Translations under genes and position numbers: made by a program | Assembly: GCA_009777515.1 (NCBI GenBank) | Contig: WRLR01000027.1 | Span: 1 to 41,017 of the forward strand | DNA length: 41,017 bases | Reading direction: 5' to 3' | DNA from: Oscillospiraceae bacterium | GTDB taxonomy: Bacteria > Bacillota > Clostridia > WRLR01 | Shown here: positions 1 through 41,017 of the stretch, in pieces | How positions within the stretch are numbered: position 1 is the first letter of the stretch | How the letters are laid out: each line of letters opens with the position of its first letter | Notes under the pieces: generated by a model | What the model was told of the DNA's origin: nothing | The model's database searches: none | Seen by the model: the letters and a program-made list of their open reading frames with translations, nothing else

Positions 1-2018
1 AAGAACCTGTCTATTTCATGCCGGGCTGCGCCGATTTCATATTCGTACAACAGTTTCGCTGCGCGCCCGCATGCTTCATGGGCGCGTTCTATAATCCATC
101 TATCTATGGGCAACAGCCCCGACTGCAGCTCAGGCGACTGCCGCAAGCCGCCGCGTTCTTGCGCGACTGCGCCCTCACCAGAGCCCGCGCCCGCGTACAT
201 GCCCTCCAGGTGGGGCTGCGCGAACCTGGCGGCGTTCCACAGCTTCGTAATAAAACGTTTCGGGATCGCCAACTCCCCTTCCGAAAAAAATGTGTCGCTC
301 CCCAACCGTGCACCCGCCGTCCAGTAGCGCAGGGCGTCTGCGGAATGCGCGGCGATCAAGCGCTCGGGGTCCATGTCATCGTTTTTTTCGCCTTTGGACT
401 TGCTGATCTTCTCGCCTCTCTTTGCCAGGATGAACCCGCATATCATCAAATCTTTCCACGGGATGGCGCCGGTGTGGTACAAGCTGCGCACGATGGTATA
501 GAACGTCCATGTGCGGATGATTTCATGCGCGTGCGTGCGCATCCCCATAGGCGTCAGCTTCAAACCGAGCCGCTCGTTTATCTGCGGCGTGACGCTCGAC
601 GTCGCCCATGTGTCGAAGACGGCGCCCTCCGGGACGAACCGCGTGCAGCCGCACCCGGCACAGGCGCCCGCATACACCGTCTCGAGCGGGTTGACCGGCA
701 ACTGCTCCTCCGAGGCAAAAACGGCCGCCCCGCAGTCGGCGCAGTACCAGACGGGGAACGGGACTCCGAAATAACGCTGCCGCGAAATGCACCAGTCCCA
801 TTTCAGGTTTTCGACCCAAGCCGTATAACGGTTTTTCATGCTTGGCGGGTACCAGTTTATTTCGTCTGCCGCATTTAAAAATTGATCGCGCCCGCTCATT
901 ATTTCGATGTACCACTGCCGCGATGGGATGATTTCGACCGTCCTCCCGCAGCGCTCGTGCGCACCGACGGCATGGGTGATTGTCTCGGACTTCAGCTTCA
1001 GGCCGCGCTCGCCCAGCAAGCGGATGATTTCCGTGCGAGCGGCTTGTATCTCCATGCCCCCAATATACGGCGCCTCTGCGGCGATGCGCCCATCGGGCGT
1101 GATGGCCCTGCGATACGGCAGTTTATGCTTTGCATGCCATTCCGCGTCCGCGCTGTCGCCGAACGTGGCGCACATGACGACACCGGTGCCTTTTTCCATG
1201 TCTGCCCCGTCGTCGGCCAGTATGGGTATGTCGTGTCCGTACAGCGGCACGGTCGCCGACAATCCTATATAGTCGCGGTACCGCAGGTCGGCTGGGTTGA
1301 CGAATAGACAAACGCAGCCGTACAAAAGCTCCGGCCTCGTGGTGGCGACCTCCAGCGGCGGGCGGTCGGCGCCCTCTAGCGGCGGGCGGTCGGCGCCCTC
1401 AAGTTGTGGGCGTCCGGCGACATGGAACGGCACATGGACGTATGTGCCCTCTACGTCGACCGCGTCCAGTTCTGCCTGGGCTATCGACGTCCCGCACTCC
1501 ACGCACCACAGCACCGGGGACTCCTTTGTGTAAGCCTTGCCAGCCTCGGCCAGTTCCAGGAACAGGCGCTGCGAAATTTTCACCACTTCAGGGCTTATGG
1601 TCCGATATGTCGTCGACCAGTCCACCGAGAACCCCAGCGACGACCAAAACGCCTTGAACCCGTCCTCATATTTTTGCGTGGCGCCGAGGCATTTTTCGAC
1701 AAATTCGCCACGCGGGAGCGCTCCGGCACGAATCCCCTCCTCGCGTTCAACGAGCCGCTCGGTGGGCAGCCCGTTGTCGTCGAAGCCGAATGGATAGAAT
1801 ACATTCTGCCCCTGCATGCGACGGAACCTGGCGATCATCTCCGCCTGCGTATAGGAGAACAAGTGCCCGATGTGCAGGCTGCCGCTGACCGTCGGCGGCG
1901 GCGTGTCGATGGAGTATATGTCCCCGCTCGCGTTTTTATCGAACCGGAAAAAGTCACCCTGTTCCCAAAAATCCTGTATCTGCTTTTCGACTTTCGTAAA
2001 ATCGTAACGCTTGTCCAT
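1..2018 (-). CDS. valS: Valyl-tRNA synthetase, C-terminal part outside window
   Basis: Charges tRNA-Val with valine in the cytoplasm. The minus-strand frame is open from the ATG at 2018 to the window edge, giving 672 codons without the C-terminus. The class I signature HIGH appears near residue 44 in SGSLHIGHLFSY, followed by PFGFDDNGLPTERLVE, which is typical of the archaeal/Rickettsia-like ValS type. The KMSKS equivalent is KISKS in LAKRGEKISKSKGE. The editing-domain motif EVATTRPELL is present. Directly before it lies a duplicated eight-residue unit (LEGADRPP twice) that I do not expect in ValS. The start is supported by GGGAGG at about 2030-2036. The T-box upstream implies control by uncharged tRNA. 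ValS, not IleS or LeuS, is chosen from the DDNGLPTERLVE block. High confidence. Confidence 0.93.
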   Translation of the reverse strand, partial: MDKRYDFTKVEKQIQDFWEQGDFFRFDKNASGDIYSIDTPPPTVSGSLHIGHLFSYTQAEMIARFRRMQGQNVFYPFGFDDNGLPTERLVEREEGIRAGALPRGEFVEKCLGATQKYEDGFKAFWSSLGFSVDWSTTYRTISPEVVKISQRLFLELAEAGKAYTKESPVLWCVECGTSIAQAELDAVDVEGTYVHVPFHVAGRPQLEGADRPPLEGADRPPLEVATTRPELLYGCVCLFVNPADLRYRDYIGLSATVPLYGHDIPILADDGADMEKGTGVVMCATFGDSADAEWHAKHKLPYRRAITPDGRIAAEAPYIGGMEIQAARTEIIRLLGERGLKLKSETITHAVGAHERCGRTVEIIPSRQWYIEIMSGRDQFLNAADEINWYPPSMKNRYTAWVENLKWDWCISRQRYFGVPFPVWYCADCGAAVFASEEQLPVNPLETVYAGACAGCGCTRFVPEGAVFDTWATSSVTPQINERLGLKLTPMGMRTHAHEIIRTWTFYTIVRSLYHTGAIPWKDLMICGFILAKRGEKISKSKGEKNDDMDPERLIAAHSADALRYWTAGARLGSDTFFSEGELAIPKRFITKLWNAARFAQPHLEGMYAGAGSGEGAVAQERGGLRQSPELQSGLLPIDRWIIERAHEACGRAAKLLYEYEIGAARHEIDRF
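1354..1401 (-). repeat. 24-bp tandem duplication inside valS
   Basis: Two adjacent 24-bp units, 1354-1377 and 1378-1401, differ only at their last base. Being a multiple of three, they keep the frame and encode LEGADRPP twice, just before the conserved EVATTRPE block of the editing domain. One of several in-frame repeat insertions in this window. Confidence 0.85.
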
Positions 2019-2160
2019 AGTTACTGGCGACCTCCCTTAAAATTTTGTATTAACTGCCATGCGCCAACGGCGTAAATTTTTAAATGAATGATCGTTGTGC
2101 CTTGCTGCAGTGCGCCGAGGGCGTCACACCCTACAATTTCTTATGGTTTTTCTGCGCAAC

Positions 2161-2610
2161 AAAAAGTCCCAGGCACATATTGCTCTGCCTGGGACGAATA
2201 TTGCTATCCGCGGTACCACCCAATTTCGAAAGACGTAGTTTCGGGTTTGTGGGCCCTGCCCTTTGGGGCCGGCCTGTGCCAAAACGTTCCTCCGCGCTCT
2301 GCCGGTGCGGGACAACGCATGCGCGAGGCGGCGCCGTCCGATACCGTTCCCCGTAACGGCGGGAAGCCCGTTGGAGCCTACTGGGACGTAAGTGAAACAG
2401 CCTATATTGCTGTTTCGCAGTTAATAATGTAATGTCATATATTACAACGCAGCGCCACAGTTTACAACGCAGTGCTGCATTTCCTGCACATCCGTTCGAT
2501 CCACAGCTCGGGGGCTACCTTCCGTACCATCCTCGCGGGCGCTTACACCAGCCGCGCCCTCTCTGCGCTAAAGATCGGTATGTACTCCTCCCCGTCATCG
2601 CCTTTGTTGT
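2161..2610 (-). promoter_or_regulatory. T-box riboswitch leader of valS
   Basis: The minus strand carries the T-box core GGTGGTACCGCGG at 2208-2220. It is followed by a strong intrinsic terminator hairpin (AGTCCCAGGC paired with GCCTGGGAC, 2165-2195) ending in a T run at 2161-2165. Upstream, between about 2600 and 2480, there is Stem I-like sequence with an AGTA motif and AGAGAGGG. Uncharged tRNA-Val would pair with the core and favour antitermination. A GTA triplet in AAGGTAGCC is a plausible specifier for valine, but I have not folded the RNA. The 5' end is approximate. Confidence 0.88.
2165..2195 (-). terminator. T-box intrinsic terminator hairpin
   Basis: On the minus strand a nine-pair GC-rich stem (GTCCCAGGC with GCCTGGGAC) and a 12-nt loop are followed directly by five T residues. 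This is the terminator of the valS T-box, mutually exclusive with the antiterminator that contains the GGTACCGCGG core. Confidence 0.85.
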
Positions 2611-2689
2611 GATGAACCAATATTGAATTAAAATAATTCTAACACAAACGTATTAATTTGAAAATAGCATTTTTAATGCAGGGCGGGGA

Positions 2690-2806
2690 GAGCGCGGGGC
2701 TTGCCCCCGCCGCACATTACTCGTAGGGCGAGGGGATTCCCCGCCGAGTCCTGTGGCCACGACCTGCATATCGCGGGGTTGCAGTGGAGGCAAGCCCCCA
2801 CCCTAC
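2690..2806. repeat. Cluster of GC-rich palindromic repeats
   Basis: This stretch holds three palindromes: one at about 2693-2709 (GCGGGGC/GCCCCCGC), one at 2723-2745 preceded by GTAGGG (arms around GGGGATTCCCC), and one at 2784-2801 (GTGGAGGC/GCCCCCAC) followed by CCTACG. They share the palindrome-plus-CCCTACA layout seen at 4567, 5842, 15614 and 38389, although the arm sequences differ. No gene is seen in 2611-2857. Confidence 0.6.
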
Positions 2807-2857
2807 GTTTCGTTCGGTAATATTACGTTTGTTGCTTCCCAAAATTGTCGCTCATCA

Positions 2858-3517
2858 TCAAATCCCCCGTTTGGCGCCGGCGATAAGCGCTTTGTATGTC
2901 TGCGCCAATGTCTCGTGCTCAACGGCGGCGGCGTCGAACTTGAACACCGCGAACACTATTTGGACACAGAAGCCTATGGCGACTACAGTAATCACTGTAC
3001 CGACGCCCACCATGCCGCCCAGCAGCCACCCAACGAACGTTACAACGAGCTCTACGATGCCCCGGCAAAGACCCACCGGCATCTTCGTCTTTTTGTTCAG
3101 CACGACCATCAAGTTATCTCGTGGCCCCGCGCCGAACGCGGACTTGATGTAATAATATGTCCCGGCGGCGATGACGAACATCCCCGCGACGAGCATCAGT
3201 ATGCCAATAGGCATGTTCGGGGCCAGCGGCACAATGTCCAGCTTGAGCAGCTCGTCTAAAAACACGCCCGTAAGAATCATGCTGAACACCGTCCCCAGCC
3301 CGATTTTTTCGCCGCACGCCGTGACGATGATCACGATGATGACGCCCGCAATGATAGACGCGTCGCCGATACTGATGCCCACCGCCAGGCCCAGCCCCGA
3401 GTGAAAGACCTCCCACGGAGCGTAGCCAATGTTGGCCCTGATGGTAAGCACAAGGCCGACTGCAAATAGAATGATGCCGACGATTAAATACGTAGCGCGG
3501 ATGGCAAACTGTTTCAT
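2858..3517 (-). CDS. YczE/YyaS/YitT-family integral membrane protein
   Basis: A 219-residue hydrophobic protein with about five to six membrane segments. It begins with a cationic start and a long hydrophobic helix, then the family-like stretch IRANIGYAPWEVFHSGL. Further segments lie around residues 50-65, 100-125 and 155-185, and the C-terminal tail is soluble and alanine-rich. The YczE family is conserved in Bacillota with no established transport substrate. AGAGG just upstream of the ATG supports the start. It is transcribed in the same direction as its neighbours but is separated from them by repeats, so operon membership is uncertain. Family assignment is good; function is unknown. Confidence 0.8.
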   Translation of the reverse strand: MKQFAIRATYLIVGIILFAVGLVLTIRANIGYAPWEVFHSGLGLAVGISIGDASIIAGVIIVIIVTACGEKIGLGTVFSMILTGVFLDELLKLDIVPLAPNMPIGILMLVAGMFVIAAGTYYYIKSAFGAGPRDNLMVVLNKKTKMPVGLCRGIVELVVTFVGWLLGGMVGVGTVITVVAIGFCVQIVFAVFKFDAAAVEHETLAQTYKALIAGAKRGI

Positions 3518-3543
3518 AAAGCCTCTAAGATGTGTTGCTTTCT

Positions 3544-3573
3544 ATGCTAATGTTAATGCTAATGCTGATGCGA
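3544..3573. repeat. Hexanucleotide microsatellite
   Basis: Five consecutive 6-bp units of the form ATGNNA/G (ATGCTA, ATGTTA, ATGCTA, ATGCTG, ATGCGA) lie just upstream of the YczE-type gene, in the gap between it and the TIM-barrel gene. It could affect promoter spacing by slippage, but this is only a possibility. Confidence 0.6.
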
Positions 3574-3604
3574 TTGTAAAATTAATTGCAAATGTAAATA
3601 CGTT

Positions 3605-4507
3605 TTACGGCGAAACCCATATGCCCGCTCCGGCGCCGCCGCCCGCTCTTCCGCCAGCCCCGCCGCTTTCGGCGGCAAAACCAATTTTACCAAGCGTGTC
3701 CGCCAGCGCCGCGCACGCCGCCGCGAACGCCTCGGGCTTTGTTTTGTAAATAAAATCCGTCTTCACAGCCATGCTCTCACCTTTGTCGTTGATAGTCAAG
3801 TGCGGCTCCACCGACAGGAAAACATCCTTGCCTTTTTTCGCGAACCGCGCCAGCACCTCGCCGACTTGCCCGTCGCCGCGCCCCGCCGGCACGATCTCGC
3901 CGCTGGACAGATACGCGTCCTTTATATGAAAATATTCAATATAGTTCTCCAGCATCGCATACGCGCCCAGGACGTCCACTTTATCGACGATGAAATTCGC
4001 CGGGTCGAACACCAGCTTCAGCCGCCCGCCGAACGCGTCGTACAGCTCCTTGCACCGCTCGGGGACATTGCCGAAGATGCCCCTCTCGTTTTCGTGGCAG
4101 AACACGATGCCGGGCGCGGCGTCCATCATCATGCCGATGCGCGAAACGACTTCGTCTATGTGCGCGGAAGGGTTGTCGAGCGTGCCGTAGAAGCTGAAAA
4201 AGCGCAAAAGCCCCGTCTCCAGCACATGCATTTTTTCGACATAGTGCTTAAACGATTCCAGCGTGGGCGCGAAGTCGTCCCCAATGTCGGTTTTCCCGAA
4301 CGGCGAGCCCGCAGCGGACACCTTGACGCCGGCGCCGTCCAGCGCTTTCTTTATCTCCTTGGCTTCGGCAAGCGTGACGTCGGTCAGATTTTTGCCGTTA
4401 ATGTTCCGCATTTCGATATAGCCGATTTTGTTGTCATGGCAAGCTTTTATTTGCTCTTCCACGCTTTGCCCTGCTTCGTCGGTAAATCCTGCAATGGTGT
4501 ATTTCAT
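3605..4507 (-). CDS. Sugar phosphate isomerase/epimerase (TIM barrel, AP-endonuclease-2 fold)
   Basis: About 300 residues with the xylose-isomerase-like TIM-barrel pattern. It opens with MKYTIAGFTDEAG, then IGYIEMRNING, later VFCHENERGIFG, KLVFDPANFIV, YIEYFHIKDAY and FLSVEPHL. The conserved Glu, Asp, His and Glu of these strands are the expected divalent-metal ligands. The sugar substrate cannot be read from sequence. I place the start at 4507 because GAAAGGAAG lies nine bases upstream; an upstream in-frame ATG at 4531 has no such site. The last 20 residues are a Gly/Ala-rich tail unusual for the family. The URO-D family gene lies upstream on the same strand. Confidence 0.82.
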   Translation of the reverse strand: MKYTIAGFTDEAGQSVEEQIKACHDNKIGYIEMRNINGKNLTDVTLAEAKEIKKALDGAGVKVSAAGSPFGKTDIGDDFAPTLESFKHYVEKMHVLETGLLRFFSFYGTLDNPSAHIDEVVSRIGMMMDAAPGIVFCHENERGIFGNVPERCKELYDAFGGRLKLVFDPANFIVDKVDVLGAYAMLENYIEYFHIKDAYLSSGEIVPAGRGDGQVGEVLARFAKKGKDVFLSVEPHLTINDKGESMAVKTDFIYKTKPEAFAAACAALADTLGKIGFAAESGGAGGRAGGGAGAGIWVSP

Positions 4508-4566
4508 AGATGGATACTTCCTTTCATTCATATAGTCAATATCATTTTATTGTGTGTGCCTGCAAC

Positions 4567-4593
4567 GGCGCGATGAGGACATCGCGCCCTACA
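4567..4593. repeat. Palindromic repeat with CCCTACA tail (copy A)
   Basis: A perfect nine-base inverted repeat (GGCGCGATG, loop AGGA, CATCGCGCC) followed by CTACA. The same 27-bp sequence recurs at 38389-38415, 34 kb away, so it is a dispersed element and not a local terminator. Confidence 0.8.
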
Positions 4594-4634
4594 AGCGCCG
4601 CCGCAATCGGGAGGGATGCCGCCCCCACTGCGCT

Positions 4635-5756
4635 TCAGCTAAATTCAAGCATGCGCTTGCGGTAATGCATGTAGTCCTCGAAGCGCACTTCCTCCGGCAC
4701 TCCGTGGTCGCATGTGGGTATGTAGCCGCCCTGCTCCTTCATGAAAGGCATTATTCGGTCGACCTCGCGGTCGATGGCGTCCTTTCCGGCGGCCAGTATG
4801 CGCTTGTCGATCCCCCCGCGCATCAAAAGCTGCGGGTACTGCTTGCGCAGCGCCACGACGTCGCACCCCGACGCCACCTCGAACGGCGACATGTAGTCCA
4901 TGCCAATTTCCTGATAGATGGGAATCACGGGCCTGCAGTCCCCGTCCGTGTCAATTTGCAAATACAAGTGGCGCTCCTTATCCAGTTGCCGCCCTTTAAT
5001 ATTGCTAATCAACTGCTGATAATATGGGAACAGGAACTCGCGCATCATGTCCGGGGAGATGAGCGCCCCGTGGTTGTAGCATATGTCCTCGGCAAGGAAC
5101 AGCTCGTCGATGGTCACATGCGCCTGATAGTCCGCAATCACGGCGTCGGCCAGCTCGAACCACGCGCGCATCATGTCGTGCACCAGCCCCGGCTCGTCAT
5201 AGACCATGTAGAGGATGCCCTCCGGGCCGACCAGCGAGCGCAGGTACATGTACCCCCCGACGACGCTCTGCCCAATCATGGCGCCCTGCGCGCTCTTGTC
5301 CGTAAATTGCCTGATATATTCGGGCAGGCCGTCAAAACGGCCCGGGGCGTCGACGGCCAGCCGCCACTTGACGTTCCGCTCCCAGTCGTCCCAGCCTGTG
5401 ACGGGGTGGCTGACATATTCGGGCATAAAGCCGCTCCTGCGCCCCTTAAAATACAGCACATGCCGCCCCGCAAAATCCCGGACCAACTCGTACGCGCCCC
5501 GGTCCTCGAGTACCTCGACTTCAAACTCGGGGCAAAAAGCCGCTTCGCACCAGCCCAGCTTGCCCAGGTTGAACATGCCGTTGCCGTCGTAGCCGAACAG
5601 CTTAGCTAAGTCCTCGCCCTCTTTGATATGCCCCTCGGCAGTCCACCGCTCCAGCACAAAGTAGCCGAACTCTCGCTGTATGATGGGGGCGCCCTTCTTC
5701 ATGGCATAAAAATCCCTGGTTTTGGCTATGTCCGCTTGCAATGTTGCGCTGTCCAT
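4635..5756 (-). CDS. Uroporphyrinogen decarboxylase (URO-D) family protein
   Basis: A 373-residue protein of the URO-D/corrinoid-methyltransferase superfamily. It shows the family-like blocks IIQREFGYFVLERW near the start, FLAEDICYNHGALISPDMM in the middle, a strand ending in QIDTDGD, LLMRGGIDKRILAAGK and the C-terminal TCDHGVPEEVRFEDY. Such proteins in anaerobes are usually not haem enzymes but methyltransferase-like proteins of unknown substrate, and no corrinoid protein is encoded nearby. The start is backed by AAGGAG nine bases upstream of the ATG. A sugar-isomerase-like gene follows about 130 bp downstream, so the two could serve one catabolic pathway. True HemE activity is unlikely from context. 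Confidence 0.8.
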   Translation of the reverse strand: MDSATLQADIAKTRDFYAMKKGAPIIQREFGYFVLERWTAEGHIKEGEDLAKLFGYDGNGMFNLGKLGWCEAAFCPEFEVEVLEDRGAYELVRDFAGRHVLYFKGRRSGFMPEYVSHPVTGWDDWERNVKWRLAVDAPGRFDGLPEYIRQFTDKSAQGAMIGQSVVGGYMYLRSLVGPEGILYMVYDEPGLVHDMMRAWFELADAVIADYQAHVTIDELFLAEDICYNHGALISPDMMREFLFPYYQQLISNIKGRQLDKERHLYLQIDTDGDCRPVIPIYQEIGMDYMSPFEVASGCDVVALRKQYPQLLMRGGIDKRILAAGKDAIDREVDRIMPFMKEQGGYIPTCDHGVPEEVRFEDYMHYRKRMLEFS

Positions 5757-5841
5757 TGATTATAATCTCCTTATGCGTCCTGTACAGTACCTATGTATCG
5801 AGCAATAGAAACCCAATTGAAACCCAATAGAAAAAGATCGC

Positions 5842-5865
5842 GGGCGAACACTGTTCGCCCCTACA
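5842..5865. repeat. Palindromic repeat with CCCTACA tail (copy B)
   Basis: GGGCGAACA, a single central C, TGTTCGCCC: a perfect 19-bp palindrome followed by CTACA. Near-identical cores are found inside the two MITE-like elements at 5909 and 15614. This copy stands alone, just left of the first MITE-like element. Confidence 0.8.
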
Positions 5866-5880
5866 TGTTATAGGTTATTT

Positions 5881-6014
5881 TAGACGATTGCCAAAGTCGG
5901 TATTTTGCGGGCGAACACTGTTCACCCTACAACATTTTGTATATGTGGAATATTGATTGCCCATGCCCATATGTAGGACGCACATTGTGCGTCCGCGACT
6001 TTTACAATCGCCTA
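5881..6014. mobile_element. MITE-like element, copy 1
   Basis: A 134-bp element without coding capacity, ending in imperfect terminal inverted repeats (left TAGACGATTGCCAAAGTC, right GACTTTTACAATCGCCTA) with TA at both ends. Inside are two palindromes: a GGGCGAACA core at about 5909-5927 (one arm mutated) and a perfect GGACGCACA/TGTGCGTCC palindrome at 5976-5994. It is collinear with copy 2 at 15586-15715. TA ends suggest mobilisation by an IS630/Tc1-mariner-type transposase, which is not in the window. The gap 5757-6086 holds this, repeat copy B and no gene. Confidence 0.72.
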
Positions 6015-6086
6015 TATAGGTTATTCTACTGTGCGCCTGGAATGCCTTGGGAATTGTCAGGTAAAGCGAATAACCCGGAGGTTATT

Positions 6087-6935
6087 TTATTGCGCGCCCG
6101 GAATGCCTACCGCGCACTGCACGCCGACATTGCATTTGCCGCAGCCGTAGCGCGGGTCGTGCTTTTCTCTGGTCGACTGAAGAAAGTCCGCACACGCCGC
6201 TATGTCCTTCCCCTTCTTGACGTCGATGGCGCCGACGGGGCATTGGGCGGCGCATTCACCGCACATGGTACAGTATTCGTCGTACCGCGAGTAGGGACGC
6301 GCATCCGCTTCCACCGGCATGTCGGTTATGATGCTGCCAAAGCGCCCCGCCGTGCCCAGCTTGGTGATGAGCCCCCGCGACAAGCCGAATGTGCCCAGCC
6401 CGCAAATATATGCGACATGCCGCTCCGACCAACTGCTGGTATAGTCCGGCAGCTCCCCGCCGCCCCGGCTGAGCGGGTCCGTCTTATGGGCGGATGTGTA
6501 GCGTTCGTCCAACATGGGGACGACGGCGGCGAAACCCGAATCGCTGAGAAGCTTTTGGATAGCAGCGAGCATAGCGCCCAGGGCCACCTGCCCCTCAATG
6601 CGCCCATGCAGCCATTCCGGCGGGATCTCCGCGCCTCCGCCCCGGTTGGCGGCGACGATGCGCCCGTCGAACGGGCAAAAGAACGAAAGCACCGTCCGCG
6701 CGCCCGGCAGCCATTCGCCCGGTGACATAAAGAGTGGCCCGACGACAGAACCATCCTTCATTTGCTCAAACAAAGGATCCCCGGCCGCCGCCGCCCCCAG
6801 CAGCGGCGCGCCAAAAAAGCGCATCCCGGCCAAGTCCGGGCGGAGCGCCGCCCCCGCATCCAAATAGTTAACTGGCGATCCGTCAAAGAAACGGGTTGCC
6901 GCGCCCAATAAATCATTTTTGCTGATTGGCGCCAT
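6087..6935 (-). CDS. 4Fe-4S protein related to epoxyqueuosine reductase (QueG-like)
   Basis: About 282 residues. The C-terminal third has a two-cluster ferredoxin region: CTMCGECAAQCP followed by CGKCNVGVQCAVGIP. The middle carries HVAYICGLGTFGLSRGLIT and GRFGSIITDMPVEA, as in QueG-like and related anaerobic ferredoxin proteins. It is shorter than canonical QueG (about 300 or more residues) and lacks its HEAT-like C-terminus, so it is better read as a QueG-like electron-transfer protein than as true epoxyqueuosine reductase. The start at 6935 is chosen because GGAGG sits eight bases upstream; the open frame extends to a GTG at 6950 that overlaps this site. It lies downstream of the glycyl-radical enzyme. 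Confidence 0.75.
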   Translation of the reverse strand: MAPISKNDLLGAATRFFDGSPVNYLDAGAALRPDLAGMRFFGAPLLGAAAAGDPLFEQMKDGSVVGPLFMSPGEWLPGARTVLSFFCPFDGRIVAANRGGGAEIPPEWLHGRIEGQVALGAMLAAIQKLLSDSGFAAVVPMLDERYTSAHKTDPLSRGGGELPDYTSSWSERHVAYICGLGTFGLSRGLITKLGTAGRFGSIITDMPVEADARPYSRYDEYCTMCGECAAQCPVGAIDVKKGKDIAACADFLQSTREKHDPRYGCGKCNVGVQCAVGIPGAQ

Positions 6936-6961
6936 AATGACCACCTCCACGTTCTAAAATT

Positions 6962-7014
6962 AGGGGGACTGTTCTCGTGTGTTATACATCTCAACACAAG
7001 AGAACCGTCCCCCT
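6962..7014. repeat. Long imperfect inverted repeat
   Basis: Two arms of about 22 nt (AGGGGGAC-GTTCTC-TGTGTT and its complement) carry two single-base mismatches and flank a nine-base loop. It lies in the 103-bp gap between the glycyl-radical enzyme and the QueG-like gene. It could act as a transcript-stabilising or terminating hairpin. The sequence also resembles dispersed palindromes linked to Y1/RAYT transposases in Clostridia; the last point is from general memory. Confidence 0.65.
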
Positions 7015-7038
7015 GTGTTAATACCAGCCCCCAACCGC

Positions 7039-9162
7039 TCAAATTTGATATTCTGTGCGCGCCAGTACTTCTTCTTGCATTGTGGGAGACAGTTTTACGA
7101 AATAATCGCTATAGCCCCCTACGCGCACTATAACGTCGCGATATGCGTCGGGATTTTCTTTCGCTTTCAAAAGCGTCTCCCTATCCACAACATTTACTTG
7201 CAACTCAAACCCGCCGCGATCCAGATACGTTTTTATTATCGCAATCAATTTTTCTACTGACGCCTCGTTAAACATCTTTTTTGAAAACTTCATGTTAACC
7301 GCGACGCCGCCGATAAATTTATGGTGATCCCATTTTGTGCTCGATAAAACCGCTGCGGTAGGCCCCCGCAGCTCACGGCCCTGAGCCGGCCCGGAGCCGT
7401 CCCCCAAGGGGAAGCCCGCTTTCCTTCCATCCGGCGACGCGCCGGTTTTTTGGCCAAATTGGTCATGCATAATCCAGCAAAATAAGCTCGGGACGAGATA
7501 GTTTTCTTTCCGCTTTTGATATTTGCTCATTATATCAGTCAGCCACTGCGTCAATGATATGACGTATTTGTCGGCTTCATCGTTATCATTGCCATATTTG
7601 GGAACCGCATTCAATATTCTCTGCCTTACGATCTCATATCCATCATAATCATTTTTCAGCGCCGCACGAAGCGTATCCATAGGCAATTCCCCGCTGCCGT
7701 AGACGAGCTTTTCCAATACGCAAAGCGCATCCGCCACGTTCGACAAACCGACAAATGACGGCATTATCCAGTTGTAGCGGGCGCCGCCTTGCTCTATGTC
7801 CACTCCTTTTTCAAGGCAGTCGTTGACGAAGCAGGATAGCAACGGATCCATCATATATCTCGCGCGATCTGCGCGCAGCCTGGTCTCGTTTATAAGGTTT
7901 TCAACAATCCCGCTCTCGACATGGGCGAAATACGCGTCCAACAGCATCTCCAGCGAGGGATAGTCCTTTTCCATAACTTCCAGCAGCTTTTGCACAAGGT
8001 TCATGTACGGGCTGGCCACCCAGACGTTTGACGATGCAATTGGCGTTATTTCGACGCAAGTGGAATGGATGTAATCATGGGACTCATCCTTAGGCAGCCC
8101 GTGGAACTCTAGCCCTTTGGAAATCACATCGTCGTTGAAGATCGCGGGATGCGAGTGGCCTTCGCCCAATATTTCGCACGCAAGCCGCAAATCCTCCTCC
8201 GGCGTGTCCCGGCACCAGCAAAGGCCCACCCCCGGATAGATCAACCTGACATGGCGCACGGCTTCCATGCCCATTCGCGTTAAATCGTTGGAAACCACGC
8301 GCCCGTCTTTTTCCCGGCCCCCGACCATGTATCCGGATGCCAAGCCGCTGGGTATCCTTGTCTCCAACAGTATCGCATAGCAATCAATAAGCGTTTGGGC
8401 GAAATATGGGGTTATAATACCATTTTCCACATCATGCTTATAAAATTGCCATAAATACCTGTCGGGGCGCCCCAACTGATAAAGATGGCTGCCGGGCACA
8501 AAGGGCCTCGCGCTGATGCAAAAGGTTATAAAGTGCGCCGCTTGGATAGCTTCATAAAAACTTGAGGCTGGATAGCGCGGGGCTTTTCGCAGGTTTTTTG
8601 CGATTAAAAGTAGCTCTTGCCTGCGTTTTTCGCACCCACATGATTTGGCCTGTGCACAGGCTTCCTCCGCATAGCGTTCCGCGAAACGCATTACGCCCTC
8701 GAGCGAACGTATGCACGCCATGTAAAAATTGTCTTTTTCTATGTCCCCAGGCAGTGTAAGATCAAGCCTTTCCCGTTTTTTCGCGATGTCCGCGACAATG
8801 CCCTCTATGCCCTTGTTTAGCAGCAGATCATAGTCGATTGTCATGTGGGATGCCTGGCCGCGCATCGCTGGGGTGACCTGGATGGCATATTCTTCTAAAA
8901 GCTTGTATTCCTCCTGCTCGTCCTTTGTGAACTCCCTGCCAGCCATACGCCCGACAATTAATTCATCACTGCCGATATACGGAGCCGTGTTGTCGAAAAT
9001 ATCGTATATAGCTTCGCCGACCCGCAAAGCGTAGGCCTTATCCCTGTTGCGATCTTTTAAACTCTTGAAAAAGTGGTACTTCAGCTCACTGTAGTCATAA
9101 CTGCAACTTTGCGGGACAAGGCGCAATTTTTCAATTCTATCTTTGTCATAGCCTTTATCCAT
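7039..9162 (-). CDS. Glycyl radical enzyme, substrate unknown (PFL-like family)
   Basis: A 707-residue radical enzyme. The C-terminal glycyl-radical motif RVGGYSDYF puts the radical Gly at about 683. The thiyl-radical Cys is at 369 in STCVEITPIA, with Glu two residues later (C-V-E). That pattern is typical of the dehydratase/lyase branch and excludes pyruvate formate-lyase, which has two adjacent Cys. At about 700 residues it is shorter than HypD, choline lyase or glycerol dehydratase (about 790-850). It also shows YGNDNDEAD and GASPDGRKAGFPLGDG, which are common to the family. Its activase is encoded immediately upstream (68-bp gap) on the same strand, so the two form an operon. The ribosome-binding region is triplicated (9163-9222). 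The substrate cannot be named from sequence. Confidence 0.92.
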   Translation of the reverse strand: MDKGYDKDRIEKLRLVPQSCSYDYSELKYHFFKSLKDRNRDKAYALRVGEAIYDIFDNTAPYIGSDELIVGRMAGREFTKDEQEEYKLLEEYAIQVTPAMRGQASHMTIDYDLLLNKGIEGIVADIAKKRERLDLTLPGDIEKDNFYMACIRSLEGVMRFAERYAEEACAQAKSCGCEKRRQELLLIAKNLRKAPRYPASSFYEAIQAAHFITFCISARPFVPGSHLYQLGRPDRYLWQFYKHDVENGIITPYFAQTLIDCYAILLETRIPSGLASGYMVGGREKDGRVVSNDLTRMGMEAVRHVRLIYPGVGLCWCRDTPEEDLRLACEILGEGHSHPAIFNDDVISKGLEFHGLPKDESHDYIHSTCVEITPIASSNVWVASPYMNLVQKLLEVMEKDYPSLEMLLDAYFAHVESGIVENLINETRLRADRARYMMDPLLSCFVNDCLEKGVDIEQGGARYNWIMPSFVGLSNVADALCVLEKLVYGSGELPMDTLRAALKNDYDGYEIVRQRILNAVPKYGNDNDEADKYVISLTQWLTDIMSKYQKRKENYLVPSLFCWIMHDQFGQKTGASPDGRKAGFPLGDGSGPAQGRELRGPTAAVLSSTKWDHHKFIGGVAVNMKFSKKMFNEASVEKLIAIIKTYLDRGGFELQVNVVDRETLLKAKENPDAYRDVIVRVGGYSDYFVKLSPTMQEEVLARTEYQI

Positions 9163-9222
9163 ATACTTACGCTACCTTCCTAATACTTACGCTACCTTCC
9201 TTATACTTACGCCACCTTCCTT
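9163..9222 (-). repeat. Three tandem 20-bp copies carrying the ribosome-binding site
   Basis: Three head-to-tail 20-bp units (9163-9182, 9183-9202, 9203-9222) differ at only one or two positions. On the minus strand each reads AAGGAAGGTRGCGTAAGTAT, so each has a purine-rich Shine-Dalgarno-like AAGGAAGG. The copy nearest the ATG at 9162 has good spacing. The array fills nearly the whole activase-to-enzyme gap. Confidence 0.85.
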
Positions 9223-9230
9223 CGGCGAGC

Positions 9231-10139
9231 CTATGATGCGAACACCGGCACAACCGTATGCCTTTTCATAAATTCCACCCATTCCGCGACCATATCTATA
9301 GGGGTTATAGACGCGTCGGCGTGGCGTGCGATCTTACCGATGGCCTCAGCCTTCGATATGCCCAGCGGATGATATGGCTCGATGTCTATGTGGTCGATGT
9401 TTAAGAGCCGGCCCGCTAGCTCGCAGAGCTTTATAAAATGTGCCTCGTTATCATTGAGGCCCGGAATTATCGGGCAGCGCAGCACGATCTTTGCTCCTGA
9501 CGCGTCTAGCCGTTGATAATTTTCCAATATTGTCTCGTTAGTGACGCCTGTAAATTCTTTGTGGCGTAATGGATCAGTTTCTTTGACATCGCATAGAAAA
9601 ACATCTATAAACTTTGCCGCTTTATCAAGAATTTCATACGCCGCAGCGCCGCAAGTTTCAACACATGTGTGGAGGCCCTCGCTTTTGGCATGCGAGAGCA
9701 GGGCAATGGCGAATTCCGGTTGAAAAAACGGCTCTCCACCTGATAGTGTAATGCCCCCACCTGAATTGCGGTAGAATGCCTCATCTTTTTTTACTTCTTC
9801 CAAAACCTCCGCGACAGTAGCTTCCCTCCCAATGATTTCCAACGCGCCGGTAGGACATGCTTGTGTACATTTGCCGCAACGCGCGCAGCTATCTCGCATA
9901 AAAGAGTGTTGCCCTATATCCAAACCGTGCAGTTTTTCTTTGCAAGGAGCTACGCACGCGCCACAATAAAGGCATTTTGAAGGATAATAGGCGATTTCAG
10001 GTCTTTTTTCATGGGACTCAGGATTGTGGCACCACAAACAATCCAGCGGACAACCTTTCATGAATACTGTCGTCCGAATCCCTGGGCCATCATGGATTGA
10101 AAAGCGCTGTATATCAAATATGACTCCCTTTACATCCAT
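9231..10139 (-). CDS. Glycyl-radical enzyme activating enzyme (radical SAM)
   Basis: Generates the glycyl radical on the enzyme encoded just downstream by reductive cleavage of S-adenosylmethionine. The radical-SAM cluster motif is GCPLDCLWCHNP (CxxxCxxC), preceded by the activase signature RFSIHDGPGIRTTVF. A two-cluster ferredoxin insert follows (CLYCGACVAPC and CARCGKCTQACP), then the SAM-binding ITLSGGEPFFQ. Length of 302-308 residues is normal for GRE activases with a ferredoxin domain. I prefer the ATG at 10139, which begins MDVKGVIF; a GTG at 10157 in the same frame is possible, and AGGTGG lies far (about 14 nt) from the ATG, so the start is uncertain. Confidence 0.92.
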   Translation of the reverse strand: MDVKGVIFDIQRFSIHDGPGIRTTVFMKGCPLDCLWCHNPESHEKRPEIAYYPSKCLYCGACVAPCKEKLHGLDIGQHSFMRDSCARCGKCTQACPTGALEIIGREATVAEVLEEVKKDEAFYRNSGGGITLSGGEPFFQPEFAIALLSHAKSEGLHTCVETCGAAAYEILDKAAKFIDVFLCDVKETDPLRHKEFTGVTNETILENYQRLDASGAKIVLRCPIIPGLNDNEAHFIKLCELAGRLLNIDHIDIEPYHPLGISKAEAIGKIARHADASITPIDMVAEWVEFMKRHTVVPVFAS

Positions 10140-10186
10140 TGTATTCAAAGTAACCACCTAAAACATTACTTGCTGACATATCGCTC

Positions 10187-10354
10187 GCAGCATTACGTAG
10201 CATTACATAGCATTACAAGCATTTCGCAACATTACAATCATTACGCAGCACTACGCAGCATTACACAGAATTGCACAGGATTGCACAACAGTACGCAGTA
10301 TTACGCAACATTACACAGCATTACGCAGTATTACGCAGTATTACGCAGCATTAT
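10187..10354. repeat. Degenerate tandem array with 10-bp period
   Basis: About 17 consecutive units of consensus GCAGYATTAC, mostly exactly 10 bp with a few of 9, over about 168 bp. The array lies between the divergently transcribed activase/GRE operon (minus) and cysteine synthase (plus). There are no unique spacers, so it is not CRISPR. Translating it gives only repetitive peptides, so short open frames here are not genes. The rest of the gap (10355-10560) is AT-rich with no gene seen. Confidence 0.85.
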
Positions 10355-10623
10355 ATGATATATGCCAGTTTGGCTTTTTCTTTTATGCCTTGGCATTTTA
10401 ATCACTCAGACAATAATTTATCAAATTATGTATGCTCTGACAACACAAGAGCACAGGCCATTTCATTGCCCAGGAATAATTAATGGTTTATTAATGGTTA
10501 ATTAATTGGCCGGTTTATCGGAGGTTTTGTCCCAACCGGGCGCTGCTGTGTTAAAATGTCGGTATGGGCATAGACACTGAGGAGCATGGGGCACGGGACA
10601 CGGAACACGGGGGGCATTCTTGC

Positions 10624-11520
10624 ATGTTGCACGCCAATATCCTCGCTACCATAGGCGCAACGCCGATGGTGCGCATCAACAATATCAATAAAAATCCTGC
10701 GGTCGAGCTGTACGCCAAAATTGAGGGCTTCAACCCCACCGGCAGCATCAAGGACAGGATCGCCCTAAAGATGGTCGAGCAAGCCGAAGCGGAGGGCATC
10801 CTGACAAGGGACAAGATCATCATCGAAGCCACGTCGGGAAACACCGGCATCGGCCTTGCCATGATTGGCGCTGTCAAGGGCTACAGGGTACAGATCGTTA
10901 TGAGCTCGGCGGTTTCCGTAGAGCGGCAGAAGATGATCAAGGCCTTCGGTGGTGAGATCATACTCACCGACCCCGCGCTCGGGACTGACGGCGCCATCAT
11001 TAAGACGAGGGAACTCATATCGGCCGATCCGGATAAATATTTCAACCCCAACCAGTTTTCCAACGTATACAACAAGATTACGCACTATAAGACCACGGCG
11101 GAAGAAATTTGGGAGCAGACGGGTGGCCGCGTGACGCATTTCGTGTCGTCGCTGGGCACGTCCGGCACGTTGATGGGAGTCGGGACGATGCTAAAGGAGC
11201 GCAACCCGTCAATCAAAATTATCGAGGCGCAGCCTGTCAAGGGGCATTACATCCAGGGCTTGAAAAACATGGAGGAGGCCATCGTCCCGGAGATATACGA
11301 AATCGGCGAGATAGACGAGAGCATACTCATAGACACAGCCGAGGCGTACGAAATGGCCCGGCGGATTGTGCGCGAGGAAGGCATATTCGTCGGCATGTCC
11401 AGCGGGGCGGCAATGCTGGCCGCAGTCAGGGTGATCGAGAGGCTGGACAGCGGCCTAATGGTGGTAATCCTGCCCGACAGGGGCGAAAAATACCTGAGCA
11501 CCGATCTGTTTTTGGTGTGA
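10624..11520 (+). CDS. cysK: Cysteine synthase family (O-acetylserine sulfhydrylase, PLP enzyme)
   Basis: Makes cysteine from O-acetylserine and sulfide. Visible blocks are GFNPTGSIKDRIALKM with the PLP-binding Lys at residue 43, EATSGNTGIGLA (the substrate/PLP phosphate loop), VSSLGTSGTLMGVG, and GMSSGAAMLAA near the end. At 298 residues it fits CysK/CysM length without the C-terminal regulatory domain of eukaryotic CBS. The frame is open from 10564, but the ATG at 10624 begins the conserved N-terminus (ANILATIGATPMVR) and follows a G-rich stretch nine bases upstream, so the first 20 codons are probably not translated. CysM or a related beta-synthase cannot be excluded. It is the only plus-strand gene between the two GRE operons. 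Confidence 0.88.
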   Translation: MLHANILATIGATPMVRINNINKNPAVELYAKIEGFNPTGSIKDRIALKMVEQAEAEGILTRDKIIIEATSGNTGIGLAMIGAVKGYRVQIVMSSAVSVERQKMIKAFGGEIILTDPALGTDGAIIKTRELISADPDKYFNPNQFSNVYNKITHYKTTAEEIWEQTGGRVTHFVSSLGTSGTLMGVGTMLKERNPSIKIIEAQPVKGHYIQGLKNMEEAIVPEIYEIGEIDESILIDTAEAYEMARRIVREEGIFVGMSSGAAMLAAVRVIERLDSGLMVVILPDRGEKYLSTDLFLV

Positions 11521-11657
11521 ATGAAATCGTTGTGAAATTACCGCATCATATCATGAAAATTGTTTTCCACATTATAAAGCGTATTATGCCATTCTTCGTT
11601 TAATTTGCTCAATTAATACGCTCAATTGATGCGTTTAGTAGGGCTTGGGTGCGTCGC

Positions 11658-14165
11658 CTACATCGGTTGCTCCGTCCTGTTGATTATTTCGTCCTGCAGG
11701 GCTTTGTCCAGGTTCCGGAAGTAGTCGCTGTAGCCCGCGACGCGGACGATCAGGTCCCGGTATTCGTCCGGGCGCGCCTGGGCGTCAAGCAGGGTCTGCC
11801 TGTCCACGACGTTGAACTGTATGTGGTGGCCGTCCATCGTGAAATAGGAGCGTATCAACGCCGCGACGCTGCGCGTACCCTCATCGCCTTCCACGACGGA
11901 TGGCGTGAACTTTTGGTTGAGCAGCGCCCCGCCGGTCTTTAACTGGTCTAGCTTCGCGGCCGATTTCAAGACCGCCGTCGGCCCCTTGCGGTCTGCGCCT
12001 TTTTCCGGCGATATGCCATCAGCCAGAGGGACTCCGGCGCGCCTGCCGTTGGGGCTGGCCTGCATGACCTGGCCAAAATAAACATGGCATGTCGTCGGTA
12101 AAAACTCAACTATGGTCTTGGAACCTTTGGGCGTGTCGCGCCCGGCGATCGCCGCCTGCAGCGAGTCCGCAACGTTCCGCATTATGTCGTCGGCGTAGTC
12201 GTCGTCGTTGCCATATTTCGGCGCTTCGCACACGAGGTTGAAGATTTCCTCATGACCGTTAAAATCAGCGGCGCAGGCGTCGATCATCTGATCCAGCGTG
12301 AGCGCCTTGTCCTCGTATACAAGCTTTTTGATGGCGGCGAGCGAGTCCGTTATCGTGGAAATTCCCACGCACTGTATATAGCTGGTGTTATAGCGGGCGC
12401 CCCCGGCGTTGTAGTCGATGCCCCGCGCAATGCAGTCGTCGGTGATGACGGAGAGCAGCGGCACGGGCATATGGTTCATGTACATGCGCTCGATCAGGTT
12501 GTTGCCGGCGATCTTCACGTCGGCGACATATGCGAGCTGCTTGGCAAATGCGTCGTAAAGCGCCTCGTACGAGTCGAAGGCGGCATAGCTGGCAGCGTCG
12601 CCGCTTGTTCCGCCGCCTGCGCTACTACCAGTGCCACTACCATTGCCACTATCCGCGCCACTATCCTCGACGTCCAAGCCGGCCGGGTCGCCCAAGTCCA
12701 GACTGGCCTGCTCCCCGGTATATCTGTCGCGGCCCCGGAACAGCACGAGTTCCAGGATTTTCGGGACATTGAAGTAGCCGGTCAGTACGTACGCTTCTTT
12801 GCCGGCTGTACCCGTCTCTACGCAGCCGCTGGCGATGCCGCCCTCCCTGGCGTCGTCGACGGACTTCCCCATGTTAAGCAGCTCCTGTATTATGGCCTCG
12901 GAGTTGTAAAAGGCGGGCTGGCCCCATCCCTTTTTTGATATCTTCACGGCCTCGCGCAAAAAATGCTCGGGGGACTTGCGCGATATCTGGACATTGGAAC
13001 TGGGCTGCAGCAGCTTCATCTCATCCATCACTTCGAGGATGAGGTAGCTGACCTCGCTGACGCCGCATGTCCCGTCCGGGCGCAGCGCGCCTGTGTTGAT
13101 GTTGCAAAAATCCGTGTATGTGGCGCTCTCTTTGAGCGTGACGCCCACCTTGGGCGGCGCCGGTTGGTTGTTGAACTGTATCCAAAAGTTTTCCAAAAGC
13201 TCGCGCGCAAACGCCCTTGTCAAAGTACCATCATTGACCTCGCGCTCATAAAACGGCTCCAGATGCTGGTCAAGCTTGCCCGGGGAGTACGCGTCCCAGT
13301 TGTTCATCTCGACAGTCACGCCGATGTGCGTAAACCAGTACATCTGCAGCGCCTGCCGAAATGTGCGGGGCGCGTGCGCCGGCACGGCGTCGCACACCGC
13401 CGCGAGTTCCAAAAGCTCCGCGCGCCAAGCCGGATCGGCCTCAGCCGCCGCCAGCTCCCTTGCCAGGGCGGCGTAGCGTTCGCCTAATATGATCATGCCC
13501 TCGCACGCGAGTCGCATCCCGGCCAGTTCCTCGCGCTTGTCCAACGCCGACGCATCGTTAAGATAGTCGAGCGAAGCGATCGCCGCGTCGATGTCCTCAA
13601 TAAAATCAAAATAACCTTTTTGGTATATCCGGCCGCCCGCAACCGTGTGCCCGGGCCCGCGCTGCATCAAAAACTCCGTGAACAGCCCGCCCCGGAACAA
13701 CCTGTGCCATTCCTCCGGCAACAGCGCGTTGATTTTTTCCATCATCGCCCGCCCGCGCCAATAGGGGATGACGACGTCGCGCTGGATGCGCCTGTCCTCC
13801 TCTGTAACTTGGAAAAATACGTTTTCCCTGTCGTTCATGTTGTCGAAATCAGACAGGGTATGGCAGCACAGCTCCGGGAACGTGGGCGCCGCCCACGGCT
13901 TGTGCCCTTTCTCACCGACGATGAGCGCGCCCCGTTCCAGGTAGAGGGTTCGGCGCTCCATTATATATTTAAAAGCATGGCCCCGCAGCACGGCGGGCGA
14001 GCATTTGCCCTCGTACAACTGATAGGCCTCCGTGAGCAGTACGGCCCGTTCCATAGATATGGACGGCTGCGACTCTTGCTCGCTGATCCGCCTCAGCCTG
14101 CGGATACGCTCCGTGGAGCCCCTACCCGCAGCGTCCGTAGTGACGGGTACATTAACTGTAGCCAT
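11658..14165 (-). CDS. hypD: Trans-4-hydroxy-L-proline dehydratase-like glycyl radical enzyme
   Basis: Probably removes water from trans-4-hydroxyproline to give pyrroline-5-carboxylate. Thiyl Cys448 and Glu450 lie in SGCVETGTAGKEAYVLTGY; the glycyl-radical loop is RVAGYSDYF with Gly811. The blocks FNNQPAPPKVGVTLKES, QPSSNVQISRKSPEHFL, GWGQPAFYNSEA, LPTTCHVYFGQVMQASPNGR and GHHIQFNVVDRQTLLDAQ match my memory of the HypD subfamily far better than PFL, choline or glycerol lyases. At 835 residues it exceeds the roughly 790 of HypD. The excess sits in a Ser/Gly/Asp-rich insertion at about 497-530, between the Cys and Gly loops. GGGGGTAAGG precedes the ATG. The activase lies upstream on the same strand. 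No proC is seen nearby. HypD is likely, not proven. Confidence 0.82.
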   Translation of the reverse strand: MATVNVPVTTDAAGRGSTERIRRLRRISEQESQPSISMERAVLLTEAYQLYEGKCSPAVLRGHAFKYIMERRTLYLERGALIVGEKGHKPWAAPTFPELCCHTLSDFDNMNDRENVFFQVTEEDRRIQRDVVIPYWRGRAMMEKINALLPEEWHRLFRGGLFTEFLMQRGPGHTVAGGRIYQKGYFDFIEDIDAAIASLDYLNDASALDKREELAGMRLACEGMIILGERYAALARELAAAEADPAWRAELLELAAVCDAVPAHAPRTFRQALQMYWFTHIGVTVEMNNWDAYSPGKLDQHLEPFYEREVNDGTLTRAFARELLENFWIQFNNQPAPPKVGVTLKESATYTDFCNINTGALRPDGTCGVSEVSYLILEVMDEMKLLQPSSNVQISRKSPEHFLREAVKISKKGWGQPAFYNSEAIIQELLNMGKSVDDAREGGIASGCVETGTAGKEAYVLTGYFNVPKILELVLFRGRDRYTGEQASLDLGDPAGLDVEDSGADSGNGSGTGSSAGGGTSGDAASYAAFDSYEALYDAFAKQLAYVADVKIAGNNLIERMYMNHMPVPLLSVITDDCIARGIDYNAGGARYNTSYIQCVGISTITDSLAAIKKLVYEDKALTLDQMIDACAADFNGHEEIFNLVCEAPKYGNDDDYADDIMRNVADSLQAAIAGRDTPKGSKTIVEFLPTTCHVYFGQVMQASPNGRRAGVPLADGISPEKGADRKGPTAVLKSAAKLDQLKTGGALLNQKFTPSVVEGDEGTRSVAALIRSYFTMDGHHIQFNVVDRQTLLDAQARPDEYRDLIVRVAGYSDYFRNLDKALQDEIINRTEQPM
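12595..12675 (-). repeat. Low-complexity in-frame insertion in the HypD-like gene
   Basis: A microsatellite-like run of short GC-rich triplet/hexamer variants encodes about 30 residues of Ser, Gly, Asp and Ala (residues about 497-530 of the enzyme). It sits between two conserved blocks of the barrel and accounts for the protein being longer than typical HypD. The frame is kept. Confidence 0.75.
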
Positions 14166-14311
14166 ACCTTACCCCCAAAATACATTAATATGCCAATCAT
14201 TTGCGCTTCCGAATAATAACTATAATAACTACTATGAAAGTCGTTGGCTCGGAAAATGCGATTTCCCTCGCCTCACGGGCATGAAACGCCCGCGCGTCGC
14301 GTTGCGCCGCG

Positions 14312-14372
14312 ATAGTGTTCACGCCGCCATACTTTCGTGCCATATTGGTGACGGCACTGTCGTGAACACTAT
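14312..14372. repeat. Inverted repeat between the HypD-like gene and its activase
   Basis: A perfect 12-bp inverted repeat (ATAGTGTTCACG at 14312-14323, CGTGAACACTAT at 14361-14372) has partly complementary sequence inside (GCCGCCATA against TATTGGTGACGGC). In the transcript it would form a long imperfect hairpin. It lies in the unusually large 278-bp gap inside an otherwise simple operon. It may tune enzyme-to-activase ratio or be a small mobile repeat. Confidence 0.6.
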
Positions 14373-14443
14373 TATATGATTATAAGCTAAATCATTGCAT
14401 AATATTATCATTATATTTATATTTATCATCTACATATTTTTAT

Positions 14444-15412
14444 CTACATATTTATGCCGCCGCCGACGCCGGCCTTGAAGCCGGACGCAAACCAAAAATG
14501 CCTCAGCTCGTCCAACCTTTCCGCATGCGGCGCGTCAAATGCCGGCGGTGCGAGACCCAGCCTCGTGTATTTGCCGCGCGCGTACGCGTGGTATGGCAGC
14601 AGGCTGATAAACTTCGGCTTTACCTGCTTCGCTTCCAGCCAGCGGGCGATGCGCTCCATGTCGTCCAGGCCGTCGTTGACGCCCGCGAGCAGCGGCAGCC
14701 GCAGGCAAATCGCCGCCCCGTCGCGGCTGAGCTGTGACAAATTCTCCAAAATGCGTTTGTTGGATACGCCCGTATAAAATATATGTTTGCTGTCGTCCAG
14801 CATTTTTATGTCATATAGGAACAGGTCCGTCAAGTGCAGCACTCCCGCAAACGCGGCATATGGGACGTCCCCGCAGGTGTCAATGGCGACAGAGACGCCC
14901 CGGCGCCCCAGCTCTTCCATCAGCGCGGAGATATACGCCATATTGCACGACAGCGGCTCCCCGCCGGACAGCGTCGCGCCGCCGCCGGACTCGTCGTAAA
15001 ATATCCTGTCTTTTGCCAGTTCGTCGGCCAGTTCGCCGACAGACCATGCCCTGTAGGTTGTGCCCGGGTCGCGTTCGCCTTCCTGACCGTTCCGGCTTTC
15101 CCGATCGCACATGCCTTCCTGGCCGCTCCAGCTTTCTGGTTCGCGCTCGCCTTCCTGGCTGCTCCGGTTTTCTGGTTCGCGCCCACCTTCCAAGTTGGAC
15201 AATCCTGCTGAATTGATCAACCCCTCCGGATTGTGGCACCATTTGCAACGCAGCGGGCAACCGCAAAAAAACACGGTTGTGCGGATGCCCGGACCGTCGT
15301 GGATGGAAAACCTCTGTATGTTGAATATATACGGCTCATATTGGCGGCTGGCACAGCCATGATAATAATTCACGATGTGATTATTTATACTCTTTTTTAA
15401 TTCTTTTGCCAT
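14444..15412 (-). CDS. Glycyl-radical activating enzyme for the HypD-like enzyme
   Basis: A 322-residue radical-SAM activase. RFSIHDGPGIRTTVFF leads into CGCPLRCKWCHNPEG, with cluster Cys at about 52, 56 and 59; SGGEPLS and DTCGDVPY follow. It is the expected partner of the HypD-like enzyme downstream. Where the neighbouring activase (9231-10139) has an eight-Cys ferredoxin insert, this one has about 50 residues of Glu/Arg/Ser/Gln repeats with a single Cys (residues about 67-117), so auxiliary clusters appear absent. No good Shine-Dalgarno precedes the ATG, leaving the start uncertain; a GTG 13 codons in is an alternative. Transcribed from the promoter at 15449-15477. Confidence 0.88.
   Translation of the reverse strand: MAKELKKSINNHIVNYYHGCASRQYEPYIFNIQRFSIHDGPGIRTTVFFCGCPLRCKWCHNPEGLINSAGLSNLEGGREPENRSSQEGEREPESWSGQEGMCDRESRNGQEGERDPGTTYRAWSVGELADELAKDRIFYDESGGGATLSGGEPLSCNMAYISALMEELGRRGVSVAIDTCGDVPYAAFAGVLHLTDLFLYDIKMLDDSKHIFYTGVSNKRILENLSQLSRDGAAICLRLPLLAGVNDGLDDMERIARWLEAKQVKPKFISLLPYHAYARGKYTRLGLAPPAFDAPHAERLDELRHFWFASGFKAGVGGGINM
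15063..15206 (-). repeat. 36-bp tandem repeat inside the activase gene
   Basis: About four imperfect 36-bp units, each encoding 12 residues of the type ESRSGQEGEREP. They replace the region where most activases carry a ferredoxin domain. All units are multiples of three, so the frame survives copy-number change. Confidence 0.85.
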
Positions 15413-15426
15413 TTGTTATACTAAAT

Positions 15427-15441
15427 ATACAAATTTTGTAT
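15427..15441. promoter_or_regulatory. Operator-like 15-bp perfect palindrome
   Basis: ATACAAA-T-TTTGTAT is a perfect palindrome with a single central base. It is placed just downstream of the -10 box at 15449-15454 of the hypD-operon promoter, at about +1 to +15. That is a typical place for a repressor site; the regulator is not identified. Confidence 0.55.
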
Positions 15442-15448
15442 TAGCAAT

Positions 15449-15477
15449 ATTATACGCTCAATGCCATTGCCCGTCAA
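15449..15477 (-). promoter_or_regulatory. Sigma-A-type promoter of the activase/hypD operon
   Basis: On the minus strand TTGACG (15477-15472) and TATAAT (15454-15449) are 17 bp apart, near-ideal for the housekeeping sigma factor. The start codon at 15412 lies about 37 bp downstream of the -10 box, with the palindrome at 15427-15441 between them. Confidence 0.75.
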
Positions 15478-15585
15478 ATATAATTCGCTCATACCGATGT
15501 AAACCATGCGCAAAGCATGCGCATCAATGTATGGCAAAGCCCATACCTTTATGGTATGGTATATTATGGTTGTTTTTTAAACGGT

Positions 15586-15715
15586 TAGGCGATTGTAAAA
15601 GCCGGTATTTTACGGGCGAACACTGTTCGCCCCTACAACATTTTGTTTATAAACAAAATTGGCTGCCCATATGTAGGGACGCACATTGTGCGTCCGAGAC
15701 TTTTACAACCGCCTA
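15586..15715. mobile_element. MITE-like element, copy 2
   Basis: A 130-bp non-coding element with well-matched terminal inverted repeats (left TAGGCGATTGTAAAAGCC, right GACTTTTACAACCGCCTA), TA at each end, and the same two internal palindromes as copy 1: GGGCGAACACTGTTCGCCC at 15614-15632 and GGACGCACATTGTGCGTCC at 15677-15695. It ends about 28 bp upstream of the AT-rich TIM-barrel gene, so it may influence its expression. Apart from this, the hypD promoter and a small CCATACC/GGTATGG hairpin at 15541-15559, the gap 15413-15743 holds nothing I recognise. Confidence 0.75.
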
Positions 15716-15743
15716 ATAAAGCGGTAATAGGGAGATTAGCCTC

Positions 15744-16556
15744 ATGTACTTTGCAATGGATGAAATAGGATTCGAAAATACAGAGTTAATAAAAACGATT
15801 GAATATGAAGCTGATAGATGGAAATTTATTTATGATGTAGCGAAAACATACGGTTTTGATGGCATACATTTTACTCCGTCATTATACAAAATATTCAATC
15901 TCGACATTAAACATATTCCCGATTATTTTAAAGAGTTTAGGCTTACTTTGCATCTTGGTGGCATACACACAATAATTTCCGAAAACGATAATGATATATT
16001 TGAAAAAGAGTTTGAAAATGCATTTGGTATTGCCCTTGAATACAATATGCACGATGTATCAATCCATCCGCCATATATCTATAAATTAACAGCGGAAGAA
16101 AAAAGTATAGCGCTGGATTATTTGGATAAATCAATCGATAAATGGATAAAAAAGTTAAGCTCCAAAGGTATTTCATTATCATTAGAAACCCATGTTACTG
16201 GTGAATGGTTTCTATTTGATGGCTTACACGAATATGTAAAATTTATAAACAACCACCCTGCTTTAGGGGTACTCATAGATATTTCGCATAATTATTATAA
16301 TCCGCAATACTCCGAGCATGATATTATAAACATTTTGGGTAATAAAAATGTTAAAGGGCTGCATATCAGCGACGCGCTCCGCAGCGCAGAATTTTTTGAT
16401 GGCACCCATTTAGCAATCGGCAGCGGCACGATTGATTTTCCGATACTGTTAAAGGGCTTTGAAAAGTTTACAGATTTGTATTGCGTGCTGGAAATAAAAT
16501 CACAAAACGAGGGCATAGAAAGTAGCCTTAAAATATTGAAAAAAATAGTTAACTAA
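15744..16556 (+). CDS. Sugar phosphate isomerase/epimerase-like TIM barrel, AT-rich
   Basis: A 270-residue TIM-barrel protein of the AP-endonuclease-2/xylose-isomerase-like fold. It has YGFDGIHFTPS early, LTLHLGGIHTI, VSIHPPYIYK, ISLSLETHVTGEWF, LGVLIDISHNYY, VKGLHISDAL and YCVLEIKSQ. Those His, Glu and Asp residues are the expected metal ligands. It differs from the sugar-isomerase-like protein at 3605-4507 and is much richer in A and T than its neighbours, with many AAA, ATT and TAT codons, which suggests acquisition from elsewhere. GGGAGA nine bases upstream supports the ATG. The methyltransferase-like gene follows after 32 bp. Substrate unknown. Confidence 0.78.
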   Translation: MYFAMDEIGFENTELIKTIEYEADRWKFIYDVAKTYGFDGIHFTPSLYKIFNLDIKHIPDYFKEFRLTLHLGGIHTIISENDNDIFEKEFENAFGIALEYNMHDVSIHPPYIYKLTAEEKSIALDYLDKSIDKWIKKLSSKGISLSLETHVTGEWFLFDGLHEYVKFINNHPALGVLIDISHNYYNPQYSEHDIINILGNKNVKGLHISDALRSAEFFDGTHLAIGSGTIDFPILLKGFEKFTDLYCVLEIKSQNEGIESSLKILKKIVN

Positions 16557-16588
16557 TTGAATTTCTAGTTGACAGGAGACGATTTAGC

Positions 16589-17080
16589 ATGGGGCGCAGG
16601 CAAATAAGGTGCCATGGCGATGAGGGGCGGTTTGAGGTAGTCGCGCAGTACATATATCAGCGTTATGGCGACAGCATCGAATATATAGCCGACGTCGCGG
16701 GAGGGCAGGGCCTCCTCAGCAGAATCCTCAACAAAAAATACAATTACAGCGCAGAGGTGATAGACCCCAGGGGCAACACGCTCACGGGCGTCCCGTCGAA
16801 GCAGGCCGATTACGCCCCCGAAATGGCGCCTTTCTACGATCTGATTGTCGGGCTGCACCCAGACGCCGCTACGCGTGCGGTCGCCCAAAGCGCGCTGTAC
16901 CGCCCTGTTTTGCTCGTGCCCTGTTGCAACGAGTGGGACAAGTCGCAAAAACTGGGCTCTCGCGAATTGGTACAATCGATTGTTGATTATTTCAACAATT
17001 TGGGCATACCCAACGAAACCGTCGAATTTGATATAAAAAAGCCGAAAAACATCGGCATTATAACAGGAGCATTATCATGA
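16589..17080 (+). CDS. Small SAM-methyltransferase-like protein
   Basis: A 163-residue protein with a Rossmann-type motif I, IADVAGGQGLLSRIL, at about 32-46, and an acidic strand end VIDPRG about 15 residues later, as in class I SAM-dependent methyltransferases. Later blocks PFYDLIVGLHPDAATRAV and LVPCCNEWDKSQKLG include paired Cys. The C-terminus is shorter than most methyltransferases, so target recognition may be minimal or partner-dependent. AGGAGA nine bases upstream supports the start. It is close behind the TIM-barrel gene and probably co-transcribed. The large intergenic region with its own promoter after it argues that it is not part of the TerB cassette. Target unknown. Confidence 0.65.
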   Translation: MGRRQIRCHGDEGRFEVVAQYIYQRYGDSIEYIADVAGGQGLLSRILNKKYNYSAEVIDPRGNTLTGVPSKQADYAPEMAPFYDLIVGLHPDAATRAVAQSALYRPVLLVPCCNEWDKSQKLGSRELVQSIVDYFNNLGIPNETVEFDIKKPKNIGIITGALS

Positions 17081-17224
17081 GAATGCCCAGGCACATTTAT
17101 AAGATACATTCCATGGATATATTCTTTGACATATTTTTTGAAATATACTCATAAAATCCTTGCGCCCTCTTGAACAGCAACGATCAACTAGAAACGCCGA
17201 CATAGCGACATGGCATGGTATAAT

Positions 17225-17270
17225 TTGACAAATTTGACTAATTTGACGGTTTTTTTTGCTAGGCTATGGA
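17225..17270 (+). promoter_or_regulatory. Promoter of the TerB-BrxD-BrxHI cassette with triplicated TTTGAC
   Basis: TTGAC occurs three times at exact nine-base spacing (17225, 17234, 17243). The third, TTGACG at 17243-17248, is 16 bp from TATGGA at 17265-17270, giving a plausible -35/-10 pair about 70 bp upstream of the first gene. The other two copies could be a repeated regulator site. The rest of 17081-17337 holds no gene I can support beyond a 25-codon open frame overlapping the previous stop. Confidence 0.5.
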
Positions 17271-17337
17271 TTTTCGCATGCCAATCTGATAGAATAATTC
17301 GAACACATATTCTAAATTAACGCACGGATGGACAGGC

Positions 17338-19434
17338 ATGGACAGAAGCGGGGGATATTCGGCATACAGCATACCGAGGCGTGCCAAACCGGGCAACGCC
17401 AGGCAAAGCGCTATGGGCGATACATGGCATAACGTTCCGGTAAATACGCGGCAAAACGCGCCTCGTACGCCCGGGCAGACGGGCGCCTCTGCATCAACGC
17501 AAACATCCGAGCAAACGCCAATACAGGCGACGCCAATGCAGGCGCCGCCCATGCAGGCGCCCATGCAGGCGATGCCCACTCAGGTCGATTTGTTCAGTGT
17601 AGCGGCTTTGAAAGACATGGAATTCGCAGAAATTGAGTTGGGCGCGGGTGGCGCGCAAATAATCGGCACATCGCAACCACCGGCCCGCGAGTCGCAGCCA
17701 CCGGCTCACGCTCTGCAACCACCGGCCCGCACTCTGCAGCCACCGACCCACGCTCTACAGCCTCCGGCCTACGCTTTACAACCACCGGCTCACAGGTCGC
17801 AGCCGGCCCTCACATCGCAGCCGACCCTCACGTTGCAACCGGTCCTCACATCGCAGCGGATCCCTCACAGACGAGTCGATCCTATACGCGAACGCTTCTA
17901 TAAAATGCGCAGCCTCACCGGCGGCAGCCCTTTTGGCCGAAACGACTCCGGCTTGTTCTACAGGCAGGCCCGTTTCATGGAGGATTTTGCCGACGATTAC
18001 GAGGGGAATGCAAAGTTTTCCATGTACTACCCATCATATCAGTACATGGGCTACGAACAGCTCCGCACCTATTTTACCTGGCGCACCGGTGTCCGCAGCG
18101 GATTGTACCGCCCTGCTTCGTTGTCCTTTGTATTTCTACATTTATATGAATTGCTGTCCGGCGTAGGCTCGAGCAGCCTGAAAGAAGGTCCGGGCAAAAT
18201 GGTCAGCATATGGCGCGCATACGCGGAACAGTACCCGTCGCTAAACAACTATCTACCCGGCTGGATCAAGGACTATCATATCTACTACAACATGCCGGAC
18301 ACGTTGATGAGCTTCATTGAAGAGCATGGGCTGCGCGGCTTCTTTCCGGAACTGTTTTTCTTCGACGACGACAAAAAAATCCTTTTATGGAACAAAGCTT
18401 CCAGTTATAATATAGCAAAGTCCATATTTTACACATCTGAAAACGAACATTTGATGTGCGATTGTTTTAACGCCGTTTTCGATGGCCTTAAAGGGCTGTG
18501 TGAGAAGCATAGTATACATCCGGCTAACTTATTTACCAATTATACAGGTGCTGCGCAACGCTGGGTCCCGTTTGATCGCGCTCTCTTCCATTACTGGCAT
18601 TCGCAGCCGGACTGCGTGATTGCGCTGCCGGGGGGCGAGATTTACTATTGCAAAAAAAACCATTGGACGACGGAGCCCACAATGTGGGACAGCGGCAAAA
18701 ACGAACTCATTGGGTATACGCTTAAAAAGACCGAGGCTTGCTTGCGCGAGACTGTAGGCTTCAAGTATAAAATTACGGCCAACCCACGCAGGGCGGCGTA
18801 TCATTTAAGGAAAAAAGGGATCCCTATTTTACTGTTTGATAGCGCAATCGAAAAAGCGGTAACGGATTTTTATAAAGATATGAACCGCACCGTTGTCAGC
18901 GTCGATCATATGAACCTGGCGCGTATCCGCATAGAGGCGCAAGGGACGAGGGACAAGTTGATTGTCCCGGACAAGTTGATTGTCCCGGACACATTAATCG
19001 TCACGGACAAGTTGATTGTTCCAGACAACGGGGCGGCTCTGGAATGGCCGGCAGAAATTGACGCAGGCGGCGCAGATGGCGTGGATAGCGCCGTGGCAGC
19101 GGACGGAAGTAGCGGTGCAGAAGGAAGTAGTGTTGCGGATAATGCGGACACAGTCGCCGGTACAAAAAGCGCGGATAGCGCCATCGAAGCAGGCGGATGG
19201 CTCGCATTTTATGAATCGCTGAGCGCCGTTGAGCGCGGTGCGCTTTCCATGATCATAAGCGGCGTAGGGGACATCAAAACGTACGCGGACGACAACGGCT
19301 GCATGATCGAAGTGCTTGCGGACGGCATCAACGAAAAAGCGTCCGACTTCATTGGCGACAATATCATGGAAACGGGCGACGGCATATTTGTATATGATGA
19401 GTATAAAGACAGGCTTATGGAGATCGCGTTATGA
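17338..19434 (+). CDS. TerB N-terminal/TerB C-terminal domain protein
   Basis: A 698-residue protein, first gene of the cassette. Residues 1-180 are Pro/Gln/Ala/Thr-rich repeats. The conserved part begins near 180 with RERFYKMRSL, then FYRQARFMEDFADDYEG and MYYPSYQYMGYEQLRTYFTWR, the TerB_N pattern. Four LIVPDK-like repeats and an Ala/Gly/Asp-rich linker follow (about 538-615). The end (from about 625, LSAVERGALSMIISGVGD to DEYKDRLMEIAL) looks like TerB_C. TerB domains are linked to stress and phage-defence systems; tellurite resistance itself is not implied because no terC/D/E/Z is nearby. Its stop overlaps the ATPase start (ATGA), so translation is coupled. The exact biochemical role is unknown. 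Confidence 0.82.
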   Translation: MDRSGGYSAYSIPRRAKPGNARQSAMGDTWHNVPVNTRQNAPRTPGQTGASASTQTSEQTPIQATPMQAPPMQAPMQAMPTQVDLFSVAALKDMEFAEIELGAGGAQIIGTSQPPARESQPPAHALQPPARTLQPPTHALQPPAYALQPPAHRSQPALTSQPTLTLQPVLTSQRIPHRRVDPIRERFYKMRSLTGGSPFGRNDSGLFYRQARFMEDFADDYEGNAKFSMYYPSYQYMGYEQLRTYFTWRTGVRSGLYRPASLSFVFLHLYELLSGVGSSSLKEGPGKMVSIWRAYAEQYPSLNNYLPGWIKDYHIYYNMPDTLMSFIEEHGLRGFFPELFFFDDDKKILLWNKASSYNIAKSIFYTSENEHLMCDCFNAVFDGLKGLCEKHSIHPANLFTNYTGAAQRWVPFDRALFHYWHSQPDCVIALPGGEIYYCKKNHWTTEPTMWDSGKNELIGYTLKKTEACLRETVGFKYKITANPRRAAYHLRKKGIPILLFDSAIEKAVTDFYKDMNRTVVSVDHMNLARIRIEAQGTRDKLIVPDKLIVPDTLIVTDKLIVPDNGAALEWPAEIDAGGADGVDSAVAADGSSGAEGSSVADNADTVAGTKSADSAIEAGGWLAFYESLSAVERGALSMIISGVGDIKTYADDNGCMIEVLADGINEKASDFIGDNIMETGDGIFVYDEYKDRLMEIAL
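17671..17850 (+). repeat. 21-bp and 18-bp tandem repeats in the TerB gene
   Basis: Six 21-bp units (17671-17796) encode QPPAxxL/S heptads, followed by three 18-bp units (17797-17850) encoding hexads of the type QPTLTS. All preserve frame and form a Pro/Gln-rich linker before the TerB_N domain. Confidence 0.88.
18952..19023 (+). repeat. 18-bp tandem repeat in the TerB gene
   Basis: Four 18-bp units (18952, 18970, 18988, 19006) encode DKLIVP, DKLIVP, DTLIVT and DKLIVP. They mark the start of the variable linker between the TerB_N and TerB_C parts. Confidence 0.88.
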
Positions 19435-20753
19435 GCATGAACAACCAAGTCCCGGCGCGGATAGCGAACATCCTGATCAACGCCCTCAAAGGCGGCGTCG
19501 TGCCGAGGGTGGGGCTGGAGTACATTACGGTCGGGCGGGCGCAGGAAATCGCAGCCATCCTGCACGACATTGATTTGATATCGGACGGCAGCGCGTCGTT
19601 CCGGTTCATCGTCGGCAGGTACGGCAGCGGAAAAAGCTTCCTGCTGCAGACCATCCGCAACTACGCCACGGCCAAAGGCTTTGCAGTCGTCGACGCCGAC
19701 CTCTCCCCCGAGCGTCGCTTCGCCGGGACAAAGGGCCAGGGGCTGGCTACATACAAAGAGCTCATGCAGAACCTCTCCACCAAGTCAAAGCCCGACGGCG
19801 GGGCGCTGCCGCTAATTCTGGAACGTTGGATCTCCGGTATCCAGGCGACAGTAAAAGCGCAGTCGGACCTCGAAGGGGAGGCGTTCGACCTCCAGGTGGA
19901 AAAGCAGATATACGCGGTGGCCGGCGCCCTTGAAGGGATGGTGAACGGGTTCGAGTTCGCGAAAGCCGTCGTCGCCTACTGGCGGGCGTACCTGAACGAC
20001 GACGCGGCGGCAAAGGGCAATGTACTCAAATGGTTCCGGGGCGAATACCCCTCGCGCAGGGAGGCCAAGGCCGATCTGGACATAAATTTTATTGTTACAG
20101 ACGAAAACTGGTACGACTTTTTGAAGCTGCTCGCGGCGTTCCTGGTCGGCGCGGGCTACAATGGGCTGCTGGTGCTGATTGACGAGCTGGTCAACATCTA
20201 CAAGATACCCAACTCGATCACGCGGCAGAACAACTACGAAAAAATACTCACGATATACAACGACGTGTTGCAGGGCAAGGCGCAGCACATCGGCTTCTTG
20301 ATGGGCGGTACGCCGCAGTGCATCGAGGACAAATACAAAGGCGTGTTCAGTTATGAGGCACTCCGCTCGCGGCTGGCGGAGGGGCATTTCGCCGCCGAGG
20401 GCATAAAGGACTTGTCCGCCCCGATCATCAGGCTGCAGATGCTCACACAGGAAGAGATGTATGTGCTTGTGGAGAAATTGCGCGACATCCACGCGCAACT
20501 GTTCCATTATGCGCCCACTCTGAGCCACGACGACCTGGTGTATTTCCTCACCGTGGAGTACAACAGGGTCGGCGCCGAAACCCATATCACACCGCGCGAG
20601 ATCATCAGGGACTTCATAGAACTCGTCAACATCCTCCACCAAAACCCCGGCACAAGCGCCGCAGGCATATTGGGCGGCAACAGCTTCGAGCTGGCCAAAG
20701 GCGGCCTGACAGACGAGGACATACACACAGAATTTGTCGAGTTTGACGTATAG
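19431..20753 (+). CDS. BREX-type ATP-binding protein, BrxD/DUF2791 family
   Basis: A 440-residue AAA-like ATPase. Walker A is VGRYGSGKSF (residues 61-70) and Walker B is LLVLIDE (246-252) followed by LVNIYK. Further family blocks are FAVVDADLSPERRF, FLMGGTPQCIEDKYKGVFSYEALRSRL with its likely sensor/arginine region, and the C-terminal ITPREIIRDFIELVNIL. This matches the BrxC/BrxD (PF10923-type) ATP-binding family known from BREX type 2. The start ATG overlaps the previous stop and GGAG lies eight bases upstream. The helicase follows after 13 bp, a typical BrxD-BrxHI arrangement. It probably powers DNA recognition or movement by the complex; that is inference. Confidence 0.87.
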   Translation: MSMNNQVPARIANILINALKGGVVPRVGLEYITVGRAQEIAAILHDIDLISDGSASFRFIVGRYGSGKSFLLQTIRNYATAKGFAVVDADLSPERRFAGTKGQGLATYKELMQNLSTKSKPDGGALPLILERWISGIQATVKAQSDLEGEAFDLQVEKQIYAVAGALEGMVNGFEFAKAVVAYWRAYLNDDAAAKGNVLKWFRGEYPSRREAKADLDINFIVTDENWYDFLKLLAAFLVGAGYNGLLVLIDELVNIYKIPNSITRQNNYEKILTIYNDVLQGKAQHIGFLMGGTPQCIEDKYKGVFSYEALRSRLAEGHFAAEGIKDLSAPIIRLQMLTQEEMYVLVEKLRDIHAQLFHYAPTLSHDDLVYFLTVEYNRVGAETHITPREIIRDFIELVNILHQNPGTSAAGILGGNSFELAKGGLTDEDIHTEFVEFDV

Positions 20754-20766
20754 GGGCTGTAAAACA

Positions 20767-22968
20767 ATGGACGTATTTAACCGGCTTGCGCCGTTCATAC
20801 AGGAATATATATACCAAAACAAATGGGAGGAGCTGCGCGGCATACAGGTCGCGGCATGCGAGGCTATTTTCGGCGGCGGCGGCAACCTTCTGCTTTCGTC
20901 CGGTACCGCCTCCGGTAAGACCGAGGCCGCCTTCCTCCCGGTGCTCACAGAACTTTACGAAAACCCGTCAAAGTCGGTCGGCGTCATTTACATATCGCCG
21001 CTGAAGGCTCTCATAAACGACCAATTCAAGCGGCTGGAGCAGCTCCTGATCGATTCCAATATCCCGGTCGTCAAATGGCACGGGGACGCATCGCAGACTA
21101 AGAAGAACGCCCTGGTCAAAAATCCGGAGGGCCTCTTGCAAATCACGCCGGAGTCGCTGGAGAGCCTGCTGACCAACAAGCGCGGCGCTTGCCTACAGAT
21201 GTTCTCGGACCTGCGCTTCGTGATCATCGACGAGGTGCACCACTTCATGCGCGACGCACGGGGCATCCAGTTGCTCTGCGTGCTGGAGCGCCTGCAAAAG
21301 CTGACCGGCGTCATGCCGCGCCGCATAGGGCTGTCCGCCACGCTCGGCGACGTGTCGCTGGCGCAGGCATGGCTCAACACCGGCACGGGGCGGGACTGCG
21401 TCGCGCCCGTCACCGACGAGGGCAAAAAGCGTGTCCGGCTGCATGTGGAGCGCTTTGTAAACTACAGCGACAAGCGCGACTTCGTGGAGCGGGATGGCAG
21501 CGGGAACGTGGTCAATGTCAGCGGCGACGGGGATATCGGCGTCCGGGAGCACTATGAGTATCTGTTTAAGATGACGCTGGACAAAAAGACAATCATCTTT
21601 ACGAACAGCCGCGAGGAGACCGAGTTCGTGATGGCCAACCTGCGCGAGATCGCCATGCGGAACAAGGCGCCGGATATATACAGAGTGCACCACGGCAACG
21701 TGTCGGCGTTGATCCGAGAGACGACAGAGGACGAGATGAAGTCCGACGACGAGAAGACCGTCACCGGCGCTACCGTGACGCTCGAGCTCGGCATCGACAT
21801 CGGCTCGCTCGATCAGGCGGTGCAGGTCGGCGCGCCGCTCAACGTCTCCAGCTTTGCCCAGAGGCTCGGCCGCTGCGGGCGGCGCGGCCAGACGCCGCAG
21901 CTTCTGTTCACCTTCGTCGAGAGCATCCGCATAAACTCCTCCGACACGCTCGGCCCCATCAACTGGGAGTTCATCCGCACGATTGCGATCATAGAGCTGT
22001 ATACCAAGGAGCGCTGGCTGGAACCGATATACCCGCACAACCACGCGTACAACCTGCTCTATCACCAGACGATGAGCCACTTAAAGAGCTGCGGGGAGCT
22101 GTCCCCGGCGGCGCTGGCGCAGGCGGTACTGGCCCTCGGCTGCTTCCGGCATATACCACAGGACGACTACAGGGCGCTACTCGCCCATTTGATAGACACG
22201 GAGCAGCTCGAGCGCACCGAGCGGGGCGGGCTGCTTATCGGGCGCGAGGGCGAGAAGATCGTCAACAGCCACAAGTTCCTCACGGTTTTTATCGCCCCTG
22301 AATATCTTCTCGTAAAAGACGAAAACCGCACCATTGGTACAGTGGACAAGGTCTACCCCGTGGGTATACGCTTCGCCCTGGCTGGGCTCACATGGGAGAC
22401 GGTGGACGTCAACGAAAAGAGCAAGGTCATATTTGTCAAGCGCGTGCCGGGCATTTCCGTCGTGGACTGGGACGTGGACTTCGAAGCGGAGCTGCACACG
22501 GTGCTGGTGAGGAAAATCCGCGCGATCCTGCAATCAGACGAAGCGTACCCGTACCTTAGCATACGGTGCGCCGAGCGTCTGGCGGAGATACGGTACATCG
22601 CCCGGAACAGCGGCATATTGGAAAACCTTGTGACGCCGCTGTCCGAGAAAAAATACGCCGTCTTCCCCTGGGTGGGGACGCGGCAGCTTTTGACGCTGCA
22701 CTACGCGCTGCTGCGCAGGGGCATAAAGAACAAGCTACCCTGGATCACCTGCGTCTACCTGGAACTGATATACGAGGGCGACGCTGGCGAGTTGGAACAA
22801 CTGATACGCGATATTGTGCGCAGCGATATCGATTTATACGATCTGCCGCTGCCGGACAACGTGCAAGTCAAGGGAAAGTACAACGAGTTCATCCCGACGG
22901 GCCTTTTGCGCAAGCAGTTCATTGAGGATTTTTTAGACTTGGACGGCCTGCGGGAGGCGTTTACGTAA
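20767..22968 (+). CDS. Lhr-like DEAD/DEAH-box helicase, BrxHI type
   Basis: A 733-residue superfamily 2 helicase. Motif I is SGTASGKTEAAF (45-56), motif Ia YISPLKALINDQF, motif II DEVH (155-158), motif III SAT (190-192) and motif VI QRLGRCGRRGQ (365-375). A long C-terminal region with a winged-helix-like middle resembles Lhr helicases and the BrxHI family. I start at the ATG at 20767, preceded by AGGGGC; an in-frame TTG at 20734 would overlap the ATPase gene and is less likely. It is the last gene of the cassette and ends seven bases before a convergent oxidoreductase gene. Likely a DNA translocase/helicase of the TerB-BrxD system. Confidence 0.9.
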   Translation: MDVFNRLAPFIQEYIYQNKWEELRGIQVAACEAIFGGGGNLLLSSGTASGKTEAAFLPVLTELYENPSKSVGVIYISPLKALINDQFKRLEQLLIDSNIPVVKWHGDASQTKKNALVKNPEGLLQITPESLESLLTNKRGACLQMFSDLRFVIIDEVHHFMRDARGIQLLCVLERLQKLTGVMPRRIGLSATLGDVSLAQAWLNTGTGRDCVAPVTDEGKKRVRLHVERFVNYSDKRDFVERDGSGNVVNVSGDGDIGVREHYEYLFKMTLDKKTIIFTNSREETEFVMANLREIAMRNKAPDIYRVHHGNVSALIRETTEDEMKSDDEKTVTGATVTLELGIDIGSLDQAVQVGAPLNVSSFAQRLGRCGRRGQTPQLLFTFVESIRINSSDTLGPINWEFIRTIAIIELYTKERWLEPIYPHNHAYNLLYHQTMSHLKSCGELSPAALAQAVLALGCFRHIPQDDYRALLAHLIDTEQLERTERGGLLIGREGEKIVNSHKFLTVFIAPEYLLVKDENRTIGTVDKVYPVGIRFALAGLTWETVDVNEKSKVIFVKRVPGISVVDWDVDFEAELHTVLVRKIRAILQSDEAYPYLSIRCAERLAEIRYIARNSGILENLVTPLSEKKYAVFPWVGTRQLLTLHYALLRRGIKNKLPWITCVYLELIYEGDAGELEQLIRDIVRSDIDLYDLPLPDNVQVKGKYNEFIPTGLLRKQFIEDFLDLDGLREAFT

Positions 22969-22974
22969 ATATGT

Positions 22975-24294
22975 TTAAAGCTTGACGCCCATGTCTTTTA
23001 ATACGCGCTGGATTTCATTGGCAGGTACTTCGCGCGGCGTTGTGCGCGTCGCGGCGGCAATCGCGGCCGCCACCCCGGCCGCCTGCCCCAGGGCCATCAT
23101 GTTGCCCGTACTCTTCCCGGCAGCCTGGGCCAGGTGCGTCGTCGAGCCGCAGCGCCCCGCCGCCAGCAGCCCCTCTATGCCCACAGGCAGCATGCATCGG
23201 TACGGATAGGCGTGGCCGCTCTTCATGCTGTGGCTGTAGTCTTTGTCTTCCGCCAGCCCGCCCGGGTCGATTTCGCCGTACCTTCTGGCGATCACATCGG
23301 CAAATTCCGTCCCGTTGCAAACGTCATCTTCCGTTAACACATAGTCGCCGACGATGCGCCGCGTCTCGCGGACACCCAGATCGGCGCCGACGCGCATCAG
23401 GCAGCAGTTTTCCATGCCGGGGATCTTTTTGGCGCGGGCAATCTTGACAAAGTCGATTGCGACCTCGATCCCGGCGCGCTCCGCGAACGTTAAATCGCGG
23501 CTGTCCGTCCCATCGACTATACCTGCGCGGCGTATACCCCCGTTGTTGACGGAGACGGCGCCCGGCACGGTGGCGCGGTCGAACGCGTAAAACAGCGCGA
23601 CGCTGTAGCCCTCGGCGTCGGCTTCGTTCATGATTTCGTTCAACTTACCTCGGCTATCTGCCAAAAACGCATAGAACCTGTCCGTATCGACATTGCACAC
23701 GGCGAAGCCCAGCGTCACCGGCATGAAGTGGCCGTCGCTTTCGCGCCCCTTGACCATCTTCGCCCCTGCGTAGTACGCAACATCCGCGTCGCCCGTGGCG
23801 TCCACGACGCTGTGGGCAAAATAGCTCACGGCGCCGTCTTTGCTCTGAACCTTTACGCCCGTTACCCTGTTGCCGTCCATCTCCGCCCCGACGACCGGGC
23901 TGTGCAGCAGGTAGTCGCACCCGACCTCCTCCAGCGCGTTGAACACGGCGAGCCTGTGGTAGTCGGGGTGGATGTCCAGGTTGTCCCCGTTCACCCAACC
24001 TTTGGCGCCATCCCGCCATGCGTCACCGCCCAGCGCCTTTATATGCTTTACAAAGATGTCGTGCGCGCCGCCCCGACCGCCGCCGTCCTGCAGCACCCTG
24101 TTCATGGGCATCCAGTGCGAAACCACAGGGACGCCGCCGAAATAAGCGCGCCCTTCGAGCAGCAGCGCCCTCGCGCCGCGCACAGATGCGGCGAGCGCCG
24201 CCCCGATACCGGCTGGCCCCCCGCCCGCGACTATGACGTCATACCTTGCGCCGCCATTTTGCGGTATGCGCGACATTATAGAGAACTTATCCAT
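22975..24294 (-). CDS. FAD-dependent oxidoreductase
   Basis: A 439-residue flavoprotein. The N-terminal dinucleotide-binding motif VIVAGGGPAGIGAALAAS lies at about 20-37, followed by a Glu at the end of the next strand (LLLEGRAYFGG). A second nucleotide-facing block is VVDATGDADVAYYAGA, and the C-terminal FAD contact is GLLAAGRCGSTTHLAQA. This is the FAD-dependent oxidoreductase family annotated in Pfam as FAD_oxidored. The substrate is unknown; relatives often sit in sugar or organic-acid catabolic loci. GGGG lies upstream of the ATG. It converges with the helicase gene with a six-base gap, so it is not part of that cassette. Confidence 0.88.
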   Translation of the reverse strand: MDKFSIMSRIPQNGGARYDVIVAGGGPAGIGAALAASVRGARALLLEGRAYFGGVPVVSHWMPMNRVLQDGGGRGGAHDIFVKHIKALGGDAWRDGAKGWVNGDNLDIHPDYHRLAVFNALEEVGCDYLLHSPVVGAEMDGNRVTGVKVQSKDGAVSYFAHSVVDATGDADVAYYAGAKMVKGRESDGHFMPVTLGFAVCNVDTDRFYAFLADSRGKLNEIMNEADAEGYSVALFYAFDRATVPGAVSVNNGGIRRAGIVDGTDSRDLTFAERAGIEVAIDFVKIARAKKIPGMENCCLMRVGADLGVRETRRIVGDYVLTEDDVCNGTEFADVIARRYGEIDPGGLAEDKDYSHSMKSGHAYPYRCMLPVGIEGLLAAGRCGSTTHLAQAAGKSTGNMMALGQAAGVAAAIAAATRTTPREVPANEIQRVLKDMGVKL

Positions 24295-24319
24295 TTAGAT
24301 ATCCCCTTTTCACATTTTT

Positions 24320-24347
24320 CTTATAATTATATATCAAATATCTGCAA
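24320..24347 (-). promoter_or_regulatory. Possible promoter of the FAD oxidoreductase gene
   Basis: On the minus strand TTGCAG (24347-24342) and TATAAG (24325-24320) are 16 bp apart, about 25 bp upstream of the ATG at 24294. An overlapping TATAAT offers an alternative -10. The remaining gap 24348-24543 holds no gene I can support. Confidence 0.45.
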
Positions 24348-24552
24348 AATAACTGTCATCCGCATTTTAGCATTTCTGTTACAGTGCGGTGACATGCCTT
24401 GACGAGGGTTACTGATGCGGGATAATATGGAATGGCATGGCAACGATATAGTAATTGACAAATAATGTGTAACATAAACAATAGCGGGCGAACACATCGA
24501 CGGGCAGCATGCGATAGGAAGTTAATGTGATTGGACGATAGTTGTGGTTGAA

Positions 24553-25545
24553 ATGGCACATACGAAAATTACAGGGGGGCACGCGCGGGTGCATGCCCGG
24601 TGCGACATGGAGGCGACGCTGGCCAGCGGGCAGACGTTTGCTTTCGTGCCATGCACGGGCGGCTTTTCAGGGATTGTGGACAGGCGCCCCGTCATGATAC
24701 ACAGGGAAAGCGACGGGGACGCGGGCTGCGGAGCCGGGGGTATAACAGAGGGCGTTGCAAGAAGTGCAGAGGGTTTCGCGGCGGGAGGAACGACAAGCGG
24801 CGGATATATAATAGAATGCCCCGAGGCGGACGCCGCGTTCTGGCGGCGCTATTTTGACCTTGACAGGCATTACGGCGAACTTTTAAGCAAATATATTTTG
24901 GGCGGCAATATGCATGTGGCGGGCAGCGGCGATATGTCCACATCGGCCCCTGGGGAACATTTTTTGGCGATGTGCGTCGAAGCGTTCAATGGGCTCAAGT
25001 TGCTGCGGCAGCCCGTTTGGGAGACGATATGCGCGTTTATAATATCCGCGAACAACCACCAAAAACGCATTGAATCGATCTACCGGGGCCTATCGCGCCT
25101 ATACGGCGAAGCAATCGAATGGGCGGGAATGAATTTTTATGCCTTCCCATCCGCGCAGGCGCTGGCGGCAGCGGGCGAGGACGGGCTGCGTCAGGTCGGC
25201 CTTGGCTACAGGGCGCCATATCTTTGGGACACGGCCAAGTCGGTCGCAATGTCAGGGCTGGCGGACATTGATAACCTCGCTTACGAGAACGCCCTTAAAT
25301 ATCTGATGTCTTTTCGCGGCGTCGGCGAAAAAGTCGCCGACTGCGTGCTTCTGTTTTCCACGCGCCACCAAAAAGCGTTCCCGGTCGATGTGTGGATTGA
25401 AAGGGCGCTGCGCGAGCATTACGGGATGGGCGGTTCGCGTCGGGAAATGAAGCTTATGGCGCAGGCAATGTTCGGGGACGCGGCGGGCGTCGCCCAGCAA
25501 TTTCTCTTTCACGGCATGCGGACGAAATTAACACGAAATAAATGA
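24553..25545 (+). CDS. OGG1-like 8-oxoguanine DNA glycosylase/AP lyase
   Basis: A 330-residue base-excision repair enzyme of the HhH-GPD superfamily. The N-terminal block DMEATLASGQTFAF corresponds to the OGG1 GQ-F region and ISANNHQKRIES to its asparagine-rich loop. The helix-hairpin-helix is FRGVGEKVADCVLLF, with catalytic Lys at about 260 and Asp at about 279 (PVDVW), spaced as Lys249/Asp268 in human OGG1. An Ala/Gly/Ser-rich insertion of about 30 residues (near 55-88) sits in the N-terminal domain. The start could also be the GTG at 24544; neither has a strong ribosome-binding site. It probably removes oxidised guanine from DNA. Confidence 0.88.
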   Translation: MAHTKITGGHARVHARCDMEATLASGQTFAFVPCTGGFSGIVDRRPVMIHRESDGDAGCGAGGITEGVARSAEGFAAGGTTSGGYIIECPEADAAFWRRYFDLDRHYGELLSKYILGGNMHVAGSGDMSTSAPGEHFLAMCVEAFNGLKLLRQPVWETICAFIISANNHQKRIESIYRGLSRLYGEAIEWAGMNFYAFPSAQALAAAGEDGLRQVGLGYRAPYLWDTAKSVAMSGLADIDNLAYENALKYLMSFRGVGEKVADCVLLFSTRHQKAFPVDVWIERALREHYGMGGSRREMKLMAQAMFGDAAGVAQQFLFHGMRTKLTRNK

Positions 25546-25608
25546 ATGTGACAATAATGAAAGAGACTATAAAAAACTCAGCGGACGAATATAGCTATTA
25601 GGGGCGCA

Positions 25609-26400
25609 ATGGAAAAGGAACTGTTGATACGCGCTGACGGCGTTACAAAGATGTTTGGGCAATTGACGGCGGTGGACAATGTCAGCATGGACATTTACTC
25701 AGGCGAGATATACGGCGTGGCGGGGCTGAATGGTGCGGGCAAGTCGACGTTGCTGGCCATTCTGGCGGGCGTAATGCGCCCCGATGCCGGCGCCGTACTA
25801 TACGGGGGCGCACATGCAAGCGCCGCCGCGCTGCGGATAGGATACGTGCCACAGGAAATAGCGCTGTTTCCCGACCTGTCCGTTTACGACAACTTAAAAT
25901 TTTGGTCGCTTGCAAGCGGGAGCGGCGCGACTGCGCACAATGGCTCGGCGCCCATTAAAGAACGCATCGCTGCCGCTGCCGAAATCGCAGGCTTGTCGGA
26001 ACGGATGCGCCAAACCGTCCGCTCATTGTCTGGCGGCATGAGACAGCGCGTAAACATTGCGGCGGCTCTCGTCGCTGCGCCGGACATACTTATAATGGAC
26101 GAACCGACTGCGGGGCTTGACGTCAAGAACAGGCGGGACATTTTGAATTTCGTCAATGCGCTCGCAAGAGGGGGCCCGCGCGAAGGGCTGGCCGGGAACA
26201 TCGCGGTGGTCTGTACCAGCCACCAGTCGGGCGAGCTTGAAATGGTGTCCGATCGTCTGCTACTGCTGGACAGGGGCCGCGCGGTGTTCGACGGGCCGCC
26301 GTCGAATGTCTTCAGCGGGAAATACGCCGCGTATGAAAATATCGACGACATCCTATATTCGCTGGGCAGCTCCGAATTTAGGGGGCAGGGCGCGAAATAA
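25609..26400 (+). CDS. ABC transporter ATP-binding protein
   Basis: A 263-residue ABC ATPase. Walker A is GLNGAGKST (39-47), the Q-loop is in YVPQEIALFPDLSVYDNL, the signature is LSGGMRQRV, Walker B is ILIMDEPTAGLD and the switch His lies in VCTSHQ. It resembles the ATPases of ABC-2 type exporters. AGGGGC precedes the ATG. It heads a row of plus-strand genes with a putative lipoprotein and two ABC-2 permeases, so it most likely drives those permeases, although a separate promoter-like sequence lies before the lipoprotein. A short Gly/Ser/Ala stretch after the Q-loop may be another low-complexity insertion. Confidence 0.93.
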   Translation: MEKELLIRADGVTKMFGQLTAVDNVSMDIYSGEIYGVAGLNGAGKSTLLAILAGVMRPDAGAVLYGGAHASAAALRIGYVPQEIALFPDLSVYDNLKFWSLASGSGATAHNGSAPIKERIAAAAEIAGLSERMRQTVRSLSGGMRQRVNIAAALVAAPDILIMDEPTAGLDVKNRRDILNFVNALARGGPREGLAGNIAVVCTSHQSGELEMVSDRLLLLDRGRAVFDGPPSNVFSGKYAAYENIDDILYSLGSSEFRGQGAK

Positions 26401-26431
26401 ACATTTGCCGCTCGTTGAATTGCGGCCCATA

Positions 26432-26440
26432 TGATATAAT
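26432..26440 (+). promoter_or_regulatory. Extended -10 promoter element
   Basis: TGATATAAT (an extended -10, TGN-TATAAT) lies 17-35 bp upstream of the two candidate starts of the next gene, without a well-placed -35 box. It could give the lipoprotein/permease genes expression of their own. Confidence 0.4.
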
Positions 26441-26456
26441 AACGTAAAAAATAACG

Positions 26457-28709
26457 ATGCGAAAGACTGACGCAATGAAACTGTTCCGAAAAACATTAGA
26501 CATGACTGTCATTATCGCCGTGCTGGTGTTTTTATTTATTATGCCGTTTATCTCCTCCTGCACAAAAGAGGTCGAGCTGCCGCCGGAGGAAGTCGTCGAA
26601 ACGGAAAACGCGCACGAAACACTTTTTAACATCCTCTCATCAGAAAACGGCCATTCCAGCAATTTGAGCATACAGCACATAAGGGAGTTTTACATCGGCG
26701 GGTCGTCGGCTGCTCTGTTTGAGCATTTGGCTGAGAGCCCCATGGTCGCGGAAGCCAACCTCACAGTCTCCGCCGACAGGGCCATTTTCGGGGACGACGC
26801 CTTGTATGCGGACTTTGCGACGACGTTTTTGAGGGACGCCTCACTGTCCATCGTATCAAACAGGGACCCATCTACAAAAACCAGCTTCACCAACATTGGA
26901 ATAACGCTCGCAGGGCAAAAATTGGCCGGCGCCGACATATATATTGATGACGGCGAGCTCTTCTGCCTGAGATCGGCGGAACTGTATCCCGATTATCTGG
27001 GCCTCAATTACCCTGATTTATTGAACATAGTTTCTGACGCCACCGATAATGCGGCGCTTAGCAACATGTCTTACGACAACCTGTTTTTAGTTCAGGAAAA
27101 ATACATGGATTTACTCGGCTTGCTGTATACCGACAGCGAACTGATGGATTCCGTCACTGGGCCCCTCATAGACAAGCTGAGGGACGCGATCGCGGATGAA
27201 AACATTACTATTGAATATGATGTGCCCGCCGATGGCATGCCGGGCGGCGCGTACAAAAAAGTGTCGGTCAGCCTGGCGAACGACGATCTGCGGCAAGTTC
27301 TGACGGCGCTGGTACAGGCCGCAAAAGAAAACACCGCGCTGTTGACATTGATAAAAGGGAAATATTCCGTCATTTATGAAACCATAGCGGAGCTTGCCGA
27401 TATCGGGGCCAATGTCGATCCGCAGATGCTCGGCCTACCCCCGATAGAGGATGTCGAAACCTTTTTCCAAACGTCGTTCGCCGCGTTCGAGGTGATGCTC
27501 GGCGCTTCGGCGGGCCTGCCCGTAAAAGCTATGTCGTTTGATTTGTATTTAGACGAGACGATCCTTAAAAGCGTGGATATCAAGGCCTGGACGTCCCTAC
27601 CGGAGATTCGGGCAGGGGGAGGCGCGGTAGCGGGCGGCGCAGAAGGCGGTGCAGGTGCAGGTGGCGCAGTTAACACGGGCGATGCCAGCAATATTGGTGA
27701 TCAGGGCAATGCGGGCGGCGATGGCAGCCCAGGCAGCCAGGGCGGCGATGACCCCGCTGGCGCTGACGGCGCAGACGGTTCCGTCAACACGGCTTTTCCC
27801 AACTCCGTATATATTATTAATAATGCCGGAGAACCGGATTTACACATCGGCTTAAAATCATTTGACGACGGCGAGGACCGGCGGCTCGACTCGATTATTA
27901 TCATGTTCGCTGGAGATGGCGGCGATAAAAATACGCTGTCCGTAGTCAGCGTACTGTCCAGCGAGATCGCTGACGAGTCCGGTGGGACTGCTGTCTCTTC
28001 TGGGAGGACTGCTGTCTCTTCCGGGAGGACTGCTGTCTCTTCTGGGAAGACAGGCGTCATCGATTTTACGCTCGATGGCGCGGCGTTCAACCGCAATATT
28101 CCAAACACCACGTTAAGCTACACTTGGGACGACGACAATCAGTCCCTGTCGCTTTACAGCCGGGCCAGGGACGCATCCGGACATGAAACGCCCCTTTTGC
28201 ATTTTCAGGGCGAGCTTACGGTATTGCAACCAGCCGATAACGGAAATGCGGCTACATTCGGCATATCGGCCGAGCTCGGCATGAACGATGTCGATGCATT
28301 TTTGGCGGGGCAATCGACAGATGCCGCTGCTGAGGCTACTACAGGGGCCGCGTCTGCGTCTGCCGCTGAGGCCACGTCTGCATCCGCGTCCGGGTCGGCG
28401 TCCGAGTCGGCGTCCGGGTCCGCAACGGCTTCCGAAACAATTTCCGGCGCCGCGTCCGGCGCCGCATCCAACGCCGCGCCCGCCCCTGGCAGCGCGGATT
28501 TTACATTGAGTGTGCGCTGCGAGGGGCAACTGCAGTTCGGGGCCGCAGACATACCGCCGCTGATGGAGGACGAATATTATTTATTGGTACAGGATTCATT
28601 TTACGACGGCACATTTGAGACAATATTCAATGAGTTCTTTACCAATCTGATACGCTTCGCATCGGCCAACCGGCAGCTCCTCAGCCTATATGGCTTCCCC
28701 GGGTTTTAG
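26457..28709 (+). CDS. Putative lipoprotein with long low-complexity linkers, exporter-associated
   Basis: A 750-residue protein with a signal-like N-terminus: charged MRKTDAMKLFRKTLD, hydrophobic core TVIIAVLVFLFIMPF, then ISSC, a lipobox-like cleavage site (Cys at about 35). The mature part (40-375) has no family I recognise. Three low-complexity regions follow: Gly/Ala-rich at about 385-440, three seven-residue TAVSSGR repeats at about 511-531, and Ala/Ser/Thr-rich at about 622-680. The end has aromatic residues (EDEYYLLVQDSFYDGTFETIF). An ATG at 26475 (MKLF) is an alternative start. It is followed after five bases by an ABC-2 permease, so it may be an exported partner of that transporter. 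Function unknown. Confidence 0.7.
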   Translation: MRKTDAMKLFRKTLDMTVIIAVLVFLFIMPFISSCTKEVELPPEEVVETENAHETLFNILSSENGHSSNLSIQHIREFYIGGSSAALFEHLAESPMVAEANLTVSADRAIFGDDALYADFATTFLRDASLSIVSNRDPSTKTSFTNIGITLAGQKLAGADIYIDDGELFCLRSAELYPDYLGLNYPDLLNIVSDATDNAALSNMSYDNLFLVQEKYMDLLGLLYTDSELMDSVTGPLIDKLRDAIADENITIEYDVPADGMPGGAYKKVSVSLANDDLRQVLTALVQAAKENTALLTLIKGKYSVIYETIAELADIGANVDPQMLGLPPIEDVETFFQTSFAAFEVMLGASAGLPVKAMSFDLYLDETILKSVDIKAWTSLPEIRAGGGAVAGGAEGGAGAGGAVNTGDASNIGDQGNAGGDGSPGSQGGDDPAGADGADGSVNTAFPNSVYIINNAGEPDLHIGLKSFDDGEDRRLDSIIIMFAGDGGDKNTLSVVSVLSSEIADESGGTAVSSGRTAVSSGRTAVSSGKTGVIDFTLDGAAFNRNIPNTTLSYTWDDDNQSLSLYSRARDASGHETPLLHFQGELTVLQPADNGNAATFGISAELGMNDVDAFLAGQSTDAAAEATTGAASASAAEATSASASGSASESASGSATASETISGAASGAASNAAPAPGSADFTLSVRCEGQLQFGAADIPPLMEDEYYLLVQDSFYDGTFETIFNEFFTNLIRFASANRQLLSLYGFPGF
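27987..28049 (+). repeat. 21-bp tandem repeat in the putative lipoprotein gene
   Basis: Three nearly identical 21-bp units (27987, 28008, 28029) encode TAVSSGR/K heptads. They lie between two longer low-complexity stretches at about 27610-27790 and 28320-28490 of the same gene. Confidence 0.88.
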
Positions 28710-28714
28710 CCAAT

Positions 28715-30352
28715 ATGTTCAAACGCGCCGCCAGGAGCATATACGCATTTATAGGGATAATCGTCCTTGGCGCCAAAAGCCAGTACAGATCGTTCGCCGG
28801 AATGGCGCTCGGCTCTATCGCCGCGCCGCTCCTGGTCGCAGCGGTATTTATAGCGGCGGCTCCAACGATCTCCGGGATTTTTGCCCGACAGAAAATGAAC
28901 CTCGTTTTTTGCGATTTAGAGGGTTCCGCATATTTTGACACTATAATCAACCTCCTGCTCGCGGACGAGTCGGTGACGCGGACGGTCACCGTAGTGAAAC
29001 TTGACTATGATGAATCGCTCGGCGCCCTGGACAGCGGCTGGGCGGACGCCGTCATCATTTTTCCCGACTCATTTATTAGCGACATGTCGCAGGGCATCAA
29101 CAGGCCCGTAAAAATCCTAGCCAGCGAATCCGATCCAATAAGGACCGTCATCATAAAAGAGTTCATGCAAAGCGCGGCGGATCAGCTCTCCGCCGCCCAG
29201 AGCGCCATAAACACAGCATGGTTCAACATGGATTTGGAACGGACGGGCGACACGATGCGCAACCTGATATTTGTAACCCTCACGCTCGAATACACGTCAA
29301 AGGCATTTGCCCGCAGCATTTATTACACCTTCCACAATGTCGCCCCGCCCTTCGGCAACAGCTCGCCGGCGGCGTTTTTGACGGCATCCGCGCTTGCGGC
29401 GCTCGTGTTTTTCGGGGCGCTGCCCGGCGTCAAGCGCATTATATTTGAACGCGGAGCGGGCATAGCCACCCGCCTGGCGGCGTCGGGCGCCTCCAGCGCA
29501 CGCGTCGCGCTCTATCACTTTTTCCCGATATATACCAAACAGCTCTTGTGCGCATGTATAGCGATATTGCTGGCGCTCCCCGCCGTCACAGCAGCCGTCG
29601 CCGCCTCGGACGTCACCGCTTCATCTGCGGCGCCCGGCGATGGCGACATTTTTTCGATCATCGGCGGCGGCTTGGGCTTTGGCTCATCGGATGATAGCGC
29701 ATCGGAAAATGGTTCGATAGAAGACAGTTCGATAGAAGACGAATCGTCGGAAGACGAATCGTCGGAAGGCGACTCGTCGGAGGACGGCTCATCAGCAGGC
29801 GGAACAGGCTCTGCTATAGGAGGCATATTAAACGACGCAATCGACGACAGAACCGGAGGCGCCGACAGTACCGGCGCCGCAATTGGGGCGCCCGACGAAG
29901 CTTTTAAATTTTCAGACATTCCGAAAATTATCAAAGCGTCGGCGACAAAAGAAAATGTTGACCGCTTCGCCGACACATTTCTTATAATGTGCGCGCTATG
30001 CTTTTTTACGTCCTCGCTTTCGCTGTTTTGCGGCTGCGCGCTAAAACGCCCGGAATCTGCGGACCTCCTGATTGTTACGCTGGGCATTGTAATGGCGATA
30101 GCCGGGGGCACCGTCATACCGTATCCATATTTGCCAGATCTTTTTCAATCGATAGGGGGCTTTTGTTTCAACAAATGGGCCCACAGCCTGATTGCCTCTT
30201 CCCTGTTCGGCGGCTCCGATTTTGGCGTTGTCGGCGGGATCGCCGATGCCGGTAATAATGCGGGCGGCGGTGTTGCGCTGGCAGTTTTTGCGGCTTTATC
30301 AACCTTGCTCATTGTAGCGTCGACTATAAAAATAAAAATGGATCGTACATAA
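28715..30352 (+). CDS. ABC-2 type permease (first subunit)
   Basis: A 545-residue membrane protein of ABC-2 exporter type. One hydrophobic helix is near the N-terminus (ALGSIAAPLLVAAVFIAAAP), followed by an extracytoplasmic domain of about 170 residues (to about 220). A cluster of hydrophobic segments comes next, for example FLTASALAALVFFGALPG and LLCACIAILLALPAVTAAVAA. An acidic/Ser-rich insertion of about 80 residues with SSED and IEDS repeats lies at about 325-400 between two membrane segments. Membrane helices then resume to the C-terminus. There is no ribosome-binding site of note; the five-base gap to the lipoprotein suggests coupling. It probably pairs with the next permease as a heterodimer driven by the ATPase at 25609. 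Confidence 0.8.
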   Translation: MFKRAARSIYAFIGIIVLGAKSQYRSFAGMALGSIAAPLLVAAVFIAAAPTISGIFARQKMNLVFCDLEGSAYFDTIINLLLADESVTRTVTVVKLDYDESLGALDSGWADAVIIFPDSFISDMSQGINRPVKILASESDPIRTVIIKEFMQSAADQLSAAQSAINTAWFNMDLERTGDTMRNLIFVTLTLEYTSKAFARSIYYTFHNVAPPFGNSSPAAFLTASALAALVFFGALPGVKRIIFERGAGIATRLAASGASSARVALYHFFPIYTKQLLCACIAILLALPAVTAAVAASDVTASSAAPGDGDIFSIIGGGLGFGSSDDSASENGSIEDSSIEDESSEDESSEGDSSEDGSSAGGTGSAIGGILNDAIDDRTGGADSTGAAIGAPDEAFKFSDIPKIIKASATKENVDRFADTFLIMCALCFFTSSLSLFCGCALKRPESADLLIVTLGIVMAIAGGTVIPYPYLPDLFQSIGGFCFNKWAHSLIASSLFGGSDFGVVGGIADAGNNAGGGVALAVFAALSTLLIVASTIKIKMDRT

Positions 30353-30374
30353 AAATCATGTGGGGGCAGTGCGT

Positions 30375-31754
30375 GTGACATTGCTATCGGTTTTTATCAT
30401 AAAAATTAAAAACACATTGCTCTACCGGCACAACCTGGCGCTGCTTATCGCACTGCCCGCGCTCGCGGTTGTCGGCGCCTGGGCGCTGCTCACATTTTAT
30501 ATAGAAGGCGGCGCGAGCATACCTGTCGGCGTGCTGGATTATGACAAAACCGAATTTTCCCGAACGGCGATAGCCCGGTTTGCGCAAAAATCCACAGTCG
30601 GCGTCATTGAACTTGAAACGGGCGAAATAATGCAATGGGCGATCGACGGCGCGAACAGCGACACGAGCGAAGGTTTAGATGCGAGCGACGATGAAGACAA
30701 CGGTGCTGGTGGCGGCGCTGGCACAAACGGTGCTGCAGATACGGATGGCGGCGCTGGCGGCGGCAATAATGCACCTGTTTTAGACGAAGCGCTACAAGCG
30801 GCTGCGAGGCTCATCCAGACCGGCGCCTTGGAGGCAGTTCTGGTCGTCAACCCCGGTTTCTCAGATAATTTATACGCAGGCGAGCCCGACAATGTGTTCG
30901 CGGTATATTGCCTGCCGGGCGGCATCGCTCGGGGCATAGTCGCGGAACTGTTCGCGGCACAGGTGTCCAGGCTATACTTTAACTGCGACTCGGCCAGCAG
31001 AGTCGTGCGGGACGCCGCGTCCGCTGCGCGATCGGCGCGCCGGCCGGCTTTGACTGACGACGAAATCGCTGAAATATTCGACGCTGCCTACGCGTTCTGC
31101 GACGCCTACTGGGAACCGGAGCCTCTGATGACAGTGGAGTACGAACGCTACGAAATTCCCCCGTCTGCGTCTGCGTCTGCGTCTACGCCCCAGTCCCCAT
31201 CCGAGTCCCCGTCCGCGCTCTCGCCCACATCCGCATCCGCACCCGAACACACATCCTCATCCTCGTCCGCTCCCGCACCCGCCCTCGCCCCACCTGGCTC
31301 AACGAACCTGCCGCGCCAAACGCGCCTGCCGGGTCCGCTCGGCAGCGGCGAATGGGAAGACTTGCGCGCCATGCTCAACGACCTTATCGCCCGGGGGGTA
31401 TTCGCCATATTCTTCACATACGCCGCTTTCTGCGTGATCAACGCCACCGGCGTCATGGCGCGCGAGCGGTCGGACGGCGTGTTGACCCGCATGCGCGCGC
31501 ACGGGTTCGGCGCCGGGAAATGGATAGCTATATCCGCAGCGGCGCCATTTATTTTATACGGCGTCCCCTGCGCCGCGCTGCTGTCGTACCTTACAGGCAG
31601 CCCGCGCAGCGCCGTTTTCGCATTCGCTTCATTGATATGCGTATCCACGCTGGGGGCCTGCTGCGCCTACATACTCAAAAACCCCCGCCACTACAGGGCC
31701 TTTACGCTGGTATGCGTAATATTCTCAACCGGCGCGTCGCTGTATTTCTTATAA
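30375..31754 (+). CDS. ABC-2 type permease (second subunit)
   Basis: About 459 residues with one N-terminal helix (LALLIALPALAVVGAWALLTFYI), a large extracytoplasmic region starting with GVLDYDKTEFSRTAIARF (the usual ABC-2 pattern), and C-terminal helices (FAIFFTYAAFCVINATGV, ISAAAPFILYGVPCAALLSYL and two more). The extracytoplasmic part holds two low-complexity insertions: an acidic Gly/Asn-rich one near residue 100-140 and a Ser/Pro/Ala-rich one near 260-310. I start at the GTG at 30375 because GGGGG lies eight bases upstream; the frame opens at a GTG at 30360. Last gene of the exporter group, followed by a hairpin terminator. Confidence 0.78.
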   Translation: MTLLSVFIIKIKNTLLYRHNLALLIALPALAVVGAWALLTFYIEGGASIPVGVLDYDKTEFSRTAIARFAQKSTVGVIELETGEIMQWAIDGANSDTSEGLDASDDEDNGAGGGAGTNGAADTDGGAGGGNNAPVLDEALQAAARLIQTGALEAVLVVNPGFSDNLYAGEPDNVFAVYCLPGGIARGIVAELFAAQVSRLYFNCDSASRVVRDAASAARSARRPALTDDEIAEIFDAAYAFCDAYWEPEPLMTVEYERYEIPPSASASASTPQSPSESPSALSPTSASAPEHTSSSSSAPAPALAPPGSTNLPRQTRLPGPLGSGEWEDLRAMLNDLIARGVFAIFFTYAAFCVINATGVMARERSDGVLTRMRAHGFGAGKWIAISAAAPFILYGVPCAALLSYLTGSPRSAVFAFASLICVSTLGACCAYILKNPRHYRAFTLVCVIFSTGASLYFL

Positions 31755-31759
31755 AATAA

Positions 31760-31790
31760 GACGCCGTTCATAAAACGGCGTCATTATTAT
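31760..31790. terminator. Intrinsic terminator between convergent genes
   Basis: A perfect nine-pair stem (GACGCCGTT, loop CATAA, AACGGCGTC) lies at 31760-31782, with an AT-rich flank on both sides. It lies between the ABC-2 permease (plus) and the GNAT-APH gene (minus) and could serve both. Confidence 0.8.
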
Positions 31791-31811
31791 AATACGGCTA
31801 CAGGCTCCCTC

Positions 31812-33389
31812 TTACATTTCATAGATTTTTTGTAATGTTTCGATTAACATCGCCCTCTTTTCCGAGGGCCCGGCGTCCATAATCCATTCCACTAACCGAT
31901 ACCCGACATTCACGAGAATCATCTCGCGGATGCAATGATTTTTTATATATGTTACGTCGGCGTACTCGGAAAAGCCCTTATAGTACGCCGGGACGCATCT
32001 TCGATAGCTCTCAACCATATGGTTAACGTCCGCTTCGTCAGCGACAAGGCTCTTGATGTCCTCGCCTATGTACCCCCACCCTGCTGTGTCCCAATCTATT
32101 AGGATAATTTTGCCGTCTTTGAAAAATATGTTCGTAACCCAAAAGTCCCTGTGGCACAGCACGACGGGCAGCGCCTCAATGCGGCTCCATATTTCGTCGG
32201 CATTGTCGTCTATCTCTATCAGCATTTGGCACAGGTGCTTCGGTATTTCGCATTTGTCTGAGCGGATGTAGTTGTATACTTTGTGCCACGAGCGGTAGCG
32301 CAAATAATAATTTTTCAAATCCTCTGCTTTGCTGAGATTACGGAAGTTTTGGAATACCTCGGATTGGCCGGCGTACAGTTTCCCTTGCCAGCGCCCAAGC
32401 TCAAAAGCGGCGCGCTCAAAATTTTCAACGGTTAAGTCGCGCCCGGATACGCCGTCGATGTGCTCCATCCATATTTGCCATTCGCTTTCGTCCCCGTTCA
32501 TTTCGGCATGATAGCATTCCGGCCAGCGGAGGGAATCCGTGAACAATGAGCCGAAATCCGACATGTACAGGTCGTACTCCCTGCGCCATGAGTTTGAATC
32601 GCCCAGGCGATCCCATTTCTTTTGAATTTTCAGCACGACATTATACGGCAATTTCATGCCATCGGCCGATACGGCAGTGCCGGAAACAAGGCGCACTTCG
32701 CCCACCGTGCCCCCGTGCAGCCTCTTTGATTTATAATCGGCTTTTGATATTGGCATATCGAACATTTTGCCCAAAGCCTTTATCAGCGCTTCGTTCCTGA
32801 AAAAATCATAATAGGAATAGCTGAGCAACTTGTTTGTTTTGTCGAAGCCGCCCGGCACAAGCTCTATGGCGTGTATGCTTCCCTCCGGGCCATCCACGCT
32901 GCCGTCCGTGGCGATGCCGAAGTCCCGGCAATCCGAAAATCCCATTTTCCTCCGGTAGACGTCGGGGTGGCCTTCGACCATGCACCCGGTATAGCCAAGC
33001 GATTTGGCGATTTCAAGCCCCCGCTTGACGAGCGCCGTGCCGACCCCTTTTCGCTGGTACTCATACGTTTTGTCGGCGTGGCTGTCGCTTTTCCCATGCT
33101 TAACCGCAAGACTGTTGAGCCACACGATATGCTCGCCGCCGTCGCCCATCGGCAGCGCGGAAAATATGGCGTGCCCGAGATATATTGGCTCCTCGTCCAT
33201 GACGGCTACCAATTCCAGCTCCGGGATGTAATAAGGAGAGCGGCGTATATTGTCCCCAAAAACCTCATGCCAGTAGCCGTCGCTGCCCCGCTCGTTGTAT
33301 TCAAAAGCGTCGTGGTCCAGTTTCTTGACAATCTCATATTCGTCCGCATGTATTTGCTTTATTTCATAACTATCCAATGTTAACCCCAT
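31812..33389 (-). CDS. GNAT acetyltransferase-APH phosphotransferase fusion
   Basis: A 525-residue protein with two enzyme domains. The N-terminal part (about 1-175) is a GNAT acetyltransferase with the acetyl-CoA loop YQRKGVGTALVKRGLEIA (111-128) and VYRRKMGF. The C-terminal part (about 225-525) is an APH/choline-kinase-like phosphotransferase with Brenner's motif HRDFWVTN (catalytic Asp415, Asn420) and the metal-binding LIDWDTAGWG (Asp432). This order resembles the bifunctional aminoglycoside enzyme AAC(6')-APH(2''), but each half looks closer to generic YhbS-like and APH-family proteins, so drug resistance is only one possibility. The ATG at 33389 is preceded by a GGGG stretch at non-optimal distance. 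Confidence 0.85.
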   Translation of the reverse strand: MGLTLDSYEIKQIHADEYEIVKKLDHDAFEYNERGSDGYWHEVFGDNIRRSPYYIPELELVAVMDEEPIYLGHAIFSALPMGDGGEHIVWLNSLAVKHGKSDSHADKTYEYQRKGVGTALVKRGLEIAKSLGYTGCMVEGHPDVYRRKMGFSDCRDFGIATDGSVDGPEGSIHAIELVPGGFDKTNKLLSYSYYDFFRNEALIKALGKMFDMPISKADYKSKRLHGGTVGEVRLVSGTAVSADGMKLPYNVVLKIQKKWDRLGDSNSWRREYDLYMSDFGSLFTDSLRWPECYHAEMNGDESEWQIWMEHIDGVSGRDLTVENFERAAFELGRWQGKLYAGQSEVFQNFRNLSKAEDLKNYYLRYRSWHKVYNYIRSDKCEIPKHLCQMLIEIDDNADEIWSRIEALPVVLCHRDFWVTNIFFKDGKIILIDWDTAGWGYIGEDIKSLVADEADVNHMVESYRRCVPAYYKGFSEYADVTYIKNHCIREMILVNVGYRLVEWIMDAGPSEKRAMLIETLQKIYEM

Positions 33390-33574
33390 ATTATAAATAA
33401 CCCCATATTCATCGATTATTTCATATACTTCGATTATTTCATACCGAATAAATGATTAATATTATTTTTCTTATTGTACTTGATACTTTATCTGTCTACA
33501 AATCCGATCCCAGGTCAATTATATGTCACCTTTGTTTCCTGGACAGATAAAATGGCTGGGGGCAGAATTATTAC

Positions 33575-33610
33575 CCGGTTTGTGATATATTCGATAGGGA
33601 AACAAACCGG
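33575..33610. promoter_or_regulatory. Operator-like inverted repeat upstream of the MBL-fold gene
   Basis: CCGGTTTGT (33575-33583) and ACAAACCGG (33602-33610) form a perfect nine-base inverted repeat with an 18-base spacer, about 40 bp before the probable start of the metallo-beta-lactamase-fold gene. It could be a regulator site or a leader hairpin. Nothing else is recognised in 33390-33647. Confidence 0.5.
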
Positions 33611-33647
33611 TTTATGCTATCCGCGTTCTATAAAGGAGGGTTAAATC

Positions 33648-34454
33648 ATCAAGTTAAAATGGTTTGGCACAGCCTGCATTATGGTTGAATATAATGGAAC
33701 CCGGCTATTGTTTGACCCTTTCTTTCCACTGAACGAAAATATGGGTGAGCAGCCTTTGGATGAGATTCCACCGCTGGACGGTATATTCGTTTCACACGGC
33801 CATTTTGACCACATAGCCGGCATACCTGCCGTATGTAAACGCTACGGCGAAAAAGTCGGCGTTTATTGTACGAGGACGCCCCGTGATACGTTGGTAACAA
33901 AAGGTATGGACAGCGGGCGCATCTATCAAATCAGCCCAGGCGACGTTATCAGCATGGGCGATTTAGAAATCCAAGTCTTAAAAGGGAAGCATATCAAGTT
34001 CGACTTTTGGCAGATTGCGAGGACCCTACTCAATCCGAGGATGATCGCTTACCGCAAAAATCTGCGGTACATATTAAAAGAAAACGCCGTCTGCGCGGAA
34101 AGCGGTGAAACAGTGGTGTATAATATCCAGGCAGGGGGCAAGCAGGTTCTCCTCCTGGGGAGTGCGAATCTGGATGCAGAGACAAAATATACCAAAGGCG
34201 CAGACATGCTCATACTGCCTTTCCAGGGGCGTTCAGACATTGAAAAATACGCTATGCAAATAATTAGCAGGCTGCTGCCAAAGCAAGTTTTGCTGAGCCA
34301 TTTTGACGACTCGTATCCGCCCATTACTTCATCAGTAAATACTGAACCGTTCCGGCTGCTGATGCGGAAAACCTATCCTGACATAGCAGTGCTCATCCCA
34401 CAAATAAATACCGAATGGATAAATTTGGAGGAGCATAATACGATCGTCAGTTGA
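33648..34454 (+). CDS. Metallo-beta-lactamase-fold hydrolase with non-canonical start
   Basis: About 268 residues of the UlaG-like metallo-beta-lactamase fold. The metal-binding motif VSHGHFDHIAG (HxHxDH) is clear, and LLLGSANLDAETKY and VLLSHFDDSYPP supply later residues. The conserved first strand KLKWFGTACIMVEYNGTRLLFDPF begins before the first ATG (33681). The frame opens at 33645 after a TAA, with ATC codons at 33645 and 33648 and an excellent AAAGGAGGG seven bases before the second. I therefore place the start at the ATC at 33648, replacing the expected ATG; a mutated start codon, a sequencing error or use of ATG 33681 are alternatives. Substrate unknown. Confidence 0.8.
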   Translation: MKLKWFGTACIMVEYNGTRLLFDPFFPLNENMGEQPLDEIPPLDGIFVSHGHFDHIAGIPAVCKRYGEKVGVYCTRTPRDTLVTKGMDSGRIYQISPGDVISMGDLEIQVLKGKHIKFDFWQIARTLLNPRMIAYRKNLRYILKENAVCAESGETVVYNIQAGGKQVLLLGSANLDAETKYTKGADMLILPFQGRSDIEKYAMQIISRLLPKQVLLSHFDDSYPPITSSVNTEPFRLLMRKTYPDIAVLIPQINTEWINLEEHNTIVS

Positions 34455-34487
34455 CGCCGACGTCTGTGCGGCCAAGGAGATCGTCAT

Positions 34488-34664
34488 ATGGTTGGAAACC
34501 TGGGTAACCTTGAAGGCTGCGTGGTGGCCAGCAACGCGCTCTACCACGCGGGCAGCAAGTTCGCTGCGTTCGACTTGGGCGGCCACAAAGATTCCAAAAT
34601 AGAACTCGATACCTACGTAAAGCCCGACTTGACCGGCATCACATACCCCATAGAAAGGAAATAA
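34488..34664 (+). CDS. Small hypothetical protein (58 residues) or gene remnant
   Basis: An open frame of 58 residues with a strong AAGGAG eight bases before its ATG. It begins MVGNLGNLEGCVVASNALYH and ends TGITYPIERK. I do not recognise it. Composition is ordinary and soluble, with no signal or membrane segment. It lies in the 230-bp gap between the MBL-fold gene and the GH50-like gene, each of which has its own ribosome-binding site. It could be a small protein of the operon or the C-terminal remnant of a longer deleted gene; the strong start site favours translation. Confidence 0.45.
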   Translation: MVGNLGNLEGCVVASNALYHAGSKFAAFDLGGHKDSKIELDTYVKPDLTGITYPIERK

Positions 34665-34686
34665 TTCCGTAAAGGAGATAAACCGC

Positions 34687-36726
34687 ATGTATAAAAAGGA
34701 AATCAGCTTCCTGGATTTTGAAGCGCGCGGCGCCAAAATCATTAAACAGACCGCCACCTCCCTTGTTATGGAAATACCCAAAGGCGGCGGCGGGGCTGTA
34801 TTGAAAGGCCCCGCAGGCAAGGTGGGCGGCGCCGACTGGGCGGCGGCCAAGTGGCTGTATTTTGACGTCTACAACCCCAACAAGGACGTATTCGCGACCG
34901 TCGTGGAAATCGGGTTCTGGAGGGACGGCATGGACGTGGACGCCGATGATCCGCGCTTCGTGGACGGCGTCGGCATTTACCCCAACTACATGACGCGTAC
35001 GAGCGTTGGATTTTCGGAGCTTGCCGCGCAAAACGTCTTCCTGCCGCAGACCCCCGGCGGGCTGAAAGCGGTCATGACGGGGCGCGCGGTGGTGCCGACA
35101 GAGGCCGTTGCGTTGTTTTTGGGCGGGCGCGAATGCCACGAAACGCAGGTATTTGAATTTTACAACCTCACACTGAGCGAAGAGGAACCGGACTACCCGA
35201 TGCCCGACTTGAAGCTCATGGACAAGCTTGGCCAGTGGACGCAGAAGGACTGGGAAGGCAAGACGCGCCGCGTGGAGGATCTGGTGGACTACCTGCGCTC
35301 CGAGTACGACAAACCGCTTGTTGCCAACCCTAAACTCAGCAAATGGGGCGGATGGCTGGACAAAAAGTTCGACGCGACCGGCTACTTTAGGACCCAGCAC
35401 GACGGCAAGCGGTGGTGGCTCGTCGATCCCGACGGCTACGTCTTCATTTCCGCCGGGATGGACTGCATACAAGCCAGGGAGTCATCGCGCGTGACGGACT
35501 GGGAGGGCGCGTACGAGTGGCTGCCCGTGCGTCACGGTAAGTACAATGCGGCTTACGCCGTCTCCTCCGGTGACCCGACGCGCGGCCGGCGCGTGCGCTA
35601 CTCGGAGCTGGTCAGCTTCTCCATCATCAACCTGATCCGCGCGTTCGGCGAAAACTGGTACGAAGCCTGGTGCAAGATAACGCGCCGTCGACTCGCCGAG
35701 TGGGGTATCAACACACTGGGTAACGGCGCCGAACCGGAATTCGTGAAATACTCAAAAATGCCGTGGTGTTTTTTCATGCGCGGCTTCCCCAGGACCGACG
35801 TGACGATTTACCGGGACTTCCCCGACGTCTATTCGCCGCAGTACGCGGAGCGCGCCGAAGTGTTCGCACAGCAGCTCGTCCCATACCTGGACGACCGCTA
35901 CATGCTGGGTTATTATCTGACAAACGAGCCGGAGTGGGGCTTTGGCCACGACATTGAGATATCAGAGCACATGCTGGAGATCCCGGTCGAATCCGATTGC
36001 AAAAATGTGTTCATAAAGAAAATGGCAGATAAATACAGGAGCATCGACGCGTTCAACAAGGCGTGGAACCTGTCTCTTTCCGGTTTTGACGATCTGAAAA
36101 AGTCCATCAGGGACGCAAGGAAGCTGTCGGAAGCGGCGGCGGCGGATTTGAGCGACTTCTCCAGGGAGATCATCACGCTATTTGCGAAGATCCCCTCCGA
36201 GGCCACCAAAAAGGTGGACCCCAACCACCTCAACATGGGGATGCGCTACGCGTATATCGGTTTTGAGAATCAGGTCGCGGGGCATGAGTATTTCGACATT
36301 TTCGATATTAACAACTATTCATTCGACTGCCGCGAGTACCTTGACTGGATTGGCGGCCTCGTAGAGCAGCCCATACTCATCAGCGAATTCCACCACGGCG
36401 CCCTGGACAAGGGCGTGCCGTGCACGGGCATCCGGGGCGTTCGCACCCAAGCCGAGCGCGGGCAGGCGTACAGGCACTATGTCGAGCAAGCGCTGCGCTC
36501 CAACTATCTGGTGGGCGCGCATTACTTCATCCTGAACGACCACCCCGCCATCTGCACAAGCTATCAGGAGAACTACAATATCGGCTTCGTGGACATCTGC
36601 AACCGCCCGTACGGCGAATTTACCGACCAGGTCGCGCAGACGAACGAGCAGATATACGCGGTGGCTAACCACGACATAGCCGCGTATGACAACCCGCCCG
36701 ACGGCATCCCGATGAACACTGTATAG
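34687..36726 (+). CDS. GH50-like (agarase-type) glycoside hydrolase
   Basis: A 679-residue glycoside hydrolase. A beta-rich N-terminal domain (to about 185) precedes the TIM-barrel part that starts near KKFDATGYFRTQHDGKRWWL and LVDPDGYVFISAGMDC, resembling GH50 beta-agarases. The likely acid/base is Glu414 in YYLTNEPEW and the likely nucleophile Glu567 in PILISEFHHGALDKG, matching the clan GH-A layout. No signal peptide is visible, so it should act in the cytoplasm on imported oligosaccharides and not on polymeric agar. AAAGGAG nine bases upstream supports the ATG. A strong terminator follows at 36753. Substrate is uncertain; agarase is the closest known activity. Confidence 0.75.
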   Translation: MYKKEISFLDFEARGAKIIKQTATSLVMEIPKGGGGAVLKGPAGKVGGADWAAAKWLYFDVYNPNKDVFATVVEIGFWRDGMDVDADDPRFVDGVGIYPNYMTRTSVGFSELAAQNVFLPQTPGGLKAVMTGRAVVPTEAVALFLGGRECHETQVFEFYNLTLSEEEPDYPMPDLKLMDKLGQWTQKDWEGKTRRVEDLVDYLRSEYDKPLVANPKLSKWGGWLDKKFDATGYFRTQHDGKRWWLVDPDGYVFISAGMDCIQARESSRVTDWEGAYEWLPVRHGKYNAAYAVSSGDPTRGRRVRYSELVSFSIINLIRAFGENWYEAWCKITRRRLAEWGINTLGNGAEPEFVKYSKMPWCFFMRGFPRTDVTIYRDFPDVYSPQYAERAEVFAQQLVPYLDDRYMLGYYLTNEPEWGFGHDIEISEHMLEIPVESDCKNVFIKKMADKYRSIDAFNKAWNLSLSGFDDLKKSIRDARKLSEAAAADLSDFSREIITLFAKIPSEATKKVDPNHLNMGMRYAYIGFENQVAGHEYFDIFDINNYSFDCREYLDWIGGLVEQPILISEFHHGALDKGVPCTGIRGVRTQAERGQAYRHYVEQALRSNYLVGAHYFILNDHPAICTSYQENYNIGFVDICNRPYGEFTDQVAQTNEQIYAVANHDIAAYDNPPDGIPMNTV

Positions 36727-36752
36727 CGGCTTCATATTGATAATATCAAGAG

Positions 36753-36785
36753 GGAGGCGCAGCTCACGGCTGCGTCTCCTTTTAT
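36753..36785 (+). terminator. Intrinsic terminator after the GH50-like gene
   Basis: An 11-pair stem (GGAGGCGCAGC with GCTGCGTCTCC, one G-T pair) and five-base loop are followed by TTTTATT. It starts 26 bp after the GH50-like stop codon. Confidence 0.88.
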
Positions 36786-36834
36786 TCGCTTGGCGGCAGG
36801 CGATGTGGAACAGTGGCGCAGCAATAAACATTCT

Positions 36835-37305
36835 TTATAGCCACAGTGCCTCGCTCAAAACATTTGTGCCGTGGATGTAATCCAGGTTGACCAGCCGGGA
36901 CAGCAGGTGCGCCCGCTCGTCGTCGGTCAGCGCGTGCAGCTTGACCGGCGGGTCGGAGGCCGACATCCTTTTTATGATGCCGTCGATATTTTCGATCCTG
37001 TCCCGCGCCACCGAAATCCGGTCCTGCCACATCGCTTTTTTATGGGCCATCGCTTCCATGTAGGCGTCCCTGTCGGGGCCGCGCTCCAGAAGCCCCTTGA
37101 TTTCCGCCAGCGTAAAACCCAGGGCCCTCAGCTCGATCAGCGCGTCGAGCCGTTTCACCTGGTCAGCCGAATAATAGCGGTACCCCGTCGCTTCGTCAAT
37201 CTTCACAGGCGTCAGCACGCCCGCCTTTTCATATATACGCATAGCTTTGACCGATACATTATAAAAGGCCGCTATCTCACCAATGCGAAACAAAACGTCG
37301 TCCAT
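36835..37305 (-). CDS. MerR-family transcriptional regulator
   Basis: About 156 residues. The N-terminal winged helix-turn-helix reads FRIGEIAAFYNVSVKAMRIY, followed by the MerR wing ATGYRYYSADQVKRL and LGFTLAEIKGLL. A coiled-coil dimer helix follows (about 80-118), with a short C-terminal tail too small for a BmrR-type ligand domain. GGAGGTGTT directly before the ATG at 37305 favours this start over an upstream ATG at 37326. It lies just downstream of the ABC exporter genes on the same strand and is the natural candidate for controlling them, as MerR proteins often control drug exporters. Ligand unknown. Confidence 0.9.
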   Translation of the reverse strand: MDDVLFRIGEIAAFYNVSVKAMRIYEKAGVLTPVKIDEATGYRYYSADQVKRLDALIELRALGFTLAEIKGLLERGPDRDAYMEAMAHKKAMWQDRISVARDRIENIDGIIKRMSASDPPVKLHALTDDERAHLLSRLVNLDYIHGTNVLSEALWL

Positions 37306-37362
37306 AACACCTCCGGTAAATATCACGATATATTCTAAATCCCACAGAGGACGTGGGGACGC

Positions 37363-37386
37363 AGGGCGCCGAGGGCGTCGCCCCTA
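37363..37386. repeat. Palindromic repeat at the 3' end of the ABC permease gene
   Basis: GGGCGCCGAGGGCGTCGCCCCTA is an imperfect palindrome with a CCCTA end, a divergent member of the CCCTACA palindrome family. It overlaps the stop region of the ABC exporter subunit at 37384. A related divergent copy lies at about 2110-2135. Confidence 0.45.
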
Positions 37387-38331
37387 TTCGCCCAATATGT
37401 TGTTCAGACGCTTTATCGGCGCGACGCTCGCGCCAATGGACGCCAGGCTGTTTATCAGCATCATGGCGCCAATCAGGACGCCGCCCCGGTACTGGAAGGC
37501 CGCCGTCAGATCCCCGAACGTGATGCGGCCCCCGGCGATCCACCCGGCGCCCGCCAGCAGCAGCACCAAATAGCCGCCCATGCCAAACAACGGCAGCACC
37601 GCCTCGTTGACGGCGGCGCGGGCGCGCATCCTCATCTTCGATTTCATTAGCTCCATGCTGCTCCGCTCGAACCTGTCCATCAGGAACCCCGTTGCGTCAT
37701 AAAGCGCGGCTGCGGCGGCGCATGTCACCAGCGCGTCCAGATCGCCCGTGTTGGCGGCAGTTGCGCCGAGCACGGATCTGTTCAGGCCCGGCATGGCGCG
37801 GGCGACGGCAAAATGGCTGAACGCTATGTGCGGCACCACGAACAGCATGACCCAGCCGAACACCGCCGGGGCCACGAGCCAAAGGGCCAGGCCCGAAATG
37901 AAAATCCGCAGTATGGCGTTGACGGCGTGGGGTAGGTGCAGGGGCTGGGAGAACGGCATCTGCACGTCCGTGTTAAACAGCGTCATCCATTCGCCATGCG
38001 GGGACGAGTCGACGCGCTCAAACGGAAAGGAGGCTATCTTTTCCGCCAGCATGACGCGCAGCCTGCCTTCTATCCGCACGACAAATGGCGCGTATATGCT
38101 CCATATCGTACCATTATACACAAAGAGGCACAGGGTGGCGATGCCGAACGCGGCGCAAACTTGCGCCAATGTATGGTTGCCGCCCGGCGAAAGCGCGTCG
38201 AATGCGTACCGCAAAAAAACCGCCTGGGAAACTGTCAGCGCGGCGTCGAACGGGCAGCGCAGGGCAAGCAGGGCCAAAAATCGGGCTCCGCATCCGGTAA
38301 CGCGTACTATTTTTTTGATTTCATCAACCAT
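37384..38331 (-). CDS. ABC exporter transmembrane subunit (no ATPase domain)
   Basis: A 315-residue protein with about six membrane segments of the ABC exporter type 1 fold, for example FGIATLCLFVYNGTIWSIY, LRIFISGLALWLVAPAVFGW and FGMGGYLVLLLAGAGWIAGG. The C-terminal SIGASVAPIKRLNNILGE corresponds to the point where a normal exporter would continue into its nucleotide-binding domain, but the frame stops here. It follows the ATPase gene on the same strand, with a palindromic repeat between. It could work with the ATPase at 38489 as a split transporter or be a truncated half. No good ribosome-binding site is seen at the ATG. Confidence 0.8.
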   Translation of the reverse strand: MVDEIKKIVRVTGCGARFLALLALRCPFDAALTVSQAVFLRYAFDALSPGGNHTLAQVCAAFGIATLCLFVYNGTIWSIYAPFVVRIEGRLRVMLAEKIASFPFERVDSSPHGEWMTLFNTDVQMPFSQPLHLPHAVNAILRIFISGLALWLVAPAVFGWVMLFVVPHIAFSHFAVARAMPGLNRSVLGATAANTGDLDALVTCAAAAALYDATGFLMDRFERSSMELMKSKMRMRARAAVNEAVLPLFGMGGYLVLLLAGAGWIAGGRITFGDLTAAFQYRGGVLIGAMMLINSLASIGASVAPIKRLNNILGE

Positions 38332-38388
38332 AAAAATCCAAATACATTTATAGACCTATACGTTATTGGACATCAAATAACGGCTATC

Positions 38389-38415
38389 GGCGCGATGAGG
38401 ACATCGCGCCCTACA
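38389..38415. repeat. Palindromic repeat with CCCTACA tail (copy of 4567-4593)
   Basis: The same 27-bp sequence as copy A (GGCGCGATG, AGGA, CATCGCGCC, CTACA), placed in the gap between two ABC exporter genes, so it lies within a probable operon. Confidence 0.8.
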
Positions 38416-38488
38416 GACATAAAGGCGTACTTAGGTTGCAATGTCATAGTAACGCAGTTGATGTTTATCGCGCCGAAAATACATAAAC

Positions 38489-39133
38489 CTATTCGTCATG
38501 CCATACCTCGCTCAGGCGCCCATCTACCAAGCGATAAACGCGGCTGCAGCCCGAAAGCATATCGGCCTGGTGCGACACGTGCAGGACGGTTTTGCCCCTG
38601 GTCAGGCCCGTTATTGCCGCAATGACCGCAGCGCCCGTTTCTCCGTCCAGCGCCGATGTAGGCTCGTCAAGCAGTATGACGGGCGCGTCTTTCGCTATCG
38701 CCCTCGCGATGGCAATCCTTTGGGCCTGCCCGCCGGAAACCTGCCCGCCCCTCTCCCCTACAAACGTGTCCAGCCCGTCGGGCAGCGTCGCGATCCACCC
38801 GCTCAGCAGGGCCGTTTCGCATGCGTGTAAAATGACCTCGTCTGGCATGTCGTGGCCGCATGTGATGTTTTCGCGGATGCTCGACGGGAACAGGGCGGCG
38901 CTCTGCATGACCATCGCTGTCAGCGTGAGGCGCTCGGACGGCGCCCGCGCACCCCCGATGGCGACTTCGCCTTCATATGTTTCGTAGAGCCCGCTGATCA
39001 CTTTTAGCAGCGTGCTCTTGCCACCGCCGCTCGCCCCGACGACGCCGACCGACTCCCCCTGCTCAACGGTGAAGTCGATGCCGTCCAGCACGCGCTTGCC
39101 GCCATACGCAAACGACAGCTCCTTGATCTCAAT
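38489..39133 (-). CDS. ABC exporter ATPase subunit, 5' end apparently frameshifted
   Basis: A stand-alone nucleotide-binding domain of the exporter type. Walker A is VGASGGGKST, signature QVSGGQAQRI, Walker B VILLDEPTSALD and switch His in VLHVSHQAD. The expected first strand (IEIKELSFAYGGKRVLDGI) is encoded in this frame from 39133, but with no ATG, GTG or TTG before it after a TAG. An ATG at 39146 with a strong GAGAGGGGGG site is one base out of frame and ends after five codons. A single-base insertion next to it would explain this. A GTG at 39091 is in frame but cuts the first strand. The ATPase is therefore probably damaged at its start, or there is a sequence error. Confidence 0.78.
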   Translation of the reverse strand: MEIKELSFAYGGKRVLDGIDFTVEQGESVGVVGASGGGKSTLLKVISGLYETYEGEVAIGGARAPSERLTLTAMVMQSAALFPSSIRENITCGHDMPDEVILHACETALLSGWIATLPDGLDTFVGERGGQVSGGQAQRIAIARAIAKDAPVILLDEPTSALDGETGAAVIAAITGLTRGKTVLHVSHQADMLSGCSRVYRLVDGRLSEVWHDE

Positions 39134-39202
39134 ACGGATGCCGCATCGCCCCCCTCTCTAACTCTACCAGTTCCTTGCAACCTCCCGCGCCCGCCTATTA
39201 CG

Positions 39203-40135
39203 TCAGTCCGCCAGCTTCGGCGCCAGCCGGCCCATGTTGGCGGAGAACTGCCTGAACGCCGAAATAAAACCGGGCATGTTCATCATGACGCCCGAAACGT
39301 TCCCCGATAGATTTAAAAACACATACAACGCGCCGACCGTCAGCGCGCCGTCCAAAACCATGCCGCCCCCAATCAGGAACAGCAGCATCAGCGGCACATT
39401 GCTGAGAAGCCCGGACAGCGACATCAGGCGCGCCCGCACCCGTTCCGCCCTGACAGTCCGCTGCTCCCACGAACCGACCGCATCGCCGTAATTTTTCAGC
39501 GTCATGCGGGCTGCGTCGTATAGTTTGATAATTGGGAACAGCGTGAGCATGGCGTCGGCGTGCCGGTTCATCCGCTCCTTGGCCTCCTGGCTCTGCGCCA
39601 CGGCGATGCCGATGGCCTTGCTCGAAAAGTATACATACACCATGATGGCGAAAACCGGCAAATTGGCGGACAGAGCCAGTCTGGCGTTAATGGAAAGGAG
39701 CCAACCGAATGTGACGGCGAACCTTATGCAGTCGCCGAATAACTGGAACAGGTTATTGCCAAGATATGCCGAAACGTCAGCCAGTTCGTTCTGCAGCCGC
39801 GAAATTTGTTCGCCGCTGTTGAGCCGCTCTGCTTCGGCGACCGGCAGTGATGCGATGTGGCGCGCGTAGCCCATGCGCAGGTCGTGTGCCATGCCCTCGC
39901 ACGCGTAGCCGGAGATCATGCTGCTACAGTAAGCCGCCGCCCCCGTGGTCGCCATCAAGGCCAGTGCCCTCGCCACCTCCGCGCCGCCCGGCGCGACCCC
40001 CGCGCTGACGCCGTCGATGATGCCGCCCAGCAGCGCGTTCCAAACCAAAGCCAGCGCGGAAGATGCCACAACAGCTCCGGCAGCGAACAGCGAGGCTAGC
40101 CTACGCTTATTTATCAACTTAACCAACGCTTTCAT
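39203..40135 (-). CDS. ABC exporter transmembrane subunit (no ATPase domain), first gene
   Basis: About 310 residues with six hydrophobic segments, for example LASLFAAGAVVASSALALVW, ALALMATTGAAAYCSSMI and LLSNVPLMLLFLIGGGMVL. The coupling-helix region reads SLPVAEAERLNSGEQISRLQ, typical of exporter TMDs (LNSGE-like). It ends FSANMGRLAPKLAD, exactly where the linker to a nucleotide-binding domain would begin. The start at 40135 (MKALVKLINKRR) has GGGAGG ten bases upstream; the frame extends to an ATG at 40171 without such a site. It is first in the order TMD, ATPase, TMD, MerR. Substrate unknown. Confidence 0.82.
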   Translation of the reverse strand: MKALVKLINKRRLASLFAAGAVVASSALALVWNALLGGIIDGVSAGVAPGGAEVARALALMATTGAAAYCSSMISGYACEGMAHDLRMGYARHIASLPVAEAERLNSGEQISRLQNELADVSAYLGNNLFQLFGDCIRFAVTFGWLLSINARLALSANLPVFAIMVYVYFSSKAIGIAVAQSQEAKERMNRHADAMLTLFPIIKLYDAARMTLKNYGDAVGSWEQRTVRAERVRARLMSLSGLLSNVPLMLLFLIGGGMVLDGALTVGALYVFLNLSGNVSGVMMNMPGFISAFRQFSANMGRLAPKLAD

Positions 40136-40322
40136 ATCCCCAGCCCCCTCCCCGTAAGCATCGTAAACCATGCCCCAGGGACAGAGTCAAGCCTGTTTGG
40201 GATGAAATATGCATAATACTATAGTTAGGAAAAAAACTTAGACATTTGACTTAGTTTGTCAAGGAGAACTTTTGGTAGCGCGGTTTATGATATGATACAT
40301 AACAACATGAGAATCATGATAG

Positions 40323-40357
40323 GACAAGGGTTTGATGAGCAGAGCCTTGTCTTTTTT
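40323..40357 (+). terminator. Intrinsic terminator
   Basis: GACAAGG (40323-40329) pairs with CCTTGTC (40345-40351), with a 15-base loop, directly followed by six T residues. No gene is recognised upstream on the plus strand, so it may end a short untranslated transcript or act as an attenuator. Nothing else is recognised in 40172-40322. Confidence 0.7.
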
Positions 40358-40377
40358 CAACCGAAAACTTTTCTTTT

Positions 40378-40406
40378 TTGAATTATTCGGTTATTCGATA
40401 TATAAT
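40378..40406 (+). promoter_or_regulatory. Sigma-A-type promoter of the HTH/DUF1016 genes
   Basis: TTGAAT (40378-40383) and TATAAT (40401-40406) have exactly 17 bp between them, 35 bp before the HTH start codon. One of the best promoter matches in the window. Confidence 0.78.
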
Positions 40407-40440
40407 GCTCAAAGCAAACTGCTTCCCTTGAGGTGCTGTG

Positions 40441-40662
40441 ATGGAATTTAATTGGATAACGGCGCAAGAAGCCGCAGAAGCATGGGGAATTACCGATAGG
40501 CGAGTTCAAGTTTTATGTGCTAATGGGCAAATTGAGGGCGCACTCAGGCTAAAACGCGGTTGGCTCATTCCAAAAGGTACACAAAAACCTGCTGACAGAC
40601 GAGCTGGAAACGGACGTAAGCCCGCTATAAAAACCAAAAATGAGGACATAAACAATGGATAA
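40441..40662 (+). CDS. Excisionase-like helix-turn-helix protein
   Basis: A 73-residue protein. A MerR/excisionase-type HTH pattern is visible in ITAQEAAEAWGITDRRVQVL followed by the wing GQIEGALRLKRGWLIPKGT. The tail is basic (RRAGNGRKPAIKTKN) and may contact DNA. GAGGTG lies just upstream; the ATG at 40441 is preferred to the GTG immediately before it. Its stop overlaps the DUF1016 start by eight bases, implying coupling. Such small HTH proteins often pair with nuclease or toxin-like genes and probably control their own operon. Confidence 0.82.
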   Translation: MEFNWITAQEAAEAWGITDRRVQVLCANGQIEGALRLKRGWLIPKGTQKPADRRAGNGRKPAIKTKNEDINNG

Positions 40663-41017
40663 CGAGTTAACGGTATACGGCCCATTCATAAAAGAAATCA
40701 AAGACCTTATTTATCACCGTCAGTACGAAGCGATGAAAAAGGTCAACTCAGAGTTGATGCTTCTATATTGGGAAATAGGTGAAGAAATAAACCGCAAGCA
40801 ACGCGAGGAAGGTTGGGGTAAATCCGTTGTCGAATTTTTGGCAAAAGAACTTCAAAAAGAGTTCCCCGGCGTTCAAGGATTCTCAACTCGTAATCTCTGG
40901 TTAATGCGGAGCTTTTATATTGAGTATTCGGAAATGCCAAATCTGCAACCGATGGTTGCAGAAAATAAAAACGTAATTCTGCCGCCATTGGTTGCGAAAT
41001 TAACTTGAACAAAAAAT
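40655..41017 (+). pseudogene. DUF1016 (YhcG/PDDEXK) nuclease gene broken by a stop codon, runs off the window
   Basis: The first 117 codons encode the DUF1016 N-terminal domain: IKDLIYHRQYEAMKKVNSELMLLYWEIGEEI, then a helical stretch and GFSTRNLWLMRSFYIEY. It ends LPPLVAKLT, then TGA at 41006-41008, then ACA AAA AAT (T-K-N) in the same frame. Family members usually read on as I/L-S/T-W-T-K/H-N, so the TGA stands where TGG (Trp) is expected. Other genes here end in TGA, so recoding is unlikely; a nonsense mutation is the simplest reading. GAGGA nine bases upstream supports the ATG. An intact protein would go on to a nuclease domain outside the window. Confidence 0.7.

Follow-up and report, generated by a model that had tools for sequence, protein, structure and literature searches.

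The window that was analysed is a stretch of 41,017 nucleotides, which is one whole contig of a draft assembly (4.54 Mb in 272 contigs, 91% complete, 7.5% contamination). Positions 17338-22968 of its plus strand contain three intact, co-directional open reading frames of 698, 440 and 733 amino acids. The following features were found at this locus:

17197-17224, plus strand: weak promoter-like site (CCGACA-16-TATAAT) before sngA, no better than expected by chance
17338-19434, plus strand: sngA, TerB_N/TerB_C protein of 698 aa (PADLOC SngA model, 4.5e-57; Pfam TerB_N and TerB_C)
17515-17869, plus strand: tandem-repeat stretches in the Pro/Gln-rich SngA linker, arrays 17515-17584, 17673-17793 and 17797-17869 (TRF, alignment), predicted to be disordered
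18951-19028, plus strand: 18-bp repeat, 4.3 copies, in the SngA linker before TerB_C, coding for (D/T)(K/T)LIV(P/T) (TRF, alignment)
19431-20753, plus strand: sngB, BrxC/BrxD-family P-loop ATPase of 440 aa (PADLOC SngB model, 2.8e-179; Pfam PF10923, 2.2e-159; Walker motifs)
20767-22968, plus strand: sngC, Lhr/BrxHI-type SF2 helicase of 733 aa (PADLOC SngC model, 1e-220; Lhr model match; helicase motifs)

The genes sngA and sngB overlap by four bases (ATGA, 19431-19434), and sngB and sngC are spaced by 13 bases. A first-pass annotation had described exactly this arrangement, and its assignment of the three products to a TerB_N/TerB_C protein, a BrxC/BrxD ATPase and an Lhr/BrxHI-type helicase was verified with Pfam and PADLOC. 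For sngC, an alternative start codon (TTG 20734) would add 11 amino acids; ATG 20767 was favoured because the relatives align at MDxFxRLAPF. The promoter scan upstream of sngA revealed two sites, while 1.1 were expected. Two further open reading frames were considered as operon members and rejected, i.e., an upstream 163-aa ORF (16589-17080) and a TIM-barrel ORF (15744-16556), neither of which had homologues in 87 related loci. Because the genes that flank the cassette in the window are absent from the other loci, the unit consists of exactly three genes.

Comparison with PADLOC-DB revealed that all three proteins match the models of the Shango system best, far above the BREX models. The match of SngA covered 63-526 of 528. 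For SngB the Shango model was compared with BrxD (2.8e-179 versus 1.1e-47) and for SngC with BrxHI (1e-220 versus 3.1e-116), and in both cases Shango was ahead by more than 100 orders of magnitude. The sequence features of Shango are all present, i.e., an SngA with TerB domains, an SngB-like ATPase with intact Walker motifs and an SngC-like helicase, encoded in one operon. Judged by sequence, the three genes are thus sngA, sngB and sngC of Shango, an already published three-gene anti-phage system and not a new one. In Pseudomonas aeruginosa PA14, Shango is encoded in cDHS1 by three genes for a TerB protein, a helicase and an ATPase, and in PAO1 it reduced the efficiency of plating 10-100-fold for many phages and also gave protection in liquid culture (Johnson et al. 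2023, PMC10250203). The same paper cites its discovery also in immune islands of E. coli (Millman et al. 2022). By analogy to these tested homologues, the operon of the window would be active against phages as well, and the defence role that had been proposed for it is supported by this homology.

The sequences of the two enzymes are well preserved. SngB is a member of the BrxC_BrxD family (PF10923) with a Walker A motif (GRYGSGKS, residues 62-69) and a Walker B motif (IDEL, residues 250-253). SngC contains a DEAD domain (5.8e-29) and a Helicase_C domain (7.9e-15), and motifs I, II, III and VI of the helicase were found as GTASGKTE (46), DEVH (155), SAT (190) and QRLGRCGRRGQ (365); their residues are mostly invariant in an alignment of 37 sequences. 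As both the Walker motifs of the ATPase and the helicase motifs are present, the enzymes appear to be functional. The predicted structure of SngC (pTM 0.84) resembles an Lhr-like helicase along its whole length, and the best fold match in the PDB was the mycobacterial Lhr 5v9x (E 3e-27, 829 alignment columns, TM 0.68). A nuclease domain was recognised neither in SngB nor in SngC by Pfam, nor by the fold search with the SngC model.

SngA matches TerB_N (2.2e-25) and TerB_C (7.6e-10), and it is the sole protein with a TerB_N match in the window genome. The predicted structure has a folded core (about residues 175-545 and 612-698) with disordered linkers between, and almost all positions within residues 1-168 and 546-615 have a pLDDT below 50. 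Short tandem DNA repeats make up most of the Pro/Gln-rich and acidic linkers (TRF). The Pro/Gln repeats were not found in the aligned relatives, and some members of the close clade share conserved short N-terminal motifs around them, of the types Y...IP and FAEIE. The 18-bp repeat before TerB_C looks like a duplication of a conserved KLIV-type motif. The linkers had been regarded as consistent with an adapter; they are real and predicted to be disordered, but the Pro/Gln stretches are probably neutral and no special adapter feature, because they are private repeat expansions in a linker that is variable across all relatives. Two neighbouring pairs of a glycyl-radical-type enzyme and a radical-SAM activase are encoded on the minus strand of the window (7039-10157 and 11658-15412). 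The second enzyme, which was judged from its translation, and its activase contain low-complexity or repeat insertions; repeat-expanded linkers thus seem to be frequent here, in agreement with SngA repeats that arose neutrally.

SngA is also much more divergent than its partners. In the same loci the mean identity was 42% for SngA versus 80% for SngB and 78% for SngC. The linkers are not the cause of this contrast, because the folded core alone gave 34-51% identity between the window and its close clade. The residues F207, Y245, F246, R249, R253, E271, D312, R470, R531, N665 and D674 are invariant in the alignment, and no nuclease motif was recognised among them by eye. The SngA model had no significant match among the PDB folds, only weak winged-helix-like fragments with E values of about 1. 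A sequence search of the PDB revealed no solved structures of SngA or SngB relatives, and no Shango structure.

No mechanism of Shango was found in the open-access literature that was searched. A tentative scheme, which we put at somewhat below even odds, is that SngA docks or senses, SngB switches or loads, and SngC acts on the phage DNA. The fast-evolving, multi-domain SngA with its flexible linkers would recognise or dock onto an infection-specific signal, the P-loop ATPase SngB would serve as a loader or an ATP switch, and SngC, as an Lhr-type DNA translocase, would be brought to phage DNA that is invading or replicating, and would disrupt it. No methyltransferase is encoded, and the discrimination between self and non-self would therefore probably not operate via DNA modification. 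As no recognised nuclease domain is encoded either, destruction of DNA, if any, would be brought about by remodelling or by a host nuclease. A role of the TerB protein as sensor or scaffold had been suggested before; a sensor or adapter is plausible in view of the divergence of SngA, which relaxed constraint could also explain. It is possible, though rather unlikely, that SngA, which diverges much faster than its two partners within one mobile lineage, is the specificity subunit and each variant recognises a different phage cue. If so, a constant engine of ATPase and translocase would be re-targeted whenever SngA is exchanged.

A different division of labour, which would alter the mechanism but not the identity as Shango, is that SngA itself is a nuclease or an NTP-dependent toxin, while SngB and SngC are the sensors. 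The lack of a recognised nuclease domain in SngB and SngC and an SngA model unlike any solved structure are in line with this. However, the invariant residues of SngA did not reveal a nuclease motif, and effector cores are usually better conserved than SngA, so that this explanation is unlikely.

A survey set of 80 loci, nearly all from Clostridia and relatives, was collected with an SngB profile. Both partner genes were present in 61 of the 80 loci. The order sngA-sngB-sngC on one strand with gaps below 400 bases, which was counted only for the loci with enough flank, was found in 45 of 56 cases. The overlap of sngA and sngB was exactly four bases in 32 of 70. Exceptions include insertions of genes between sngB and sngC, a displacement of sngC by 6 kb (L033), and a sngB without sngA and sngC (L031 and apparently also L030). 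In L076, a transposase-like ORF pair, judged from the translations, is present in place of sngC. In two loci, L021 (2097-10109) and L023 (7241-15133), the operon is directly followed by a second gene for an SngC-like helicase, which is split into two ORFs in L023.

SngB of the window is 85% identical to a Lacrimispora copy, while the RpoB proteins are only 65% identical. Across 11 genomes (55 pairs), mean identities were 80% for SngB, 78% for SngC and 63% for RpoB; SngB exceeded RpoB in 53 of the 55 pairs, with a correlation of -0.23. At the level of protein identities, this excess over RpoB shows that the cassette has been transferred horizontally. The pattern is not explained by contamination of the window draft, because pairs with a Lacrimispora celerecrescens strain (L029) behave alike, with 52% (RpoB) versus 87% (SngB) against L028 and 64% versus 87% against L032. 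In addition, SngB homologues were found in 692 plasmid records, mostly from Klebsiella and Salmonella, and 542 of the 692 are predicted to be conjugative. Three plasmid regions were inspected; two have the annotated trio of TerB protein, ATPase and helicase, and the third lists only ATPase and helicase. No SngB homologue was found in 50,697 phage records, and the only strong match to a tyrosine integrase in the genome is on another contig than the window. The genes next to 55 contiguous cassettes belong overwhelmingly to ordinary metabolism, with only few defence hits among them, and a published survey described R-M genes that co-localise with Shango genes outside defence islands (PMC10924106). 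A lack of association with defence islands had been named in the first-pass annotation as a refutation; this applies only in part, because the Clostridial cassettes are mostly located among metabolic genes, yet they move horizontally, and Shango homologues have been tested against phages. Elsewhere in the window, two ORFs for ABC-transporter transmembrane domains (37384-38331 and 39203-40171, within 36319-38331 and 38489-40171, minus strand) are each followed by shorter separate ORFs where the ATP-binding half is expected; they are possibly broken or frameshifted exporters.

The metabolic neighbourhood would also suit a housekeeping or DNA-repair operon, in which an Lhr-like helicase, an ATPase and a TerB partner maintain the chromosome and defence plays only a secondary role, or none, in Clostridia, and Lhr helicases do work in DNA repair. 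However, the presence is patchy (8 of 60 relatives have matches, of which some are distant and BrxD-like), the cassette has clearly been transferred horizontally, homologues are carried on plasmids, and tested homologues have anti-phage activity (PMC10250203). A housekeeping function is therefore highly improbable.

The first-pass annotation had regarded sngB and sngC as orphan BREX accessory genes, and had noticed that neither PglX nor PglZ is encoded close to the cassette. PglZ (PF08665), a core protein of BREX type 2, had no match anywhere in the 91%-complete window genome, and no other BREX gene, including those for PglX and BrxC/PglY, was seen among the window ORFs that were Pfam-scanned. 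One PglX and one BrxC probe had no match in the flanks of the 80 related loci, and PglZ was absent from 40 of the 49 searched genomes with SngB homologues, in line with a self-standing unit that is independent of pglX and pglZ. Missing BREX genes are thus unsurprising, because SngABC without BREX is the normal state of the family. BREX core genes adjoin only distant SngB homologues of the same class (27-28% identical). In L024 and L025, BrxD-like genes lie beside PglZ together with BrxC-like or Eco57I/PglX-like genes, and BrxHI-like genes are present too; therefore, the method detects BREX where it is present. A further cluster was observed in L006 (8510-13534, contig 14 of genome G000), where two tandem, divergent PF10923 (BrxC/BrxD-like) ATPases of 387 and 414 aa occur with a 259-aa protein that belongs to no known family, divergent to a PbeA-like SF2 helicase. 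The cluster is located between glycolysis-type and transporter-type genes, its genome lacks PglZ, and it may represent a relative of BrxD-based systems that has not been described so far.

That the window contains what is left of a BREX type 2 locus, or an accessory module of it (BrxD and BrxHI), with PglX and PglZ lost and a TerB gene acquired, has some appeal given the matches to BrxD and BrxHI and the genuine BREX-like loci in the same class, but it is largely refuted by the model scores and the absence of PglZ, and with BREX-adjoining BrxD-like proteins so distant it is hardly credible. The orphan-BREX interpretation is therefore corrected to a named defence system. The earlier BrxHI impression is explained by an independent helicase tree from a study of Hachiman, where SngC clusters with BrxHI, DruE and DpdJ as a potentially distinct group of immune helicases (PMC12278908).

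Taken together, we estimate a probability of about 95% that this locus is an intact Shango (SngABC) operon for defence against phages, from a horizontally moving lineage in a Clostridia-like host, alone in a metabolic neighbourhood. The analysis adds well-bounded Clostridial Shango loci and shows a mobile unit that persists in the absence of BREX and for the most part away from defence islands. The operon is a well-preserved member in an unremarkable position; of some interest is only how strongly SngA diverges in comparison with SngB/SngC, a testable hint about the phage-sensing subunit.

Three known systems can be compared with the operon. The mycobacterial Lhr (PDB 5v9x) is the best fold match of the SngC model, yet it is only 21% identical. 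As a helicase, Lhr serves in chromosomal repair; it has a larger C-terminal part and is not known to have SngA or SngB partners. BrxD and BrxHI of BREX type 2 (Pgl) belong to ATPase (PF10923) and SF2 helicase families homologous to SngB and SngC; in contrast to BREX, the window genome has no PglZ, no PglX or BrxC/PglY was seen nearby, and the model scores are much weaker. The two BREX-like loci that were examined (L024 and L025) are without an SngA-like protein, unlike the window. On sequence criteria, the Shango ATPase and helicase are related to, yet clearly distinct from, BrxD and BrxHI. The known Shango shares all three domains with the window operon, i.e., TerB-like protein, ATPase and DEAD/DEAH helicase. 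In contrast to the known copies, the operon of the window resides in a Clostridia-like host and outside any visible defence island, its SngA has private Pro/Gln repeat expansions, and its SngB is only about 42% identical to those of the proteobacterial plasmid copies.
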